Positions 1 through 64,000 of a DNA stretch of 64,000 nt are shown here, one piece after another. The stretch comes from Ignavibacteria bacterium (GTDB lineage Bacteria; Bacteroidota; Ignavibacteria; Tepidaquicellales; OLB5). The stretch spans positions 1 to 64,000 of the forward strand of contig JADZAP010000032.1 in assembly GCA_020852705.1 (NCBI GenBank). The letters run 5' to 3'. Below the pieces are notes generated by a model. That model was not told the origin of the DNA and searched no databases. It worked only from the letters and a program-made list of their open reading frames with translations. Each line of letters begins with the position of its first letter. Position 1 is the stretch's first letter. Position numbers and translations under genes: made by a program.

Positions 1-3
1 AAT

Positions 4-1551
4 GTGAATAATTTGGTACCGGAAGAAAATAAAGCACCTGTATTAAATGATAATGTAACCGAAACTAATGTTACATATCCACAAGAACCTGAAGCAATAA
101 CAGAAGTAAAAAACGAACAGCAAACTGAACCCGATCCAAACGGAGAGTCCAAGCCTGCTGATAAACCCCGATTCTCTAACAAACGCGAACGCCCAAAAGG
201 TGATACAATTTATTCCGATGCTAGAAGTATTGCCGTTAAAATCCTTACAAGAGTTGAACGCACTGATTCATACCTTGATAAACTTATAGATTATGAAATT
301 CGTACTGAACTTCTTAATGAATATGACAAATCTCTGCTGAACGAAATTTGTCACGGAGTTATTAGATGGATGAGAAGACTTGACTGGTTCTTAAACGGTT
401 TTTACCGCGGTAATTGGGAAAAATGCACTCCTGAAATAAAAAACACACTCCGCGTAGCACTTTACCAGATACTTTTTCTAAATAAAATTCCTGATTTTGC
501 TGCTGTTAATGAAGCGGTTGAATTTGTTAAACGCATAAGTACACAAAAACATGCCGATGTTGTAAATGGCTTGCTTCGCACTATAATTCGTACCAAAAAC
601 GAACTTGTTTTGCCAACACGTGAAATTGACGAAGTAAAATATCTGGGTATTATGCAGTCTCATCCTAACTGGATGGTTAAAAAATGGATTGAACGTTTTG
701 GATTTGAAGAAGCTGAGCAGCTTGCTGAGTCAAATAACAAACGCCCTATTTTAACGCTTAGATTAAACACATTAAAGTTACCTAAGGCAGAAATACTAAA
801 TCGCTTTAATGAAAAAAATATTGTTTACCGAACTTGCCGGAATATTGATTATTTTATAACCCTTCGTCTAATGTCAAAAATATATCTTGATGAAGATTTT
901 AAAAACGGTTTATACGCCGTGCAGGATGAATCTGCTGGCTTGGCTGCGGTACTATTGAACCCGAATGAAAATGATATGATACTTGATATGTGTGCTGCCC
1001 CAGGCGGTAAATCTACTCATATAGCTCAGCTTATAGGAAACAAAGGCAGGATATATTCTGTTGATAAATATGAAGCAAAGATTAATATTATGAAACAAAA
1101 CGCTCAAAGACTTGGCGTAACAAATATAGAGTTTATTAAAGATGATGCTCAAGACCTGCAGGATGAGAGAATTAAAGATCTGAAGTTTAACAAGATTCTG
1201 CTTGATGCACCATGCTCGGGGCTTGGAGTGCTTTCTAAAAAACCTGAAATCCGCTGGAAAAGAGAGCCGGAAGATATTACAGCGTTAACTGAAATTCAGA
1301 AAAACCTGCTAAATAGTGCAGTAAAATATCTTAATCCGGGCGGTGTAATTGTGTATAGCACATGCACAACTGAAAAGGAAGAAAATATGGATGTAGTAAA
1401 TGATTTTCTTGAAAAAAATCCAGATTTTAAAATTGATAATGCAAATAAATTTGTTAAAGCAGAGCTAGTTAATTCTGATGGTTGCATAGAAACTTTTCCT
1501 CATAAACATAATATTGATGGTTCTTTTGCTGCACGATTGATGAGAAAATAA
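4..1551 (+). CDS. rsmB: 16S rRNA cytosine-C5 methyltransferase, RsmB/Sun family
   Basis: SAM-dependent enzyme that methylates a cytosine of 16S rRNA. Residues about 70-200 look like the NusB-type RNA-binding domain of this family. The Rossmann methyltransferase domain follows, with the SAM loop DMCAAPGGKST (328-338), the DAPCSG motif (401-406, Cys404) and the STCT motif (452-455, Cys454). These two cysteines are the family's catalytic pair. The first 65 residues are low-complexity and charged, an extension beyond the usual length of about 430-450. The reading frame is open to the window edge, so the GTG at position 4 may not be the true start and the gene may begin upstream. The Rrf2 gene starts 34 bases after its stop. 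Function is secure, the exact target base is by family only. Confidence 0.93.
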   Translation: MNNLVPEENKAPVLNDNVTETNVTYPQEPEAITEVKNEQQTEPDPNGESKPADKPRFSNKRERPKGDTIYSDARSIAVKILTRVERTDSYLDKLIDYEIRTELLNEYDKSLLNEICHGVIRWMRRLDWFLNGFYRGNWEKCTPEIKNTLRVALYQILFLNKIPDFAAVNEAVEFVKRISTQKHADVVNGLLRTIIRTKNELVLPTREIDEVKYLGIMQSHPNWMVKKWIERFGFEEAEQLAESNNKRPILTLRLNTLKLPKAEILNRFNEKNIVYRTCRNIDYFITLRLMSKIYLDEDFKNGLYAVQDESAGLAAVLLNPNENDMILDMCAAPGGKSTHIAQLIGNKGRIYSVDKYEAKINIMKQNAQRLGVTNIEFIKDDAQDLQDERIKDLKFNKILLDAPCSGLGVLSKKPEIRWKREPEDITALTEIQKNLLNSAVKYLNPGGVIVYSTCTTEKEENMDVVNDFLEKNPDFKIDNANKFVKAELVNSDGCIETFPHKHNIDGSFAARLMRK

Positions 1552-1567
1552 AAATTTGCATTTTAAA

Positions 1568-1581
1568 TAGTATATGTACTA
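1568..1581. promoter_or_regulatory. Possible operator dyad before the Rrf2 gene
   Basis: The inverted repeat TAGTA-N4-TACTA ends 4 bases before the ATG of the Rrf2-type regulator. Rrf2 proteins commonly autoregulate through short dyads, so this could be an operator that also overlaps the ribosome binding region. The arms are only 5 bp in AT-rich sequence, so chance is a real alternative. Confidence 0.3.
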
Positions 1582-1585
1582 ATTT

Positions 1586-1990
1586 ATGTTCAAACTTTCA
1601 AAAAAAGTAGAATATGGTTTAATAGCTGTTAAACACATGGCTTTGCCGGGTGAAGAATGTACGTCATCAGCTAAGGTTATTGCTGAAAAATATAAAATAC
1701 CTTATGAATTGCTTTCTAAGATACTTCAGAAATTAAAAAAAGAAGGTATCCTTAATTCTGTTCAGGGAACCCGTGGCGGCTACATACTAACTAAAAAGCC
1801 CGAAGAGCTGACACTCGCTGAAATCTTCAATGCAATTGAAGGCAATACCTATATTCTTGATTGCGGCAAACATGGGGATTCTGAAACCTGTTCAATATAT
1901 GAAACATGTATTTTAAGTAGTCCGTTAAAAAAGATACAAAGACAAATTAACAGCTATTTTAATTCAACAACACTTTCAGAAATTGTATGA
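1586..1990 (+). CDS. Rrf2 family transcriptional regulator (IscR-like), probable Fe-S sensor
   Basis: Winged-helix regulator of 134 residues. The N-terminal part matches the Rrf2 fold: a recognition-helix region at about 27-56 and the hairpin GTRGGY at 61-66. Three cysteines at 93, 102 and 108 lie in the loop where IscR, NsrR and RsrR bind a [2Fe-2S] or [4Fe-4S] cluster, which suggests a redox or Fe-S sensing role. The cysteine desulfurase ATG follows its stop codon by one base, so the two are co-transcribed and probably translationally coupled. This is the arrangement of iscR-iscS. The regulated genes are inferred to be the Fe-S block downstream. Confidence 0.9.
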   Translation: MFKLSKKVEYGLIAVKHMALPGEECTSSAKVIAEKYKIPYELLSKILQKLKKEGILNSVQGTRGGYILTKKPEELTLAEIFNAIEGNTYILDCGKHGDSETCSIYETCILSSPLKKIQRQINSYFNSTTLSEIV

Positions 1991-1991
1991 T

Positions 1992-3224
1992 ATGCTGAAC
2001 TTTCCTATTTATCTGGATAATAACTCAACTACCAAAGTAGATATGCTGGCATTGGAAGCTATGCTGCCTTATTTTACTGAAAACTATGGCAACTCATCAA
2101 GCAAATCTCATCAGTTCGGCTGGAAAGCCGAAGCCGCTGTGAATATTGCAAGAAAACAAACTGCTAAACTTATTAGTTGTGAACCTCGTGATATAATTTT
2201 CACAAGCGGTGCTACTGAATCAATAAATCTTGCTCTAAAAGGCGCTGCCGAAGCTTATGCAACTAAAGGTAACCACATAATTACAACTAAAATTGAGCAT
2301 GAAGCTGTAATAGATTCATGTAATCATCTTGAAGCAAAAGGTTTTAATGTTACTTATGTTGATGTTGATCATAATGGAATAGTCTCCATTGAGGAAATTG
2401 AACGTGCAATAACTTCAAATACAATTCTGGTTTCAGTAATGTGGGCTAATAACGAAATCGGCACTATTCAGCCCGTAAAAGAAATTTCAAAACTTTGCAG
2501 ACTTAAAAAAATATTATTCCATACAGATGCAACTCAGGCAGTTGGTAAAATTCCAATTGATCTGAGTAAAATTCATATTGATCTGCTTAGCTTTTCATCA
2601 CATAAACTATATGGACCCAAAGGAGTTGGAGCTCTTTATAAATCCGGTAAACTGCCGCGAGTAAGAATTGTAAGGCAAACAGATGGCGGTGCTCAGGAAA
2701 AAGGACTTAGAGCCGGTACTTTAAATGTGCCCGGTATTGTTGGATTTGGAAAAGCATGTCAAATTTCTGCTGATTGCATGAATAAAGAAGCTAAATCAAT
2801 AAAAACTTTAAGAAATAGACTGCTTGAGGGAATTAATTCTGGGGTTAATGGAGTTAAAGTTAATGGTGATCTTCATTCTCGCTTGCCCGGTAATCTGAAT
2901 TTAAGCATTCCCGGCATTGATGCTGATTCCCTTATCATAGCAATGAAAGATGTTGCCGTTTCAACCGGAAGTGCTTGTTCATCTGAATCAGTTGAACCTT
3001 CACATGTCTTAAAAGCCATCGGACTTGATAAAGATTCTATGCGCTCTGCAATAAGGTTTGGTATTGGAAGATTTAATACCTCCGAAGAAATTGAATATGT
3101 TATAAATTGTATTACTGAAAAAGTAAATAACTTTAGAGAAAATTCCCCTTCTAACATTTCACCTTTTGCAAATGAAGGTGGAAATAATAATAAAGTTAAT
3201 AAGGGAGATTATGCTGAAGTTTAA
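1992..3224 (+). CDS. iscS: Cysteine desulfurase, IscS/NifS family
   Basis: PLP enzyme that takes sulfur from L-cysteine as an enzyme persulfide for Fe-S cluster and thio-cofactor synthesis. Numbered from the ATG at 1992, the PLP lysine is Lys205 in SFSSHKLYGP, and the persulfide cysteine is Cys329 in the loop STGSACSSES, both typical of group I (IscS-like) enzymes. Length of about 410 residues fits IscS. A TTG at 1983 in the same frame would overlap the regulator by 8 bases, but the ATG one base after the regulator stop gives the usual family N-terminus (PIYLDNNSTT). The gene overlaps the following outer-membrane protein gene by 14 bases. No IscU scaffold is adjacent. Confidence 0.94.
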   Translation: MLNFPIYLDNNSTTKVDMLALEAMLPYFTENYGNSSSKSHQFGWKAEAAVNIARKQTAKLISCEPRDIIFTSGATESINLALKGAAEAYATKGNHIITTKIEHEAVIDSCNHLEAKGFNVTYVDVDHNGIVSIEEIERAITSNTILVSVMWANNEIGTIQPVKEISKLCRLKKILFHTDATQAVGKIPIDLSKIHIDLLSFSSHKLYGPKGVGALYKSGKLPRVRIVRQTDGGAQEKGLRAGTLNVPGIVGFGKACQISADCMNKEAKSIKTLRNRLLEGINSGVNGVKVNGDLHSRLPGNLNLSIPGIDADSLIIAMKDVAVSTGSACSSESVEPSHVLKAIGLDKDSMRSAIRFGIGRFNTSEEIEYVINCITEKVNNFRENSPSNISPFANEGGNNNKVNKGDYAEV

Positions 3225-4008
3225 CTGTTTTTACAAAAAAATATTATTGGCAGCAGCTTCAGTTTTGGTTTTTGGTTCTTTCTCAAACGGTACTTTTGCT
3301 CAGTCAAAAAAAACTGTACTTAACCGTGACTCATTCAGCCGCATTCAGCTTTCTTTCAGTATCGGATATTCAAGACCTCTGCTTGAGGCCTATGGCGAAA
3401 AAGTTACTATTAATTCAACCCAAGATGTAATTTTTATTGATGGCAAGCGAATGATTATTTCCGAAAATTTTGCTACTAAAGCCGGTTATGGTGTGCAAAC
3501 CTTCATGAAGTACAGTTTTTTAAAAAAAGGGCAGGTAAAAGGATTGCTGAATATTGGTTACAATTCGCTTATTGGTACTTATCCAGGTCCTTCTGATTAT
3601 AATATAGGTGTTAGGATTCAAAGTTTTTCTGTTGGGCTTGGAACTGAAATTAATCCGATTGGGCACAATTCGTCGGTTTATCCTTCTGTGTTTGGTTTAC
3701 TGCGTTTAAATTTTATGGGCGGTGAGTCATTCCATAAAGCAGGACTTGATTTCTTTAAAGTTGTTCCAAGATACGGATACAGTGCAGGTTTAAGCATGAA
3801 TTTTAAACTGAAACAAACTATAGACCTTTCAGCCGGCTATAGTTATAGCTATGATAATGTTTGGAACAAAGAACCTGCCGAAGAAACTATAGCTGATGCG
3901 CATGTTATTCCGCTTCGTGATAAAAAAAGCACTACCAACGGCTTAAATAGTAACAGAAGAATAGCATATTGGTCATTGTATTTGGGAATGAATTTTTTCT
4001 TTAAATAA
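3211..4008 (+). CDS. Outer-membrane beta-barrel protein, unknown function
   Basis: Protein of 265 residues. The start chosen is the ATG at 3211, which has a good Shine-Dalgarno (AAGGGAG) 7-10 bases upstream and gives a clean signal peptide: basic MLKFNCFYKK, a hydrophobic stretch, then FAQ at about residue 30. An upstream in-frame start at 3166 would put a poor sequence before the signal. The rest alternates polar and hydrophobic residues in strands separated by Gly/Asn/Asp turns (for example SIGYSRPL, AGYGVQTFMKYSF, LSAGYSYSY) and ends in NFFFK, as in outer-membrane barrels. It starts inside the cysteine desulfurase gene, so it belongs to that operon. A link to iron or sulfur is only suggested by position. 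Confidence 0.75.
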   Translation: MLKFNCFYKKILLAAASVLVFGSFSNGTFAQSKKTVLNRDSFSRIQLSFSIGYSRPLLEAYGEKVTINSTQDVIFIDGKRMIISENFATKAGYGVQTFMKYSFLKKGQVKGLLNIGYNSLIGTYPGPSDYNIGVRIQSFSVGLGTEINPIGHNSSVYPSVFGLLRLNFMGGESFHKAGLDFFKVVPRYGYSAGLSMNFKLKQTIDLSAGYSYSYDNVWNKEPAEETIADAHVIPLRDKKSTTNGLNSNRRIAYWSLYLGMNFFFK

Positions 4009-4128
4009 AGTATTTTGTATTAAATATTCCTGAAATTTCAATTTACATAATTACAGAAACATATAATTATTAAACCATCTTTTAAATTAAATTTTTTTAG
4101 AGCAGCAAATTAAATTTAAATAAATATT

Positions 4129-4509
4129 ATGGCAGATACAAACATTGTTACTCCCCAAATCAGTAAACCCGAAGTTTCTGACGGTATTTCATTAACAGAT
4201 AAAGCCGTTAAAGAAGTTAAAAAAATAATAGCAGAAAATTCCATCCCTGCTGATTATGTATTAAGGATCGGGGTTAAAGGAGGCGGATGTTCCGGCTTAA
4301 GCTATACTCTAGGTTTTGATGCAGAACTTAAAGACTCCGATAAAGTGATAACATTTGATGATATTAAAGTTGCAGTTGATTGGAAAAGTATTCTGTATTT
4401 AACAGGTACAACTGTAGATTATACAGACGGTCTTAATGGCAAAGGATTTACATTCAATAATCCCACTGCTAAAAAAACCTGCGGATGTGGCAGCTCATTT
4501 GGGGTATAA
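4129..4509 (+). CDS. Iron-sulfur cluster assembly protein, IscA/ErpA/HesB family
   Basis: A-type Fe-S carrier of 126 residues that receives clusters and hands them to apo-proteins. The three conserved cysteines are present: Cys54 in KGGGCSGLSY and Cys118/Cys120 in TCGCGSSF near the C-terminus. The N-terminal 20 residues are an extension before the usual family start. It is the third Fe-S/redox-related gene in a row on this strand, after the Rrf2 regulator and cysteine desulfurase. The assignment to iscA, erpA or sufA cannot be decided from sequence alone. Confidence 0.93.
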   Translation: MADTNIVTPQISKPEVSDGISLTDKAVKEVKKIIAENSIPADYVLRIGVKGGGCSGLSYTLGFDAELKDSDKVITFDDIKVAVDWKSILYLTGTTVDYTDGLNGKGFTFNNPTAKKTCGCGSSFGV

Positions 4510-4616
4510 AAATTTTTATCATTCTTAATGGATTTACATCCCTATAGGTAAACATCTTTATAGAGATAAACATCCTGAGAAAGTAACATTTTAAATATTT
4601 AATAAGGAGCAGCGTT

Positions 4617-5393
4617 TTGAAAGATAAAGGCAGAAGAGAGTTCATAAAAACTTCGGCACTTGGTGCTGTTTCCTTTGGGTTCCTTTCCGGGATTGATTTA
4701 ATAAATAATTTAAATAATAATTCAGAGGGCAAAATGCTCTCTAAACCTGAAGGAGGTTTGATTAAAATGGCTTACGAATGGAAATTTAACCCGCGTCCCT
4801 ACAGCGATGATGAAGCAAAATCACTTTTAAAAGATGTTGTTGATGCTGAAACTGCTGACTGGCATTACAATACACATCATAAAGGCTATGTTACTTTTTT
4901 AAACAACATTGAAAAAGAATTGGAAACCGCTGATCTTTCTAAAGCTAACGGAAACTGGTCTGTTATCGGCGAGCTTAAAAGAAGATTTACATGGAATCAT
5001 TCAGGTGCTTACCTGCATGATGTTTATTGGGATAACTTAGGCGGTGATGGCGATATTTCTAAAGGTGTTGATATTAAAGCTGCTATTGAAGCTAACTGGG
5101 GCTCCGTTGATAAATGGAAAGCCGAGTTTAAAGCGTGTGCTGTTGCTGCAAAATTAAGCGGCTGGGGTTTGCTTGTTTTTGATAAACTTTATTCCGGCAG
5201 ATTAATTAATGTTTTGGAAGATGAACATCAGTATGGTGCTATTTGGGGAGGGATTCCATTAATTGCTTGCGATGTTTTTGAACATGCTTATTACCATAAA
5301 GATGGACCTGCACGAGGTAAATATATTGATAACTTCCTCAATAATTTAAATTGGGGCAGAATTAACGACAGGTTTAACAAATACTGTAAATAA
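4617..5393 (+). CDS. Superoxide dismutase (Fe/Mn type), Tat-exported
   Basis: Converts superoxide to oxygen and peroxide. The metal ligands align as His83, His134 (in HSGAYLHDVYW), Asp219 and His223 (in CDVFEHAYY). Start is a TTG at 4617, supported by AAGGAG 7 bases upstream; no in-frame ATG gives a full N-terminus. The N-terminus is a twin-arginine signal, GRREFIKTSALGAVSFGF, so the enzyme is probably folded with its metal in the cytoplasm and exported to the periplasm. Most bacterial Fe/Mn enzymes of this family are cytosolic and about 200 residues, so the 50-residue leader is unusual. It follows the IscA-type gene by 107 bases. Iron versus manganese use cannot be told by eye. Confidence 0.93.
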   Translation: MKDKGRREFIKTSALGAVSFGFLSGIDLINNLNNNSEGKMLSKPEGGLIKMAYEWKFNPRPYSDDEAKSLLKDVVDAETADWHYNTHHKGYVTFLNNIEKELETADLSKANGNWSVIGELKRRFTWNHSGAYLHDVYWDNLGGDGDISKGVDIKAAIEANWGSVDKWKAEFKACAVAAKLSGWGLLVFDKLYSGRLINVLEDEHQYGAIWGGIPLIACDVFEHAYYHKDGPARGKYIDNFLNNLNWGRINDRFNKYCK

Positions 5394-5419
5394 TTTATAG
5401 TATTTTTTCAGTTTTTTCG

Positions 5420-5441
5420 GGGAACGGATTTTTCCGTTCCC
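5420..5441 (+). terminator. Hairpin after superoxide dismutase gene
   Basis: A 9-bp perfect stem (GGGAACGGA with TCCGTTCCC) with a 4-base loop lies 27 bases after the stop. The T-tract behind it is interrupted, so termination may be only partial. Confidence 0.5.
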
Positions 5442-5483
5442 TGTGATTTTATACCCTTTTAAATTGTTTATTATTTATAAAAT

Positions 5484-6131
5484 TTGTGCTATTTTATTAA
5501 AAATTTAAAGAAAATTTCAACTATTTTGACTAAACTCCACAGATCATTATTTTTTCTTTCTATTATAATTATATTTACAATTACAGGAACAATTTTTGTT
5601 TCCTGCGGTAATAAAAATGAAAATTCAGGGAATAATTCCAGTGAAAATAAAACCGGTGATAATAAAATTAGTGATAACAAATCCGGAGAGTTTACCTGGA
5701 AAGATGGTTTAACCGCTTCCGATATTCCTGATTTTCCCGTTAAAGGTAAAATAAACGGAAAAGATGTTCAGTTTGCTTATATAAATTTTGAAAAATGGCG
5801 CGGTGCCGGTGATAATGTTATCAATTTTTCACTTGTAAAGCCCAATCAAAACTGCGGATTTATTGATGGCTTTGAGGGCTTTACTTTAATAAACAAAGCT
5901 GCTGAAATTAAACAGGGCTTATATATTAAATCAAAATTTGCCGATGATCCAGCTTCTTATTCAGCAAGTTTTACTTCTGGCTTAAATAAATCTGCTATTG
6001 AGTGGAACTGCGCTTTAGAAATAGAAAGCATTCAGGATAAATCAGTAAAAGGTAAAATTGCTCTTTTCTTTAATGATGCTTCAAAAAGCTGGGTTGCCGG
6101 AAAGTTTGATGCAATTTTATGCAATAATTAA
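5484..6131 (+). CDS. Putative lipoprotein, unknown function
   Basis: I do not recognise the family. The N-terminus has a basic region, a hydrophobic helix (FFLSIIIIFTITGTIF) and a lipobox-like V-S-C, so the mature protein probably begins at Cys41 as a lipid-anchored protein. A low-complexity Asn/Lys/Ser/Glu linker follows to about residue 68, then a folded domain of about 145 residues with no motif I can name. The start is uncertain: TTG at 5484 is the longest form, and TTG at 5526 gives a more normal signal peptide. Neither has a strong ribosome binding site. It may share a transcript with the next small lipoprotein gene, 70 bases downstream. Confidence 0.7.
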   Translation: MCYFIKNLKKISTILTKLHRSLFFLSIIIIFTITGTIFVSCGNKNENSGNNSSENKTGDNKISDNKSGEFTWKDGLTASDIPDFPVKGKINGKDVQFAYINFEKWRGAGDNVINFSLVKPNQNCGFIDGFEGFTLINKAAEIKQGLYIKSKFADDPASYSASFTSGLNKSAIEWNCALEIESIQDKSVKGKIALFFNDASKSWVAGKFDAILCNN

Positions 6132-6201
6132 GCTCTTAAATTTACTCATTTTAATTTTTAAAATTTAATATTAAATATTTTATATAACATATTCTTAAAG
6201 C

Positions 6202-6699
6202 ATGAAAACAAAACTAAATTTATTTTTTGCAGTATTTGCAGCAACAGCAGTCATTTTTTCAGGATGCACAAAGCAGGATCAAAAAACAGATGTTAACAAA
6301 AAAGATTCTTCATCAACAACTCAGCAAACAAATATTGCCGGTGAAAATAAAACCAATAATACCGGTCAGGAAAATAAATCCAATGAACTTGGTATTAAAA
6401 AAGAAATGCCTGCTGATTATCCCAAAGATATTCCTCAGCCGGTAAACTCTAAATTCCTTGGCACGCTTAATACCTCTGAAGGAACTGTAGTTACATTTGA
6501 ATCTACCGATAAGCCAAGAACAGTTCTTGCACCATTTACTGAAGCTGTTGAAAAAGCGGGATTTAAAAAATCCGAAGCTGAACAAATGAGTGATGATGGA
6601 GGAATGGTTATGTGGAAAATGGATAAGCGTGAAGTAAGCATTATGCTTGCATGGGATAAAGAAAAAAATGTTTGCTCTGTAGTTGTTACTTATAAATAA
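6202..6699 (+). CDS. Small lipoprotein, unknown function
   Basis: Protein of 165 residues with a classic lipoprotein signal: MKTKLNLFF, a hydrophobic core and the lipobox FSGC (Cys22). Residues about 25-70 are a low-complexity Lys/Asn/Gln/Ser linker. The C-terminal 95 residues form a small alpha/beta domain with a Tyr-Pro-rich entry (PADYPKDIPQP) and the sequence GGMVMWKMDKREV. The linker resembles that of the preceding lipoprotein gene, which suggests a related job, but no function can be assigned. Confidence 0.8.
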   Translation: MKTKLNLFFAVFAATAVIFSGCTKQDQKTDVNKKDSSSTTQQTNIAGENKTNNTGQENKSNELGIKKEMPADYPKDIPQPVNSKFLGTLNTSEGTVVTFESTDKPRTVLAPFTEAVEKAGFKKSEAEQMSDDGGMVMWKMDKREVSIMLAWDKEKNVCSVVVTYK

Positions 6700-6747
6700 T
6701 TGATTTCTAAATTTCAGTTATAGGGTCGTTAAATAATATTTTTTACA

Positions 6748-9243
6748 ATGAATTCAAAATACAGAATATTGAGACTGTTACTATTATGTTCAATATTTCT
6801 TATTCAGACTTTCATTAATTATACCTACTCTCAGTATCCTGTTGTATTTGTATCACGCAATATAGTTTCAGGCGGCAGTTATTATTATCCTCAGGCAAGT
6901 CTGGTACCCGGTATGGGACCCTATGCCAGAATATCCGTTACTGGAGGCAGACTACTTGTTCGCGAAGCAAATGGTACCATTAGAGTTCTTGTTGATAGCA
7001 CTATGAACTTTAACGGTATAAAGCTCGTTGATGTTTCTTCACCATGTGTTTACTGGGATGCTTCTAAAATTGTGTTTTCAGCGGTTGAAAACCGCGATAG
7101 CAGCTGGAGAATTTATGAAATCCGTGCTGATGGCTCAGGATTTAAAAAAATTACTTCCTCTGACCGTAATATAAGTCTTGCTCAATTTGGACCTATTGCA
7201 TATAAATTTGTAAGGTATGATGATGTTGACCCATGCTATTTGCCTGATGGCAGAATTTGTTTTTCAAGCACCAGATATCCTGCACTTTCACAATACACTG
7301 CAAAACGGGTTACAAATCTTTATATAATTGATACAACTTCACTAAACCTTCACCGTATTACCACAGAAAGAAATGGTGCTGATGAGCCAACAATTGATCC
7401 CGCAAGCGGAAAAATTATTTACAGCAGATGGTGGTTAAATATTGATCATCCCTCAATTTTAACACCTAACGGATTAACTCGTGATTCTGCTTTGGCTGTT
7501 ACCAATGATATTGCCAATGTTTGGTCAGCAGCTAAAATAAGACCCGATGGTGATGCTCTTGCTTTGTATGCCGGCACCGGCAACTGGCGTCTTGGACAAA
7601 ATAACTACAAGCCCGCATTGTTAAGTGATGGCAGAATGCTAAGTCTTTTCACCCCCGATAATTCTATGTCTTATACATCCGGATCATCCGGTATCAGATT
7701 ATTTGACCAGGGAAACTGTTATGGCTTACCTGTTATCGGAGTTAATCCTGAAAGTATGCATCTCTATATTCAGAATCCTCCGTCTTATGGTATTATGCAG
7801 CCGCCGTATGCCTGTGATCCTGTTGAATTACCTAATAATCTAATTCTCATTTCTTATGCCAATAATGTTGAAAATCAGGACTATGGTCTCTATACTGTAA
7901 ATCTTAACGGCAGCGGACTTACACCATTCTATGATATTACAGGTAAAATGGAGCTTAATGCCGAGGTTCTTTTGCCTAAAACCGTTCCCCCTGTTCTAAT
8001 TGATGGAGTTGTTGATATTGCAAGTGAATATCCCCCTACTCGTGATCCTTCTACATGGTTTAAAGATGGCGGATTCAGGTTTGATTGTGTTAATATGTTC
8101 TATAATGGTGATGTTGATATTCCTATGCAGGATGCACCCCCAATTACAAGATTTGCCCGGATTAATTTCTTTGTTAGCTTTCAGCGGCAGGATTCAACTG
8201 GGCGTGACTCAGCACTTTATTTTAATTATGCACCGGTTTTTCATACTGGACAGATTGCATTTGATAATGCGCCGGCAAATGTTTCTATGTTTGAGCAGGT
8301 TGTTGACTCAACCGGAAAAGTGCTGCGAGGCTCAACAGGACAGGTTGCTCACGTTATTGGTATGAATTATGGTCCACCGGGGACAGGAACAAAATGCGTT
8401 GGCTGTCATTCAGGTCATACTCAGATTCCTGTACCTCCTAATATTACAGAATCTTCATTCTTTAATGTTTCTACTTCCGCTGAGGTTACGCAAAGTTCAT
8501 TTCTGTTTGTAAACGATACAATGCAGTATCCGGGTAAAAAGGTTGTTGACCGTAAAGCTAGAAATGATTCCCTTAGCGTAAACTGGATAGCTGCCGGAAG
8601 CAATAATGAGTTTGTCCATTTAACATGGAGTGTTCCTGTTGATGTTAGAAAAATAAATTTGTATAACATTAAAAATAATTCTTCAACTAATACTAATATT
8701 CAGGTAACAGATTGTGAAGTTTTCTTCTATTATAATGGCAATCAGGTGTATCATATCCCTTCAACTGGTGCAATAAACGAAGGTGGATCACCCTTTAACG
8801 TTAGTGGTCTGCCAAAGGTAAATGAAGTTAAAGTTATTGTTAAATCATTTACCGGTTTAATTAATGGCGTAAGCCGTGCAGGACTCGCTGAGGTTGAAAC
8901 TAATGCCAGAATTTCATACTACGATGTCTTTGGTATTCAAACTATTTCTCAAACTGCAGCTGAATTTTCTTTATCGCAAAATTATCCAAATCCGTTTAAC
9001 CCAACTACTAAGATCAGATATTCCATCCCTAAAAATTCTAACAGCAGCTTTGGAAACTTTGTTAAACTTGTTATTTATGATATCACCGGAAAAGAAATTG
9101 CTATAATTGTTAACCAATTCCAGAAGCAGGGAATTTATGAAGCTGAATTTAATGCATCTAATCTTGCAAGCGGTGTGTATTTTTACAAACTTACCGTTGA
9201 TAATAAATTTTCCGATGTTAAAAAAATGGTTGTAATTAAGTAA
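6748..9243 (+). CDS. T9SS cargo: PD40 beta-propeller protein with one c-type heme site
   Basis: Exported 831-residue protein. A signal peptide (residues 1-27, ending TYS) precedes propeller blades of the PD40/WD40-like type, such as DPCYLPDGRICFSSTR (about 160-175) and DPASGKIIYSRWW (about 215-228). A heme attachment motif C-V-G-C-H lies at 550-554, followed by a beta-rich region and the T9SS sorting domain (N-Y-P-N-P-F-N-P at 745-752). The order of propeller then heme motif recalls the hydrazine synthase alpha subunit superfamily, but many heterotrophs carry such proteins and there is no beta/gamma subunit here, so no hydrazine chemistry is claimed. It is probably a cell-surface or secreted redox or binding protein. 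Confidence 0.85.
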   Translation: MNSKYRILRLLLLCSIFLIQTFINYTYSQYPVVFVSRNIVSGGSYYYPQASLVPGMGPYARISVTGGRLLVREANGTIRVLVDSTMNFNGIKLVDVSSPCVYWDASKIVFSAVENRDSSWRIYEIRADGSGFKKITSSDRNISLAQFGPIAYKFVRYDDVDPCYLPDGRICFSSTRYPALSQYTAKRVTNLYIIDTTSLNLHRITTERNGADEPTIDPASGKIIYSRWWLNIDHPSILTPNGLTRDSALAVTNDIANVWSAAKIRPDGDALALYAGTGNWRLGQNNYKPALLSDGRMLSLFTPDNSMSYTSGSSGIRLFDQGNCYGLPVIGVNPESMHLYIQNPPSYGIMQPPYACDPVELPNNLILISYANNVENQDYGLYTVNLNGSGLTPFYDITGKMELNAEVLLPKTVPPVLIDGVVDIASEYPPTRDPSTWFKDGGFRFDCVNMFYNGDVDIPMQDAPPITRFARINFFVSFQRQDSTGRDSALYFNYAPVFHTGQIAFDNAPANVSMFEQVVDSTGKVLRGSTGQVAHVIGMNYGPPGTGTKCVGCHSGHTQIPVPPNITESSFFNVSTSAEVTQSSFLFVNDTMQYPGKKVVDRKARNDSLSVNWIAAGSNNEFVHLTWSVPVDVRKINLYNIKNNSSTNTNIQVTDCEVFFYYNGNQVYHIPSTGAINEGGSPFNVSGLPKVNEVKVIVKSFTGLINGVSRAGLAEVETNARISYYDVFGIQTISQTAAEFSLSQNYPNPFNPTTKIRYSIPKNSNSSFGNFVKLVIYDITGKEIAIIVNQFQKQGIYEAEFNASNLASGVYFYKLTVDNKFSDVKKMVVIK

Positions 9244-9245
9244 CC

Positions 9246-9352
9246 AATCTTTGTGCCTCTTAGTGATCTATGTAATATATACTTCAGTGCTTCTAATTCT
9301 TTGCGTCTTCGCGCCTTTGCGAGAGTTATTTCATGCTTCTTGACTGCCTGAA
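9246..9352. repeat. Direct repeat, copy 1
   Basis: This copy matches the copy at 9421-9527 base for base from 9246 to 9343, then has a single mismatch (9344) up to 9352. The copies are offset by 175 bases. The inner part contains the chained motif TTTGCGTCTTCGCGCCTTTG, a periodic TTTGCG-type sequence of a kind common in dispersed intergenic repeats. Confidence 0.95.
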
Positions 9353-9362
9353 TATTTCTCCC

Positions 9363-9386
9363 CTCTCCCTGCCTTGTAAAGGAGAG
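9363..9386. repeat. Short hairpin element, copy 1
   Basis: CTCTCC pairs with GGAGAG around a 12-base loop. The loop core CTGCCTTGTAAAGG is shared with the element at 9558-9575, while the stem bases differ in a paired way. Confidence 0.7.
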
Positions 9387-9420
9387 ATGATAATCAAAAT
9401 ATTTTCCATTCCATTTCTTA

Positions 9421-9527
9421 AATCTTTGTGCCTCTTAGTGATCTATGTAATATATACTTCAGTGCTTCTAATTCTTTGCGTCTTCGCGCCTTTGCGAGAG
9501 TTATTTCATGCTTCTTGATTGCCTGAA
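9421..9527. repeat. Direct repeat, copy 2
   Basis: Second copy of the repeat at 9246-9352, nearly identical (one T for C at 9519). The flanks differ between the copies, so the duplicated unit is about 107 bases and the intervening 68 bases are distinct. Confidence 0.95.
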
Positions 9528-9557
9528 AATTTCTCTCCTTTTAAGAAAGGGCAGAGC

Positions 9558-9575
9558 ACCTGCCTTGTAAAGGTG
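9558..9575. repeat. Short hairpin element, copy 2
   Basis: CACCT pairs with AGGTG around the loop GCCTTGTA. It shares the 15-base core CCTGCCTTGTAAAGG with the element at 9363-9386, and each copy follows one copy of the long direct repeat. Confidence 0.65.
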
Positions 9576-9597
9576 AAGTTACAATCTATCTCGCTGT

Positions 9598-10287
9598 TTA
9601 ATGGTGATGATCATGATGTTCATGATGTATCTCATCAAGCAGCTCTCGCTTATTTGCTTTGCCGTTGGAGTTGATTGAAACTATATAACTTGGTACGCCA
9701 ATATCATTCATTACACAGGGTATTAGAACAGAAAAAATCAATATCGGCAAAAAGATCAATGCTTTAATTGAAATGACTGAAACGCCGTAAGTTATAAGAT
9801 ACATTCCTGCTGCTGTTGAACTTAAAAATATATGCAGTCCGTGTGTGTAACGTGATAGTTTTCTTACCGAAAACGAAAGTATATATCCAAGAACTGCCCC
9901 TGTTATAATGAAGAACCATGATAAAGCAGGTTCTTCTATGATGCAAACATGGAAATGCATATCATAACCCAAAGCAAGCCCGCCAATATACGGCAGTACA
10001 ATATCACTAAGTGTGCAAGTTAAAGATGAGGTTATTATTGCAACAATAACTCCCAGCCAAACAGATTTTTTATATTTTGCCAGCAGAGAGGCAGGTGTAA
10101 GTGCTGCAAAGAAAAGATGAGAAATGAAAAATCCCTCAAATAGATCTTCGGTCTCAGGGGAAGCATCGGGGAAAATTGTTAATTTTAATATTGAAATAAT
10201 TAACCCTGAAACAATTACTGCAACTGCTGTGAATTTCCAGTGAGTACTTAATTCATCAACAAATATGTTTTTGTGAGTATGTTCCAT
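9598..10287 (-). CDS. Multi-pass membrane protein with His-rich tail, unknown function
   Basis: Protein of 229 residues with about six hydrophobic segments (near 18-37, 50-66, 73-97, 119-138, 150-170 and 173-190). The C-terminus is a histidine cluster, HHEHHDHHH, and the N-terminus also starts MEHTHK. Such tails often bind nickel, zinc or cobalt in metal transporters and metallochaperones, so a metal-related role is possible, but I recognise no transporter family signature. It is a single gene, and converges on the repeat-filled gap. The ATG at 10287 is the only good start. Confidence 0.75.
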   Translation of the reverse strand: MEHTHKNIFVDELSTHWKFTAVAVIVSGLIISILKLTIFPDASPETEDLFEGFFISHLFFAALTPASLLAKYKKSVWLGVIVAIITSSLTCTLSDIVLPYIGGLALGYDMHFHVCIIEEPALSWFFIITGAVLGYILSFSVRKLSRYTHGLHIFLSSTAAGMYLITYGVSVISIKALIFLPILIFSVLIPCVMNDIGVPSYIVSINSNGKANKRELLDEIHHEHHDHHH

Positions 10288-10413
10288 TAGTTTAAAAAAT
10301 TGGAGGTTAATTATCGCAGGTAAATTTGAATTCTGAAAAGGGATTACTTTTGTATTTTACTTTTTATGATTAAATTTTTTATCCTCAATAAAGTGTAATT
10401 GTATTTTACTATT

Positions 10414-10689
10414 TTATGGGGTATAATCTTTGAGTTTTTCTTTTATAATAGTTTTTTCAATAAAATTACCTTCATTAAGTTGTTTTATAATATCATCTAT
10501 AATTTTTTTTGCTTCATTCTTTTTGTAGTCCTTTATAAATCCGTCAAAATAGCTGTCTCCTGCCATAGCTCGGTTAATTTCAACGTGTTTATTATGTTCA
10601 TTAAGTTCAGTATAATAAACCACTCTGAATTTTTTATTATAATTCTTATCACGGTAAATTTCAAACATTATTTTATCTGATTCGTACAT
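10414..10689 (-). CDS. Small hypothetical protein, unknown function
   Basis: Soluble, charged protein of 91 residues rich in Lys, Glu, Asn and Tyr, with a predicted strand-rich N-terminal half (MFEIYRDKNYNKKFRVVYYT) and a helical C-terminal half. I recognise no family. The opposite strand has an open frame of similar size, but it is Phe-rich with a biased composition, as expected of the shadow of a Lys-rich gene. The minus strand also matches the direction of both neighbours. Codon content looks normal for this genome. Confidence 0.6.
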   Translation of the reverse strand: MYESDKIMFEIYRDKNYNKKFRVVYYTELNEHNKHVEINRAMAGDSYFDGFIKDYKKNEAKKIIDDIIKQLNEGNFIEKTIIKEKLKDYTP

Positions 10690-10783
10690 AAAACTAATTT
10701 GGAGTAATTAAATATTTATAAAATTTGTGTAATTTATCTGCAAATTTAGCTTAAAGTATATATTTAGACAAGGCAGAAGTTAT

Positions 10784-11335
10784 TTATGAATTTGCAATTG
10801 CCTCTGCAATAGTAGTTGACCCGCCTTCAAAATCATCCTTTAGTGCATCCCATTTTTTACCGATATTTGTCTGGTTTAGTATAAGTAATTCATCTGTTAG
10901 CTCATCTCCATCGTTAAAATTAAGCTCACATGCGTAAAGTTTGCCTGGATCTTTGTAATCATATATTGGCATACCAAATCTTCTGCAAATCACAGGCCTA
11001 GCGTTGTAAATAGTACATTCACCTTCATTTCCCAAAGCGGGGCAGGGCGGATTGAAATTTCCCCTCTCTGATTTATCCTTTTTGCTTTTTTTTAATTGTT
11101 CTAAATATTCTTCTGCTTTATTTTGCAAATCCTGTTTTTGCTTTTTAGGCAATGTTTTTACATGCTCGCTTATTATCCAGCCGTCAAGTTTTGTAATTCT
11201 AAAAATCTGTGAGCAGCATTTGTTGCACCCTCGGCTGCACTTTATTTTATCACCGTAAATACCCAAATTCCGGTCAAATTCCTGCTGAATAAGATCAGTT
11301 ATTTCGTAAAACTTTTGCTTAAATTCTTCTTTCAT
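10784..11335 (-). CDS. YkgJ-family cysteine cluster protein
   Basis: Protein of 183 residues of the CxxxCxxCC family, probably binding zinc or an Fe-S cluster. The N-terminal cluster is C-S-R-G-C-N-K-C-C (Cys33, 37, 40, 41), and further conserved cysteines lie in the family-typical block PPCPALGNEGECTIYNARPV followed by IC (Cys98, 107, 117), plus Cys136. Members include the flagellar FliB-like N-methyltransferases, but most, like this one, have no known reaction. It stands alone between unrelated genes. Confidence 0.88.
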   Translation of the reverse strand: MKEEFKQKFYEITDLIQQEFDRNLGIYGDKIKCSRGCNKCCSQIFRITKLDGWIISEHVKTLPKKQKQDLQNKAEEYLEQLKKSKKDKSERGNFNPPCPALGNEGECTIYNARPVICRRFGMPIYDYKDPGKLYACELNFNDGDELTDELLILNQTNIGKKWDALKDDFEGGSTTIAEAIANS

Positions 11336-11490
11336 TTTTATGGAACAATTTTAAATAATCAGTATATAACCTTCTATAATGTTTAAAAAGATTTTAGATC
11401 TATTTTGAAAATTTTATGGATTTTCAATATTTCTTTTATGGTTTGAAAAAGTAAGGAATTTACACTAAATTTACAATTCACAATTAAAAA

Positions 11491-12666
11491 ATGTTTAAAA
11501 AAGCTCTAAAAATTAAGGTTTTTGGCATTACTGCTGCAGTTATTTTATTTGGATTTGTTTTTACTCAGTTAGACTACTCTCAGGAAGCAAATAAATCCAC
11601 TAAAATTACTGAAGAAAATACATCACAAAATTCAAACAGCCAAAACAATTCAAATCAAAATTCTGTAGGTTACGAAAAAGTAACCTTACCCATTACTGAT
11701 GCAGAAAACATTGATGGTCAGATTGAAAATTATTTAAAGGATCTTTTTCCAATAATAAGTGATGAGGAAATAGAATCCATTAAAGGTTCTAAAGAAATTT
11801 CTAAAAAACTTGTTAATGATACTTTGGGACATGTTGAAATTAATTTAACAATTAATGTTCCCTCGCACTATCTTGACCCCGAACCAAAAATGCTGTGGGA
11901 GCTTAACATTCCAGAATTTACATCACGTATATACCAGATTTATAAAAACGATACAATACTTATTACAGTTTGGCCAAATGTTGTTGGAGCACCGGGTACA
12001 AAAACTTATACAGGTTATTACAATATTTTTAAATTAAGAAACTGGCCCTCATGGAAAGATCCTGATAGTGATCCAAATTCACCAGGCACACCGCCCGGAC
12101 CGGGTAACCCACTGGGTTTGTTTGCTGCGCATTATGATGAAAATTCGCTCCGGTATTTTCACGGTACCAATAGAAACGGCTTGCTTAAAAATGAATACCG
12201 AGCTCTTTCTCACGGATGTGTAAGAAACGATAACGGAAATATTGATAAAATGAAGCGGTTTATTGTGAAGAAAATTGTGACAAGTCAGGATATTAGCTGG
12301 TGGGCTAACAGTAAAAAATCTATGATTTACAATTTAACTGAAGAAGAAAAAGATAGATTTCCTGTGAGAATAATATATAAAACTTTTCAAGTCGGCTCTG
12401 ATTCTTACGGCGATTATATCGAGTTCTTTAAAGATATCTACGGATACGAAAAAGGAAAACAAATTAGCAAATATGACAGAGAAGAGCTTATGACTTTTCC
12501 AACAGTTGAAAATATTTCTGCTGAATATAAGGCAATGCATAAACCAAATCAATTTCAGCTTTCTAATGATAAATTAATACCAATTATTGAAAACCTGCTT
12601 AATGATCACAAAAATTATACAAAATATTACTTTGATGATTTTTTAAGCGGGAAAAATACAAATTAA
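11491..12666 (+). CDS. L,D-transpeptidase (YkuD/ErfK fold), exported
   Basis: Peptidoglycan cross-linking or protein-anchoring enzyme of the YkuD fold. It has an N-terminal membrane or signal segment (10-27) and a Gln/Asn/Ser-rich linker (about 32-58). The catalytic domain shows the entry loop GPGNPLGLFAAHY, His224 in HGTN, and the active site S-H-G-C-V-R (His241, Cys243, Arg245). The C-terminal 120 residues have no motif I know. It acts in the periplasm on stem peptides. The large outer-membrane protein gene follows 64 bases later on the same strand. Confidence 0.9.
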   Translation: MFKKALKIKVFGITAAVILFGFVFTQLDYSQEANKSTKITEENTSQNSNSQNNSNQNSVGYEKVTLPITDAENIDGQIENYLKDLFPIISDEEIESIKGSKEISKKLVNDTLGHVEINLTINVPSHYLDPEPKMLWELNIPEFTSRIYQIYKNDTILITVWPNVVGAPGTKTYTGYYNIFKLRNWPSWKDPDSDPNSPGTPPGPGNPLGLFAAHYDENSLRYFHGTNRNGLLKNEYRALSHGCVRNDNGNIDKMKRFIVKKIVTSQDISWWANSKKSMIYNLTEEEKDRFPVRIIYKTFQVGSDSYGDYIEFFKDIYGYEKGKQISKYDREELMTFPTVENISAEYKAMHKPNQFQLSNDKLIPIIENLLNDHKNYTKYYFDDFLSGKNTN

Positions 12667-12730
12667 AGACTGCTTAAGGTAAATTTCTTAAGGTAAAACC
12701 CGGGCAGGCGTAACTTTTTAATGGTATTAT

Positions 12731-15700
12731 TTGAAGCCTCCTCACAAAATTGCGGCAATTCTTTTAATTCTTTTAGCTGGAACTGTACTTTCTCAGCCAA
12801 AAACCTTTAACGATATTAATTACAAAAAATTTGTAACAACTGCAGCAAGCGAAGATTCTCTTATTTCTCTCCCGGATAAGTTCATAAAGTTTGGAAGTTT
12901 AACCGTTTTTTCAGATTCAGCTGAAGTTAATCCTGTTAACTATACAATTGATTTCCGTTATGGTATAATAAAGCTGCAAAAATTTTTCATTCAGGAAATT
13001 ATCAATTCCGGCAAGCCGGAAAGACTTCAGCTTATAATTACTTATAAAAACTTTCCGTTTGATATTGCCGATAGTTATTCAAGGTTTGAAACCATTAATA
13101 AATTAGATACTTCCAGCGGTGATAGCGTTAAAGTTGTTGAAATAAAATCTGATTTTGTTGAAGATATTTTTGCAGGTACCGATCTAACAAAATCTGGCAG
13201 TATTTTCCGCGGTTTTACTGTTGGCAATAACCGGGATCTCTCTCTGCAATCCGGGTTTCGCCTGCAGTTGAACGGTAAGCTATCAAATGATATTGAAATT
13301 ACTGCTGCCCTTACTGATGAAAATACCCCTATTCAGCCCGAAGGCAATACTCAAAAACTGCAGGAGCTTGATAAAGTGTTTGTTGAACTTCGCTCAAGCA
13401 ATATTACAGCTACTCTTGGAGATATTGAAGTTAATCTCAGCGGAAACGAGTTTTTCAATTTCAGCAAAAAGCTGCAAGGTGCAAAAGGATTTGCAAATTA
13501 CAACAAAACTGATCTTTTTTTAACCGGTGCACTAAGCAAGGGAAGATTTAGCACAAATTCTTTCAACGGTCAGGATGGGGTGCAGGGTCCTTACCGGCTT
13601 ATTGGTGCCGATAATGAAGTGAATATTGTTGTTATTGCAGGAAGCGAAAAAGTTTATCTTGATGGCGTTTTATTAACAAGAGGTGAAAGCAACGATTATA
13701 CAATTGATTACTCAACAGGGCAGGTGAAATTTACAAACAACAGACTTATTACAAATGCCTCTAGAATTGTAATTGACTTTGAATATTCAGATAAAAAGTA
13801 CAGCCGTAGTTTTATTGCCGGTCAAACACACACAGCATTATTAAATGATAGACTTAAATTATCTTTTTCCTATCTGCGTGAGCGTGATGACCCCGGCAAA
13901 CCTATTGATTTTACTTTATCTGATTCAGATCGTACAATAATCTCTCAAGCGGGTGATAACAGATTGTTAGCTTCCAAAACTGGCGTAACTTATGTTGGAA
14001 GGGATTCCCTTGGTAATTCACTTGGCTTATATATTCAGCGCGATACTGTTATTAACAGCCAGTCCGTAAAAAAATATATTTACGCACCCGGTGATACTGC
14101 AGCTCTGTATCAGGTAACATTTTCATTTGTAGGAACCGGTAAAGGCGAATATAACAGCTTAAGCAGCAGTGCTTATACTTATGCCGGGCAAGGGCTTGGT
14201 AGCTATCTTCCCCTTATATTTTTCCCTCTGCCTGCTTCATATCAATCAGCTGATGTTGGACTTGACTTAAAAATTTCAAAGGATATATCCCTTACAATGG
14301 AAGGCACTGCAAGTGATTTTGATGTTAACCTGCTGAGCGGACTTGATGACCACGAAAACAAAGGAGGTGCTTTTTCAGCATCTCTTTTGTTTAACCCAAA
14401 AATTTTTAAAATTGGTAAACTTAACCTTGGTGAAGTTCTGTTTACTGTTCGTCAAAAGGTTGTTAATAAGCTCTATAACGCTGTTGATAGGTTAAATAAA
14501 GTTGAGTACAACAGAGTTTGGGATATAAATGACAGCACAAAATTAACAGAAGTAACAACCGAAGCAGGTTTAATCATAAAGCCTCAAAAGTATTTTAGTA
14601 TTTCAACAACAGGGGGTAAAATTAAACGCGGTGATAAATTTAACTCACTTCGCGGCTCGCTTGATATAAAATTTGCAGGTGATAGCTTAAATATTCCTTC
14701 TTTAAGCTATAATGCAGATTATATTTCCAGTAAAGATAATTCAATTGATTACGGAGGTAAATGGATTAGGCAGTTTGGTGCCATTGATTATAAATTGCAG
14801 CCTTTCAAAAATAAAAGTTTTGGCAAGTATAATCTGAAATTTGAAATTAATGGTGAAGATAAACAAACCCGGTCACTTAACTATGATTCTGTTAATTCTG
14901 GGAGTTTTAGATTTTATGAGTTTAAACCAAAACTTTTTATAACAGATCTTTTTAACCTTGATCTAAGTTACCAGTTCAGCTACAGGTTTGATGACGCTTT
15001 TAATTCAGGCACTTTAACCAGACAGTCAAATTCATATACCAGCACCTTTGGTGCAAGACTTAAAAACCTTAATTTTATTTCAATAAACGGTGACCTTGTT
15101 GTTTATGACAGAAAATATTCTCCTGAATTCCAGAACAAAGGGCTTACAGATTCTCGTACAATTCTTGTTACCTCGCAAAGTAATATCTGGTTTTTTAACC
15201 GGGGATTTAACACTAATTTGTTTTATAAAGTATCCAGCGAACGCACAGCTAAACAGGAGGTTGTTTTTATACAGGTAACAATGGGTACAGGAAATTATAA
15301 ATATATTGGTGATCTTAACGGAAACGGACTGCAGGATGAGAATGAATTTGTGCTTACTAACTTTGATGGTGATTACATAAAATTATTCAGACCAACAGAC
15401 CAGCTTTTTCCTACTACTGACCTGCAAAGTTCTGCAAGCATTAACATAATTCCCTCAAGGTTTACTGCAGGGTTAAAAAATGGTATCCTTAAAACAATTC
15501 TCAATAATATTACATCTGATTCATACATAAGTGTTTCTGAAAAAAGCAAAGATCCTGTTCAAAAAAATATATATTTCCTTAAGTTCAGCACATTTCAAAA
15601 TAATGAAAACACAATTGCCGGTGCTACAACTATACAGCAGGATTTTGGAATATTTGAAAACCACGAATATTTTGGTATTAAACTTCGTTTTGTACAGCGT

Positions 15701-16264
15701 AAAGGGCTAACTCAATATTTTTCTGGTAATGAAAGACTTCTAAATACTGAACGCACTGCCAGATTGCGTCTTTCTTTCACCCCTGACCTTGCACTTATAA
15801 GCGACTATGTTTCACAAATTGAAAGGAACAATTCCCCCGGGGTTGAAATCAGAAATTGGAATATAAATTCCGAAGGTATTACCTCAGAACTTATTTATAA
15901 ACCAATTCAAACAATAGAAGCAGGTTTTAAAGTACAGTTAAAACGTGCTAAAGATAACTTTCCGGTAAATCCAACTCAAGCAGATATAAATGTTCAGACT
16001 TTTCGTTTGACATATTCATTTTCAGGCAAAGGTACTTTGCGAAGTGAAATTTCAAGAAATGAAGTATTGATGAATTCCACACCTTCATTTGTTCCGTTTG
16101 ATCTTACTAAAGGACTTGTTGCAGGCAAGAGTTTTTTTTGGTCACTTAACTTTGAGTACAGGATAAGTAATTTTATTCAGGCAACTATAAATTATTTTGG
16201 CAGAGCCGAAGATAAAGCAAGGGTAATACATACCGGCACTGCTGAAATAAGAGCTTATTTTTAA
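12731..16264 (+). CDS. Very large outer-membrane or cell-surface protein with SprA-like strand motifs
   Basis: Protein of 1177 residues, TTG start at 12731 (no in-frame ATG is near), with signal peptide MKPPHKIAAILLILLAGTVLS. No sorting domain and no lipobox are present. The sequence is rich in alternating beta strands throughout and ends RVIHTGTAEIRAYF, as in outer-membrane barrels. Two places share a pattern Y-T-I-D-[FY]-x-x-G followed by a strand and a basic turn (about 67-107 and 304-350, the latter with GSEKVYLDGVLLTRG). Similar units occur repeatedly in the giant T9SS translocon protein SprA/Sov, which is about twice this length. I therefore suspect a surface or translocation-related role, but this is inference. 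Confidence 0.7.
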   Translation: MKPPHKIAAILLILLAGTVLSQPKTFNDINYKKFVTTAASEDSLISLPDKFIKFGSLTVFSDSAEVNPVNYTIDFRYGIIKLQKFFIQEIINSGKPERLQLIITYKNFPFDIADSYSRFETINKLDTSSGDSVKVVEIKSDFVEDIFAGTDLTKSGSIFRGFTVGNNRDLSLQSGFRLQLNGKLSNDIEITAALTDENTPIQPEGNTQKLQELDKVFVELRSSNITATLGDIEVNLSGNEFFNFSKKLQGAKGFANYNKTDLFLTGALSKGRFSTNSFNGQDGVQGPYRLIGADNEVNIVVIAGSEKVYLDGVLLTRGESNDYTIDYSTGQVKFTNNRLITNASRIVIDFEYSDKKYSRSFIAGQTHTALLNDRLKLSFSYLRERDDPGKPIDFTLSDSDRTIISQAGDNRLLASKTGVTYVGRDSLGNSLGLYIQRDTVINSQSVKKYIYAPGDTAALYQVTFSFVGTGKGEYNSLSSSAYTYAGQGLGSYLPLIFFPLPASYQSADVGLDLKISKDISLTMEGTASDFDVNLLSGLDDHENKGGAFSASLLFNPKIFKIGKLNLGEVLFTVRQKVVNKLYNAVDRLNKVEYNRVWDINDSTKLTEVTTEAGLIIKPQKYFSISTTGGKIKRGDKFNSLRGSLDIKFAGDSLNIPSLSYNADYISSKDNSIDYGGKWIRQFGAIDYKLQPFKNKSFGKYNLKFEINGEDKQTRSLNYDSVNSGSFRFYEFKPKLFITDLFNLDLSYQFSYRFDDAFNSGTLTRQSNSYTSTFGARLKNLNFISINGDLVVYDRKYSPEFQNKGLTDSRTILVTSQSNIWFFNRGFNTNLFYKVSSERTAKQEVVFIQVTMGTGNYKYIGDLNGNGLQDENEFVLTNFDGDYIKLFRPTDQLFPTTDLQSSASINIIPSRFTAGLKNGILKTILNNITSDSYISVSEKSKDPVQKNIYFLKFSTFQNNENTIAGATTIQQDFGIFENHEYFGIKLRFVQRKGLTQYFSGNERLLNTERTARLRLSFTPDLALISDYVSQIERNNSPGVEIRNWNINSEGITSELIYKPIQTIEAGFKVQLKRAKDNFPVNPTQADINVQTFRLTYSFSGKGTLRSEISRNEVLMNSTPSFVPFDLTKGLVAGKSFFWSLNFEYRISNFIQATINYFGRAEDKARVIHTGTAEIRAYF

Positions 16265-16337
16265 CATTTGTATTAATATATTAAAATTTTGCTTACCAAT
16301 ATTTTGCCAAATTTAATTGAGTTTTTAAATTTAATAT

Positions 16338-16874
16338 ATGAAGAAACTATCACACGAAGAAGTAGGTAAAAAGCGGATTCCGCTAAATGAAATTAAAAAA
16401 GTTAAAAGAAATCCCGTGTATGTTTTAGCTGATAATATCCGCAGTATTTATAATATCGGTTCAATTTTCAGAACAAGTGATGCAGCACTTATTGAAAAAC
16501 TTTATTTAACAGGTTACTCACCTTACCCGCCTAGAAAAGAAATAGAAAAAGTTGCTCTTGGTGCTACTGAAGCTGTACCTTGGCAGCATGTTTTAAATCC
16601 TGTTGAGGCTGTTAAACAATTAAAAAGTGAAGGTATTAAAATTGTCCCTTTAGAAATTACTGAAGGGGGAAGATCTTATACAGATATTAATCAAGAAGAT
16701 TTTCCGCTTTGTCTTGTTTTGGGAAATGAACTCACAGGTGTTTCTGCGGATATATTAGACCTTGCCGATTTTTCCGTTGAAATACATCAATACGGTTTTA
16801 AACATTCTTTAAATGTTTCAGTTGCTTACGGTATTGCTGTTATGGAATTGGTTAGAAAGTTAAATTTTGGTTAA
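16338..16874 (+). CDS. SpoU/TrmH-family RNA 2'-O-methyltransferase
   Basis: SPOUT-class enzyme of 178 residues that transfers a methyl group from SAM to a ribose 2'-hydroxyl of RNA. The three family motifs are present: N-I-R-S-I-Y-N-I-G-S-I-F-R (33-45), LVLGNELTGV (127-136, part of the knotted SAM site) and HSLNVSVA (156-163). There is no N-terminal L7Ae-like RNA domain, so it is a short form. The substrate (tRNA or rRNA position) cannot be told. Confidence 0.9.
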   Translation: MKKLSHEEVGKKRIPLNEIKKVKRNPVYVLADNIRSIYNIGSIFRTSDAALIEKLYLTGYSPYPPRKEIEKVALGATEAVPWQHVLNPVEAVKQLKSEGIKIVPLEITEGGRSYTDINQEDFPLCLVLGNELTGVSADILDLADFSVEIHQYGFKHSLNVSVAYGIAVMELVRKLNFG

Positions 16875-16959
16875 TTCTTCATGCTTTATCAGTGTGAAAG
16901 AAACAGCAAAGTATTTAAATGATTTTTTATTTTTCTTGTATAAACAGGAGAAAATTATT

Positions 16960-18531
16960 TTAATTCATACTTTTAAAGCAGCAGATACCATTACAATAAG
17001 TTAAATCAACTGACAATTCATTAAATCCCGCTTCAAAAATATCCTTATTTAATACAATAAAATCTGCTTTTTTCCCATTTGTTATTGACCCAAACAAATT
17101 TTCATTTCCATTTGAATAAGCATTATTTATTGTGCTGGCTTTAATGCAATCATCAAGCGGTATCTTGTGCTCAGGAGTAAACTCTGTGGAATCTATTTTT
17201 CTTGTAACAGCAAGTCTAATATTTTCAATCGGGTCAAATCCTGCTATCGGAAAATCTGTTCCAAAACATATTTTCCCTCCTGTTTTTGTGGTTTGATAAT
17301 AGTTATGTGTATTTGGAACAAGTTCACTTGGGAGCTTTTCTTTAACTGTATTTACATCATACTTTAAATGTATTGGCTGAACAGATGCAATTACCCCGAT
17401 TTTACCAAACCGTTCATAATCTGCTGGGTCAATATGTTGTGCATGCTCAATCCTGTGCCGTAGTTTTTTGGTATTCGGAAGATTTTCATACAGATTAAGT
17501 ACTTCTGTTACTGCTTTATTGCCAATTGCATGAATGATTATACGGTAACCCGCATCATCAATTTTTTTTGCAAGTTCATAAATTTTTCCGCTATTTGCAA
17601 GCTCGGTTTTATATCCGTTATGATTTTTTCCATTATAATTTCTGCTAAACAGTGCTGTTTCCGAGCCCAATGCACCATCCCAAAATGCTTTAAATCCTTT
17701 TATTGAAAAATATTCAGTGTCAATACTCTTAGTTATATCAATATATTTTGCGATATTTTCAAACTCTGCAAAGGGTAAATAAGAATTTATTCTTAAATTC
17801 AAATTTCCTGTTTTATATAATTCATTATAAACTTCAATATCTTTCGGAAGTGTAATGTCGCTAATAGATGTTAATCCTTTTTGATGCATTTTGTTTATGC
17901 ACTCTTTTACGGCGGTAACTTTTTCATTAAGTTGAGGTTCAGGAATTGCAGTATATACTTCATTCATTGCTCCCTCACTTATAATTCCCGATAATTTACC
18001 TGATGAAGTATAGTCAAGTTCTGCGTTTCTAAATATTCGTGATTTTTTGTTAATTCCTGAAATATCCAAAGCTTTTGAATTGCACAATGCTGAGTGATAA
18101 TCATAGTTTGCAATAAATAATGGTGCTTCGCTGTAAATTGTATCTGCAATATTTTCATTTTTAACAGAAACTTTATTTATTATACTGTTAATATCAAGAT
18201 TACCTCCAATTATCCATTTATCAGGCATAATTTTTACATACTCATTAACAGTATTTTTTAGTTCATCAATGGATTTAATTTGTGAGCAGTCAAGATGTTT
18301 AAGCATTAATGCTCCGTTAACAAGGTGCAAATGTCCATCAGTAAAAGCAGGCAAAACCAGCTTTCCGTTTAAATTGATTGTTTGTTTATAATTTCCTGCA
18401 AGGGCAGCAGCTTCTTTGTTTAAACCGGCAAAATCAAAAATTCCGTTGTTAATGCCAAATGATTCATCAAATCTTCCTTCCGGCTGCCATACTTTGCAGT
18501 TTGTAAAAAGAATTGAATTTTTATTTTTCAT
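16960..18531 (-). CDS. Amidohydrolase family protein (YtcJ-like)
   Basis: Metal-dependent hydrolase of 523 residues of the amidohydrolase family 3 type. The first metal motif is D-G-H-L-H-L (65-70), with later ligands in HAIGNKAV, RHRIEHAQHI and GTDFPIAG. The N- and C-terminal beta-sandwich around the barrel is complete, ending with a KADFIVLNKDIF strand. It overlaps gpsA by 11 bases, so the two are translationally coupled, though no metabolic link is obvious. Substrate is unknown. Confidence 0.9.
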   Translation of the reverse strand: MKNKNSILFTNCKVWQPEGRFDESFGINNGIFDFAGLNKEAAALAGNYKQTINLNGKLVLPAFTDGHLHLVNGALMLKHLDCSQIKSIDELKNTVNEYVKIMPDKWIIGGNLDINSIINKVSVKNENIADTIYSEAPLFIANYDYHSALCNSKALDISGINKKSRIFRNAELDYTSSGKLSGIISEGAMNEVYTAIPEPQLNEKVTAVKECINKMHQKGLTSISDITLPKDIEVYNELYKTGNLNLRINSYLPFAEFENIAKYIDITKSIDTEYFSIKGFKAFWDGALGSETALFSRNYNGKNHNGYKTELANSGKIYELAKKIDDAGYRIIIHAIGNKAVTEVLNLYENLPNTKKLRHRIEHAQHIDPADYERFGKIGVIASVQPIHLKYDVNTVKEKLPSELVPNTHNYYQTTKTGGKICFGTDFPIAGFDPIENIRLAVTRKIDSTEFTPEHKIPLDDCIKASTINNAYSNGNENLFGSITNGKKADFIVLNKDIFEAGFNELSVDLTYCNGICCFKSMN

Positions 18532-19522
18532 CCCTAAGGTTTCTTGTCATCAGCATTTCAGTTGCCTGATGAGGATCTTTGCCGTGGAAAAGTACCCTAT
18601 ATACCTGTTCAATTATTGGCAGTTCAATATTTATTTTTTTAGAAAGTTCATGAGTTGATTCAGTTGTTGCCACACCTTCTGCTACCATTTTCATTTCTGC
18701 AAGAACATGTTTAAGTTTTTTCCCTTTCCCAACTTCTTCACCAACAAACCGGTTGCGGGAATGTTTACTCATACAGGTTACTATAAGATCTCCAATACCT
18801 GAAAGTCCCATAAATGTGTTTTCCTGTGCCCCAAATCGCATTCCAAAACGTGTAATTTCTCTTATACCTCTTGTCATTATTGCAGCTTTTGTATTATCAC
18901 CAAAACCTGCACCATCAGCTATTCCGGCAGCTATGGCTATTACATTCTTTAATGCTCCGCCAAGCTCTACTCCAAGCACATCGTTTGACCTGTAAACACG
19001 GAAGTGTTTGTTAGAAAAAGTTTTCTGTATAATCTCTGAATTTTTTTCAACATATCCTGCTGCTGCAACAGCAGTAGGAATATTTTTTGCAACTTCTTCT
19101 GCATGTGAAGGACCTGAAAGTACAGTTATATTTTTTTTATCAATTTTGGTAAATACATCCTGAAATATCTGTGAAACTGTCATTAAACTATGAGTTTCTA
19201 TTCCCTTAGATACACTTAAAATTACGCGGTTTGTAAACGTAATATCTTTAATATTTTCAATTACATTTCTTATAAACTGTGTTGGAGTGGAAATTACTAT
19301 AAGTTCCGCATTTCTTACTGCTTCATTAATATCATTGGTTATTCTTATACGGTCAGGAATTTTAATTTTTGGCAAATAATAAAAATTTTCACGGTATTCA
19401 TTGAGTGTATGGGCATATTCAGTGTCATATTCCCACAAAGTAACTTTATTCCGGTTACTGTTTAATATCAATCCAAGGGCTGTGCCCCAGCCTCCGGAAC
19501 CTAATATACTGATATTCATCAT
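18521..19522 (-). CDS. gpsA: Glycerol-3-phosphate dehydrogenase [NAD(P)+]
   Basis: Reduces dihydroxyacetone phosphate to sn-glycerol-3-phosphate for phospholipid synthesis. It has the dinucleotide loop G-S-G-G-W-G-T-A-L-G near residue 7, LSGPSHAEEV, the substrate-site block GAALKNVIAIAAGIADG, and SGIGDLIVTC, all family hallmarks. Starts at 19528 (TTG), 19522 and 19519 (ATG) are possible; 19522 is chosen as the first ATG. The gene lies downstream of plsY on the same strand, and its product is the acyl acceptor for PlsY, but a strong terminator separates them. Confidence 0.96.
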   Translation of the reverse strand: MMNISILGSGGWGTALGLILNSNRNKVTLWEYDTEYAHTLNEYRENFYYLPKIKIPDRIRITNDINEAVRNAELIVISTPTQFIRNVIENIKDITFTNRVILSVSKGIETHSLMTVSQIFQDVFTKIDKKNITVLSGPSHAEEVAKNIPTAVAAAGYVEKNSEIIQKTFSNKHFRVYRSNDVLGVELGGALKNVIAIAAGIADGAGFGDNTKAAIMTRGIREITRFGMRFGAQENTFMGLSGIGDLIVTCMSKHSRNRFVGEEVGKGKKLKHVLAEMKMVAEGVATTESTHELSKKINIELPIIEQVYRVLFHGKDPHQATEMLMTRNLRDEK

Positions 19523-19610
19523 TTGCAAATTTATCCAAAATTAACTGATTAAAAAATGTAATTAATTCCAGTAAAGGATAAATGTAGATTATATAAAAAA
19601 GTTTTCTTAT

Positions 19611-19642
19611 AAAAAAAAGCGGGTTAAACCCGCTTAAAAAAA
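19611..19642. terminator. Bidirectional-type terminator between plsY and gpsA
   Basis: AAGCGGGTT pairs with AACCCGCTT around a single central base, with A-runs on one side and T-runs on the other in both readings. It sits just past the plsY stop, so plsY transcription probably ends here and gpsA has its own promoter in the 90 bases beyond. Confidence 0.85.
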
Positions 19643-19644
19643 TA

Positions 19645-20361
19645 TCATATATCTTTTTGTTTTCTTCTGCGTTTAAACGGGGCATCTATTTGTATCCACC
19701 GTACTTTCCACCATTTTTCAAATCTATTCTCCTCGCCATGAAGTAATCTTTTAATATTTCCGCGGTGGTTATAAATTAAAAAAACACAAACTACAATGCT
19801 GAAATATATTAGCGTATGATAGCCGTCAATTTCAACACCAAAAAAGTTTTCTCTTATAAACATTGTGCTTGGAAATGCAAATGCTGCACTAATTGAACCT
19901 AGTGAAACATAACCGGAAAATATCAAAACAACAATAAATATTGCGATAGATATTGTTGCATCTATTGGTGCAAGACTAAGCAGCATACCTGCTGCTGTAT
20001 TGATTCCTTTGCCGCCTTTAAAACCTGCAAATACTGTCCATACATGACCAATAATTGCTGATATACCTGCAATAATTTGTACAACTGTTATATCCTGAAA
20101 CGGTGTACGGTTTTCAAACGGCAAATTACCGTAGAAAAGTTTTGAGATCAATAGGGTTGCTATAAATCCCTTTGCAATATCAATTAGCTGAACAATTATG
20201 CCAATCTTCCAGCCAAGCACCCTGAATGCATTTGTACTCCCCAGATTTTTACTCCCGTGTTGGCGTATATCAATCTTTTTAAATAATTTGCCAAATACAA
20301 GTGCAGTAGGAAATGATCCTACTAAATAGCTTAATAATATTACAATAATTAAATTTAACAT
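19645..20361 (-). CDS. plsY: Glycerol-3-phosphate acyltransferase PlsY
   Basis: Integral membrane enzyme that moves an acyl group from acyl-phosphate to glycerol-3-phosphate, making lysophosphatidate. Motifs seen are GSKNLGSTNAFRVLG (36-50) and GFKGGKGINTAAG (113-125), with about five hydrophobic segments across 238 residues. The C-terminal 40 residues are charged and slightly longer than usual. Its acyl-phosphate donor would be made by PlsX, encoded at 36157-37197. The Nfu-type gene ends 3 bases upstream, so the two are co-transcribed. Confidence 0.96.
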   Translation of the reverse strand: MLNLIIVILLSYLVGSFPTALVFGKLFKKIDIRQHGSKNLGSTNAFRVLGWKIGIIVQLIDIAKGFIATLLISKLFYGNLPFENRTPFQDITVVQIIAGISAIIGHVWTVFAGFKGGKGINTAAGMLLSLAPIDATISIAIFIVVLIFSGYVSLGSISAAFAFPSTMFIRENFFGVEIDGYHTLIYFSIVVCVFLIYNHRGNIKRLLHGEENRFEKWWKVRWIQIDAPFKRRRKQKDI

Positions 20362-20364
20362 ATA

Positions 20365-20616
20365 TCAGTTAAAACATTCAATTCTCTTTATTTCAGGTAT
20401 TTCTTTCATTAAAGCTCTTTCAATTCCAGCCCTTAATGTCATCGGTCTTAACGGACAGGTATTGCATGAACCTAAAAGTTTTAATTCAACAATACCATCT
20501 TCAGTTATTTTATCTAATATAACATCGCCGCCATCCTGCTGAAGATAAGGTCTAATACGTTCCAGAACTGAATTTATTTTAGCCTCAATTTCTGCTGTTT
20601 TTTCAGTAATTAGCAT
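20365..20616 (-). CDS. NifU C-terminal domain (Nfu-type) Fe-S protein
   Basis: Small protein of 83 residues that carries or transfers an Fe-S cluster. The family pattern is complete: IRPYLQQDGGDV in the first helix and strand, and the cluster motif G-S-C-N-T-C-P (Cys51, Cys54). There is no A-type N-terminal domain as in NfuA, so this is the free-standing form. It is followed directly by plsY and lies downstream of the Mrp ATPase gene with a 207-base gap. Confidence 0.94.
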   Translation of the reverse strand: MLITEKTAEIEAKINSVLERIRPYLQQDGGDVILDKITEDGIVELKLLGSCNTCPLRPMTLRAGIERALMKEIPEIKRIECFN

Positions 20617-20707
20617 TACCCGAAATTAAAACTCCGTAAAAATAATAAAACTTTTAATTAAAAGCATTAATAAATTATTAATACCCGTTACCTGAAACCT
20701 GTTAAAT

Positions 20708-20735
20708 TTACTTAAAATTCCATAATTTTAAGTAA
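20708..20735. promoter_or_regulatory. Perfect 12-bp inverted repeat upstream of the Nfu-type gene
   Basis: TTACTTAAAATT pairs with AATTTTAAGTAA around CCAT, about 90 bases before the Nfu-type start on the minus strand. There is no clean T-run, so it looks more like an operator or leader hairpin than a terminator. All-AT content apart from the G/C pair makes chance possible. Confidence 0.35.
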
Positions 20736-20823
20736 TTATATTGTATCTTTATCAATTTACAGATAAATAACAACAAACAAAAATAAAAAAAACTTATAAA
20801 AATTTTGAAAACACTATAAACTA

Positions 20824-21660
20824 TTAAACTTCTATAACAGGTTGTTTTGTATTAAGTTTTGTGTTTTGTAAAATATTTTGTGCCATATTTTTTGCAATTT
20901 CTGTAAATTGCTCTGCTTCTGTTGAATCTGGCTTTCCAAGTACTATTGGTTTACCTTCATCTCCGCCAACTCTAATATCAGTATTAATTGCAATTTCACC
21001 AAGGAAATTTATATTAAGCTCATCTGCAAGTTTTTTCCCTCCGCCTTTTCCAAAAATATAATCTTTAGTACCATCTTTATTTGAGTAATAGCTCATGTTT
21101 TCAATTATACCTAAAACAGGCACATTAACTTTGCCGTACATTTTTGCACCTTTGCGGGCATCAATTAAACTAATTTCCTGAGGTGTTGTAACAATAATTG
21201 ATCCGGTAAGCGGTATAGATTGAGTTAATGTAAGTTGTATATCTCCGGTACCGGGAGGCATATCATATAAAAGGAAATCTAATTCATCCCATGCAACATC
21301 ATTCATAAACTGCTTTAGCGCACTTGATGCCATTGGTCCCCGCCATACAACGGCTTCTTTAGAATCTACCAGAAAACCAATAGACATCATTTTTATACCA
21401 TATTTAACAACAGGTAAAAGTTTATTTTTTTCCTGAATTTTTACTAACTTGGGTTTTTCGGTTGCAGCACCAAGCATTGTTGGAATTGAAGGACCGTATA
21501 TATCTGCATCAATTAAACCGGTTTTATATCCCTCTTTAATTAATACTGCTGCCAGATTAACTGCAACAGTTGATTTACCTACTCCGCCTTTTCCGCTTGA
21601 TACTGCAATAGTGTATTTTACGCCGGTTAAAATATTTTTATTTGGGCTTTTATTTAACAT
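20824..21660 (-). CDS. Mrp/ApbC-family P-loop ATPase, lacking cysteines
   Basis: ParA-like ATPase of the Mrp/NBP35 family, normally an Fe-S cluster carrier. The deviant Walker A motif SSGKGGVGKST lies near the N-terminus, and YDMPPGTGD and the family block GIIENMSYY are present. The canonical C-x-x-C after ENMSY, which holds the bridging cluster in dimers, is replaced by SNKDGTKDY, and the whole protein contains no cysteine. The N-terminal MIP18 domain found in many homologues is also absent. Start is the ATG at 21660; a TTG at 21669 is possible. Nfu and plsY follow. Confidence 0.92.
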   Translation of the reverse strand: MLNKSPNKNILTGVKYTIAVSSGKGGVGKSTVAVNLAAVLIKEGYKTGLIDADIYGPSIPTMLGAATEKPKLVKIQEKNKLLPVVKYGIKMMSIGFLVDSKEAVVWRGPMASSALKQFMNDVAWDELDFLLYDMPPGTGDIQLTLTQSIPLTGSIIVTTPQEISLIDARKGAKMYGKVNVPVLGIIENMSYYSNKDGTKDYIFGKGGGKKLADELNINFLGEIAINTDIRVGGDEGKPIVLGKPDSTEAEQFTEIAKNMAQNILQNTKLNTKQPVIEV

Positions 21661-21683
21661 AATATGCAAATATAAAAATAAAA

Positions 21684-21712
21684 AACCTCATTTTTTATGC
21701 AAAAATGAGGTT
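21684..21712 (-). terminator. Terminator after the secreted unknown gene
   Basis: A perfect 12-bp stem (AACCTCATTTTT with AAAAATGAGGTT), 5-base loop, followed on the minus strand by a T-run. It ends the transcript of the gene at 21766-22233 before the Mrp gene. Confidence 0.85.
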
Positions 21713-21765
21713 GAAATAGTAAAATTACAGTATTTAACCGTGTTTATTAAATAAATTAATTTAAC

Positions 21766-22233
21766 CTATTTCTGTTTATCACTCGGCACATCCTTTTTTT
21801 CAAATGATGAGCAAATATAATCTTTCACATAATTCCATGGATCAATATAATCGCTTGATGCTTCGCTGATTCCAAGTGGTACTACCTTATAAAATCCGTA
21901 TTCTTCTGTAAACTTAAATACTAATAAATGCTTCCATTCTGAACCGCCAATTGTTGCAATACAAATATCTCCGCCTGAATATATAATATCGTAACTCTCG
22001 GGGGAGTAGTTGTTTATAAGATATTTTTTAACATTTATCTTTTTGTCTTCAAGCCATTCTTCTGAAATATATTTCCTCAGCTTTTCTGATGCATTATCTC
22101 CTTTTACCATCAAATCCAGAATTTCTTTTGTAACCTGTTCCATTTTCTTTTTATTTAAGTCATCAGCTTTAATAGAAAGATTTAGGGCAAAAAAGAAAAT
22201 TAATACAGAGATTGTAAATTTTAAATAGTTCAT
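21766..22233 (-). CDS. Secreted hypothetical protein
   Basis: Protein of 155 residues with a signal peptide (MNYLKFTISVLIFFFALNLSIKA, split here as a 23-residue leader in which the basic N-terminus is short). The mature part is acidic and helical at first, then strand-rich with the stretch ICIATIGGSEWKHLLVFKF. I recognise no family. A Shine-Dalgarno GAAAGG precedes the ATG. It stands between its own terminator and the GNAT gene, so it is probably a single-gene unit. Confidence 0.72.
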   Translation of the reverse strand: MNYLKFTISVLIFFFALNLSIKADDLNKKKMEQVTKEILDLMVKGDNASEKLRKYISEEWLEDKKINVKKYLINNYSPESYDIIYSGGDICIATIGGSEWKHLLVFKFTEEYGFYKVVPLGISEASSDYIDPWNYVKDYICSSFEKKDVPSDKQK

Positions 22234-22315
22234 ATTGTACCTTTCTTTTAAAAAATATTATTTAATTTATAATAAATATTAAAATGTAATTTCATTAATT
22301 TTGTTCCACGGTTCA

Positions 22316-22888
22316 TTAGTCTTTTTCTTTAATATGCCAAAGCATATTTGTCTTATCTGTTAAATGGTATTCACCTCGTTCTGCTGATTTTGTATAGTTA
22401 AATTCTGAAAATCCATTTTTCTTTAACACTTTTATAGATGCAATATTTTCACTGCTCGTTTCAGCTATTACTGCTTTAACTTCTGAATATGTAAATGCCC
22501 ATTTAACCATTGCCGCAATTGCCTCGGTCATATAACCCTGAATTCGGAATCTTGGCTGCATTGAATATCCAATCTCAACATATCCGTTTTCATCAGCTTT
22601 ACGCTTAAATCCAATATCTCCGGCTATTGTGTTAGATATCTTTTCTATAATTACCCAAATTGTTGCAAAAAGATAATTTTTCGGGTCAGCTTTTATCCAG
22701 GGAAGAGTGTATTTCTTTACTGCATTTCTAAAATGCAGTGTTAAGTTACGCTCAGCACGCTCCAGCTTTAATGAATCTTCCAATCTGCTATCCAGATGAG
22801 TAAACATTTCAGCTCGTTCATAATCTAAAGGAATTAATTTAAGTCTATTGGTCTCTAATACAATTAATTCACATTTTTCGCCGCTCAT
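22316..22888 (-). CDS. GNAT-family N-acetyltransferase (RimJ/RimL type)
   Basis: Acetyl-CoA dependent acetyltransferase of 190 residues. The start block ETNRLKLIPLDY is typical of the RimJ/RimL subgroup, and the acetyl-CoA site is seen in GYSMQPRFRIQGYMTEAI, with the usual Q/R-x-x-G-x-G/A replaced by R-I-Q-G-Y-M. A further family block is ETSSENIASIKVLKKNGF. It begins 9 bases after the HEAT-cyclophilin gene on the same strand, so it is the last gene of that operon. Substrate is unknown. Confidence 0.88.
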   Translation of the reverse strand: MSGEKCELIVLETNRLKLIPLDYERAEMFTHLDSRLEDSLKLERAERNLTLHFRNAVKKYTLPWIKADPKNYLFATIWVIIEKISNTIAGDIGFKRKADENGYVEIGYSMQPRFRIQGYMTEAIAAMVKWAFTYSEVKAVIAETSSENIASIKVLKKNGFSEFNYTKSAERGEYHLTDKTNMLWHIKEKD

Positions 22889-22897
22889 TTTACTAAA

Positions 22898-25039
22898 TTA
22901 ATTTTCTTCTGAAAATGTTATTGATTCAATCTTGTCGCCAATCTGTATCCTGTCAACTGCTTCAGTACCTGCAATTACTTTTCCAAAAACTGTATATTTA
23001 CCATCCAAATGCGGCTGCGCCGAGTGTGTTAAAAAAAACTGGCTTCCTTCAGTATCTTTCCCGCTGGAAGCCATTCCAAGTGTATATTCATCAAATGGCA
23101 TCGGAGAAAATTCACTTCGTATTGTGTACCCGGGACCTCCGAAGCCCGTTCCGGTCGGGTCTCCGCCCTGTATTACAAAATTTGGCACAACGCGGTGAAA
23201 TTCTGTATTATTATAAAATCCGCTTTCAGAAAGCTTAATAAAATTTTGTACGGTAAAGGGTGCTATCTTTGTGTAAAGCTCAATTTTAATTTCACCTTTA
23301 CTTGTTTTGATTAAAGCAAATTTTTTATAGTTAAGGTTATCTATAAAATTCCAATCGTGATCAAGTCTGTATCTTGAAGCAGTTATTTTGCTTGTTAAAT
23401 CTTCTCCTGAAATATTCTTAAGAGCATCTGCAGATGCTTTTGCAATATCGTAATCATCTGATGAAATATTATTCGTCAGTATTTCGGCTGCGGGTTCATA
23501 TTTCATTTTGTCCCATAAAGCTATATACATCAGCATAACATCTTTATCCTTTGGAAGTTTAAAATCAGAAAAATCAAACATCATAATCCTGCAGGTTTCT
23601 TCCCGGTATTCAATAAAAAGCGAATCCTGAAGACTGCTTAAACAAATATCCGTCAGCGGAGCATCTTTTGATGATGCAAATTCAGAATATATGAGTCTTA
23701 TTATATTTCTGTTCTCGTTATCCATTTTATCATCAAGCTCTGATAATGTACCTGCAAATGCTCTGTATAACTTTGCAAGATCATTTGAACCTATCATTGA
23801 GCCATCTTTATTGGGATGAATTGAGTTATACTTTTGCACATCATCGCTAATTGTTTGACGCAGCTCTTTATATACTAACGGGTCGTTCATATATTCAAAT
23901 GCTGAAACAGCAGCTGATTTTAAGTCGTAATTATTAGTTGACTTTAAAAATGACATCAAATCATTTTTAGCTTCATCTTTAAATATCTTTCCGTATGTTT
24001 TAATGACTTCTGCCTGTATATTCCATGCACCTTTAAATGACGATGATATTAAGAATAATAATTTTTCTTTGACTTTTACTAATATAGGGTTTTTTGTATC
24101 TGCATCTGCAAACAATCTTCCAAGTGATTGCAGGCAAACTATTGATACATGCGTGCTGTTATCCTGCTCAGCTTGCTGAATTAACACGTTTACAAGTTTT
24201 TCAGTTAAAGGTGAGTTTATATGAGGTAAAGTACTTCCTAACGCACTTACAATATTTACTCTTACTCTCCAGTCATTTTCTTGGTTAAGCTCATTTAAAA
24301 GTAATTCAGTAAATGATGTATCCTGCAATTTTCCAAGTGCTGAAAAAGCCCACATTCTGGTTTCTGCATTCGGGTCGTGTGCTAAACAAATTTTTAGAAG
24401 AATATCCCTATATGGCTCGAGCAGAATTTTATCTCCCCCCCTGTAAAACGAATATGCTATACCATTTAATGACTTCTCTCCCGAAGGTGATTGATAAAGT
24501 TCTTTTAATACTTTAAATAATTCTTCTTTTCTTATTTTGCGAATTGCATAAAATGCAATTGTATAAGCTTCAAATAATTCATATCCATTATAAGGGGAGT
24601 ATTGCAAAAACTTATCAACTGATGTTTCATCTCCTGTTTTTCCAAGTGCAATTAAGGCTAATGATTTATCTGATAAAGGTTTTGATAAATATTCAATAAG
24701 GTAACTTATCCCTTCTTTGGATCGGATATTCCCCAATAACCATGCAATCAGATGATGCTTATCAATATCTGAATTCAGCAGTTCACCCGCAAGTTTAATT
24801 ATTCCGCTATCCTGCATGCTGCCTAAAGCTATAATTGCCCGTAAATATGTTTTGCTTTCAGCTTCGGTTAAAAATTCTGTGATTTTGTTGATTTGTGAAT
24901 AATCTCGTGAATCCTGAATTTTAAGGATTTGTTTCTCTTCAGATGTAAAGGGTTGTGAAAATGTGTTAAATGCCCAAATATATGAAATGAAAATTATGAT
25001 TCTTGAAAAAATAAGTACTTTATTATTTCTTTTTAACAT
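22898..25039 (-). CDS. HEAT-repeat protein with C-terminal cyclophilin domain
   Basis: Exported 713-residue protein. A signal peptide covers about 1-29. Residues about 35-545 are a run of alpha-helical HEAT-like repeats (for example ALGKLQDTSFTELLLNEL, ALGSTLPHINSPLTEKLV). Residues about 567-710 are a cyclophilin-type peptidyl-prolyl isomerase with FHRVVPNFVIQGGDPTGTG and GSQFFLTHSAQPHLDGKYTV, including the Arg and Phe of the active site. The likely job is folding or holding exported proteins in the periplasm. The fusion is larger than the usual stand-alone cyclophilin. It overlaps the upstream gene by 17 bases and is followed closely by the GNAT gene. Confidence 0.9.
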   Translation of the reverse strand: MLKRNNKVLIFSRIIIFISYIWAFNTFSQPFTSEEKQILKIQDSRDYSQINKITEFLTEAESKTYLRAIIALGSMQDSGIIKLAGELLNSDIDKHHLIAWLLGNIRSKEGISYLIEYLSKPLSDKSLALIALGKTGDETSVDKFLQYSPYNGYELFEAYTIAFYAIRKIRKEELFKVLKELYQSPSGEKSLNGIAYSFYRGGDKILLEPYRDILLKICLAHDPNAETRMWAFSALGKLQDTSFTELLLNELNQENDWRVRVNIVSALGSTLPHINSPLTEKLVNVLIQQAEQDNSTHVSIVCLQSLGRLFADADTKNPILVKVKEKLLFLISSSFKGAWNIQAEVIKTYGKIFKDEAKNDLMSFLKSTNNYDLKSAAVSAFEYMNDPLVYKELRQTISDDVQKYNSIHPNKDGSMIGSNDLAKLYRAFAGTLSELDDKMDNENRNIIRLIYSEFASSKDAPLTDICLSSLQDSLFIEYREETCRIMMFDFSDFKLPKDKDVMLMYIALWDKMKYEPAAEILTNNISSDDYDIAKASADALKNISGEDLTSKITASRYRLDHDWNFIDNLNYKKFALIKTSKGEIKIELYTKIAPFTVQNFIKLSESGFYNNTEFHRVVPNFVIQGGDPTGTGFGGPGYTIRSEFSPMPFDEYTLGMASSGKDTEGSQFFLTHSAQPHLDGKYTVFGKVIAGTEAVDRIQIGDKIESITFSEEN

Positions 25040-26348
25040 CAGTTTTCTTTTTTGTTCCCGGCTTATTATTTGTTGAGTTCTTAATATTACTTTTCTTTAA
25101 ATCAGTCTTCTTTACTTTATTTTTTTTCTCTTCTTCCTTTTGTTTTTGTTCTTTTAATTTTTGTTCTTTCAGCTTTTCCTCTTTCTCTTTTTGCTGTTTT
25201 TCTAATGCATCCTTTCTTGAAACATATTCGCTGTAATTGCAGAATTTATATCCCAATTTTTTTAAATAAAGTATTTTGTCATAAAAACCTGTAAAATCTT
25301 CGCTTGTTACATTTACAGTACTTACAATACTTTTTGCAAGTTTACCCTTTGTAATGATGTTTTTAGCCATCATATTAAACTTATCTTTTGAATCTTTTTC
25401 AGCTGCCGTAAGCAATACTGTTAAACTGCTTTCCGGTAGAATACGAATTTTGTAATTAGTCAGCTGCAATGTAACAGAATTTATTGTTTTTGCGGGTATA
25501 TCCTGATCTTTTAAACTTAGTAATACTGTTGTTACAGTTGGAAAATCAACAGTAAAGTTTTTTACCCGCTCAAGTATTGCTTTATCATCCATAGATGCAT
25601 TAAAATCTGTTTCATAATTATCTTTATTGCCAATTGTCAGATTAATAATTACATCCTTTTTACCGTGAAGAAGTTTATTCTGAAGATTAATATCATCAAG
25701 GTTTCGCGGAAATACAAAACTGAATTCATTTTTACTTAATAACAGATTATCAATTTCCTCCGGAGTATATTCGTTTATATTGTTAATTATAATACATATT
25801 TGTGCACTTTCTCTGCTTACTTTATCTGAATGCTCTATGTTTATCTTGGCTAATGGTAAACTTCCTGTAAGTGTATCTGTGTTTGTTATCTGAATGGTAA
25901 TATCCTTGGTTGTAATATCTTCATTAACCTGTGATGTTAAACCTAGTGATGTGATATATGAATTTATATCAGCATTTACTTCTATTGATGTAAGATCCGT
26001 AGGAATAAGAACATTTTTAACAAATAGCTCAGTTTCTTTTTTTGTGGAACTTGCTTTAATATTCTTATCCGTTTGAAATGTTGTTATCCATTCATCTGTT
26101 AGTCCGAAATTATGCAAAACAGAATCTATTCCGGGTGATAGCAATATTGAAATCTGCTCTTTGCTCAATTTTTGTTCCTGTATATTTACATCTTTTGTTT
26201 CTTTTTTCTCAGATGGGCTATCGGAGTTTTCATTATTAAGGATAAATTTTGATATTAAAAGTATAGCTGCAATTATAAGCAATGAAATTGCAAAAATTGT
26301 TCTGTTTCGGAACGATTTAAAGAAATGAAGTATTTTAGATATTACCAA
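25023..26348 (-). CDS. Membrane-anchored protein, possible degenerate YibQ-type deacetylase
   Basis: Protein of 441 residues with a TTG start, one N-terminal membrane helix (17-37) and a very Lys/Glu-rich tail (about 385-441) that ends KKKTDVKKK. The middle has the order of strands of the divergent polysaccharide deacetylase family (YibQ): a hydrophobic strand then a turn at QICIIINNINEY (183-194), FSFVFPRNLDD, and a later strand DVIINLTIG. The family's Asp-Asp at the first site is replaced by Asn-Asn and the His strand lacks His, so it is probably catalytically dead. This assignment is an inference from pattern. The next gene overlaps it by 17 bases. Confidence 0.65.
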   Translation of the reverse strand: MVISKILHFFKSFRNRTIFAISLLIIAAILLISKFILNNENSDSPSEKKETKDVNIQEQKLSKEQISILLSPGIDSVLHNFGLTDEWITTFQTDKNIKASSTKKETELFVKNVLIPTDLTSIEVNADINSYITSLGLTSQVNEDITTKDITIQITNTDTLTGSLPLAKINIEHSDKVSRESAQICIIINNINEYTPEEIDNLLLSKNEFSFVFPRNLDDINLQNKLLHGKKDVIINLTIGNKDNYETDFNASMDDKAILERVKNFTVDFPTVTTVLLSLKDQDIPAKTINSVTLQLTNYKIRILPESSLTVLLTAAEKDSKDKFNMMAKNIITKGKLAKSIVSTVNVTSEDFTGFYDKILYLKKLGYKFCNYSEYVSRKDALEKQQKEKEEKLKEQKLKEQKQKEEEKKNKVKKTDLKKSNIKNSTNNKPGTKKKTDVKKK

Positions 26349-26479
26349 TTAATTAACTGAATTTACTACTGTTTGTTGAAAAAACAATCAGTTTTATATC
26401 ACTAAAAATATTTATATTTTATATTTATTACTACGTAATTTTAAATATATATCAATTTTTCAAAGGAGATAATAACATC

Positions 26480-27193
26480 ATGGAACCATTACCTGTTATG
26501 CAGGATTCTTACACCGGTGCTCAAGAGCATTCAAGAACATTTATCCTGAAAGTTTATTTATGGATGACTGCCGGTCTTTTTATAACTGCATGCGTTTCTG
26601 CAGCACCTTTTATTTTGCTGAGTGAAACACAATTCTACAATCTGATTTCTGAATACATCTTTGTTTTTTATGGGTTATTGATATTTGAATTCTTAATTGT
26701 GTTTGGACTTTCTTATGCTATAAATAAAATCCCTGCTATACTTGGATTGCTTGTATTCCTATTTTATTCTATGCTTAACGGTATAACACTTTCACCAATT
26801 TTTTTAATGTACACAGGTACATCAATTTTTGCCACATTTCTTATTTGTGCAATGATGTTTGGCGGAACAAGCATACTTGGATTCATTACTAAAATGGATC
26901 TCACAAAATTTGGTGCTTATTTAACTATGGCACTCATTGGCTTAATTGTTGCTATGGTTGTAAATATATTTCTAAACAGCTCTATTATGAGCTGGATAAT
27001 TTCACTTATTGGTGTATTTTTATTTGTTGGACTGACAGCATACGATACTCAAAAAATAAAAAATATGTCCGGAAGCATTGATTCCTCAAGCGAGGATGGA
27101 AAAAAAGCATCTATTATGGGAGCGTTAACTCTTTATCTGGATTTTATTAATCTTTTTCTTTTCCTTTTGCGTTTACTTGGCAGAAGGAGTTGA
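26480..27193 (+). CDS. Bax inhibitor-1/YccA family membrane protein
   Basis: Protein of 237 residues with seven hydrophobic segments, the family hallmark. The pattern KVYLWMTAGLFITACVSA at the first membrane segment and the C-terminal block LFVGLTAYDTQKIKNMSG, with conserved Asp in the sixth loop, match the BI-1/YccA family (pH-sensitive calcium leak channels or stress proteins). A strong Shine-Dalgarno AAAGGAG lies upstream of the ATG. It is divergent from the YibQ-like operon, so the 131-base gap between them holds two promoters. Confidence 0.92.
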   Translation: MEPLPVMQDSYTGAQEHSRTFILKVYLWMTAGLFITACVSAAPFILLSETQFYNLISEYIFVFYGLLIFEFLIVFGLSYAINKIPAILGLLVFLFYSMLNGITLSPIFLMYTGTSIFATFLICAMMFGGTSILGFITKMDLTKFGAYLTMALIGLIVAMVVNIFLNSSIMSWIISLIGVFLFVGLTAYDTQKIKNMSGSIDSSSEDGKKASIMGALTLYLDFINLFLFLLRLLGRRS

Positions 27194-27273
27194 TTTTTCT
27201 TTTTATTATATTAATTAATTTTTTTTTAATTTTCTATTGAGCAGTATTTTTCTTAACTAATTTTATTCTATTT

Positions 27274-28713
27274 ATGAAAAGAGTTCATTTGTTCTTTTTG
27301 CTTTTTGCTGTAACCTTATGCGTAAAAATTTACCCGCAGGTAAATTTTGTAAACGCATTTCCAAACCTTTCTTTTTCATCTCCCATTTTTCTTACTCATT
27401 CAGGTGATGGGACAAACAGGATCTTTGTTGTTCAGCAGCGCGGACTTATCAAGGTTTTTCCAAATGATTCAACTGCTTCAAGTTCACAAACTTTCCTTAA
27501 TGTTACAAATCTGGTAAGTCAGTCTGGCAATGAAAGGGGACTGCTTGGGTTAGCTTTTCATCCGCAATATTCATCAAACAGATACTTTTTTATTTATTAC
27601 ACCAGAAGCAGTGACGGGGCATTAAGAATTTCACGCTTTACTACAATGTCCGGAAACCCAAATAAAGCAGACTCTCTTAGTGAACTGAACATGCTTACAA
27701 TTGCTCATCCAACTTACAGCAATCATAATGGCGGCTGCCTGATGTTCGGTGCTGATGGATATCTTTATATGGGTACAGGTGATGGAGGTTCAGGCGGTGA
27801 CCCAAATAACAATGCACAAAATGTAAATGTATTGCTTGGAAAGATATTGAGAATTGATATTAATACCCCAAATGGTGGTAACAATTACAGCATTCCACCC
27901 TCTAATCCGTTTTCAGGCGGGGGAGGTGCTCCGGAAATATTTACTTGGGGAATGAGAAATCCATGGCGTTTTTCACGCGACCCTGTTACCGGTACTATCT
28001 TCTGCGGTGATGTTGGACAGGATTCATGGGAAGAAGTTGATACTTTATCTGTTGGCAAAAATTACGGGTGGAGATGCTATGAAGGTAATCACCCCTACAA
28101 TACTTCCGGCTGCCTGCCGATTAACAATTTTACATTTCCAATTACTGAATATGCAAATGCAGGCAGTGATATTTCTATTACAGGAGGATATGTTTACCGC
28201 GGCTCAAGGGTGCCGTGGCTTGTTGGCAGATATATCTACGCTGATTATGGAAGCAGAAAAGTTTGGAAACTTCTGCTCTCAGGAGGTGTTGTTTCAGATA
28301 ATTCAATTATCGGTGTATCACCAACAGGTGTTCCTTCTTTCGGCGTTGATCAGAATAATGAATTATACATTGTCGGATCAAACGGCACTATTTATAAGCT
28401 GCAGGATGCAGCTATTGGTTTAAACAATAACCAAAATCAGCTTCCTGCCGGATTTTCTCTTGAACAGAATTATCCCAATCCATTCAATCCCGTAACTAAA
28501 ATTTATTATAACGTTGGTGAATCAAGTAATATTATTCTCTCTGTTTATGATGTAAAGGGAAGTGAAGTAAGTATTTTGGTAAATGAAACCAAACAACCCG
28601 GAAGATATTCAGCAGAGTTCAATGCATCTGGTTTGCCAAGCGGAGTTTATTTCTATAAAATCACAGTTAACGGTACACAAAATGACGAAAAAAAGATGGT
28701 GCTGATTAAATGA
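27274..28713 (+). CDS. T9SS cargo: PQQ-dependent sugar dehydrogenase-like beta-propeller
   Basis: Secreted 479-residue protein with signal peptide (1-21, ending IYPQ). The glucose/sorbosone dehydrogenase propeller (about 25-375) shows NERGLLGLAFHPQY, the catalytic-site region with NHNGGCLMFGADGYLY, GTGDGGSGGDPNNNAQN and GMRNPWRFSRDP, as in soluble aldose sugar dehydrogenases that use PQQ and calcium. The sorting domain signature is at 399-406. It probably oxidises sugars at the cell surface, but many paralogues are of unknown substrate. A strong terminator follows 18 bases after the stop. Confidence 0.9.
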   Translation: MKRVHLFFLLFAVTLCVKIYPQVNFVNAFPNLSFSSPIFLTHSGDGTNRIFVVQQRGLIKVFPNDSTASSSQTFLNVTNLVSQSGNERGLLGLAFHPQYSSNRYFFIYYTRSSDGALRISRFTTMSGNPNKADSLSELNMLTIAHPTYSNHNGGCLMFGADGYLYMGTGDGGSGGDPNNNAQNVNVLLGKILRIDINTPNGGNNYSIPPSNPFSGGGGAPEIFTWGMRNPWRFSRDPVTGTIFCGDVGQDSWEEVDTLSVGKNYGWRCYEGNHPYNTSGCLPINNFTFPITEYANAGSDISITGGYVYRGSRVPWLVGRYIYADYGSRKVWKLLLSGGVVSDNSIIGVSPTGVPSFGVDQNNELYIVGSNGTIYKLQDAAIGLNNNQNQLPAGFSLEQNYPNPFNPVTKIYYNVGESSNIILSVYDVKGSEVSILVNETKQPGRYSAEFNASGLPSGVYFYKITVNGTQNDEKKMVLIK

Positions 28714-28731
28714 TTTTTTAAATTTTTTTAC

Positions 28732-28765
28732 AAAGCCTGCCTCTTTTTTTTGGCAGGCTTTTTTA
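28732..28765 (+). terminator. Terminator before metG
   Basis: A 10-bp stem (AAAGCCTGCC with GGCAGGCTTT) with a 10-base loop, followed by a T-run. It ends the sugar dehydrogenase transcript and rules out starts of metG inside it. Confidence 0.9.
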
Positions 28766-28794
28766 TTTTATTTTGGGTATTTTTGTTGATTATT

Positions 28795-30456
28795 ATGGAA
28801 AATTCAGAAAAATTTAAACGGATTCTGGTTACTTCTGCACTAACTTATGCCAACGGTGAAACACATTTAGGGCATATTGCAGGTTCAATTCTGCCTGCTG
28901 ATATGTATGTCAGGTATTGCCGGCTTTCCGGCTATGATGTTATTTATATCTGCGGAAGCGATGAATACGGTACAGCTATTGAAATGTCCGCAATTAAAGA
29001 AGGTATTTCACCAAAAGAAATAATTGATAAATACCACTTCTTAAATAAACAGTCTTACGAGGGTCTTGGTATGTCGTTTGATATTTATTCAAGAACTTCA
29101 ACTGATATCCATAAAAAAAATTCTCAGGATTTCTTTAAGGTTTTATATGATAAAGGTTTGCTTTATCAAAAATCTGAAAAACAGCTTTATTCTGAAAAAG
29201 AAAAACGGTTTCTTGCTGATAGATTTGTCATCGGAACATGTCCAGTTTGCGGATATGAAGAGGCAAGGGGAGATGAATGCGAAAATTGCGGAAGTGCACT
29301 TTCGCCATTAGAATTAAAAAACCCCCGCTCCACTATTACCGGAGATACACCCGTTGTAAAAGAATCAACTCACTATTACTTTCCCTTAAGCAAATATCAG
29401 GATTCACTTGATAAATGGATTATCAGTAAATCTGATTGGAAACCCAATGTAGTAAATTACTGCAAAGGCTGGTTTAAAACCGGCTTGCAGGATAGAGCAA
29501 TTACAAGAGATCTTAACTGGGGTGTACCGCTTCCTGTTAATAACAGCGAGGGAAAAGTGATTTACGTTTGGTTTGAAGCACCAATTGGGTATATTTCAAA
29601 CACAATTGAACTTTTCCAAAATTCTAAGAACCCGGATAAATGGAAGGAATATTGGCAGAGCAATGATACTAAACTTGTTCATTTTTTGGGGAAAGATAAT
29701 ATAATTTTCCACGCTATATTCTTTCCCGCTATGCTTATGGCTCACGAAAATTATGTTCTTGCTGAAAATGTGCCTGCAAATGAATTTATGAACCTTGAAG
29801 GAAGCAAGCAGTCAAAAAGTAAAGGGCATGCAATTTATGTTAAAGATGTTCTGGAAAAGTTCAATCCTGATACTATCAGATATACCATTGCAACCAACAT
29901 GCCGGAAAATAAAGATACCGATTTTTACTGGAGCGACCTGCAGGCAAAAAATAATAATGAACTAGGTGCTATATTGGGGAATTTTGTTAACCGGACATTT
30001 GTATTTGCCCAAAAATATTTTGAAGGCACTGTGCCGGAAGCAAATGAATACCTTGAAATTGATAAAAATATTATAAACAGTATAAAATCATACTCTTCAA
30101 GTATTGCATCTTATTATGAAAATTACAAATTTAAGGATGCTGTGAGCGAAACTATGAATCTTGTCAGAGATGCTAACAAGTATTTTAATGATACAGAACC
30201 ATGGAAAGCCATAAAAGATGATAAAGCCAGATGTGCTGTTATAATTAATACCTGCCTTCAGCTTTGCAGAAGTTTTGCAGTATTATTTAATCCTGTTCTG
30301 CCTTTCAGTTCTGAAAAGCTTTTAAGGATGCTGAATATTTCTGAGGAAGCAATTACATGGAAATCAGCTGCTGAGCTTAAACTTAAAGCTGGAAGCAAAC
30401 TGAATAATCCTGAAATTCTTTTCAGAAAAATTGAAGATACAGAAATTGATAAATAA
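28795..30456 (+). CDS. metG: Methionyl-tRNA synthetase
   Basis: Charges tRNA-Met. From ATG 28795 the protein has 553 residues; an in-frame start at 28750 is rejected because it lies in the terminator. The HIGH-type motif is T-H-L-G-H (near residue 18-22) and the KMSKS-type motif is K-Q-S-K-S, with Gln in place of Met. One zinc knuckle pair C-P-V-C (x9) C-E-N-C is present. The anticodon-binding helical domain closes the protein, and there is no Trbp111-like C-terminal domain. folP follows 18 bases later, so they are probably co-transcribed. Confidence 0.95.
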   Translation: MENSEKFKRILVTSALTYANGETHLGHIAGSILPADMYVRYCRLSGYDVIYICGSDEYGTAIEMSAIKEGISPKEIIDKYHFLNKQSYEGLGMSFDIYSRTSTDIHKKNSQDFFKVLYDKGLLYQKSEKQLYSEKEKRFLADRFVIGTCPVCGYEEARGDECENCGSALSPLELKNPRSTITGDTPVVKESTHYYFPLSKYQDSLDKWIISKSDWKPNVVNYCKGWFKTGLQDRAITRDLNWGVPLPVNNSEGKVIYVWFEAPIGYISNTIELFQNSKNPDKWKEYWQSNDTKLVHFLGKDNIIFHAIFFPAMLMAHENYVLAENVPANEFMNLEGSKQSKSKGHAIYVKDVLEKFNPDTIRYTIATNMPENKDTDFYWSDLQAKNNNELGAILGNFVNRTFVFAQKYFEGTVPEANEYLEIDKNIINSIKSYSSSIASYYENYKFKDAVSETMNLVRDANKYFNDTEPWKAIKDDKARCAVIINTCLQLCRSFAVLFNPVLPFSSEKLLRMLNISEEAITWKSAAELKLKAGSKLNNPEILFRKIEDTEIDK

Positions 30457-30474
30457 AAATTGAAATTATATTAA

Positions 30475-31317
30475 ATGAACGATAATTATTCTTATACCTT
30501 CGGTAAAAAGGTTTACGACCTCAGTTCCAGAACTTTTGTAATGGGTGTCCTTAATGTTACGCCCGATTCCTTTAGCGATGGCGGTAAATTTTTTAATACA
30601 GATATAGCTATTGCTCACGGCAAAGCTATGGCTGAGGCAGGAGCTGATTTTATTGACGTTGGTGGTGCTTCTACTAAACCGGGTGCTGAAGAAATTACAG
30701 CTGATGAAGAAATCAAAAGGGTATTACCCGTAATTGAATCACTTGCAAAATCTGTTAATATTCCCATTTCTGTTGATACTTACAGGTCTGTGGTTGCTGC
30801 TGCTGCTTTAAATGCAGGAGCATTGATAGTAAATGATATCAGCGCATTTGGATTTGATACCCGAATGGCTGAAACCATCGCTAATCATAATGCAAGTGCT
30901 GTTGCTATGCATATTAAAGGTACTCCTAAAGATATGCAAATTGATCCGCAATATAATGATGTTGTTGCCGAAGTAATACAGTATTTTGAAAATGCTGCTT
31001 GGAAGGCAAATGTTGCCGGAATTAAACAGGTTATTTTTGATCCCGGCATTGGTTTTGGCAAAACTGTTGAGCATAACCTTAAACTGATAAAAAATTTAAG
31101 CTCATTTAAAAGACTTGATTCACCTATTATGATTGGTATTTCCAGAAAAAGTCTGATAGGAAAAATTTTAAACAACAATGATGTTAATGATAGACTTGAA
31201 GGAACCATAACATTAAACACAATTGCAGTTTTAAATGGTGCACATATTATCCGCGTTCATGATGTAAAAGAAGGTGTAAGAACAGCTAGAATTTTAGATG
31301 CATATAAAAATGTTTAA
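30475..31317 (+). CDS. folP: Dihydropteroate synthase
   Basis: Condenses 6-hydroxymethyl-dihydropterin pyrophosphate with p-aminobenzoate in folate synthesis. The family motifs are GVLNVTPDSFSDGG (22-35), the pterin loop DVGGASTKPGA, SVDTY, NDISAF, DPGIGFGK, and GISRKSLIG. Length 280 fits. The Glu of the usual GGESTRPGA loop is Ala here. A terminator follows, so folP is the last gene of the metG transcript. Confidence 0.96.
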   Translation: MNDNYSYTFGKKVYDLSSRTFVMGVLNVTPDSFSDGGKFFNTDIAIAHGKAMAEAGADFIDVGGASTKPGAEEITADEEIKRVLPVIESLAKSVNIPISVDTYRSVVAAAALNAGALIVNDISAFGFDTRMAETIANHNASAVAMHIKGTPKDMQIDPQYNDVVAEVIQYFENAAWKANVAGIKQVIFDPGIGFGKTVEHNLKLIKNLSSFKRLDSPIMIGISRKSLIGKILNNNDVNDRLEGTITLNTIAVLNGAHIIRVHDVKEGVRTARILDAYKNV

Positions 31318-31344
31318 TTAAATTATTTATAATATTTTTTACTT

Positions 31345-31376
31345 AACCCATCGTTTTTTAGCCGATGGGTTTTTTA
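31345..31376 (+). terminator. Terminator after folP
   Basis: A 9-bp stem (AACCCATCG with CGATGGGTT) and a 9-base loop, then six T. A clear factor-independent terminator. Confidence 0.9.
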
Positions 31377-31588
31377 TTATTAGCACTTACAGTAAAACTA
31401 CTCTAATTACGGCAGTAGTATCAAAATCACTAAAAAAGCTACTAAACACCCTTGCAATGTGAATATTAAAAAATTATGTTTACATAGTTAGTATATATAG
31501 TTAATTGATATAATGACTATATTGAAAATAACTAACTATAATAAGTAGTATATTTCAGTATATAATTCTAATCAGGGGGAGAATTGTT

Positions 31589-33424
31589 ATGAAAACATTG
31601 CTTCTGTTTCTTCTTAACTTTTTTATTTTATCGTATTGTAATTTATTTTCGCAATCTTACGGATGGTTTTCGCAGTCAAGCGGAACCGGTAATAATCTAA
31701 ATGATGTTTATTTTGCTTCCAATTCTACAGGTATTGTTGTAGGGCAATCTGGTACAATATTAAGAACAACCAATGCCGGAACAAATTGGAACACTGTTAA
31801 CAGCGGAACAAGTGTGCATTTGTTTAGTGTGTATTTTATTAATGCCAATACAGGCTGGGTTGCAGGAGATGTTGGTGTTATTTTAAAAACAACTAATGGC
31901 GGTTTAACCTGGAGCGTGCAGTCAACCGGGGTTGGTTATCAGTTAAGATCTATCAGTTTTATAAATTCTTCTGTTGGGTTTGCTGCCGGCTGGTATGGTA
32001 CTTTTTTAAGAACCACTAATGGAGGCACTTCTTGGAACTCTTATCCCACAGGTCTTACTACAAATTTGACATGTATAAATTTTTTAGATGCCAACTTTGG
32101 ATTGGCAGGCGGTCAATTTGGCAAACTGATAAGGTCAACTAACGGAGGTGTAAATTGGCAAATAATTTCCTCGGGAACATCGGCTCAGATTGAACAGGTT
32201 AATTTTACTGCATCCAATCAGGCTGTTATTATTGGCGAAGGCGGATTTATCAGGAAAAGTACAAATATGGGTAATAATTGGTTCTCTCAATCAAGCGGAA
32301 CCGGAAACTGGTTGTACGGAACATCAGTTAAAAACGCAAATTTTTATTACCTTGTTGGTGATTATGGTACTGTTAGAAAAACTTCAAACGGAGGGACGAA
32401 CTGGTACAGCCAGACAAGTAATACATCAAGTTTATTAACTGCAGTTTCATTTGTAGATACAAATACCGGCTGGGCTGTTGGTATAAATGGTAAAATTATT
32501 AAAACTACTACAGGCGGTTGGGTTTTGCCGGGAACAGCAAGTCTAAATGCTCCCGCAAACGGGCAAACATGTTTTAGTGTTACAGGTATGCTTGATTGGT
32601 CAGATGTTTTTCCGCCTCTTTGCAACTACAGAATCAATATTGCAACTGACCAGAATTTTTCTAATATAATTTATAATGTTGCGGGGATTAATGCTTCTCA
32701 ATATACTATGCCGCCGGGAATATTACAGTATAATACTCAATATTACTGGCGGGTTAAAGCTTCTAATCAGGTGGGTGAAAGTTTAAACTGGTCATCAGTG
32801 CGAAATTTTAGAACTGCTGTTCCTGATGTTGCAGTTCCTAATCTGCTGCTTCCTGCAAATAATTCAAATGTTAGTGCAACTCCGCTGCTTAAATGGGATT
32901 CAATTGTAACTGCAGTTCATTATCGCTGCAGAATTGCAACTGATACAGGTTTTACTAATCTTATATTAGATTCTAATAACATTACGCTCTCTCGTTTAAA
33001 TGTTCCTGCAGGCAGACTAAACCCAAACACAAGGTATTACTGGAAAGTATCATCTGCTAATTCATGCTACACAAGTGCATATAGTGTAAGATGGAGCTTT
33101 GTAACTGCTATGACAGGGTTAAATGAAATTACAGAAGAAATTCCGCTGAGCTTTCAGCTCTATAACAATTATCCAAACCCATTCAATCCGGTTACTAATA
33201 TTTCTTTTGATATTCCAAAGACTTCTTATGTAAATCTGAAAATTTATAATGTACTTGGTGAGTTAGTCTTCACACCGGTAAACGGCTTGCTTGAAGCAGG
33301 GAAGTTTTCATTTACATGGAATGCTGAAAATTTTTCCAGCGGGTTATATATTTATAGAATTGAAGCGAAAGCATTAAACGGGGATGTTTTTACTAAAACT
33401 CTAAAAATGGTATTAGTTAAATAA
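31589..33424 (+). CDS. T9SS cargo: Ycf48/BNR-type beta-propeller protein with fibronectin-like domains
   Basis: Secreted 611-residue protein. The signal peptide runs to about 23. Seven repeated blades share the pattern N-T-G-W-x-x-G and K-T-T-N-G-G-x-x-W (for example NTGWVAGDVG and LKTTNGGLTW), as in photosystem II assembly factor Ycf48-like and BNR propellers, here to about residue 310. Two beta-sandwich modules of fibronectin or Ig-like type follow (about 320-505), then the sorting domain with its signature at 527-534. The role is probably surface binding. A Shine-Dalgarno GGGGGAG precedes the ATG. Confidence 0.88.
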   Translation: MKTLLLFLLNFFILSYCNLFSQSYGWFSQSSGTGNNLNDVYFASNSTGIVVGQSGTILRTTNAGTNWNTVNSGTSVHLFSVYFINANTGWVAGDVGVILKTTNGGLTWSVQSTGVGYQLRSISFINSSVGFAAGWYGTFLRTTNGGTSWNSYPTGLTTNLTCINFLDANFGLAGGQFGKLIRSTNGGVNWQIISSGTSAQIEQVNFTASNQAVIIGEGGFIRKSTNMGNNWFSQSSGTGNWLYGTSVKNANFYYLVGDYGTVRKTSNGGTNWYSQTSNTSSLLTAVSFVDTNTGWAVGINGKIIKTTTGGWVLPGTASLNAPANGQTCFSVTGMLDWSDVFPPLCNYRINIATDQNFSNIIYNVAGINASQYTMPPGILQYNTQYYWRVKASNQVGESLNWSSVRNFRTAVPDVAVPNLLLPANNSNVSATPLLKWDSIVTAVHYRCRIATDTGFTNLILDSNNITLSRLNVPAGRLNPNTRYYWKVSSANSCYTSAYSVRWSFVTAMTGLNEITEEIPLSFQLYNNYPNPFNPVTNISFDIPKTSYVNLKIYNVLGELVFTPVNGLLEAGKFSFTWNAENFSSGLYIYRIEAKALNGDVFTKTLKMVLVK

Positions 33425-33462
33425 TAAAGTTTTTTGAATACAAAATTTCAAATAAACCTAAT

Positions 33463-33469
33463 GGGGGGG
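33463..33469 (+). promoter_or_regulatory. G7 ribosome binding site of the SBBP protein gene
   Basis: A run of seven G serves as the Shine-Dalgarno region, 5 bases before the ATG at 33475, in AT-rich sequence. Homopolymer G runs can slip, which would change spacing and strength. Confidence 0.55.
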
Positions 33470-33474
33470 TAGAA

Positions 33475-35166
33475 ATGAAAAAGTTAATTATATTCATAGC
33501 TGTATTTTTTGTAATAACTTCAGTTTCATTTGGTCAGTTAATTACAAAAGTTTTAACATATAACGGTCCGGGCAATCAGCTTGATAAATGCACCGGTATT
33601 GTTGAAGATAACTTTGGATTTGTTTATGCAACAGGCGTAAGCTGGGGTTCAAATAGTACTAAAGAGGATTATGCTACTATTAAATTCGGTGAAGATGGCG
33701 ACTATATCTGGGCTGTAAGATATGACGGACCCGGGCATAACTTAGATCATGCTTCTGCAATTACCATTGATAACTCGGGGAATGTTTATGTTACAGGATG
33801 GAGCCGTTCAGGCAGCAGTTATGGTACAGAAGATTACTGCACTATAAAATATAATAATCACGGGCAGCAGCTTTGGGCTGCAAGATTTGACGGTGCCGTT
33901 GGAAATGACTGCTATTATTATGATTATGCCAATGCAATTTATGTAGATGAATTTGGTAATGTTTATGTTACGGGTGAAAGCTGGGGGAATGATGACCTAA
34001 ATGGTGACTACCTGACTCTTAAATATAATTCAAACGGTAACCTTCAGTGGGCAAAAAGATATAACGGCTCATCAAGTAAAAATGATTTTGCATCAAGCAT
34101 TGCTGTTGATCCATCAGGTAATGTTTACGTTACTGGAGCAAGCCAAATGCAAAGTAAAGGTTACGATTATGCAACAATAAAATATTATTCATCCGGTTCA
34201 CAGCAATGGTTTAAAAGATATGACGGTCCGGCTTATCTTGATGATAAAGCTTGTGAGCTTAAAGTTGATGCTTTTGGTAATGTTTATGTTACAGGTTCCT
34301 CTCACGGAGGGTCTTCAAAACTTGATTATGTAACCATTAAATATAATACTGCAGGTACTCAGCAATGGCTTACAAGATACAATAACTCTGCAGTTAATGA
34401 TACAGATGCTGCTACCGGGCTTGACTTAGATGTTTATAGAAATGTATATGTTACAGGTTACAGCAAGTCTTCAGGCGCTGCTAGCTATGATTATGTTACA
34501 ATTAAATATTCAGGTTTTGATGGTTCCCAAGTATGGAATAATAGGTTAAACAAAGGTCTTTCAGATAAACCATGGGATATAAAAGTTCTGAACAAAAGCT
34601 GCGGTGCAATGGGTGATAATATAAACAGCGGTGTTGGTGAACCAGATATTCCTTGCTGGGATATATTTGTGTATGTTACAGGTGAAAGCAAAACTTCTGC
34701 GGGAACAGACTTTTTAACTGTTAGTTATAAGGAATCTGGTAATGAAAGATGGCAAATAAGTTTCAATGGACCACCTAACGGTAACGATGCCGCTTATTGT
34801 ATTGCTGCTAAATCATTTTACCCGGTAATTTACCTTGGCGGTTCTTTTGCTAATGATTACGGTATTATCGGTATTTCTGAGCTTTCAAGAACACTTTCAA
34901 GTAATGGCAAACAGGGTAGTTATAATTACCCTAATCCGTTTAATCCATCTACAACAATTAATTATTATGTTCCTAAAGAGTCTAACGTTAAAATAAGTAT
35001 TTATGATATATTGGGCAGAACAGTTGCTGAACTTGTAAACGAAAAGAAAGCTGAAGGGCAGTATAATGTTGTTTTCAATGCGTCTGCTCTAAACAGCGGT
35101 ATTTATTTTTACAGATTTAAAACTGATTATTCTGATGAAACCAAAAAGATTGTCCTCATTAAATAA
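33475..35166 (+). CDS. T9SS cargo: SBBP-repeat beta-propeller protein
   Basis: Secreted 563-residue protein with signal peptide (1-20, ending FGQ). At least six repeats of the pattern G-N-V-Y-V-T-G-x-S followed by D-Y-x-T-I-K-Y make a seven-bladed beta-propeller of the SBBP type, up to about residue 465. One stretch near 390-400 is rich in Cys and Asp and breaks the repeat pattern. The sorting signature is at 484-491. It follows the Ycf48-like gene by 50 bases and may be in the same transcript, since I see no terminator between them. Confidence 0.87.
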   Translation: MKKLIIFIAVFFVITSVSFGQLITKVLTYNGPGNQLDKCTGIVEDNFGFVYATGVSWGSNSTKEDYATIKFGEDGDYIWAVRYDGPGHNLDHASAITIDNSGNVYVTGWSRSGSSYGTEDYCTIKYNNHGQQLWAARFDGAVGNDCYYYDYANAIYVDEFGNVYVTGESWGNDDLNGDYLTLKYNSNGNLQWAKRYNGSSSKNDFASSIAVDPSGNVYVTGASQMQSKGYDYATIKYYSSGSQQWFKRYDGPAYLDDKACELKVDAFGNVYVTGSSHGGSSKLDYVTIKYNTAGTQQWLTRYNNSAVNDTDAATGLDLDVYRNVYVTGYSKSSGAASYDYVTIKYSGFDGSQVWNNRLNKGLSDKPWDIKVLNKSCGAMGDNINSGVGEPDIPCWDIFVYVTGESKTSAGTDFLTVSYKESGNERWQISFNGPPNGNDAAYCIAAKSFYPVIYLGGSFANDYGIIGISELSRTLSSNGKQGSYNYPNPFNPSTTINYYVPKESNVKISIYDILGRTVAELVNEKKAEGQYNVVFNASALNSGIYFYRFKTDYSDETKKIVLIK

Positions 35167-35240
35167 TGTTAAAGTACAAATAATGTTGAAGTACCTCCGG
35201 TAATAATTCCTCTTAGTTTAAAGGAATTGCTCCGCGTCTG

Positions 35241-35273
35241 CAGGCGTTTCAGTAAAATGGAATGCCTGTTTTA
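35241..35273 (+). terminator. Probable terminator after the SBBP protein gene
   Basis: CAGGCGTTTC pairs with GGAATGCCTG (two G-T pairs) around an 8-base loop, then a short T-run interrupted by A. Confidence 0.55.
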
Positions 35274-35371
35274 TTAGTATAATTCATTCTCTTCTAAATT
35301 AATTAAATTTTCAGTATATTTGTTAGATTTTTATTGAAATTTGAGCAAATTGAGATATTTTTGCGGATTTT

Positions 35372-35851
35372 ATGGCTATTAAGATTAACATTGGCTCTTT
35401 AAATGAAGGTTCTCAAACTATCAGCCTCTTAAGCGATGAAAACGAGCTTTCTCTGCCTGCTGGGATAATTAAAGGTCCCCTGAACATTAAACTTGAATTA
35501 TTTAAAACTTCAAGCCAGCTTGATGTTAAAGCAGAATTAAAAGGTATCAATTTACTTGATTGTGACAGGTGTCTTGAGAAATTTGAGAAAGATTTCCTGA
35601 CTTCCTTTGAACTTGTATTTGTTATGAAATCACAAAGAGAAGAAGAGATCAATGAAGATTATATCCGTACATACAATCCTAACATGAAATCAGTTGATAT
35701 AACCAATGATCTAAAGGAAGCTGTTATATTAACTATACCCATGAAAAAACTTCCTGAAGAAAATTCAGCGGGTAATTGCTCATGGTGCAATAGAACAAAA
35801 GATTTTTGGAAAGGGATACTTTCTGAAAAAGATCCTCAAGATGAATTTTAA
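35372..35851 (+). CDS. YceD/DUF177 family protein
   Basis: Protein of 159 residues of the YceD (DUF177) family, needed for normal 23S rRNA levels in other bacteria. The conserved C-D-R-C (Cys64, Cys67) is present, with a second pair C-S-W-C near the C-terminus that could complete a zinc site. It begins the conserved yceD-rpmF-plsX-fabH cluster, with rpmF 48 bases downstream. No RNA-processing motif is visible, so function rests on family knowledge. Confidence 0.9.
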   Translation: MAIKINIGSLNEGSQTISLLSDENELSLPAGIIKGPLNIKLELFKTSSQLDVKAELKGINLLDCDRCLEKFEKDFLTSFELVFVMKSQREEEINEDYIRTYNPNMKSVDITNDLKEAVILTIPMKKLPEENSAGNCSWCNRTKDFWKGILSEKDPQDEF

Positions 35852-35899
35852 TTTTATCATTGAATAAAAAATAAGTAAAAATATTAGTAAGGTGATATA

Positions 35900-36079
35900 A
35901 TGCCAAATCCAAAACGCAAACATTCAAAAACAAGAGGAAGAAAAAGAAGAACACATTATAAAGCAAGTGCTCCCAGCACTATGGCTTGTCCAAATTGCGG
36001 CGAAACCAAGCTTATGCACAGGGTTTGCCCAAGCTGCGGATTTTATGATAACCGTTCTATAGTTATTCCTAAAAAATAG
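35900..36079 (+). CDS. rpmF: 50S ribosomal protein L32
   Basis: Ribosomal protein of 59 residues, basic at the N-terminus ([20 protein letters not shown]) and with a zinc ribbon of two C-x-x-C pairs (Cys30/Cys33 and Cys43/Cys46). It sits between yceD and plsX, the usual place in many bacteria. The Shine-Dalgarno AAGGTGAT precedes the ATG at 35900. The gene is short enough to be missed by simple ORF cutoffs. Confidence 0.97.
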
Positions 36080-36081
36080 TC

Positions 36082-36132
36082 CTGATTTTATTGTAAATGA
36101 AGTTCTTTCTTCATTTACAAAAATCAGTTTTT
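36082..36132 (+). terminator. Long hairpin with T-run after rpmF
   Basis: An extended stem: CTGATTTT with AAAATCAG, a small bulge, then an 11-bp inner stem TGTAAATGAAG with CTTCATTTACA and a 6-base loop, followed by five T. It ends or attenuates the yceD-rpmF transcript before plsX. Confidence 0.75.
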
Positions 36133-36156
36133 CCCAATTAATTTTTAACCGGTAAA

Positions 36157-37197
36157 TTGAGCAAAGGGGCAAAGGATACAGTCACCATTTCCCTTGACGC
36201 GATGGGTGGAGATAATGCTCCTGTTAATGAAGTTGCAGGAGCCGTTGAAACTGTTCGTAATAATGAGAATATAAATATTACTCTAACAGGTAAAGCCCGC
36301 TTAATTGAAGGAGAACTAAAAAAATTCTCTTATGATTCATCCAGAATAAATGTTTTTAATGCTGAAGAAATTATTACTATGGACGAAAGCCCGGCTGATG
36401 CTATTAGAAAAAAGCTGGATTCCTCTTTGGTCCAGGGTATAAAATTATGCCGCTCCGGTAATGCTGATGGATTTATAAGTGCCGGTAATACCGGCGCTGT
36501 TATGGCTGCCTCATTATTTACGCTTGGCAGAATTGCTAATGTATCTCGTCCTACAATAGGTTCCAGATTTCCAACCGAAAAAGGTATTACTGTTGTACTT
36601 GATGTTGGTGCAAATGTTGACTGCAAACCTGCTCATTTGCTTCAATTTGCTGTAATGGGCTCTGTGTTTGCTAATCATATTTACAACATTAGTAATCCAA
36701 CGGTTGGTTTACTTAGTGTTGGCGAAGAAAAATCAAAAGGTGATGCTGTTACTGTTGAAGCTCACGGGCTGCTTCAAAAAAGCGGACTTAACTTTATTGG
36801 AAATGTAGAAGGCAGGGATATTATGAAGGGTGATACGCATGTGATTGTGTGTGATGGATTTACCGGCAATATTGTACTTAAATTTGCCGAAAGTGTTTTA
36901 AGTCTTCTAAAATCTAAATTTAAGGACTACGCTGATAAAAGTATTTTTAATAAATTTAAGGTTGGTATGGCTTACGGTACATTAAAAAATATATTAAAAG
37001 ATTTTGATTATCAGGAATATGGCGGGGTACCTTTGCTTGGTGTTAACGGAGTTTCAATAATAGGGCATGGCAGGTCATCACCAAAAGCTATTATGAACAT
37101 GGCAATTCGCGCCGAACAGATGGTTAGAGCAGGTATCAATGATATTATTGCAGAAAAGATTAAAGATATAAATCAATTTATTACTAAATCAGAATAA
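36157..37197 (+). CDS. plsX: Phosphate acyltransferase PlsX
   Basis: Makes acyl-phosphate from acyl-ACP, the donor for PlsY. The hallmark block D-A-M-G-G-D-N-A-P lies at 14-22, and GFISAGNTGAVMA and GHGRSSPKAI are present in 346 residues. The TTG at 36157 is the start: the next in-frame ATG would remove the conserved N-terminus. It lies 77 bases after rpmF, past a hairpin, and 36 bases before fabH. Confidence 0.95.
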   Translation: MSKGAKDTVTISLDAMGGDNAPVNEVAGAVETVRNNENINITLTGKARLIEGELKKFSYDSSRINVFNAEEIITMDESPADAIRKKLDSSLVQGIKLCRSGNADGFISAGNTGAVMAASLFTLGRIANVSRPTIGSRFPTEKGITVVLDVGANVDCKPAHLLQFAVMGSVFANHIYNISNPTVGLLSVGEEKSKGDAVTVEAHGLLQKSGLNFIGNVEGRDIMKGDTHVIVCDGFTGNIVLKFAESVLSLLKSKFKDYADKSIFNKFKVGMAYGTLKNILKDFDYQEYGGVPLLGVNGVSIIGHGRSSPKAIMNMAIRAEQMVRAGINDIIAEKIKDINQFITKSE

Positions 37198-37233
37198 TTC
37201 AGCAGATATATTTCTGTTATAATTTAAAATTTT

Positions 37234-38229
37234 ATGAGCAATATAAAAGCAGCAATAACAGCAGTTGGACATTATGTCCCGGAAAATGTATTAACAAATT
37301 CAGATATGGAAAAAATTGTTGATACAAATGATGAATGGATAAAAACCAGAACCGGTATCAGCGAGCGCAGAATTTTAACAAACGGTCAACCATTATCATT
37401 CATGGCTGTTGAAGCCATAAAAATGCTTATGGAAAGAAGAAAGATTACTGCTGATGAAATTGATGTAATTCTTGTAGGTACTGTTACACCTGATATGATT
37501 TTTCCTTCAACTGCATGCGTAATTCAGGAAAAAATTGGTGCTTCAAAAGCTTGGGGATTTGATATCCTTGCTGCCTGTTCCGGATTTATTTTTACTTTAA
37601 TGGCAGGTGTTCAGTTTATTGAAAGCGGCTCTTATAAAAAAGTTTTAGTTGTTGGCGCTGATAAAATGAGTGCTATCACAAATTATAAAGACAGAAATAC
37701 CTGCGTTCTATTTGGTGATGGAGCCGGCTGTGTATTGTTGGAACCCTCTGAAAACCCTGACTATGGTATTTTAGATAGTATCATGAAAGTTGATGGAACC
37801 GGCGGCAAACATTTATATATGAAAGCAGGCGGAAGTCTAATACCTTCTTGCCATGAATCGGTTGATAATGACTGGCACTATGTTTATCAAAACGGAAAGT
37901 TTGTATTTAAAGATGCTGTTAAAGGTATGGCTGATGTTTCTGTGGAAATTATGGAAAAAAATAACCTTAAAGCAGAGGATATATCTTTTCTTGTGCCTCA
38001 TCAGGCAAATATGAGAATACTTACTGCGTGTGCAGAAAGAATGGGGCTGCCACAGGATAAAGTCATGGTAAATATTCATAAATATGGTAATACTACTGCA
38101 GCTACAATACCCCTGTGCTTAAGCGAGTACTGGGAGGAAGGTAAAATTAAAAAAGGTGATAATCTTGTTCTTGCAAGTTTTGGAGCAGGTTATACTTGGG
38201 GCTCTATTTTGGTTAAATGGGCTTACTAA
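37234..38229 (+). CDS. fabH: 3-oxoacyl-[ACP] synthase III
   Basis: Starts fatty-acid chains by condensing acetyl-CoA (or branched acyl-CoA) with malonyl-ACP. The catalytic triad is Cys115 in DILAACSGF, His256 in VPHQAN and Asn286 in YGNTTAA, and the C-terminal FGAGYTWG block is present. Length 331 fits. It follows plsX by 36 bases in the common plsX-fabH order. The fused E1 at 60175 could supply branched acyl-CoA primers, but that link is conjecture. Confidence 0.97.
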   Translation: MSNIKAAITAVGHYVPENVLTNSDMEKIVDTNDEWIKTRTGISERRILTNGQPLSFMAVEAIKMLMERRKITADEIDVILVGTVTPDMIFPSTACVIQEKIGASKAWGFDILAACSGFIFTLMAGVQFIESGSYKKVLVVGADKMSAITNYKDRNTCVLFGDGAGCVLLEPSENPDYGILDSIMKVDGTGGKHLYMKAGGSLIPSCHESVDNDWHYVYQNGKFVFKDAVKGMADVSVEIMEKNNLKAEDISFLVPHQANMRILTACAERMGLPQDKVMVNIHKYGNTTAATIPLCLSEYWEEGKIKKGDNLVLASFGAGYTWGSILVKWAY

Positions 38230-38281
38230 TCTTAATAAATTTAGATTACTATAAGTTCAATGCTCATATAGATTTATCTTT

Positions 38282-38312
38282 AAAGTGTCAGCTCAGTAAC
38301 TGATACTTTTTT
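38282..38312 (+). terminator. Terminator after fabH
   Basis: A 10-bp stem (AAAGTGTCAG with CTGATACTTT, one G-T pair), an 8-base loop and a run of T. It ends the yceD to fabH cluster. Confidence 0.75.
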
Positions 38313-38388
38313 TATACATTTATTTACACTATTTACTATTTCATTTTCTTGCGTGATTGATTATCTTAAATGAATTATTTTAAGAAAT

Positions 38389-40413
38389 ATGAAAAATTTA
38401 ATATTGATTGTTTTCATTCTTCTTATATCCTTATTCCCTCCGCAATTATTTTCAGGTGAAATTGAGCTTAATTTTTTTTCAAGTGAAACGGGTTACAGAA
38501 TTGAACCTGATATAATTCAGTTCACAAACTCTTATAATAATTCTGCCAATATTTCATTTTTAAAAAATGAAAATAATTCCTATAAAAAAGTGATTAACAA
38601 TGGTTCTTATAAGTTGATTTCATATAAATATGGTTATGGTTTTGTTCAGTGTGAACTGAATGTAAATGCAGGCAGTAATATTTATAATATTTATTTTGAT
38701 CCGTTAATAAAATCACCCATGCTTCAGGAAAGCAGAATAAGATCATTGCTTAAGACTGATAATGCCTTAATATTAGGTTTTGTAGTTGATGATCAAACAG
38801 GAGAACCGGTATTTAATGCTGAAGTTACCGATTCTAAAAGTAAAGTTATTGCGAAAAGCTCTCCTGACGGATATTTTCAATTCTACAGACATGCTTTGTG
38901 TGAAACAAGAACATTTACAGATCTGAATTTTTCTGGGGCAGGGTATAAAACAAAACAATTCACTTCATTTGAAATTACTCCGAAAACAGATTATATTTTT
39001 ACTGTAAGATTAAAACGCGGAAGCGGAACAGAAAATATAAATTCATCAACAGTTGAATCCTGTGAAGAGTGCCGGCAGCAATCAGTTATTAATGATGCTC
39101 CGGTTTCAGGTTTTGTTGTGCCCTTAAACATTAAAGTTGGAAGAAACTGTACCGGAACTAACTGCACAACTTCTCAGGTTTATTCACTGCAAACATACTG
39201 TAAATATGTGCTGCCCGCTGAAATTTATTCATGCTGGGGAAATTTAACCGGAGGTATGAACTCTTTGCAAGCCTGCGCTGTTGCTGTGAGAACTTACGGA
39301 ACTTATTATGTTTACAATCCAATAAATTCTAATTATGATATTTGTGATAACACTTATTGCCAGTATATGGGCAGTGTAACATCATCCAATACAAATACCG
39401 CAGTTGATAATACTTTTGCTTATATTTTAACCAATTCAGGTGGTGTAGTTCGCTCGGAATACTCAGCAGAAAACAATAACAAAGGATGCGGTAACGGATA
39501 TTCCGGTACCGGTTCAAGCTGGCCTTGTATCTATGATCCTGTTTGCAGCGGTTTTTCTCCAAACGGGCACGGCAGAGGCTTGTGTCAATGGGGAACAGTC
39601 CGCTGGGCTACCGGAAGGGTTATAACAACTTCAAGTCCGTGCTCTCAGGGTTCAGCTCATTCATTTGGCACAAAAACGTGGACTCAAATTCTTGATCATT
39701 ACTATAATGTTTCACCTTCAAACTGGCATACTACTTTAGGTTCTTATGGTACTATAAATTCAAGTACAGCTTCGCCAAATACTGCAAATCCATGTGCAAC
39801 TATAATAATTAATAGTAATGTAACAGCTAATAATCCCGCAAGCTATATGATTGGAGTTTCTATAGCACCTGCCGGAACTTCAAACTGGATATCTGATCCG
39901 ATAAATGATGTTAAAAGAACATTCTCTTCAGGATCTGCAAACTATTTACGAAATTTTAAAATTCCATGTAATACTGCATCGGGTAATTATGATATGCTTA
40001 CAGCTTTATGGTATGATAAAAACAATAATAATCAAATTGATGGAAGTGATTTTGTGGTCAATTCAAAGTTAACATCAAATGCCTTAGTAATTTCTCCTAT
40101 TGGAATTACACCTATAAGCACAGATATTCCTGAAAAATTTGAATTAATGCAAAATTATCCAAATCCTTTTAACCCTGTTACAAATATCCGTTTTAATATT
40201 CCCCGTACCTCATCCCCATCGGGGAGAGCTGGAGTAAGATTGTATATTTATGATAACTCCGGAAGACTTGTATTAACTCTTGTACACGAAACACTTCAGC
40301 CCGGTACCTATTCAGTCGATTGGAATGCTTCAAACTTCGCAAGCGGAGTGTATTTCTATTCGTTTATCACAAATGAGTATATTGAAACTAAAAAAATGGT
40401 ATTGATTAAGTAG
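38389..40413 (+). CDS. T9SS cargo with SpoIID/LytB peptidoglycan domain
   Basis: Secreted 674-residue protein, signal peptide about 1-20. Residues about 120-205 look like a carboxypeptidase-regulatory-like (CarboxypepD_reg) domain. A SpoIID/LytB domain (about 262-450) follows: LQTYCKYVLPAEI, ACAVAVRTYG, and the active-site block N-G-H-G-R-G-L-C-Q-W-G. In SpoIID this fold is a lytic transglycosylase acting on glycan strands stripped of stem peptides. A beta-sandwich and the sorting domain (signature at 589-596) complete it. The domain is rich in cysteines, suggesting disulfides. The sorting domain carries a short extra insert around residues 608-616. Confidence 0.88.
   Translation: MKNLILIVFILLISLFPPQLFSGEIELNFFSSETGYRIEPDIIQFTNSYNNSANISFLKNENNSYKKVINNGSYKLISYKYGYGFVQCELNVNAGSNIYNIYFDPLIKSPMLQESRIRSLLKTDNALILGFVVDDQTGEPVFNAEVTDSKSKVIAKSSPDGYFQFYRHALCETRTFTDLNFSGAGYKTKQFTSFEITPKTDYIFTVRLKRGSGTENINSSTVESCEECRQQSVINDAPVSGFVVPLNIKVGRNCTGTNCTTSQVYSLQTYCKYVLPAEIYSCWGNLTGGMNSLQACAVAVRTYGTYYVYNPINSNYDICDNTYCQYMGSVTSSNTNTAVDNTFAYILTNSGGVVRSEYSAENNNKGCGNGYSGTGSSWPCIYDPVCSGFSPNGHGRGLCQWGTVRWATGRVITTSSPCSQGSAHSFGTKTWTQILDHYYNVSPSNWHTTLGSYGTINSSTASPNTANPCATIIINSNVTANNPASYMIGVSIAPAGTSNWISDPINDVKRTFSSGSANYLRNFKIPCNTASGNYDMLTALWYDKNNNNQIDGSDFVVNSKLTSNALVISPIGITPISTDIPEKFELMQNYPNPFNPVTNIRFNIPRTSSPSGRAGVRLYIYDNSGRLVLTLVHETLQPGTYSVDWNASNFASGVYFYSFITNEYIETKKMVLIK
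40207..40240. repeat. Short palindromic repeat inserted in frame in a sorting domain
   Basis: The stretch ACCTCATCCCCATCGGGGAG and the bases after it form a TCCCC/GGGGA hairpin and encode the peptide SSPSGRAGV. It resembles the dispersed intergenic palindromes that include CTCTCC...GGAGAG elements at 9363-9386. It adds about six residues compared with the other sorting domains here. Confidence 0.45.
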
Positions 40414-40435
40414 TGAACTTACTTAACAGTTCACT
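40412..40435. terminator. Weak hairpin between convergent genes
   Basis: An 8-bp stem (AGTGAACT with AGTTCACT) with an 8-base loop overlaps the stop of the SpoIID-domain gene and precedes the gcvH stop on the other strand. There is no strong T-run, so termination is uncertain. Confidence 0.35.
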
Positions 40436-40450
40436 GCAATTGTTTCAAAT

Positions 40451-40831
40451 TTATCCGCCTGCAAGTTTCTTATAATCATCTGCAGAAAGCAGGCTTTCAA
40501 GTTCAGCCGTATTTGAAAGCTCAATCTTTATAAGCCAGCCCGCACCATACGGATCCTGATTTACACAAGCAGGGTTATCATTTACAGCTGAATTAAACTC
40601 AGCTATCTTCCCTGAAACAGGTGCATACATATCACTTACGGTTTTTACAGCTTCTATAGTGCCAAATGTATCACCCTTAGCAACTGTGTTGCCTTCTGTT
40701 GTTACATCAACATAAATTATATCTCCAAGTTCACCCTGTGCATAATCAGTTAATCCAACAATGCCAAGGTTTCCTTCAATTTTTATCCACTCGTGCTCTT
40801 TAGTGTATTTTAATCCTTCGGGAATGTTCAT
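40451..40831 (-). CDS. gcvH: Glycine cleavage system H protein
   Basis: Lipoyl-carrier protein of 126 residues that shuttles the aminomethyl group between the P, T and L proteins. The lipoyl lysine is Lys63 in TIEAVKTVSDMYAP, and the family start KYTKEHEWI is present. The P and T genes are not in the window. It follows the SpoIIE-type phosphatase gene by 43 bases on the same strand and may share its transcript. Confidence 0.97.
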   Translation of the reverse strand: MNIPEGLKYTKEHEWIKIEGNLGIVGLTDYAQGELGDIIYVDVTTEGNTVAKGDTFGTIEAVKTVSDMYAPVSGKIAEFNSAVNDNPACVNQDPYGAGWLIKIELSNTAELESLLSADDYKKLAGG

Positions 40832-40874
40832 ATTTATTTAATTTAGATTTATAAATACAGTTTATATTTATTAA

Positions 40875-42128
40875 TTATTTTATTCTTTTAACCACTACAA
40901 CAGTTTTATCATCGCTGTATTTGCCGCGGTTTGCAAATTTCTGAACGTCTTCTATTATATTGGCACTAATTTCCTTTGCTGAAAAACCTTTACTTTTAAG
41001 TATTATATTCTTTAACCTGTCTTCCCCATAAAATTCAAATTTATTATTTGCTGCTTCTACTATACCATCTGTGTATAAAACCAAAATATCATTTTTATTC
41101 AGGTAAAAAGAGTCAGTATTATATTCTTGTTCAGGTGCTGGACCTAACACAGGACCCGTTGCTTCATATATTTCCATTTTTTTGGTTTTATCAATATAAT
41201 GTATCGGAGCATTGTGTCCGGCATTAACATATAAACACAGCCCTTTGGAATCATTAAAAAGCTCCATATAAAACAAAGTTAAAAACCTTTCATCCGGAAA
41301 AACTCTGTGTACCAGGTTATTTATTTTCTTCATTACAGAGGTCATTTTCAGCTCATTTTCTGATCCCATTTTTAATGCACCTGATACATACAGCGCTTGT
41401 GCAGCCGCTGAAAATCCTTTAGATGCAGCGTCGCCTATTGCAACACCAAGCTTATCTGTATCAGTGCCAAAATGCAGATAATCAAAAAAATCTCCGCCTA
41501 CAATTCTTTCGGGAATTGATATTCCGAAAATTTCATAGTTCCCAAAATTATATTCATGTTCGGGCAGGATACTCTTTTGAATCTCCCTCGCCTTTTCCAA
41601 ATCTCTTTCAATTGCACGGGCTTTGGTTTCAATTCCGCGGGTGCGAAGCATACTTCCTACAGATGCACTTATGATATTCATCGTATTCATCAGACTTATG
41701 TTAATCTCCCGGCTGTTAAATGCCATTATCCATTGATATAAAAAATGATCATTGCCGTTTGAATCTTTTACTTTATAACGGTCACCTATTCCCGTGGCTG
41801 AATATAAATGTATGCCAAGATTGCTGAGATATCCATCCGTTTCTCTTGCTAATACAGAGCGGTTTTTTCCAACTTCATAAAATATTGGGTATTCTATCAG
41901 CTTTAATGTATAACCTTTCCTAATTTTATCAACTTCTCCAAGCTGCTCTGCCATTACATATGCAGATTTTGCATCGTTAAGTTCCCAAAGTCTGCCTCCG
42001 GTAATTTCTATGTTCTCATAGTTGATAACTTCTTTTAATACGTAAATTAAAAGCTGTTTATCACTTTTAAAATCAGGAAAATGCTTATATGCATTTTCAA
42101 GAGTTTTATATAATTTTCTTTGATCCAA
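40875..42128 (-). CDS. PP2C-type (SpoIIE/RsbU) serine phosphatase
   Basis: Regulatory phosphatase of 417 residues. The C-terminal half has the RsbU/SpoIIE pattern: LEKAREIQKSILPE, IVGGDFFDY (metal Asp), VAIGDAASKGFSAA and YTDGIVEAAN, ending in a DDKTVVVVK strand. The N-terminal 180 residues have no named domain, but the start of a helix and strand module suggests a sensor region. Enzymes of this type dephosphorylate anti-sigma-antagonists in stress or sigma switches. Start is a TTG at 42128. It sits in a minus-strand run hutH, yihY, this gene, gcvH. Confidence 0.9.
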   Translation of the reverse strand: MDQRKLYKTLENAYKHFPDFKSDKQLLIYVLKEVINYENIEITGGRLWELNDAKSAYVMAEQLGEVDKIRKGYTLKLIEYPIFYEVGKNRSVLARETDGYLSNLGIHLYSATGIGDRYKVKDSNGNDHFLYQWIMAFNSREINISLMNTMNIISASVGSMLRTRGIETKARAIERDLEKAREIQKSILPEHEYNFGNYEIFGISIPERIVGGDFFDYLHFGTDTDKLGVAIGDAASKGFSAAAQALYVSGALKMGSENELKMTSVMKKINNLVHRVFPDERFLTLFYMELFNDSKGLCLYVNAGHNAPIHYIDKTKKMEIYEATGPVLGPAPEQEYNTDSFYLNKNDILVLYTDGIVEAANNKFEFYGEDRLKNIILKSKGFSAKEISANIIEDVQKFANRGKYSDDKTVVVVKRIK

Positions 42129-42150
42129 TTCAGCTCTAAATTTTAATTTT

Positions 42151-43056
42151 TCAGCTTTCGCCTAAAAGTTTTTTCTCTTTATATAACTGTCCTGCTTCTG
42201 CTCCAACTACAAAGGTTAAAGATGAATAATATATCCAGAATATTACTGCAACAATTGCTGCGTATGCTCCGTAAACTTTTTGGTAATTTGCAAAATATAC
42301 AAGATAAAATATGAATAAAAATTTTAATGCTTCGTAAAGAATTCCTGCAGTTATACTGGAAATTACTGCTACCTTTTGATTTACATATCCCTGCGGCACA
42401 AGTTTAAATATTAAATAGAACATTATAAATGTAAATATAAGTCCAATTAAATGAGTAAGCAGGGTTGTTGAAAAACCTAAGCGTAAAATGGTATCGCCAA
42501 AAAATGATTTATCTACTGCCTGAAATAATGAGAGTATAAATGTTGATGAAAATGACAATAAAAATATTATTAATATCAAAAATACCATCCCTATATCCCT
42601 TAATTTCACCCATAAATAAAAAGTATAACTTTTTGATTTATATATCCTGTTTAAAACATCTCTTATTGTACTGAATAATCCGCTTGCTGTCCATAATATT
42701 CCCACAGATCCAATAATCACTGTTAAAGTTGAATTCCTTGAAAGTTCATCAATAGCCCCAAGTATTAACTTTGTTATTTTCTGCTGAAGTTCAGGAGTAA
42801 TTCCAATTACTTTACTAAGCGCGTCTTTCAGATACACTTCAGTTCCTTCTCCATTTAGGTATATTCCCAGTAATGATGTAGCTATTAGGGTAATTGGCAC
42901 AATGCAGATAATTATATTGAATGCAATGCTTGCTGACATTATCCATACATGATCCTCATCAAATTTATGATAAAAGCCGAGTGCATAATACTTTACTTCT
43001 GAATAAAATAACTTAAAGTTAATTCCAGAAAGTTTTTTTATGAATGATTTTTTCAA
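42151..43056 (-). CDS. YihY/virulence factor BrkB family membrane protein
   Basis: Protein of 301 residues with six hydrophobic segments and the YihY/BrkB pattern (SIAFNIIICIVPITLIATSLLG; GILWTASGLFSTIRDVLNRI). Members were once called RNase BN by mistake, and a transport or membrane-integrity role is more likely. Start is TTG at 43056, which overlaps the hutH stop by 4 bases (TTGA), so it is translationally coupled to hutH. Confidence 0.9.
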   Translation of the reverse strand: MKKSFIKKLSGINFKLFYSEVKYYALGFYHKFDEDHVWIMSASIAFNIIICIVPITLIATSLLGIYLNGEGTEVYLKDALSKVIGITPELQQKITKLILGAIDELSRNSTLTVIIGSVGILWTASGLFSTIRDVLNRIYKSKSYTFYLWVKLRDIGMVFLILIIFLLSFSSTFILSLFQAVDKSFFGDTILRLGFSTTLLTHLIGLIFTFIMFYLIFKLVPQGYVNQKVAVISSITAGILYEALKFLFIFYLVYFANYQKVYGAYAAIVAVIFWIYYSSLTFVVGAEAGQLYKEKKLLGES

Positions 43057-44582
43057 ATAAGCTTACCTGCTGAGAGTTCAACTTTTTCAGTAAATTCATC
43101 TTTAAAAATCACATCAATTACTGATGTAATGTACTCATTCATCAATATATCATCATCAATATGGGCTGCACTTTTTCGTATCATTTTATAAGCGGTATTT
43201 GTTCCTTTACCGCATTTTAAAGGTTTAAGAAAATCAATCCCTTGAGACGAGCAAGCCATTTCAATTGCTATAATTTTTTCAGTGTTATTTAAAACCTCAA
43301 AACATTTTCTTGCAGCTATGCTGCCAAGGGAGTTATGATCTTCCTGATTGGCACTTGTTGGTATTGAATCAACCGACGCAGGGTAGCATAATACTTTATT
43401 TTCTGAAACTAGAGATGCGGCGGTATATTGCGCAATCATTAAACCTGAATTCAACCCTCCCTTAGAGGTCAAAAATCTGGGAAGCCCGCTTAATGATCCG
43501 TCAACTAATCTTGCAGTTCTTCGTTCACTTATATTCCCAAGTTCACTTATAGCAATTTTTAAAAAATCCATTGCAAGAGCAATTGGCTCACCATGGAAAT
43601 TTCCGCCTTCAATATGTTCTTCTGTATCTGCAAAAATTAAAGGATTATCAGTTGCTGAGTTAATTTCGGTTTCAATTATTCCGGTAACATATTCTATTGT
43701 ATCTTTTACTGTACCATGCACCTGCGGCATACATCTCAGAGAGTATGCATCCTGTACCTTGTTGCAATCTATGTGAGATTTCCTTATTTCACTGCCTTTT
43801 AACAACTTGCGTAAATTTGCTGCAGTATTTATTTGCCCTTTGTGCGGACGGACTTTCTGTAAATTTTCTTTAAATGCTGTATCAGTACCTTTCAATGCTT
43901 CAACACTTAATGCACCTGAAATATCTGCTAACTTTGATAATTTTTTTGTCCTGTAAAGTATTTCTGCTGCAAAAGCACTCATCATCTGTGTGCCGTTTAT
44001 CATTGCTAGCCCCTCTTTAGCAGAAAGTCTGAACGGCTTTAAGCCGTTTTGTACAAGCACTTGCTTTGCAGGTAATACATTATTACCGTCATAAGCAAAT
44101 CCCTCACCTATAACCGTACACGTCAAATGTGCAAGTGGTGCTAAATCACCTGATGAACCAACTGAACCCTGGGATGGGATGTATGAAGTAATTTTAAGAT
44201 TAAATATTTTAACAAGTTGATTAATCAACTCAGCTCTAACACCGCTATAACCTTTTATTAAAGAATTTATCCTCAATAACAGCATTAATCTCACAATGTT
44301 TTTGGGCAGCGGCTCACCAACCCCGGCAGAGTGTGAAATTATCAGATTATGCTGAAGCTTTTCAATATCTTTGGGCGGAATTATTACATCTTTAAATTCT
44401 CCAAATCCCGTAGTAACTCCGTAAATTATTTTATTATTTTTTATCCACTTTTCAATTACTTTTCTCGATGCCTTAACCTTAGCCATTGCCTGCTGAGTTA
44501 CACCTATATTATAACCTTTTTCAACAATTTCATGAGCAAGATTAATTGTTAAATTTTCGCCGTTTATCAGTATTTTTTTCAT
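43053..44582 (-). CDS. hutH: Histidine ammonia-lyase
   Basis: Converts histidine to urocanate and ammonia. The MIO prosthetic group would form from residues 143-145 in GSVGSSGDLAPL; here the triad is Ser-Ser-Gly instead of the common Ala-Ser-Gly, a variant allowed by the family pattern. Other active-site residues are Tyr54 in IYGVTTGFG and His84 in ISHSAGVG, and the block SANQEDHNSLGS is typical of the histidine type. Length 509 fits. No hutU, hutI or hutG lie in the window. Confidence 0.93.
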   Translation of the reverse strand: MKKILINGENLTINLAHEIVEKGYNIGVTQQAMAKVKASRKVIEKWIKNNKIIYGVTTGFGEFKDVIIPPKDIEKLQHNLIISHSAGVGEPLPKNIVRLMLLLRINSLIKGYSGVRAELINQLVKIFNLKITSYIPSQGSVGSSGDLAPLAHLTCTVIGEGFAYDGNNVLPAKQVLVQNGLKPFRLSAKEGLAMINGTQMMSAFAAEILYRTKKLSKLADISGALSVEALKGTDTAFKENLQKVRPHKGQINTAANLRKLLKGSEIRKSHIDCNKVQDAYSLRCMPQVHGTVKDTIEYVTGIIETEINSATDNPLIFADTEEHIEGGNFHGEPIALAMDFLKIAISELGNISERRTARLVDGSLSGLPRFLTSKGGLNSGLMIAQYTAASLVSENKVLCYPASVDSIPTSANQEDHNSLGSIAARKCFEVLNNTEKIIAIEMACSSQGIDFLKPLKCGKGTNTAYKMIRKSAAHIDDDILMNEYITSVIDVIFKDEFTEKVELSAGKLI

Positions 44583-44685
44583 ATTTACAAATATAAAACT
44601 ATATGTTTTAACATTAAATGTATTAATATTTTAGGTTGCATTATCAACTTATATTATATATGTTTATGCAAATGTTAAAAAATAT

Positions 44686-46008
44686 ATGAAAAAAATAATA
44701 CTTGCTGTTTCATTTGTTCTCATGTTTACAGGCGTTATTAAATCTTCTCCCGGTGATACAACCTGGGTTACTGCTTATTCTGACGATTTCCATAACTGGG
44801 CAACTATAAATTATGCCTCTGTTACAATGCCCGATACTACTCATCATTGGGAAAAAATTTTAATGAAATATACTATTGGCTGCCCGGCGGCAGGATGTGA
44901 TCCGTGGGATAGACTTGGCTGGCTGAAATTATATACCGATACTTCTACAGGTGCCGGTTATGAAATTGCCCGTTTTGTTACACCTTATAATATAGTTGGT
45001 GGCGGTTACCCCGGTACATGCACTTTTTGGTTTGATGTAACCGATTATATGCCTCTGCTTCATGATACTCAGATATTTGGTCATTACATTGAAACATGGA
45101 TAAACGGTACACGCGGATGGCTTTCCACAATTAAATTCGCTTTTATTGAAGGCGAGGCTTACTGGAAACCTTTCAAAGTGGTAAATCTTTGGCAGGATCA
45201 TTATTTACTATATGGAGATACTGCAAATCCCCATGAAAATCATTTGATGCCTATGAATGTTTCAATTGACCCAAACACAGCAAAAGTTAAAGCAAGATTA
45301 ATTGCTACCGGTCACGGGCAGGGTAACACAAGCAATGCTGCAGAATTTTCAGTTAAATATCATCAGCTTGTTGTAAATAATCATGATTCACTTACACATA
45401 ATTTATGGCGTATGGATTGCGGTTCAAATCCATGCAGTCCTCAAGGTGGAACTTGGCAGTATAGCCGTGCCGGCTGGTGCCCGGGTGCTGGTGTTTATCC
45501 CTGGGATCTGGATATATCTTCAATTATTACACCCGGTTCAAATAATCTGTTTGATTACAATATTGAGCCGTATACAAATTTTTGCAGACCTAATAATCCA
45601 AATTGTATTAACGGTGTAACATGCCCTGATTGTAATTATAATTATAACGGACATACTGAACCATTTTACGTCATTGAGTCACAGCTGATTTTTTACAAAG
45701 AAAATCCAACTATAGGAATAAATAATAATCAGTCAATAGCTCCCTCATCATTCAGGTTATTACAGAATTATCCGAATCCTTTCAACCCTTCTACAAAAAT
45801 TAAATTTGTGCTTGAGCGGTATTCACATGTGAATATAAAAATTTTTGATGCCGCAGGAAGTGAAATTTTGCAATTAGTAAATAAAGATATGACAAATGGT
45901 GAATATTCAATAGATTTCAATGCGAAAGATTTGCCAAGCGGAATATATTTCTATAAAATGGAAGCTAAAGATTATTCTGAAACTAGAAAAATGGTACTTA
46001 TAAAATAG
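44686..46008 (+). CDS. T9SS cargo: peptide-N-glycosidase F-like protein
   Basis: Secreted 440-residue protein, signal about 1-21 (ending SS). Residues about 22-345 match the two-sandwich PNGase F fold of flavobacteria and relatives: IGCPAAGCDPWDRLGWLKLY, YEIARFVTPYN, FWFDVTDYMPLL and a paired Cys-rich end (GVTCPDCNYNYNG). Known members cleave N-glycans from asparagine, but the catalytic acids cannot be confirmed here by eye. Sorting signature at 361-368. Its stop overlaps the convergent glycosyltransferase gene by 11 bases. Confidence 0.88.
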   Translation: MKKIILAVSFVLMFTGVIKSSPGDTTWVTAYSDDFHNWATINYASVTMPDTTHHWEKILMKYTIGCPAAGCDPWDRLGWLKLYTDTSTGAGYEIARFVTPYNIVGGGYPGTCTFWFDVTDYMPLLHDTQIFGHYIETWINGTRGWLSTIKFAFIEGEAYWKPFKVVNLWQDHYLLYGDTANPHENHLMPMNVSIDPNTAKVKARLIATGHGQGNTSNAAEFSVKYHQLVVNNHDSLTHNLWRMDCGSNPCSPQGGTWQYSRAGWCPGAGVYPWDLDISSIITPGSNNLFDYNIEPYTNFCRPNNPNCINGVTCPDCNYNYNGHTEPFYVIESQLIFYKENPTIGINNNQSIAPSSFRLLQNYPNPFNPSTKIKFVLERYSHVNIKIFDAAGSEILQLVNKDMTNGEYSIDFNAKDLPSGIYFYKMEAKDYSETRKMVLIK

Positions 46009-47038
46009 TACGGATTTTTGAAATTACAATTTCAGGTGTTATTTCTTTCATACATTTAAAATGCCCTTTAGGGCAATTGGCTCTGCCAATATGTGAGCAC
46101 GGGCGGCATTTTAAGTTGTTATTTTCTAAAACAACAGACCTCTTGTTTTGAGGGTAAAATCCAAATTCCTTTACACTCGAGCCCGCTATCATAATTATCG
46201 GGATATTAAATGCCTCAGCTATATGCATAGGACCTGTATCTCCGCTTATCATTATTGTGCATCTTTTTACTAATGAAATAAGATCTTCAATTTCTAATCT
46301 GTCACAAAGGTCATATACTTTTTTGTTTTTTGTAAATTCTTTAATTCTCCTGATATTTCCGCTATCTGAACCCTTACCTGTTAAAAAAAATGCACAATTT
46401 TCTTCAGGAAAATTATTTATTATATCAGCATAATATTCAGCAGGATATGTTTTTGTAAAATGAGCTGAAACCGCAGGAATACATATTAGTTTGGTTTTTT
46501 CTGAAAGCCCTAAATCAACCAGCATTCTCTCAATAGATTGCTCTGAAACCGTATCAGTATATACTTTAGGAATATTATTTTCCTTAAGCTCACCTGCATC
46601 AGCATACTTTCTTATTATTTCTTTATATCTTTCGGTAACGGGTTTTTCATCTCTCAGAAGGTTAATTTTAAAAAATACAAGTATTTTTTTTCTGATTGAC
46701 CTCTTGTTGAACACAAGTGAAATTGCATTTTGAAAATACCTTAAGTAAACCGATTTTATATTGTTCTGTGCATCTATAATAATATTATAGTTGCTCATAT
46801 TTATAAGCATTCTAAGGTCTTTTAATGCTGCATAACCAAGCTCATTTTTGGCTTTTATTACTTTATGAATCTGCGGATTGGATTTTAACAGATAAGCAAA
46901 ACGTTCTTTTGTGCAGAAATCTATTCTGGCAAGAGGAAATGTTTTGTGAATAATATCAATCAATGGTGAAGTTAATATTATATCACCCATAGAGGAAAAC
47001 CTGATAATAAGAATTCTTCTTATCTGCTCATTTTTCAT
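45998..47038 (-). CDS. Glycosyltransferase family 9 (heptosyltransferase-like)
   Basis: Enzyme of 346 residues like ADP-heptose:LPS heptosyltransferases. Seen are the N-terminal LIIRFSSMGDIILTSPLI and the donor-site block GDTGPMHIAEAFNIPIIMI, with KGHFKCMKEITPE near the end. A cysteine set, C-R-P-C-S-H and C-P-K-G-H-F-K-C, may bind a metal. It implies lipopolysaccharide or another heptose glycan. It is the last gene of a minus-strand run thpR, fmdB, bshC, and begins 12 bases after bshC ends. Confidence 0.9.
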   Translation of the reverse strand: MKNEQIRRILIIRFSSMGDIILTSPLIDIIHKTFPLARIDFCTKERFAYLLKSNPQIHKVIKAKNELGYAALKDLRMLINMSNYNIIIDAQNNIKSVYLRYFQNAISLVFNKRSIRKKILVFFKINLLRDEKPVTERYKEIIRKYADAGELKENNIPKVYTDTVSEQSIERMLVDLGLSEKTKLICIPAVSAHFTKTYPAEYYADIINNFPEENCAFFLTGKGSDSGNIRRIKEFTKNKKVYDLCDRLEIEDLISLVKRCTIMISGDTGPMHIAEAFNIPIIMIAGSSVKEFGFYPQNKRSVVLENNNLKCRPCSHIGRANCPKGHFKCMKEITPEIVISKIRTIL

Positions 47039-47050
47039 TTGCCGGGGTGA

Positions 47051-48718
47051 TTAAACCTCTATAACCTGATGGTTAAAATTATTTTCGTCAATTTCATGAA
47101 ATAGTTTTTTAATAAATGTTACATCGTATTTATTCATGAAATATAATATATTTATCTCTCTTTCCTGCAGTTTATGGTTTGGATAAATATTGTTGGTAAC
47201 TTTATCAATTTGGGTGGTTGTATTTTCACTTTTTCTTGCCTGTGCATTTATCAGCTTCCCTTTTAAATGCTCAAAGCTTTGTTTTGTTTTTTCTTTAATG
47301 TTATCAACTGAATTAAGAAGGGTTTGGTCAACTTTAACTGTCATATTCCTCATATCATAAAATATCTTATTCAGCTCATCGGTATATTTTGATATTTCAT
47401 CTTCAACCTTCACTTCTGAAAGTTTTTCTACAACTTTTGAAACAAGAAAATTGTGATGGAATATATCTTCAAGCTTTACATTAAAATTGTTCATAAACTT
47501 TGAAATTTTACCCTCAATAATACTTACTGATGACCTTGGATATATTACAGGCATTGTAATATCATAATGCCTGTAAGCAGGCAAAAACTGGGCAAAGTAA
47601 GAAATTTCTCCGGGTCCGCCTATATATGCCGCTGTTGGAAGAAGGTAATCCTGGCATATTGGACGCAATACTACATTAGGACTGAAAAGTTCAGGGCTCT
47701 CTTGAAGAATGTTCATCATTTCTTCATTTTCAAACCTGCGTTTTGAATTTTTTAATGCAAACTTCCCTCCCTCTCTTGGCTCAATTAATAATCTGTTATT
47801 ATTGTGAAGAAAAAATATGTTTATAACCTTTGGCTTAACCTGTATATCATAATTTTTTTCAAGTTCGGCACTCTGTGTTATTAAAGTTTCACATAATTTT
47901 GGGGAGCTTGTAAGCTCTTTTTCAAACACTGGCATAAGCAGTCTTTTAACTTCACTATCACCCGGATCAATAAAAACAACACCGTATCCTCTGAAAATTT
48001 CATTCATTAATCCCGCAAATGCAGTTTTGTAATCATTCCCTTCTCTGTAATGCTTTGTAACAATATTCATTATCTTATCCTTAAAATCGGTATCAATTAA
48101 TGAGCTTCTTAACTGCTCATTAATACTGTTTATCATTTCACCAAAAACTATAGTGCCAACCGAGGGGGTATTCTTTTTTATGCCGTCTTCATTATTTCTG
48201 TTTTCATCTTCAAATCCTACTCTAACAAGTTCATTTTGCCTGTCAATAAGATAAGTATGATTTGCCTCATTAATATCATGATCTTCTGCTTCAAGCCAGA
48301 ATACAGGCACAAAGTTAAATTGAGGAAATCTTTCTTTTAGATCTTTTGAAAGTTTAACAGCAGTGATAGTTTTTAAAATTGTATATAACGGACCTGTATA
48401 TAAGCTTACTTGCTGACCTGTAACTATTGCAAATGTATCATCTTTCTTAAGCATTTCAATATTTCCGGCTGTAAATTCGTCTCCGCCAAAAGTTACATTC
48501 TGACGCTGCAAAATATCTATCAAAACATTTTTATCAAAATAACGGCTGCGGTTATAATTATGAATTTTCTCATCTATTACTTTAAAAAAATCTTCGTTTT
48601 CTCTGTACATTGCATTAAAAAATGGCTTAAGTTTTTTTAGTTCTTCTTCGCCTCCCGATATATAATCAAGATAAAGATTATTGAAATTTGGTAATTTACT
48701 GAACTCTACAGTGTACAT
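47051..48718 (-). CDS. bshC: Bacillithiol biosynthesis cysteine-adding enzyme BshC
   Basis: Adds cysteine to glucosaminyl-malate in bacillithiol synthesis. The family blocks are AIVTGQQVSLYTGPLYTILK and VPVFWLEAEDHDINEANH, followed by YIGGPGEISYFAQ and a long helical region (about 400-500). Length 555 is slightly above the usual of about 540. Its ATG shares the last A of the upstream fmdB-type gene stop (TAATG), so they are coupled. The glycosyltransferase BshA and deacetylase BshB are not in the window. Confidence 0.93.
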   Translation of the reverse strand: MYTVEFSKLPNFNNLYLDYISGGEEELKKLKPFFNAMYRENEDFFKVIDEKIHNYNRSRYFDKNVLIDILQRQNVTFGGDEFTAGNIEMLKKDDTFAIVTGQQVSLYTGPLYTILKTITAVKLSKDLKERFPQFNFVPVFWLEAEDHDINEANHTYLIDRQNELVRVGFEDENRNNEDGIKKNTPSVGTIVFGEMINSINEQLRSSLIDTDFKDKIMNIVTKHYREGNDYKTAFAGLMNEIFRGYGVVFIDPGDSEVKRLLMPVFEKELTSSPKLCETLITQSAELEKNYDIQVKPKVINIFFLHNNNRLLIEPREGGKFALKNSKRRFENEEMMNILQESPELFSPNVVLRPICQDYLLPTAAYIGGPGEISYFAQFLPAYRHYDITMPVIYPRSSVSIIEGKISKFMNNFNVKLEDIFHHNFLVSKVVEKLSEVKVEDEISKYTDELNKIFYDMRNMTVKVDQTLLNSVDNIKEKTKQSFEHLKGKLINAQARKSENTTTQIDKVTNNIYPNHKLQEREINILYFMNKYDVTFIKKLFHEIDENNFNHQVIEV

Positions 48719-49041
48719 TATTTATCTTTCTTTTTAGTATCTTTTTTATTTGGTTTTGGTAATTCAGCTGATGTTTTTTCATTTGAAGCTTTACTTTGTT
48801 CTGATTTTTTCTCAGCAGATTTTTTTTCTTCAGATTTGTTCTCTTCAGGTTTTTTCTCTTTCTTATAATCGGTCTGATAAAAACCGCTTCCTTTAAATAT
48901 AATTCCTCCTCCAGTGCCTATTAATCTTTTCAATGTATTTTTGCCGCATTTAGGGCACTTTTTTAGCGGAGGATCGCTCATTTTCTGAAGCTCTTCTAAC
49001 TTGTTGCTGCAACTTGTGCATAGGTATTCGTAAAATGGCAT
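48718..49041 (-). CDS. FmdB-type zinc ribbon protein
   Basis: Small protein of 107 residues. The N-terminal 50 residues are the FmdB/regulatory zinc ribbon, MPFYEYLCTSCSNKLEELQK, with a second C-P-K-C-G pair, then GTGGGIIFKGSGFYQTDYKK. The tail is a long Lys/Glu/Ser low-complexity run. The family was named after a regulator of formamidase, but its job is unclear. It lies 4 bases after thpR and overlaps bshC by one base, so it belongs to that operon. Confidence 0.92.
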   Translation of the reverse strand: MPFYEYLCTSCSNKLEELQKMSDPPLKKCPKCGKNTLKRLIGTGGGIIFKGSGFYQTDYKKEKKPEENKSEEKKSAEKKSEQSKASNEKTSAELPKPNKKDTKKKDK

Positions 49042-49045
49042 ATTA

Positions 49046-49609
49046 TTATTTTAAAAAATTAATTTTTCCTAATACTTCATAAACTGAACCATTTTGATTT
49101 AAGGTGCTTTTCATAAGGTAAAACGAATCAAATTCACATGTGAATTTTCCTATAGCAGTACTTAATGGCTCAGTTATTTTTACTCTGTTTGTTCTTTTAA
49201 ATCTGCCTAATGTTATATGAGGTACAAATCTCTTTTCAGGTTTAATTTTAAAATTATAAATTATTCTGTCAATAAAACCGGTAAGAATATCAGCATTGTT
49301 ACCAATTTCTTTAAAACCTGCATAAATCACATTTGGATATTTACCCTCAGGAAAAAATCCAATTTGCTCAGCGGTAAATAAAATTGTTTCAAATTCAAAT
49401 TTCAATCTTTTAAGCGTTTCTATAAGCGGAATAATATTTTCACTATCAACATCGCCTAAAAACCTGAGTGTTAAATGGAAATTATCCGGGTACGCCCATC
49501 TGATATTGTTCATTGAAAAATGTTCTTTCAGTTTCTGCTGAATTAATAATAATTCGGATATAACTCTTTCATCCGGATTAAGTGAAAGAAAAAGTCTCTG
49601 TTTTGACAA
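49046..49609 (-). CDS. thpR: RNA 2',3'-cyclic phosphodiesterase (ThpR/LigT)
   Basis: 2H-phosphoesterase of 187 residues that opens 2',3'-cyclic phosphates on RNA. The two H-x-T-x motifs are present: FHLTLRFLGD near residue 45 and PHITLGRFKR near residue 131. Start is a TTG at 49609. It heads a four-gene minus-strand run with fmdB, bshC and the glycosyltransferase. Confidence 0.93.
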   Translation of the reverse strand: MSKQRLFLSLNPDERVISELLLIQQKLKEHFSMNNIRWAYPDNFHLTLRFLGDVDSENIIPLIETLKRLKFEFETILFTAEQIGFFPEGKYPNVIYAGFKEIGNNADILTGFIDRIIYNFKIKPEKRFVPHITLGRFKRTNRVKITEPLSTAIGKFTCEFDSFYLMKSTLNQNGSVYEVLGKINFLK

Positions 49610-49678
49610 ATATATAGTTATAGTTGATTACTTTACAAAATTATCAAATAATGTTTAAATATTCAAAGTCATTTAAAA

Positions 49679-49708
49679 ATAAAAAGCCCCTGCTGCAGCA
49701 GAGGCTTT
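49679..49708 (-). terminator. Terminator of the choice-of-anchor J gene
   Basis: AAAGCC pairs with GGCTTT, and inside it the self-complementary CTGCTGCAGCAG continues the stem after one mismatch. T-rich on the minus strand. Confidence 0.8.
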
Positions 49709-49730
49709 AAAAGTTTTTATTATGCCGGAG

Positions 49731-50603
49731 CTATTTCACTAAACTCATTTTGTTTGTCTTAATTTGCCCGTTTGATTCAAGTCTATAATAATAAATCCCG
49801 CTCGAAAGATTTGATGCATCAAAATCAACTGTATATTTACCTGATGCAAGTTCTTTTGAAACCAATGTTTTTATTTCTGAGCCTGTTGCATCAAAAACTT
49901 TTAATGTTGTAAATCCGGTTTTCGGAATATCAAATTTAATTTTTGTAACCGGGTTAAACGGATTAGGATAGTTTTGATACAACTCAAACTTTGTTGGTAC
50001 AACATTTGGATCATGTGAAATTCCCGTCGGTGGGTCGCCAAATACGGCAATACTATCTAAAACCATTCCGTGTCCGTCTGAATCCTTGTGAACAAATGAA
50101 AGGAAAATGCTTTGACCTGCCCAGGTTGTCAGCGGAAAACTGTATCTTCTCCATACTATATTCTCTGCCCCAACCGGAATGCAATGAACACATACACTTC
50201 CTGCGTATTGAGTAAAGCTGGCTTGGTTTGAATCAGTTGTTGATACTCTGACAAGTAATGAATCGTACGGATATGGACCATCACTGAACTGCTTTATTAA
50301 CCAGAAAACAACTGAATCACCTGCAACAATACCGTTTATCCTTGAGGAAATCAGCCAATCTTCACCTTGTGGGGCATTGTAGTTAATAAACGCAACTGCT
50401 GTACCATGTTTTGCATTATTAGTACCAAAAGCAGCAGAAAGAGGTGCTGTAATCCGGGTCCATACTACAGATCCTGAAACATTTATAGCTCTCCATCCCG
50501 GTGGGGGTACTGAAGTCTCAAAACTCTCAAAAAGTTTTGTTACCTGTGAATTAATGGTAACTGTTGATAATGCGAAAAATAACAAAATGACTAGTTTTTT
50601 CAT
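49731..50603 (-). CDS. T9SS cargo: choice-of-anchor J domain protein
   Basis: Secreted 290-residue protein with signal peptide (1-19, ending NSQ). The middle domain (about 24-190) has the jelly-roll pattern of the choice-of-anchor J/MAM-like family: FESFETSVPPPGWRAINVSG, DWLISSRI and VFWLIKQFSDGPYPYDSLLV. Sorting signature at 211-218. Such domains bind or anchor to surface glycans in other T9SS cargo. It is divergent from the HPPD gene, so the 216-base gap holds two promoters; I saw a bulged 12-bp hairpin at 50641-50672 there. Confidence 0.87.
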   Translation of the reverse strand: MKKLVILLFFALSTVTINSQVTKLFESFETSVPPPGWRAINVSGSVVWTRITAPLSAAFGTNNAKHGTAVAFINYNAPQGEDWLISSRINGIVAGDSVVFWLIKQFSDGPYPYDSLLVRVSTTDSNQASFTQYAGSVCVHCIPVGAENIVWRRYSFPLTTWAGQSIFLSFVHKDSDGHGMVLDSIAVFGDPPTGISHDPNVVPTKFELYQNYPNPFNPVTKIKFDIPKTGFTTLKVFDATGSEIKTLVSKELASGKYTVDFDASNLSSGIYYYRLESNGQIKTNKMSLVK

Positions 50604-50819
50604 TTTTCTTTATATTAAATTTTTAAATATATATTAAAATAAAAACTTATATATTTAACATATAAGGTTTTTAAGTCCAAAAAAAGTCTAAAATCTGGGT
50701 ATAAGTAGTATTTTATATTAACTATAATATGGGTATTTTCTAAAATCTTAATTTTTTATATTTGTTAACTTAAATCGTCCTTTTTAGGGGATATATTTCA
50801 AAAATTATAATTAAAAAAA

Positions 50820-51962
50820 ATGGATACATTGGCAACCGAAAAAAAGGCAGCATCTGCAGGTAATTCAGCGGATTTTTTGCCAATAAAGAACTGGGATCAT
50901 GTTGAATTCTATTGCGGGAATGCAAAACAATCTGCTATATATTACCAGTATGCAATGGGCTTTAAACTTACAGGATATTGCGGACTTGAAACAGGTAACC
51001 GCGAAAAAGCTTCTTACCTCTTAGAGCAGGGAAAGATAAAATTTGTTTTAACTACTCCGTATCACCCAGAAAATTTTATCGCTGAACATATTAAACAGCA
51101 CGGCGATGGAGTTAGAGATATTGCTCTTGAAGTTGATGACGCTGAAAGTGCATTTAACGAAACCCTTAAGCGCGGTGCCATTCCTGTTTTAGAACCTTCC
51201 AAGTTTGAAGATGAAAATGGTTATATTGTTCGCTCTGCAATAAAAACCTATGGTGATACTATTCACTCGTTTATTCAAAGAAATAATTATAAAGGATTTT
51301 TCCTCCCGGGTTTTGTTGATGCTTCCGCAAAAGCAGTAAACGGTATTACTGATGTTGGGTTAAGGTCTATTGATCACATGGTTGGAAATGTTGAACTTGG
51401 CAAAATGAATTTTTGGGTTAAATTCTATGCTGAAACTATGGGCTTCAATCAGCTTCTTTCATTTGATGATAAAGATATTTCAACTGAATACACCGCTTTA
51501 ATGAGTAAGGTTATGCAAAACGGCACAGGTAAAATAAAATTTCCTATAAATGAACCTGCTGCCGGAAAGAAAAAATCTCAGATTGATGAATACCTTGAAT
51601 TCTATCACGGTGCAGGGTGTCAGCATATTGCTATGAATACTACTGATATTGTTGGTACAGTTAGCGAACTTAAAAGAAGGGGAGTTGAATTTCTCAGGGT
51701 TCCAACTACCTATTATAAGGAATTGGAATCAAGAGTTGGCAAAATTGATGAAAATATAGATGAGCTTGCTAAACACGGAATTCTTGTTGACAGGGATGAT
51801 GATGGTTACCTGCTCCAGCTTTTTAGTAAACCAATCGAAGACAGACCAACTGTGTTCTTTGAAATTATTCAGCGAAAAGGTGCTAAATCTTTTGGTAAAG
51901 GAAACTTTAAAGCCTTATTTGAAGCTATTGAAAGAGAACAGGAATTAAGAGGTACATTATAG
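50820..51962 (+). CDS. hppD: 4-hydroxyphenylpyruvate dioxygenase
   Basis: Turns 4-hydroxyphenylpyruvate into homogentisate in tyrosine breakdown, or feeds tocopherol or pyomelanin. Non-heme iron ligands are His186 (IDHMVGN), His269 (CQHIAMNT) and Glu348 (FFEIIQRKG), with the C-terminal helix that closes the site. Length 380 and both vicinal-oxygen-chelate halves are complete. homogentisate dioxygenase follows 30 bases later. Confidence 0.96.
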   Translation: MDTLATEKKAASAGNSADFLPIKNWDHVEFYCGNAKQSAIYYQYAMGFKLTGYCGLETGNREKASYLLEQGKIKFVLTTPYHPENFIAEHIKQHGDGVRDIALEVDDAESAFNETLKRGAIPVLEPSKFEDENGYIVRSAIKTYGDTIHSFIQRNNYKGFFLPGFVDASAKAVNGITDVGLRSIDHMVGNVELGKMNFWVKFYAETMGFNQLLSFDDKDISTEYTALMSKVMQNGTGKIKFPINEPAAGKKKSQIDEYLEFYHGAGCQHIAMNTTDIVGTVSELKRRGVEFLRVPTTYYKELESRVGKIDENIDELAKHGILVDRDDDGYLLQLFSKPIEDRPTVFFEIIQRKGAKSFGKGNFKALFEAIEREQELRGTL

Positions 51963-51992
51963 AACTAATTGAAAGTTTAATTAAAATTATTT

Positions 51993-53171
51993 ATGGCATA
52001 TTATCATAAGCTGGGTAAAATACCGCAAAAAAGGCATGTACAATTCAGACAGCCGGACGGCTCTCTTTATCAGGAACAGGTTATTGGCACTGAAGGATTT
52101 TCAGGAATTTCATCTATTCTGTACCATATAAATCCACCTACTAAAGTAAAAAAAATTGAAAAAATAGAAGACATAGGTTTTAAGCAGTGGGATAACGATG
52201 AACTTAGACACATTCATCTGCATACTTTAGGTTCAAAACCCAATGGAGATCCAATTTCAGGAAGACATGTTGTATTGTTTAATAATGATATTTCTATGGC
52301 TATTTGTAATCCTGCCTCAGCAATGGATTATTTTTATAAAAATGGCGGAGCTGATGAAGTAATTTTTGTCCATTACGGCTCCGGTACTCTGGAGTCACAA
52401 TATGGTACATTGGAATTTAAAGATGGTGACTATATTGTTATCCCAAGAGGAGTAATTTATAAAGTAATTGTAAATAGCAAAAAAACAAAATTCCTTGTAG
52501 TTGAATCAGCAAGTCCTGTTTACACTCCTTCCAGATATAAAAATTCTTATGGGCAGTATCTTGAACATTCTCCCTATTGCGAACGTGATTTCAGAGTTCC
52601 TGAAAAACTTTTAACTATTGATAAAAAGGGTGATTTCCTTGTAAAAATTAAAAAATATAATAAACTACATAATTATATTTATGATTTTCACCCCTGGGAT
52701 GTAGTTGGCTGGGATGGATATTTTTATCCTTGGATCTTTAACATTAATGATTTTATGCCTATCACAGGCAAAATTCATCAACCCCCGCCGGTACACCAAA
52801 CTTTTGAAGGCAGAAATTTTGTTATTTGTTCATTCTGTCCCAGACTTTTTGACTATCATCCCGAAGCAATTCCGGCTCCGTATAATCACAGTAACATTGA
52901 TAGCGATGAAGTACTTTATTATGTAGAAGGGCAGTTTATGTCACGCAAGGGAGTTGATGTTGCATCTTTCACCCTGCATCCTGCAGGTATTCCGCATGGT
53001 CCGCACCCTGGAACTATGGAAGCTTCTATTGGTAAAAAGGAAACTCTTGAACTTGCTGTGATGATAGATACATTTCATCCGTTAAAACTAACCGAATATG
53101 CAAAACAATTTGATCAGCCAAATTATCCTTTTACTTGGAATGAAGAAGGACATGAAGCTGAAATTGAATAA
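51993..53171 (+). CDS. hmgA: Homogentisate 1,2-dioxygenase
   Basis: Opens the homogentisate ring to maleylacetoacetate. The N-terminal YHKLGKIPQKRHVQFRQPDG is typical, and the metal site lies in HSNIDSDEVLYYVEG (His and Glu) and IPHGPHPG (His). Length 392 is slightly short of the human enzyme but fits bacterial forms. It is coupled to hppD in an operon. No isomerase or fumarylacetoacetase gene is adjacent. Confidence 0.95.
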   Translation: MAYYHKLGKIPQKRHVQFRQPDGSLYQEQVIGTEGFSGISSILYHINPPTKVKKIEKIEDIGFKQWDNDELRHIHLHTLGSKPNGDPISGRHVVLFNNDISMAICNPASAMDYFYKNGGADEVIFVHYGSGTLESQYGTLEFKDGDYIVIPRGVIYKVIVNSKKTKFLVVESASPVYTPSRYKNSYGQYLEHSPYCERDFRVPEKLLTIDKKGDFLVKIKKYNKLHNYIYDFHPWDVVGWDGYFYPWIFNINDFMPITGKIHQPPPVHQTFEGRNFVICSFCPRLFDYHPEAIPAPYNHSNIDSDEVLYYVEGQFMSRKGVDVASFTLHPAGIPHGPHPGTMEASIGKKETLELAVMIDTFHPLKLTEYAKQFDQPNYPFTWNEEGHEAEIE

Positions 53172-53208
53172 TTGATAATATTTCTATGAATGTAAAAAAC
53201 ATTCATTA

Positions 53209-53237
53209 AAAGCTGTTTTAAAAAAACAGCTTTTTTT
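53209..53237 (+). terminator. Terminator after homogentisate dioxygenase gene
   Basis: A 10-bp stem (AAAGCTGTTT with AAACAGCTTT), a 5-base loop, then a run of seven T. It ends the hppD operon. Confidence 0.9.
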
Positions 53238-53281
53238 ATTTCTGCTATAGTGTTTAAAAGAATAATTGCATATATTTACGG

Positions 53282-54562
53282 ATGAAGAATATTTTGAATT
53301 ATAATAAAATAATATTTATTTTCTGTTTGTTTGCCTCTCAATCATTTCTTTTGGCTCAAAGCGGTTGGTTTCAGCAATCAAGTTCTACAAATAAATCTTT
53401 AAAATCGGTTTCTTTTTTAAATGATAATACCGGTTTTGCTGCTGGCAGTGGCGGAGTAATTTTAAAAACTACTAACAGCGGTATTAATTGGATTAATATT
53501 TATTCTGTTGTTATTTACGATGTAAGAACTGTGTACTTTATTAATATTTCAACAGGTTGGGCTTACATTAAAGGAAATATATCTGATAGTACTTTTGTTA
53601 TTAAAACCATAAATTCAGGTTTAAATTGGAGCAAAAGTTTTATTGATACATCAAACACGTTATTTAGTGCTGCTGAAATTAAGTTCCTAAATGAAAATAC
53701 TGGTTATATGGTAAATTCCATAAATGTAAGAAAAACTACTAACGGTGGTTCAAATTGGCAGGTGCTTTACCCTAATGTTACAATTCCTTCCTGCCTGTAT
53801 TTTCTGAACGAAAATACCGGCTGGGTTGCAGGCTTTCAAACAAGCATTTATAAAACTTCCAATGGGGGGTTAAACTGGGCTCAGCAATTTGAAAATCAAA
53901 CTAACACTTCCAGCCGTAAAATAATTTTTCTCAACAATTCAACCGGGTTTTATGCTACAGACTACGGTGTTTACTCAACTACAAACAGCGGTGAAAATTG
54001 GAACGAAAGTTTTTATGTCTTCAATATTTACCCTATTGCTTTATCCTTTATAAACAGCAATACCGGCTGGTGTTTATCTTCTATTGCTGATACTTCTTTA
54101 CGGAATGTTATTCTTAAAACTACAAATTCAGGTGTAAACTGGAATATATATGAATTAAATCTGCAAAACAAAAAATTTAACTCTATCTTCTTTTCATCAC
54201 AAAATACAGGGTGGATTGCAGGTGATTCCGGTTATATTTACAGGTCAACTAACGGGGGTGTTCCTATTGGCATTCAGCCTACAGGAAATAATATTCCCCT
54301 TAATTTTTCATTATCACAAAATTATCCTAATCCGTTTAATCCTGTTACAAATATTAATGTTGATTTACCGCGAAATACACATACTCTATTAATTATATTT
54401 GATGCATTAGGAAGAGAAATTGATAAACCGGTAAATAATATCCTTCCTCCCGGATCATATAGATTTGAATGGGATGCCTCAAATTATCCAAGTGGTGTGT
54501 ATTTTTATAAATTAATTGCCGGAAATTATATTGAAAGTAAAAAAATGATTCTTATTAAATAA
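53282..54562 (+). CDS. T9SS cargo: Ycf48/BNR-type beta-propeller protein
   Basis: Secreted 426-residue protein with signal peptide (about 1-26). Six or seven propeller blades with N-T-G-W and K-T-T-N-x-G patterns run to about residue 335, so it is a single-domain cousin of the protein at 31589-33424 without the fibronectin-like modules. Sorting signature at 347-354. It is a single-gene unit between two terminators. Confidence 0.87.
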   Translation: MKNILNYNKIIFIFCLFASQSFLLAQSGWFQQSSSTNKSLKSVSFLNDNTGFAAGSGGVILKTTNSGINWINIYSVVIYDVRTVYFINISTGWAYIKGNISDSTFVIKTINSGLNWSKSFIDTSNTLFSAAEIKFLNENTGYMVNSINVRKTTNGGSNWQVLYPNVTIPSCLYFLNENTGWVAGFQTSIYKTSNGGLNWAQQFENQTNTSSRKIIFLNNSTGFYATDYGVYSTTNSGENWNESFYVFNIYPIALSFINSNTGWCLSSIADTSLRNVILKTTNSGVNWNIYELNLQNKKFNSIFFSSQNTGWIAGDSGYIYRSTNGGVPIGIQPTGNNIPLNFSLSQNYPNPFNPVTNINVDLPRNTHTLLIIFDALGREIDKPVNNILPPGSYRFEWDASNYPSGVYFYKLIAGNYIESKKMILIK

Positions 54563-54696
54563 AATATTTTTATTAAATAAAATCATGCAATTAATTTATT
54601 TTGTATATTTAATTTATGATAAATTAAATATACAGATTACCTTCTTCTGATTTATGATTTAATTTTGATGATTAAAATGAAATTTTTTAAAATTTG

Positions 54697-54718
54697 GGCT
54701 GTTTTTAAAACAGCCTTT
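54697..54718 (+). terminator. Terminator before the AMP-ligase gene
   Basis: An 8-bp stem (GGCTGTTT with AAACAGCC) and 3-base loop followed by TTTATTG, about 130 bases after the propeller gene stop. It separates that gene from the ligase/radical SAM pair. Confidence 0.7.
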
Positions 54719-54752
54719 ATTGTTAATAAATGGTAAATTATTTTTGTACTCT

Positions 54753-56495
54753 ATGATACTTTCAGAAACTACAATTCAAAATATAGCTAATGCTCATTAT
54801 GTAAACGGTATTCTGCCTCATAACTATCTGGTTAAATACCGCAATATATTTGAGCTGCTGCAGTACAGGGCACATTTACACCCTGAAAAAAACTACATTA
54901 CTTTCTACCCTGATGGTTCCGAAAAAAAGGTGCTTTCTTACAAAAATTTTGTTGAAATGGTTTATAAAACCGCAAATTTCCTGAAAGCTCATGGTATAAA
55001 TCCGGGAACAAGAATTGCAACTATATCTCATAATCACATAAATACCGTTATTCAGTATTTTGCTGCATGGTGTACGGGTGCAACCGTTGTGCCTATAAAT
55101 GTTAACGAAGAACCTGATAGGATTGAATATATTCTGCAAAGCTCACTCACAGTACTTGCCTTTATTAATTCCGAATTTTATAATAAATTTTCTGATGTAT
55201 TTAGTAAACTTAATATAAAACCTGTAATCTATTCTGATTCCGAATTTAATATCTCCAAAGGATGTGTTGACTTTATTAATGAAATTAATAATCAACCTCC
55301 TGATTTTATGCCTGATGATGCTGTGAATCAGGAAACAGAAGCGATGATTGTTTATACCTCGGGTACTACGGGTTTACCTAAAGGAGTGGTTTTAACCCAA
55401 TATAACCTGCTGATTGATTCCGATGGCATTAGCAAGTGGCACAAAATAACAAAAGAAACTGTTATGATGTGTGTATTGCCTATTCATCATGTTAATGGTA
55501 CTGTAGTTACTATTTTAACACCAATGTATTCAGGGGGGTCAGCAATACTAAATCAGAAATTTCATACGGATAAATTTTTTAAAATACTTTCAGATGAAAA
55601 AGTTAATGTAGTAAGCGTTGTTCCAACCCTGCTGCAGTTTCTTTGCCATGAGTTTGAATTAAATAAAAAGTTTTTGAAAAATAGTATTACACTCCGTTCA
55701 GGTGAAAATTTGAAGATGAAGTTAAATCACTTCAGTCATATAATTTGCGGTGCAGGTCCGTTAACTTGTGAGCTTGTTCAAAAATTTGAAAATATGTTTG
55801 GCTTAAAAATTGTTCATGGGTATGGACTTTCTGAAACTACATGTTATTCATGTTTTATCCCGATTGATCTTAATGCCGATTATCACAACAAATGGCTGCT
55901 TAACCACGGATTTCCAAGCATTGGCATAGCTATTGAACCAAATGAAATGGATATACATAATGAAAGCGGTGAGCCGCAAGGTGAAAATATAAGAGGCGAA
56001 ATAGTTGTCAGGGGACATAATATTATGAAATATTACGATGAAAATACCGAAGCAAATGATAAAACTTTTGAATTTGGCTGGTTCAGAAGCGGTGATGAAG
56101 GTTTTTACCTGTTTGATGATAAAGGAAGGAAATATTTTTTTATTACCGGAAGACTTAAAGAACTGATTATAAGAGGCGGAATTAATATTGCACCGCTTGA
56201 AATTGATGAAGTATTAAATTCTATGCCGGATATAAAATCAGCTATTGCTGTTGGTTTTGAAAATGACTGGTATGGCGAAGAAGTTGGTGCCCTTGTTTTA
56301 CTGAATGAAAATATAGATGAATCAGATGATTTAAAAAATAAGATTATTCAATATTGCAAATCTAAACTCCCCTCATATAAAGCACCCAAAGTTGTGGTAT
56401 TTTCAGACGCAATTCCTGTTACTTCTACCGGTAAATATCAGCGTAATAAAGTTAAATATCTTTTTGCTGAGTTTAAAACCCAGCAGTATAAATGA
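54753..56495 (+). CDS. AMP-forming acyl-CoA synthetase / acyl-AMP ligase
   Basis: Class I adenylate-forming enzyme of 580 residues from ATG 54753; an upstream start at 54720 would lie at the terminator. Core motifs are MIVYTSGTTGLPKGVVLTQ (198-216), GYGLSETT (about 356-364), the block GWFRSGDEGF, ITGRLKELIIRGG, and the C-terminal lysine K561 in TSTGKYQRNK, so it should adenylate a carboxylate. Substrate is unknown. Its stop overlaps the next start by four bases (ATGA), so it is co-translated with an RlmN-like radical SAM enzyme. Confidence 0.9.
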   Translation: MILSETTIQNIANAHYVNGILPHNYLVKYRNIFELLQYRAHLHPEKNYITFYPDGSEKKVLSYKNFVEMVYKTANFLKAHGINPGTRIATISHNHINTVIQYFAAWCTGATVVPINVNEEPDRIEYILQSSLTVLAFINSEFYNKFSDVFSKLNIKPVIYSDSEFNISKGCVDFINEINNQPPDFMPDDAVNQETEAMIVYTSGTTGLPKGVVLTQYNLLIDSDGISKWHKITKETVMMCVLPIHHVNGTVVTILTPMYSGGSAILNQKFHTDKFFKILSDEKVNVVSVVPTLLQFLCHEFELNKKFLKNSITLRSGENLKMKLNHFSHIICGAGPLTCELVQKFENMFGLKIVHGYGLSETTCYSCFIPIDLNADYHNKWLLNHGFPSIGIAIEPNEMDIHNESGEPQGENIRGEIVVRGHNIMKYYDENTEANDKTFEFGWFRSGDEGFYLFDDKGRKYFFITGRLKELIIRGGINIAPLEIDEVLNSMPDIKSAIAVGFENDWYGEEVGALVLLNENIDESDDLKNKIIQYCKSKLPSYKAPKVVVFSDAIPVTSTGKYQRNKVKYLFAEFKTQQYK

Positions 56496-57466
56496 AACTT
56501 ATTTCTTCACATGGAAACAAAGACCTTTCTATAGTTTATGTTGCCCAAACCGCAAATAATGAATTAATAGAATTTGTTGAATCACTGCAGCCCCCAAAAA
56601 CAAGAGAAGAAAAGTGGGTTCTCATTTTATCAGTTTTATATGGCTGTGCCGTTAAATGCAAAATGTGTGATGCCGGTTCATATTACCGAGGCAGGTTATC
56701 CAAAGAAGCAATTTTCTGGCAGATTGATAACTTAATTTCAAGAAGATATCACGATGGTAAAGTCCCTTCTAAACTGCTTAAAGTGCAATTCACCAGAATG
56801 GGGGAGCCGGCTTTTAATTCTAATGTATTAAAAGTTATTGATGAATTTGATATTTATTTTAATGCCCCGGGTTTTATGCCTTCTATTTCTACTATTGCCC
56901 CAAAATCAACTGATGGTTTCTTTGAAGAAATGCTGGAAATTAAAAATAATAAATTCAATCATGGTAATTTTCAATTACAGTTTTCAATTCATACAACTGA
57001 TGAAATATTAAGAGATGAGTTGATACCCGTAAAAAAATGGAGCTTTAAAGAAATAAGTAACTATGGCAGCAGATTTTATACTGAGGAAGGCAGAAAAATT
57101 AGCTTAAGTTTTGCTGCATCAATACAATATCCTGTAATTCCTGAATTACTTTTGCAGTATTTTGATCCTGCTAAATTCTTAATTAAATTAACCCCTCTTA
57201 ACCCTACATATAGTTCAAAAGAAGCTGGTCTTACATCTGTTATTGATGAATTGAATTTTACGGATAATTTAAAATTAGCTGATGATTTCAGAACTTGCGG
57301 ATATGAATTAATTATAAGTTTGGGCGAATTTGAAGAAAATTACATTGGAAGCAACTGCGGACAGAATATTATTACTCATGCAGTTTCACATGATACCCTT
57401 GAAACTGCTTATCCTAAGCTTGATGAAGATTTAAAGTTGAAAATCAACGAAATTGTAAATAAATAA
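56492..57466 (+). CDS. RlmN-like radical SAM enzyme without RNA-binding domain
   Basis: Protein of 324 residues. The radical SAM cluster motif is C-A-V-K-C-K-M-C (Cys52, 56, 59), followed by MGEPAFN, SIHTTDEILRDELIPV and KLTPLNPTYSS, all in the order of the RlmN/Cfr 23S rRNA adenosine methyltransferases. The methyl-carrying cysteine of RlmN (Cys355 in E. coli) aligns with Cys289 in SNCGQN. The RlmN resolving Cys118 position (seven before the cluster) is Ile45, and the N-terminal RNA-binding domain of about 70 residues is absent. It may methylate a small or carrier-bound substrate made by the ligase. This is inference. Confidence 0.88.
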   Translation: MKLISSHGNKDLSIVYVAQTANNELIEFVESLQPPKTREEKWVLILSVLYGCAVKCKMCDAGSYYRGRLSKEAIFWQIDNLISRRYHDGKVPSKLLKVQFTRMGEPAFNSNVLKVIDEFDIYFNAPGFMPSISTIAPKSTDGFFEEMLEIKNNKFNHGNFQLQFSIHTTDEILRDELIPVKKWSFKEISNYGSRFYTEEGRKISLSFAASIQYPVIPELLLQYFDPAKFLIKLTPLNPTYSSKEAGLTSVIDELNFTDNLKLADDFRTCGYELIISLGEFEENYIGSNCGQNIITHAVSHDTLETAYPKLDEDLKLKINEIVNK

Positions 57467-57483
57467 AATACTTATTTAAATTA

Positions 57484-57514
57484 AAAAGCCATCTTATTAG
57501 ATAAGATGGCTTTT
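57484..57514. terminator. Bidirectional terminator
   Basis: A perfect 14-bp stem (AAAAGCCATCTTAT with ATAAGATGGCTTTT) with a 3-base loop lies between convergent genes. It serves both the radical SAM gene and the choice-of-anchor J gene opposite. Confidence 0.93.
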
Positions 57515-57536
57515 ATGTGAATCAATTTCTAAAGTT

Positions 57537-58514
57537 TTATTTAACTAAAAGCATTTTCTTTGTTTCTGTAAAACTTGATGTTTCTAATCTGTAGAAATAT
57601 GCTCCGCTTGAAAGATGTGATGCATTAAAGTTTATTTCATAACTTCCTGCATTAACATTCTGATTTACAAGTGTTGCAATGTTTTTACCTGTAATATCAA
57701 AAACTGTAATCTTTACATTACCGCTTACAGGAACTGCGAATTGTATCTTGGTTTCAGGATTAAACGGGTTTGGATAATTCTGTTTTAAATTGAATTTATC
57801 CGGAACGTTGCTGCTTATTGGAGTAATTCCTGTTAATGGACCTACTAACCTTATTAAATCATAACCAACATAATCGCTATTATTTCCGGCAGGCCCGCCT
57901 TGTGCAACACGATAGTTAATTGCGAATCTTCCTGTAGCACCAGCTGTAGGGATAACAAATCTTCTTTCCTGCCATGATCCTGAAGTAGTATTTTTAAATT
58001 TTCCAAGCTCTACCCATGAAGCTGTACCCGGAACGCTGTCACCATTTGATGCCCAGTGTACACGCATTGAATCAGGGAATGTTGAACCAGTTGGAGCTCT
58101 TTCATAGAATGTGATTGTATCGCCTGGTCCAGCATTTACAACCGGAGAAATTAGCCATAAATCAATTGTATTAGAGCCGGTTGTTGCATTAAAGTTTGAA
58201 CCAAGATATCCAGTTGATGGTCCCTCAAATGCGGGGAAAACTTGGTCATTTCCCTGGAAATAAAATGTGGAACCAATAGGACCGTGAAGCGGACCTCTTT
58301 TGGGAATCCATCCTCTTGCTTTTAAGCCATTGGTATCATTAGCGCCATTCATATCATCAGAAAATTTTACATCGTTACTAAAACTTACTGGTGGATTATA
58401 GCTGTTATCAGATGTTGACTGTGTTTTTGAGCCAAACTGGTCTAAGTAAAGCATGCCTGTAATTAATATACCGGCAATCACCAGACTTAAAAATGGAATA
58501 ATTCGTTTAATCAT
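57537..58514 (-). CDS. T9SS cargo: choice-of-anchor J-like domain protein
   Basis: Secreted 325-residue protein; the N-terminal helix FLSLVIAGILITGMLYL acts as signal or anchor. The central domain (about 50-215) has the features of choice-of-anchor J: LWLISPVVNAGPGDTITFYE and SMRVHWASNGD, and a later VGYDLIRLVG strand. Sorting signature at 246-253. It resembles in layout the protein at 49731-50603. A Shine-Dalgarno GAAAGGA lies before the ATG. Confidence 0.86.
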   Translation of the reverse strand: MIKRIIPFLSLVIAGILITGMLYLDQFGSKTQSTSDNSYNPPVSFSNDVKFSDDMNGANDTNGLKARGWIPKRGPLHGPIGSTFYFQGNDQVFPAFEGPSTGYLGSNFNATTGSNTIDLWLISPVVNAGPGDTITFYERAPTGSTFPDSMRVHWASNGDSVPGTASWVELGKFKNTTSGSWQERRFVIPTAGATGRFAINYRVAQGGPAGNNSDYVGYDLIRLVGPLTGITPISSNVPDKFNLKQNYPNPFNPETKIQFAVPVSGNVKITVFDITGKNIATLVNQNVNAGSYEINFNASHLSSGAYFYRLETSSFTETKKMLLVK

Positions 58515-58812
58515 ATCAATCCTTTCAATAATTGAATGTTATATAAAACATCTTAGTAAATTTTTAAATCAAAGCAAATATGCATTAAAATATTTCAAAA
58601 TCCAATAGATATTAAAGTTTATTTTTAGTAATAATTAGTAACTAATATTTGAAGTTAAGGGTATTTTTTCACTGAAATTATTAAGGAATTTTCTTACATT
58701 GTAATTTATAGTATTGTTAATTAGCTAGTTAATATAATAGTTGATTTATTAACAATACAAAAAAAGGGCATTCAATTTAATGAATGCCCTGAAAAAATAT
58801 AAATTCAGATAT
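58515..58812. other. 298-base gap between two minus-strand T9SS cargo genes
   Basis: It holds the promoter and leader of the 57537 gene, an 11-bp perfect inverted repeat (GTATTGTTAAT at 58711-58721, ATTAACAATAC at 58748-58758, spacer 26 bases) and the terminator of the 58813 gene at 58765-58790. No gene is visible. Confidence 0.7.
58765..58790 (-). terminator. Terminator of the T9SS cargo gene at 58813
   Basis: A 10-bp perfect stem (AGGGCATTCA with TGAATGCCCT), 6-base loop, and a run of eight T on the minus strand. Confidence 0.9.
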
Positions 58813-59901
58813 TTATTTAACTAACATCATTTTTTTGGTTTCTTTGTAGTCACCTGAAGTTAATGTGTAGAAATATAGTCCGCTTGATAACTTTGATGCA
58901 TTGTAGTCAAATGAATAGCTTCCTGCTTCCATATTTTTGTTAACAACAACATCAACTTCTCTTCCCATTACATCATAAACCGCAATCTTTGTCATGCCGG
59001 CTTTTGAGAGGTCAAAAGATACTTTTGTGGTTGGGTTAAACGGATTTGGATAATTTTGCTTTAAGCTATAATTTACAGGAACCCCTGTGTTATTGTTTGA
59101 AATTGCAACCAAATTTGTCCCGTAAATTACAAATGGAAGTCCCTGAGGATTTGTTCCGTCCATTGCATTTCCCCAAACTCCTGCTAATTTCTGTTTGCCG
59201 TTTCCTGTTATAGGATTATTTAATATTGTTCTTGGTGGTGCCCAAGGTCCTGAACCTAATGAACCTCTAAAACTGAACTGAACCCAGTAATATCCTGCAG
59301 ATAATGTTGTGCTAAGAGTATCAACAACTGCCATTATAGGTCTGGTTGTTTGAGTATTATACGGAGGTGTAGCGGTTGTTCTGTATATATTTGACCAGTA
59401 AGTAGCGAGTAATCTGTTTGCAGTTGTATCACCTGAGTTTAATGTTACACCGGCACTATCAACTCTTCCGTTCCATATTGCAACATGACTGCCTGTAATT
59501 GTTGATGTTAACGGTGAACCTGTTTGGTAGCTGTAAAACTTAATTGAATCAATATGCCAGTTTTGACCTGCAGGTACTGTAAAAGCATCACCCATCCAGT
59601 TGTATAAATTTGCTTGACAGCCAAAACCATACAGCGTTCCGGGTGCAGTAATAAAGCTAACATCAGCTCCGCCCTGGCCCTGTCCGGGTGCGTTAACTAA
59701 TTCATTATGTGTATATAATGCAACAAGAGGGTCATCATAATTGTAACCCTGTATCTGATTTATATCACTCTGATATAAAATATTGCTTGGTGCAGAGTTT
59801 GTTACAACATCCTTATCATTACCGTTATTGGTAAAACCATAAACTAAAAGTGATAAAGATATAGCTGTAATTAAAGCTAAAATTGGAAAATTCTTTTTCA
59901 T
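58813..59901 (-). CDS. T9SS cargo protein, unknown domain
   Basis: Secreted protein. The start is set at the ATG at 59901, which has AGAAGGG about 10 bases upstream and gives a standard signal peptide (MKKNFPILALITAISLSLLV); an in-frame start at 59946 would add 15 basic residues. The middle (about 60-265) is strand-rich with Gly/Thr/Asn and no motif I know, with DAFTVPAGQNWHIDSIKFYS suggesting a jelly-roll or carbohydrate-binding fold. Sorting signature is 80 residues from the end, about 268-275 with this start. It is followed by its own terminator. Confidence 0.83.
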   Translation of the reverse strand: MKKNFPILALITAISLSLLVYGFTNNGNDKDVVTNSAPSNILYQSDINQIQGYNYDDPLVALYTHNELVNAPGQGQGGADVSFITAPGTLYGFGCQANLYNWMGDAFTVPAGQNWHIDSIKFYSYQTGSPLTSTITGSHVAIWNGRVDSAGVTLNSGDTTANRLLATYWSNIYRTTATPPYNTQTTRPIMAVVDTLSTTLSAGYYWVQFSFRGSLGSGPWAPPRTILNNPITGNGKQKLAGVWGNAMDGTNPQGLPFVIYGTNLVAISNNNTGVPVNYSLKQNYPNPFNPTTKVSFDLSKAGMTKIAVYDVMGREVDVVVNKNMEAGSYSFDYNASKLSSGLYFYTLTSGDYKETKKMMLVK

Positions 59902-60174
59902 AAATTGTACCCTTCTAATAAATAGTTTATAATAATTCTTTGTCAAATATGTAATTAAATACCTTATTAATCAAGTCTATTTATGAGAAATATTAACTTT
60001 GATTGTAGGAATTAATTATGTAATTTAAATAGAAATCAGATTATTTTATGACATTTTTAACCCTTTATTAATATTTTTATAATTCATATATTTGAAATCT
60101 TTGTGTTTTTAACACATCCTGTAAATAAACAATAAAAAATCTAAAAATATATTAATTTAAGGGGTAACATTGCT

Positions 60175-62286
60175 ATGGCAGAGAAAACAGCTGAAAAGAA
60201 AACTAAAGGAACTAATGGTGTTCAAAAAGATAGAAACAATGAAAAAGAAAGCTTAAGCTATGATTTCCATAAAGAAACAGAAAAGAATCACGGATTATCA
60301 AACGATGAAATGATTCATGCGTATAAATCCATGCTTCTTTCAAGGTTCACCGATGACAGAATTGATACTTTAATTAAACAGGGTAAAGCAACATTCCTTA
60401 TTTCCGGCTCCGGGCACGAAGCCGTTCAGGTAGCATGTGCAATGGCAATGCAGGGCGGTAAGGATTGGTTTTTTACTTATTATAGAGATAATGCGTTAGG
60501 TACAGCACTTGGTATTACTCCACTTGATATTTTCAGGCATATCATGGGGCGTGAAACTGATTCATTCACAGGTGGCAGGCAAATGCCTATGCATCTTGGT
60601 TCAAAAAAACTCAGAATGCCAACAGCTTCATCTCCAACCGGTTCACAATACCTGCAGGCAGTTGGTGGAGCATTAAGTTGCGTTTACCGTAATACAGATG
60701 AAATTGCTTATGTTGGAGGCGGTGAAGGCTCTACCAGTGAAGGTGAATTCTTTGAAGCAATTAACTGGGCTGCCCGCGAAAAACTTCCCGCAATTTTCTG
60801 CATTCAAAATAACCGTTTCGCAATTTCTGTTCCAATTGAACAGCAGACTGCGGGTGCTTCTGTATATAAAGTAGTTCAGGGTTTTGAAGGGCTTCATACA
60901 TTTCATATTGATGGTACCGATTTCCTTGAATCTTATGCAACCGCAAAAGAAGCTGTTAAACTTGCAAGATCTGGTGAAGGTCCCTCATTTATTTATGCTG
61001 ATGTGGTTAGACTTCGTTCACATTCAGCTTCTGATTCTCAGGATAAATACCGCTCAAAGGAAGCTATTGCTAATGATACAAAACGCGATCCCATTGCTAA
61101 ATTTGAAAAAGAACTTATTGCACGCGGTATATTAACACAAGAGGAAATTGATAAAATTAGGAAAGAACTTAATGATGGTGTTATAAAAGATGCTGAAACT
61201 TCATTTGCTGAACCGATACCTGACCCAAAAACTGTTGAAGATAACCTTTTCTGTCCTGCAAATGAACAGACTAAGATTAACTACGAATCATCCATTCCCT
61301 CCGGTGAACCAATTGTAATTGTTGATGCAATCAATCATGCGTTGATTGAAGAAATGGAAAAAAATCCAAATATGCTTATTTACGGTGAAGACGTTCAGGA
61401 TGGTAAAGGCGGAGTATTTACAGCAACAAAAGGTATTTCTACCAAATTTGGTGTAAAACGCTGTTTTAACTCACCGCTTGCCGAAGCTTCTATAGTTGGT
61501 ACTGCAGTTGGTGCTGCGTTAACCGGCTTAAAGCCTGTTGTTGAAATTCAGTTTGCTGACTACATTTTCCCTGCAATGATGCAGATACGTGATGAACTTG
61601 TTATGTACCGCTACCGTTCAAATGGTACATTTTACTGTCCCGTCACAATCCGGGTTGCTACTGGCGGGTATATTGGAGGAGGTCATTATCACTCCCAAAA
61701 TATTGAAGCTATTTTTGCAAAATGCCCGGGACTATATATTGCAATGCCTTCAAATGCTGCTGATGCAAAAGGTCTGCTTAAAACTGCTTGTCAAATTAAG
61801 GATCCTGTTATGTTTCTTGAGCATAAATTCCTATACAGGCAGGGTTATGCTAAATCACCTGAACCCGATGCTGACTACTATTTACCTTTTGGTAAAGCTG
61901 CAGTTAAAAAAGAAGGTAATGATCTTACAATTGTTACTTACGGTGCTTTAGTTGAAAAAGCTATGAAAACTTCCAGAGAAATGGAAAAAAAGGGTTACAG
62001 CGTTGAAGTTATTGATATCAGAACTATTGTTCCTTTAGATACAGATACAATTGTAAACTCAGTTAAAAAAACAGGTAAGGTGATTGTATTTCACGAAGAT
62101 ACAAAATTTATGGGCTTTGGTGCTGAAATTGCTTCGCAAATAGCTGAAGCGGCATTTGAATATCTTGATGCTCCTGTAAAAAGAGTTGCCGGATTGCATG
62201 TTCACATTCCTTTCAGTCTGGAAAGTACCGCCCTGCCGCAGGATAGCTGGATTCTTAATGCAGCCGAAGAAATGCTTGCATATTAA
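60175..62286 (+). CDS. 2-oxoacid dehydrogenase E1, fused alpha and beta subunits
   Basis: Thiamine-dependent decarboxylase of the branched-chain 2-oxoacid or pyruvate dehydrogenase complex. Residues about 45-335 are the alpha part, with the thiamine diphosphate site GGGEGSTSEGEFFEAINWAA (181-200) and NRFAIS. Residues about 375-703 are the beta part, with LIYGEDV, FADYIFPA, YHSQNIEA and the C-terminal transketolase-like half. The two are one chain here, where most bacteria have two genes. Thirty basic residues precede the alpha part. A Shine-Dalgarno AAGGGG precedes the ATG. E2 and E3 are not in the window. Confidence 0.93.
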   Translation: MAEKTAEKKTKGTNGVQKDRNNEKESLSYDFHKETEKNHGLSNDEMIHAYKSMLLSRFTDDRIDTLIKQGKATFLISGSGHEAVQVACAMAMQGGKDWFFTYYRDNALGTALGITPLDIFRHIMGRETDSFTGGRQMPMHLGSKKLRMPTASSPTGSQYLQAVGGALSCVYRNTDEIAYVGGGEGSTSEGEFFEAINWAAREKLPAIFCIQNNRFAISVPIEQQTAGASVYKVVQGFEGLHTFHIDGTDFLESYATAKEAVKLARSGEGPSFIYADVVRLRSHSASDSQDKYRSKEAIANDTKRDPIAKFEKELIARGILTQEEIDKIRKELNDGVIKDAETSFAEPIPDPKTVEDNLFCPANEQTKINYESSIPSGEPIVIVDAINHALIEEMEKNPNMLIYGEDVQDGKGGVFTATKGISTKFGVKRCFNSPLAEASIVGTAVGAALTGLKPVVEIQFADYIFPAMMQIRDELVMYRYRSNGTFYCPVTIRVATGGYIGGGHYHSQNIEAIFAKCPGLYIAMPSNAADAKGLLKTACQIKDPVMFLEHKFLYRQGYAKSPEPDADYYLPFGKAAVKKEGNDLTIVTYGALVEKAMKTSREMEKKGYSVEVIDIRTIVPLDTDTIVNSVKKTGKVIVFHEDTKFMGFGAEIASQIAEAAFEYLDAPVKRVAGLHVHIPFSLESTALPQDSWILNAAEEMLAY

Positions 62287-62324
62287 TCAGCTGTAATTTT
62301 AAATATTGAATTACTGAATTACAT

Positions 62325-62355
62325 AAGCGGAAAGATTTTTCTTTTCGCTTTTTTA
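62325..62355 (+). terminator. Terminator after the fused E1 gene
   Basis: A 10-bp stem (AAGCGGAAAG with CTTTTCGCTT, one G-T pair), 6-base loop and a T-run. It lies just before the phosphohexomutase start. Confidence 0.8.
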
Positions 62356-62365
62356 TTTCTAAATA

Positions 62366-63724
62366 ATGAAAGAACCAATTATATCAATTTCGGGGATAAG
62401 GGGAATTTTTGGCGAATCACTTACACCAGAAAATATTATCAGATATTCTGCAGCATTTGCAATGTATGTAAGGAGCAAAAAAGTTGTTATAGGCAGAGAT
62501 GGAAGAATAGGCGGAGAATTAATTGAAATGCTTATCCAAAATACTCTGCTTTTTTGCGGCTGTGAAGTTGTTAATGTTGGTGTTGCTCCAACTCCAACTA
62601 TTACTTTAGCCGTTGAAACACTCAAAGCCGCAGGCGGAATATCCATTACCGCCTCTCATAATCCGCAGGAATACAACGGTATGAAATTTATTAACTCCAA
62701 CGGTATTTTTCTGGATAAGATAGAAAATAAAAAGCTTTGGAAATTTTTTGATAAAACCTTAAATGCTTTTGTGAACCAGAATAATATTAAGCATGTTGAA
62801 TATTATCCCAAATTTGCTGAATATCATATCGCTAAAGTTCTTAATATCAGATCACTTGATATAAAAGCAATTAAAAAACGCAGATTTAAAGTTGTTGTTG
62901 ATTGTGTTAATTCATCCGGCTCAAAAATTATTCCTGATCTGCTAAAAAAACTTGGATGCAATGTAGTTAAAATAGATTGCTCTTCAAGCGGAATTTTCAC
63001 CCGTAAACCTGAGCCCGTTCCGGAAAATCTTACACAAACCTGTAAAGCAGTTAAAAAGCATAAAGCTGATATTGGCATTGTAATTGACCCCGATGCTGAC
63101 CGCTTGGTTATTATTACAGAAAAAGGCGATCCGTTTGGAGAAGAAAATACAATAACAACAGTTGTTAAACATATACTTTCAAAAACTCCGCAAGCAAAAA
63201 GAATTGCTGCAATAAATCTTTCAACATCACGCTCAGTTGATGATATTGTCAGCTCGCTTGGCGGAAAACTTTATAAATCACCTGTTGGTGAAATTAATGT
63301 TATAAAGAAAATGAAACAGATTAATGCAGTTGTTGGAGGCGAGGGCAGCGGTGGAGTAATTCTGCCCGAAGTTCATTACGGGCGTGATTCACTTGTTGGT
63401 ACTGCAATAATTTTAAGTGAAATTGCTTCATCCGGTCTTTCGGTTTCTGAATATAAAAATTCATTGCCTAAATATCACATAAAAAAATCAAAAATTTTGC
63501 TTAATAAAATAAATGCTGAAAAAATCATATCATTTTTCAAAAAGAAGTACAAAAAGTATCCTCAAAATCAAGAAGATGGTTTAAGGATAGATTTTAATTC
63601 AGCATGGGTAAATTTCAGAAAGTCAAATACTGAACCAATTATCAGAATTATTATTGAAGCAAAAACATCTCGATTAGTTTCTGAAATTTATAATGAAATC
63701 AACAGCAGTCTTGGCAAAATTTAA
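62366..63724 (+). CDS. Phosphohexomutase (GlmM/phosphomannomutase-like)
   Basis: Alpha-D-phosphohexomutase of 452 residues. The phosphoserine is Ser97 in ITASHNPQEYNG, the metal loop is DPDADRLVI, the sugar loop is GGEGSGGV and the phosphate-binding C-terminal loop is SNTEPIIRI. The N-terminal SGIRGIFGESLTPENI is typical of the GlmM side of the family, so glucosamine-6-phosphate for peptidoglycan precursors is the likely substrate, but PMM/PGM is possible. The ABC ATPase gene begins 82 bases later. Confidence 0.9.
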   Translation: MKEPIISISGIRGIFGESLTPENIIRYSAAFAMYVRSKKVVIGRDGRIGGELIEMLIQNTLLFCGCEVVNVGVAPTPTITLAVETLKAAGGISITASHNPQEYNGMKFINSNGIFLDKIENKKLWKFFDKTLNAFVNQNNIKHVEYYPKFAEYHIAKVLNIRSLDIKAIKKRRFKVVVDCVNSSGSKIIPDLLKKLGCNVVKIDCSSSGIFTRKPEPVPENLTQTCKAVKKHKADIGIVIDPDADRLVIITEKGDPFGEENTITTVVKHILSKTPQAKRIAAINLSTSRSVDDIVSSLGGKLYKSPVGEINVIKKMKQINAVVGGEGSGGVILPEVHYGRDSLVGTAIILSEIASSGLSVSEYKNSLPKYHIKKSKILLNKINAEKIISFFKKKYKKYPQNQEDGLRIDFNSAWVNFRKSNTEPIIRIIIEAKTSRLVSEIYNEINSSLGKI

Positions 63725-63806
63725 TAATCAGAATAATATATTTCCCTTTATTTTAAATTAAAATTATTGCTATTTTGCTTTTAATAACTTATAATTTTAA
63801 AATTTT

Positions 63807-64000
63807 ATGGCAAAATTACTGGAAATTAAAAACCTGAAAACATATTTTTACACCGATGACGGTGTTGCTAAAGCTGTGGATGGTGTTAACTTTGATCTTG
63901 ATCAGGGCGAAACTCTTGGCTTGGTAGGGGAGTCAGGCTGCGGAAAAAGTGTTTCCGCTTTATCTATCATGAGACTTATCCCGAACCCGCCCGGCAAAAT
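63807..64000 (+). CDS. Peptide/nickel ABC transporter ATP-binding protein (DppD/OppD), start only
   Basis: The first 64 residues are in the window and the gene runs off the end. The start [19 protein letters not shown] is typical of DppD/OppD ATPases, followed by the Walker A motif G-E-S-G-C-G-K-S and [15 protein letters not shown]. It energises uptake of oligopeptides or related solutes. Start is the ATG at 63807. The permease and binding-protein genes would lie beyond the window. Confidence 0.9.

Follow-up and report, generated by a model that had tools for sequence, protein, structure and literature searches.

The question raised by this locus is how a 1177-residue surface protein, carrying short sequence units that recall the T9SS translocon SprA, relates to that translocon and what it might do. 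The preliminary description of the window, by which we mean the whole stretch of 64,000 nucleotides analysed (contig JADZAP010000032.1 of an Ignavibacteria bacterium), proposed a separate SprA-like pore or a T9SS accessory. Our analysis shows that the underlying observation was real but over-read: the protein has one Ig-like domain in common with SprA, and no repeated SprA strands. It belongs to an unnamed, usually single-copy family, with members of about 1,150–1,250 residues, that extends across the Bacteroidota and is covered by no model in Pfam or NCBIfam.

The gene is a single open frame encoding 1177 residues, as first reported. Its N-terminus appears to be a Sec-type signal peptide, presumably cleaved immediately before Q22, and a glutamine in this position agrees with the Q-rule that PMC5837995 describes for the Bacteroidetes.

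12731–16264, plus strand: gene for the 1177-residue protein, probably of the outer membrane; the first start is TTG, preceded by ggtattat, and both are kept in close relatives within the genus
12731–12793, plus strand: predicted signal peptide, residues 1–21, before Q22 (Q22 in at least 90% of rows)

Searches returned no family in Pfam (E up to 10), none in PHROGs for the whole protein, and no match in plasmid and phage records, and the NCBIfam search (E up to 10) yielded only a weak phage distal-tail match at residues 302–352. The sorting signal said to be missing is indeed absent, in that neither TIGR04183 nor PF18962 matches the protein at E up to 10; the C-terminus reads AEIRAYF, and 84 of 86 family members end in Phe. 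A terminal Phe is customary in outer-membrane barrels. Open frames in the family mostly span 1,140–1,290 residues, as against about 2,200–2,800 for SprA, and the estimate of half the size of SprA also holds within this genome, where the full-length SprA that was to be looked for is present (2202 residues, contig C44, 945.4 bits with TIGR04189). The window protein falls far under the TIGR04189 cut-off (32.1 versus 200 bits) and lacks the SprA_N domain, PF14349, for which the SprA on contig C44 gives the only match in the genome.

The likeness to SprA was originally drawn from the pattern YTID[FY]xxG, which does occur at two places in the protein. Among 20,000 shuffles of its sequence none carried two copies and six carried one, and even the relaxed pattern is found in no other open reading frame of at least 80 residues in the window.

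12941–12964, plus strand: first motif copy, YTIDFRYG, residues 71–78, by pattern search
13697–13720, plus strand: second motif copy, YTIDYSTG, residues 323–330, by pattern search

The further assertion that SprA repeats this pattern does not stand: among 52 SprA sequences the strict form is found in none; 48 contain the relaxed form a single time, and four lack it. Within the protein's own family, the relaxed pattern is poorly kept at the first site (14 of 86 rows) and well kept at the second (78 of 86). The 86 sequences come from the 226 genomes of the phylum with strong matches and from other genomes of the window's class, pooled from two alignments (A2 and A3).

Each motif copy lies in an Ig-like domain, and it is these domains that relate the protein to SprA.

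12845–13045, plus strand: Ig-like unit 1, residues 39–105, containing YTIDFRYG; profile match to SprA around 646–705, P 7.7e-9, best decoy 0.012
13631–13798, plus strand: Ig-like unit 2, residues 301–356, containing YTIDYSTG; recognised with TIGR04189, hhalign, AF2 and VIA

In a genome-wide search, TIGR04189 matched the window protein only at 13631–13891, that is, residues 301–387 (32.1 bits, E 1.6e-8). Profile–profile comparison with hhalign, in which the 86 family rows were set against 52 SprA rows with SprA split into windows, aligned residues 300–390 with SprA 658–739 (P 1.2e-12) and residues 24–115 with the same place in SprA (P 7.7e-9), and decoys made by reversing SprA or shuffling its columns reached at best P 0.0066 and 0.012. 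An AF2 model of the 73-residue unit, built from 15 rows, is an Ig-like sandwich with a pLDDT of 77.7. Foldseek returned no PDB match for this model at E <= 0.001, its top rows being eukaryotic Ig domains and a beta-galactosidase, and SprA was absent among the best 50 matches listed. A second look with VIA aligned it with residues 684–749 of Flavobacterium johnsoniae SprA (8gl6_A; Z 5.5, 61 residues aligned, rmsd 2.9 A, 30% identity) and with residues 682–749 of a second structure of that protein (Z 5.3, 27% identity), although these SprA entries ranked 20th and 31st in a list where Z never exceeded 6.2 and which included numerous eukaryotic Ig domains along with some complexes of phage tails. 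Taken alone, the match of the modelled fold to SprA would be weak, and its value comes from its position, on the very SprA residues to which the profiles had aligned. Both motif-marked domains are thus homologous to one SprA domain, and the motif is a true sign of relationship, limited to that single domain. The comparison by profile and structure that had been suggested hence favours the unit and leaves homology of the rest of the protein unestablished.

The unit has a wider distribution, however, than its occurrence in SprA would indicate. A translated search found it in 12 viral contigs, nine of which were translated; in all eight frames that end inside the stretch, the unit forms the extreme C-terminus of a phage protein of 148–575 residues. 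The window protein gives 18.5 bits with TIGR02217 over residues 302–352 only, below the cut-off of 136.65 bits, and among 40 family members this distal-tail model is matched by 24 (best E 1.8e-5), TIGR04189 by 18 and PF09343 by nine. The Ig-like unit is therefore a mobile or generic module common to SprA, the present family and phages. Since phage proteins end in it and distal-tail models match it, its presence does not identify a protein as SprA. The Y-[TS]-[IV]-D-Y-x-x-G pattern is likewise unusable as an SprA signature.

Whether the relationship extends beyond the unit bears on the idea that the protein is a shortened relative of SprA, with unit and barrel both homologous in either direction of descent, acting as a second translocon with lateral exit and without need of the T9SS motor. 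The SprA side of this comparison included an alignment (A4) of 22 of 31 extracted loci, four having no full frame in the stretch and five being left out as redundant. SusC replaced LptD as the barrel control, because LptD matched only six of 61 genomes, mostly as fragments.

14327–14530, plus strand: residues 533–600, with suggestive likeness to SprA 1383–1442; score 34 against 30.8 for the best control, P 3e-5 to 5e-5

Besides the strong homology of the Ig-like unit and the presence of SprA in 225 of the 226 genomes with the family, this idea can draw on the order of the best matches: residues 301–383, 533–600 and 1047–1122 correspond to SprA 658–739, 1383–1442 and 2114–2186, respectively, and a weaker match of residues 226–280 to SprA 275–328 falls in the same order. 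This shared order is compatible with a common origin. Outside the unit, however, only residues 533–600 score above every control, the 30 SusC rows reaching 30.8 at their best over any stretch and 27.0 at these residues, whereas SprA scores in the other stretches of the barrel lie inside the SusC range. The likeness of residues 533–600 to the SprA barrel is suggestive in sequence, and we dropped collinearity of the barrels as a claim, an unrelated SusC barrel having scored 27–31. Extended homology of residues 150–298 was likewise dropped, as its P weakened from 6e-4 with the first alignments to 4e-3 with the larger ones. With PF14349 also missing, we consider it unlikely that the protein is a shortened SprA. 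A narrower version, in which SprA's Ig-like module and gate were made into a compact second translocon with its own substrate class and no T9SS motor, able to outlive the T9SS as in the genome G399 discussed below, strikes us as quite improbable.

The remainder of the protein suggests a large barrel behind a conserved block.

13181–13795, plus strand: most conserved block, residues 151–355, with GSI.RG..GNN.D, IQPEGNTQ, LGD, RKLQG, GPYRL and Ig-like unit 2
14246–16261, plus strand: predicted transmembrane beta-barrel, residues ~506–1177, about 26–32 strands by a crude amphipathicity count
15311–15349, plus strand: predicted calcium-binding loop DLNGNGLQDENEF, residues 861–873, conserved; profile match to the SdrD B-repeat 10ps_A, E 3.2e-5
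16226–16261, plus strand: last predicted barrel strand and C-terminal Phe (F-terminus in 84/86 members)

Regular amphipathic peaks run through residues 506–1177, and the range of 26–32 strands is to be taken as approximate: the same counter gave 22 at its middle threshold for SusC beyond residue 230, a barrel of 22 strands, and overcounts SprA, with 69 peaks at threshold 2.0 against the 36 strands of the literature. PMC10994853 and PMC9581022 describe SprA as a laterally open barrel of 36 strands. Modelling of the full-length window protein with AF2 from an alignment of eight sequences reached a pLDDT of 29 and gave no usable model. On the evidence of the sequence, the window protein is probably a separate, barrel-forming outer-membrane protein.

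Conservation peaks at residues 151–355, where relative entropy reaches 1.5–2.85 bits per column in blocks of 25 residues, while most blocks elsewhere lie at 0.6–2.1 bits; the exceptions are residues 851–875 (2.32 bits) and the last two residues (2.65 bits). The second peak, at residues 861–873, is a loop of the form DxNxDGxxxxxEF. Profile searches of the PDB gave nothing with alignment A2, SdrD with alignment A6 (drawn from A3, with 40 of its 48 rows) and a capsule depolymerase with alignment A5 (E 0.0021), and PF17210 is matched by five of 40 family members. The B repeats of SdrD bind calcium, and this loop may well do so too. Ig-like domains and calcium loops of the SdrD B type are frequent in adhesins, and the protein might accordingly be conceived as a scaffold, surface receptor or adhesin without a channel, in which the barrel merely anchors these regions. 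A protein of this kind, however, is hard to reconcile with a conservation peak at residues 151–355, with conserved regions that are not the predicted variable loops and with the lack of a large exposed passenger domain, and we regard this as very unlikely.

The distribution of the family bears on its connection with the T9SS. In the window's class the family is matched in 163 of 197 genomes, with E no better than 5e-5 in six of these. A sample of 395 Bacteroidota genomes gave 235 with a match, of which 226 are at E below 1e-20; the other nine have E of 4e-6 to 9e-4, and all nine were scored as family-negative because the three inspected proved to be matches inside SprA frames of 2,398–2,430 residues. 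SprA exceeds the TIGR04189 cut-off in 303 of the 395, and the co-occurrence table, compiled by eye, counts 225 genomes with both proteins, 78 with SprA only, one with the family only and 91 with neither.

These counts speak for an accessory role, in which the protein would assist the translocon or some cargo in the outer membrane without belonging to the core: the family is present in 225 of 303 genomes with SprA above the cut-off and in one of 92 without. The SprA-like unit and the richness of the window genome in T9SS cargo, which the preliminary description had rightly perceived (at least 150 sorting-tail matches, all 150 candidates scored), point the same way. The association is nevertheless inflated by shared ancestry, since the SprA-negative genomes listed belong almost all to one taxonomic family (f33). 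The accessory idea is weakened, moreover, because the 78 SprA genomes that lack the protein are spread over many taxonomic families and because G399, the sole genome with the family only, keeps a full-length copy with no SprA above the cut-off. This genome lacks nearly all sorting tails, with two matches where two other members of its taxonomic family have 31 and 43; in this single genome a GldL-like match of 69.6 bits lies just over the cut-off of 68.3. Nor is the gene close to T9SS genes in the clustered neighbourhoods. In sum, the family shows an association with SprA yet is no fixed part of the T9SS, and an accessory function seems improbable to us. Of the two roles first envisaged, a separate protein, probably a barrel, has stood up, and the accessory has lost ground.

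Gene neighbourhood was rejected as a clue to function. The gene is preceded by a YkuD L,D-transpeptidase and followed by a SpoU methylase, an arrangement kept only in near relatives and not beyond the genus, and no common neighbour emerged in the Bacteroidia among the 23 of 40 loci listed; no operon context is informative.

The reading that we favour, with somewhat better than even confidence, is that of an unnamed large outer-membrane channel or pore with an internal gate, serving one envelope or surface substrate independently of the T9SS. From the sequence features described above we infer the barrel, its topology, the gate, the pore function and the binding of calcium. The protein would be exported by Sec, and removal of the signal peptide would leave a glutamine at +1. 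The first Ig-like domain, near the N-terminus, would probably be periplasmic, and residues 151–355, including the second Ig-like domain, would most likely be situated in or across the barrel and serve there as gate or plug. The C-terminal ~670 residues would probably make up a barrel of some 26–32 strands, from which a calcium-stabilised loop would face outward. The resulting structure could serve as a large channel, or as an insertion or translocation pore, for its one substrate. It would work alone and be no fixed part of the T9SS, having the Ig-like domain, and possibly part of the barrel, in common with SprA. The presence of SprA in 225 of the 226 genomes with the family was counted against this T9SS-independent explanation.

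The literature searched, with most subscription papers and all preprints outside it, contains no account of this family or of a second SprA-like or SprA-related protein. Among the novel BAM subunits of F. johnsoniae, in the passages of PMC12611786 consulted, none is a barrel of the size of the window protein, BamG being a 14-strand barrel of the FadL type. A family present in more than half of the Bacteroidota genomes sampled (226 of 395) has remained without a Pfam or NCBIfam model, and if its members are pores they would rank among the larger single-chain barrels. The Ig-like unit ties the family to the T9SS translocon and makes it a target for studies of envelope biogenesis in the Bacteroidota and of the origin of SprA; as a widespread, unnamed outer-membrane family, it is worth experimental study.

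Several known systems resemble the window protein in part. The SusC/RagA TonB-linked barrels (TIGR04056), our control, are large outer-membrane barrels of the Bacteroidota, of a length similar to that of the window protein with its predicted barrel, but the searches of Pfam and NCBIfam gave the window protein no match to this group. With the SdrD B-repeat calcium domains (10ps_A; PF17210) it has in common a short loop, GxYxWxDxNxDGxxxxxEF, of about 20 residues, the remainder being unrelated. The phage distal tail proteins of the Rcc01695 family (TIGR02217; DUF2460, PF09343) and the proteins of the viral contigs contain the same unit of ~55 residues, but they are short, end in that unit and have no barrel, so that the unit alone is common to both. 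The remaining comparison is with SprA/Sov (TIGR04189, PF14349). The window protein differs from SprA in its half length, its score of 32 bits against a cut-off of 200, its lack of SprA_N and its two Ig-like units in place of one, and common ancestry of the barrels is not established. Both are nonetheless large, widely co-occurring outer-membrane proteins of the Bacteroidota, linked by an Ig-like domain that lies at residues 658–739 in the SprA of this genome and at 684–749 in that of F. johnsoniae.

The matches listed for the T9SS sorting tail include six in the window, and these agree with a genome-wide total of at least 150. They are given here together with the gene directly upstream of that for the 1177-aa protein, a YkuD gene that adjoins the family gene in near relatives only.

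6748-9243: T9SS sorting-tail match
11491-12666: YkuD L,D-transpeptidase (PF03734, E 4.7e-12)
34927-35154: T9SS sorting-tail match
40156-40401: T9SS sorting-tail match
45769-45996: T9SS sorting-tail match
57549-57776: T9SS sorting-tail match
58825-59052: T9SS sorting-tail match

The sprA gene of the same genome lies on another contig, C44 (positions 3198-9806 of stretch L113), and is followed downstream by two frames on the same strand (10571-12622 and 12643-13593) that presumably correspond to secD and secF, which they resemble. SprA and many sorting tails are present in this genome despite the lack of any match to the GldL model TIGR03513 at E <= 0.01; divergence may have put its GldL motor subunit beyond the reach of that model. 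G399 is the only family-positive genome without SprA above the cut-off among 395 Bacteroidota genomes. In this assembly, a single contig of 3.3 Mb, SprA and the majority of the T9SS cargo proteins have apparently been lost, but a full-length family member and a GldL-like protein with a weak match are retained.

The Ig-like unit is also found in phage proteins of about 270-575 aa, encoded on viral contigs (stretches L214, L215, L217 and L218-L222), where it makes up the C-terminal 55 residues or so. This phage unit (GSERVYLNGV...NDYT...) is the one common to SprA and the 1177-aa protein family.

Follow-up and report, generated by a model that had tools for sequence, protein, structure and literature searches.

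We analyzed a window of 64,000 nucleotides, i.e., the whole stretch of Ignavibacteria DNA under study, with a focus on two forward-strand genes at positions 54,753 to 57,466. An AMP-forming acyl-CoA ligase is followed here by an RlmN-like radical SAM gene, and the two overlap by four bases (ATGA), as the initial annotation had described. The genes, motifs and key residues lie as follows:

54753..56495, + strand: AMP-forming acyl-CoA ligase (ANL superfamily), 580 aa; ATG at 54753, stop at 56493-56495
55353..55385, + strand: ligase adenylation motif YTSGTTGLPKG, from the translation
56492..56495, + strand: ATGA overlap between the radical SAM start codon and the ligase stop codon
56492..57466, + strand: RlmN-derived radical SAM protein, 324 aa; ATG at 56492, stop at 57464-57466
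56624..56626, + strand: Ile45, at the position of the resolving Cys118 of RlmN, from an alignment of 54 sequences
56645..56668, + strand: CX3CX2C [4Fe-4S] motif with C52, C56 and C59, invariant in the alignment
56795..56818, + strand: RMGEPAFN, the SAM-binding GEP motif, with R102, G104, P106 and N109 invariant and E105 in 52/54 sequences
57356..57358, + strand: Cys289 in GSNCGQ, aligned with the methyl-carrying Cys355 of RlmN, invariant in 54/54 sequences

Both ANL domains were detected in the ligase (PF00501, 1.1e-66; PF13193, 1.2e-12), and its nearest solved structures are oxalyl-CoA synthetases (~200 bits). It scored 330 bits against PRK06187, under the cut-off of 476, and none of the 25 NCBIfam matches listed for it reached the cut-off of a specific equivalog. 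Around the pair, a fused alpha-beta E1 of 2-oxoacid dehydrogenase (60175-62286) is an old neighbor of the ligase across the class. A cupin protein (51993-53171) lies next to 4-hydroxyphenylpyruvate dioxygenase (50820-51962); its score against homogentisate dioxygenase (60.8 bits, cut-off 510.75) is far under that cut-off, which makes it a divergent relative. Four proteins around the locus end in a C-terminal sorting tail of the NYPNPFNP type (49731-50603, 53282-54562, 57537-58514, 58813-59946), and the number of related genes, which are interspersed among the ligase, radical SAM and E1 genes, varies by species.

We evaluated the identity of the radical SAM protein through family models, fold and conserved residues. 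Its score against TIGR00048 (RlmN) was 40.9 bits for a cut-off of 290, and its scores against the Cfr models were 22–24 bits for cut-offs of 468–550. Given a TIGR00048 score this far below the cut-off, the protein is RlmN-like, yet outside RlmN. A canonical rlmN was detected on a separate contig of the same genome (G000:C40:124301-125344, 402 bits), as well as in most relatives. The radical SAM protein is therefore neither the sole rlmN of the genome nor its housekeeping rlmN, in agreement with the initial annotation, and shares 24% identity with the genome's own RlmN. The absence of the RNA-binding domain was likewise borne out: the N-terminal helical (HhH2) domain is missing both from the alignment with the genome's own RlmN and from the AlphaFold model (mean pLDDT 93.2), in which a beta extension and the radical SAM domain are retained. 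When this model was compared with solved structures by Foldseek, the best matches were RlmN (6fz6, TM 0.70), then Cfr (9p0p, TM 0.58), with spore photoproduct lyase third (4fhf, TMq 0.46).

At the residue level, the protein has in common with RlmN, the dual-specificity 23S rRNA/tRNA adenine-C2 methylase, the fold, the CX3CX2C and GEP motifs, an S-x-H...R...P segment, the methyl-cysteine loop xxCGQ and the N-terminal beta extension, but differs from it by the missing HhH2 domain, the missing Cys118 and other operon partners. The same class A catalytic-domain architecture is found in Cfr, the 23S rRNA adenine-C8 methylase, which itself has both an HhH2 domain and the corresponding Cys105. Position 45 is occupied by I (30), L (9), M (9) or T (6) across the 54 aligned sequences, and by Cys in 0/54. 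The two catalytic cysteines of RlmN and Cfr have published roles (PMC9692996), the N-terminal HhH2 domain of Cfr anchors the rRNA (PMC13001441), and RlmN or Cfr deprived of the resolving cysteine is left stuck covalently on its substrate (PMC9692996; PMC13001441). Since this cysteine is replaced across the family, the known RlmN/Cfr reaction route is impossible for it, and since two defining RlmN/Cfr features fail, we do not class the protein as RlmN or Cfr; at most, it would use a modified class A mechanism.

Short RlmN-like proteins with ~31% identity also occur in phages (phrog_24834; Moorella phage MTATph1, Bacteroides phage Versailles; genes at L178:7001-7939, L179:6833-7840, L180:6824-7699 and L181:5839-6627). 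They share with the window protein the lack of an HhH2 domain and of a Cys at the Cys118 position, but differ in that no hydrolase or flavoprotein is annotated alongside them, and two of the four stop before the Cys355 loop. In a crAss-like phage, the phrog_24834 gene is found near an SPFH/band7 gene.

To place the radical SAM gene in a broader context, we scanned bacterial and archaeal genome contigs, which yielded 510 relatives, and took the best 80 of the 510. Of these 80, 71 were from outside the Ignavibacteria, and the neighboring genes at these 71 loci, which are the top matches in one scan by query similarity and come mostly from metagenome-assembled genomes, were clustered. Three same-strand families recurred: the radical SAM gene itself, a flavoprotein directly upstream and a hydrolase upstream of the flavoprotein, so that the usual order is an isochorismatase-family cysteine hydrolase, a thioredoxin reductase (TrxR)-like flavoprotein and, last, the radical SAM gene. 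By the thresholds used, the radical SAM gene was called at 70 loci, with the flavoprotein at 59/70, the hydrolase at 47/70 and all three genes at 45/70; the flavoprotein and radical SAM genes overlapped by 4 bp in 33 of the 70. Several incomplete cassettes correspond to contig ends or broken frames, while about five look like real lone copies. The cassette spans bacteria and archaea (Chloroflexota, Zixibacteria, Cloacimonadota, Acetothermia, Thermoplasmata and others), and the same trio is found within the order and class of the window (G029, G019, G335, G211); in G161, the hydrolase lies downstream instead of in the lead. In G016, a single 581-aa reading frame (L046:8425-10170) encodes a fusion of flavoprotein and radical SAM protein. 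On plasmids, no relative was found at 1e-20. The window protein shares 44–63% identity with other members of the family, those in cassettes included. A GYxY-type tail follows the cysteine loop in many cassette members (alignments A1, A2) and has been lost in one clade of lone copies within the genus of the window. This tail could perhaps be a contact with the missing flavoprotein, although certain cassette members are likewise short.

The cassette hydrolase matches PF00857 (~1e-38), and its conserved D (LDMQ), K (KxQYDAF) and C (LCCE) fit the isochorismatase-family triad. It shares this domain and the triad residues with RutB, biuret hydrolase and nicotinamidase, but falls below every specific NCBIfam cut-off. 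The flavoprotein has FAD and NAD(P) domains in common with TrxR and with TrxR-type ferredoxin-NADP reductase (FNR), and matches TrxR structures and, more weakly, FNR structures. It reaches ~140–153 against TIGR01292, for which the cut-off is 343, and lacks the CxxC of TrxR, a motif that reads CATC in the genome's own TrxR. Flanking genes were considered as a guide to the pathway and set aside: the neighbors of cassettes in other phyla are diverse (they include a CooC-like ATPase, XdhC, an ECF sigma factor, DegV, a pterin-binding enzyme, DUF3786, malate dehydrogenase and PhoU), and none recurs often enough to assign a substrate. Within the open-access literature, we found no published description of the cassette and no paper joining RlmN with isochorismatase and radical SAM; the cassette is thus apparently undescribed so far.

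The pairing with the ligase has a much narrower distribution. A ligase gene followed on the same strand, within ~40 bp, by the radical SAM gene is found in 10 of the 13 genomes of the genus, seven of which share the 4-base overlap (G002, G003, G005, G008, G010 and G012 besides the window), and this close pairing is confined to the genus. Among relatives, ligase homologues at 1e-100 occur in 36/59, with the radical SAM gene present or absent: the ligase is found without it in G013 and G014, both of the same family as the window, as well as in many genomes of f2, and conversely the radical SAM gene lacks a close ligase homologue in G019, G029 and G038. At the loci of other phyla, no ligase homologue was detected within 6 kb (0/71). 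The initial annotation had called the ligase the only operon mate, which holds for the window, but the partners conserved across phyla are a hydrolase and a flavoprotein, both of them absent here: no relative of the cassette hydrolase was found in the window genome, and the sole match to the cassette flavoprotein was the canonical TrxR.

Comparison within the genus and its sister genus suggests how this arrangement may have arisen. In G013, which belongs to a sister genus and has no radical SAM gene, ~134 bases separate the ligase from the E1 gene that comes next, i.e., the site is empty; the ligase and this same E1 gene of the window lie on either side of the radical SAM gene. In G004, from the same genus as the window, the ligase, hydrolase, flavoprotein and radical SAM genes are consecutive (L031:2125-6451), which is likely the ancestral state of the window locus. 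From these gene orders, the simplest history would be the insertion of a whole cassette after the ligase, with subsequent deletion of its first two genes. In the radical SAM tree, G004 is placed beside G006 (96/91), and the window copy next to both (92/88). With a full cassette thus nested inside the genus, the partners must have been deleted more than once, or regained by G004. Their loss from the window genome makes the ligase, which is vertically inherited, probably only a chance neighbor of the radical SAM gene and probably not a functional partner.

Lone copies of the radical SAM gene show no general decay. For close lone-copy pairs in the genus, dN/dS of the gene was 0.057, 0.045 and 0.059; these low values were obtained between other species of the genus, while all comparisons with the window copy are near-saturated (0.14–0.21). 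Lone copies of the genus are thus under purifying selection, which, judging by these related genomes, probably extends to the window copy. Since lone copies persist both in the genus and at about five other loci, the partners are not strictly needed.

Taken together, we consider the window protein to be an RlmN-derived, non-ribosomal, class A-like enzyme encoded by the orphaned third gene of a three-gene module, a reading to which we assign a probability of roughly 0.55. Specifically, the module would have been inserted between the vertically inherited acyl-CoA ligase and the 2-oxoacid dehydrogenase E1 gene in the genus of the window, and a later deletion of the hydrolase and flavoprotein would have left the radical SAM gene coupled to the ligase stop codon. 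In the complete module, the flavoprotein, devoid of a redox disulfide, may pass electrons from NAD(P)H to the [4Fe-4S] cluster, either directly or via ferredoxin or flavodoxin; in the window genome, with both partners gone, these electrons would be drawn from a general ferredoxin or flavodoxin. Cys289 would first be methylated by SAM, and a second SAM would generate a 5'-deoxyadenosyl radical, and thereby a methylene radical on Cys289, which may attack an sp2 carbon of a substrate other than 23S rRNA. Release could then proceed via a base that replaces the missing Cys118 and is supplied by the substrate or the protein. The cysteine hydrolase would act in the same pathway, preparing or processing the substrate at an amide or similar bond. 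As the known RlmN mechanism stalls at the covalent adduct without Cys118, the enzyme may catalyze something other than methyl transfer altogether.

The main rival departs from this reading in the role of Cys289. In spore photoproduct lyase, a cysteine acts in radical hydrogen transfer, and Cys289 could similarly be a hydrogen-atom or thiyl cysteine, the enzyme performing radical hydrogen transfer, reduction or cross-linking instead of methylation. The loss of one of the two cysteines of class A enzymes, which leaves a single one, would fit such a role, as would the rank of spore photoproduct lyase among the fold matches and an NAD(P)H-type flavoprotein partner suited to a net reduction. However, the GSNCGQ segment around Cys289 is the methyl-cysteine loop of RlmN and Cfr, and the fold matches to these two enzymes are far better, so that we regard hydrogen transfer as rather unlikely. 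We are more doubtful that the protein is still an RNA methylase, active on tRNA or a small RNA without the HhH2 domain. Its RlmN ancestry and the beta-sheet extension retained before the radical SAM domain are consistent with this function, whereas the loss of the HhH2 domain, the canonical rlmN already present in the genome, and conserved partners (cysteine hydrolase and flavoprotein) of which none is RNA-related all argue against it.

The two remaining alternatives concern the locus more than the chemistry. The initial annotation had favored a two-step pathway in which the acyl-AMP, acyl-CoA or carrier-bound form of a carboxylate activated by the ligase serves as the methylation substrate of the radical SAM enzyme. 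The tight pairing across most of the genus, often with the 4-base overlap, speaks for it, but the phylogenetic profiles of the two genes are uncoupled, the sister genus carries an empty site, none of the 71 other loci has a ligase nearby, the conserved partner set is another one, and even within the genus the pair is split, by an opposite-strand gene in G009 and by the cassette partners in G004. Profiles, synteny and empty site together rule out the ligase as a conserved partner, and we now see the two-step pathway as improbable. Least probable of all, with only a very slim chance, is that the radical SAM gene is a functionless, decaying remnant in the genus. The loss of the cassette partners could be read in this way, as could a faster evolution of the radical SAM protein than of the ligase (dN ~0.32 and ~0.20, respectively, for the window vs other species) and the frameshift of the G003 copy at a run of seven A (L047:8928-9828), which may be an assembly error. 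Nevertheless, dN/dS is ~0.05 in close pairs, which disfavors a pseudogene, the catalytic residues are all retained, and every other full-length copy from the genus has an intact reading frame.

The interest of this locus lies in the cassette from which the radical SAM gene of the window originates, not in its pairing with the ligase, and the pair illustrates that a 4-base overlap alone does not prove a shared pathway. We tentatively propose, at somewhat less than even odds, that this widespread and so far undescribed module runs RlmN chemistry on a single cysteine, together with a flavin reductase of its own and a cysteine hydrolase, and that the target of its methylation or cross-linking is a small molecule or a protein, not RNA. 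To our knowledge, every class A radical SAM methylase characterized so far has an RNA substrate and depends on two cysteines. A conserved family that has the methyl-carrying cysteine only and no RNA-binding domain, and is associated with a reductase and a hydrolase in numerous phyla of bacteria and archaea, would pose the question of how a covalent intermediate is released without Cys118, and would extend class A chemistry to a new class of substrates.
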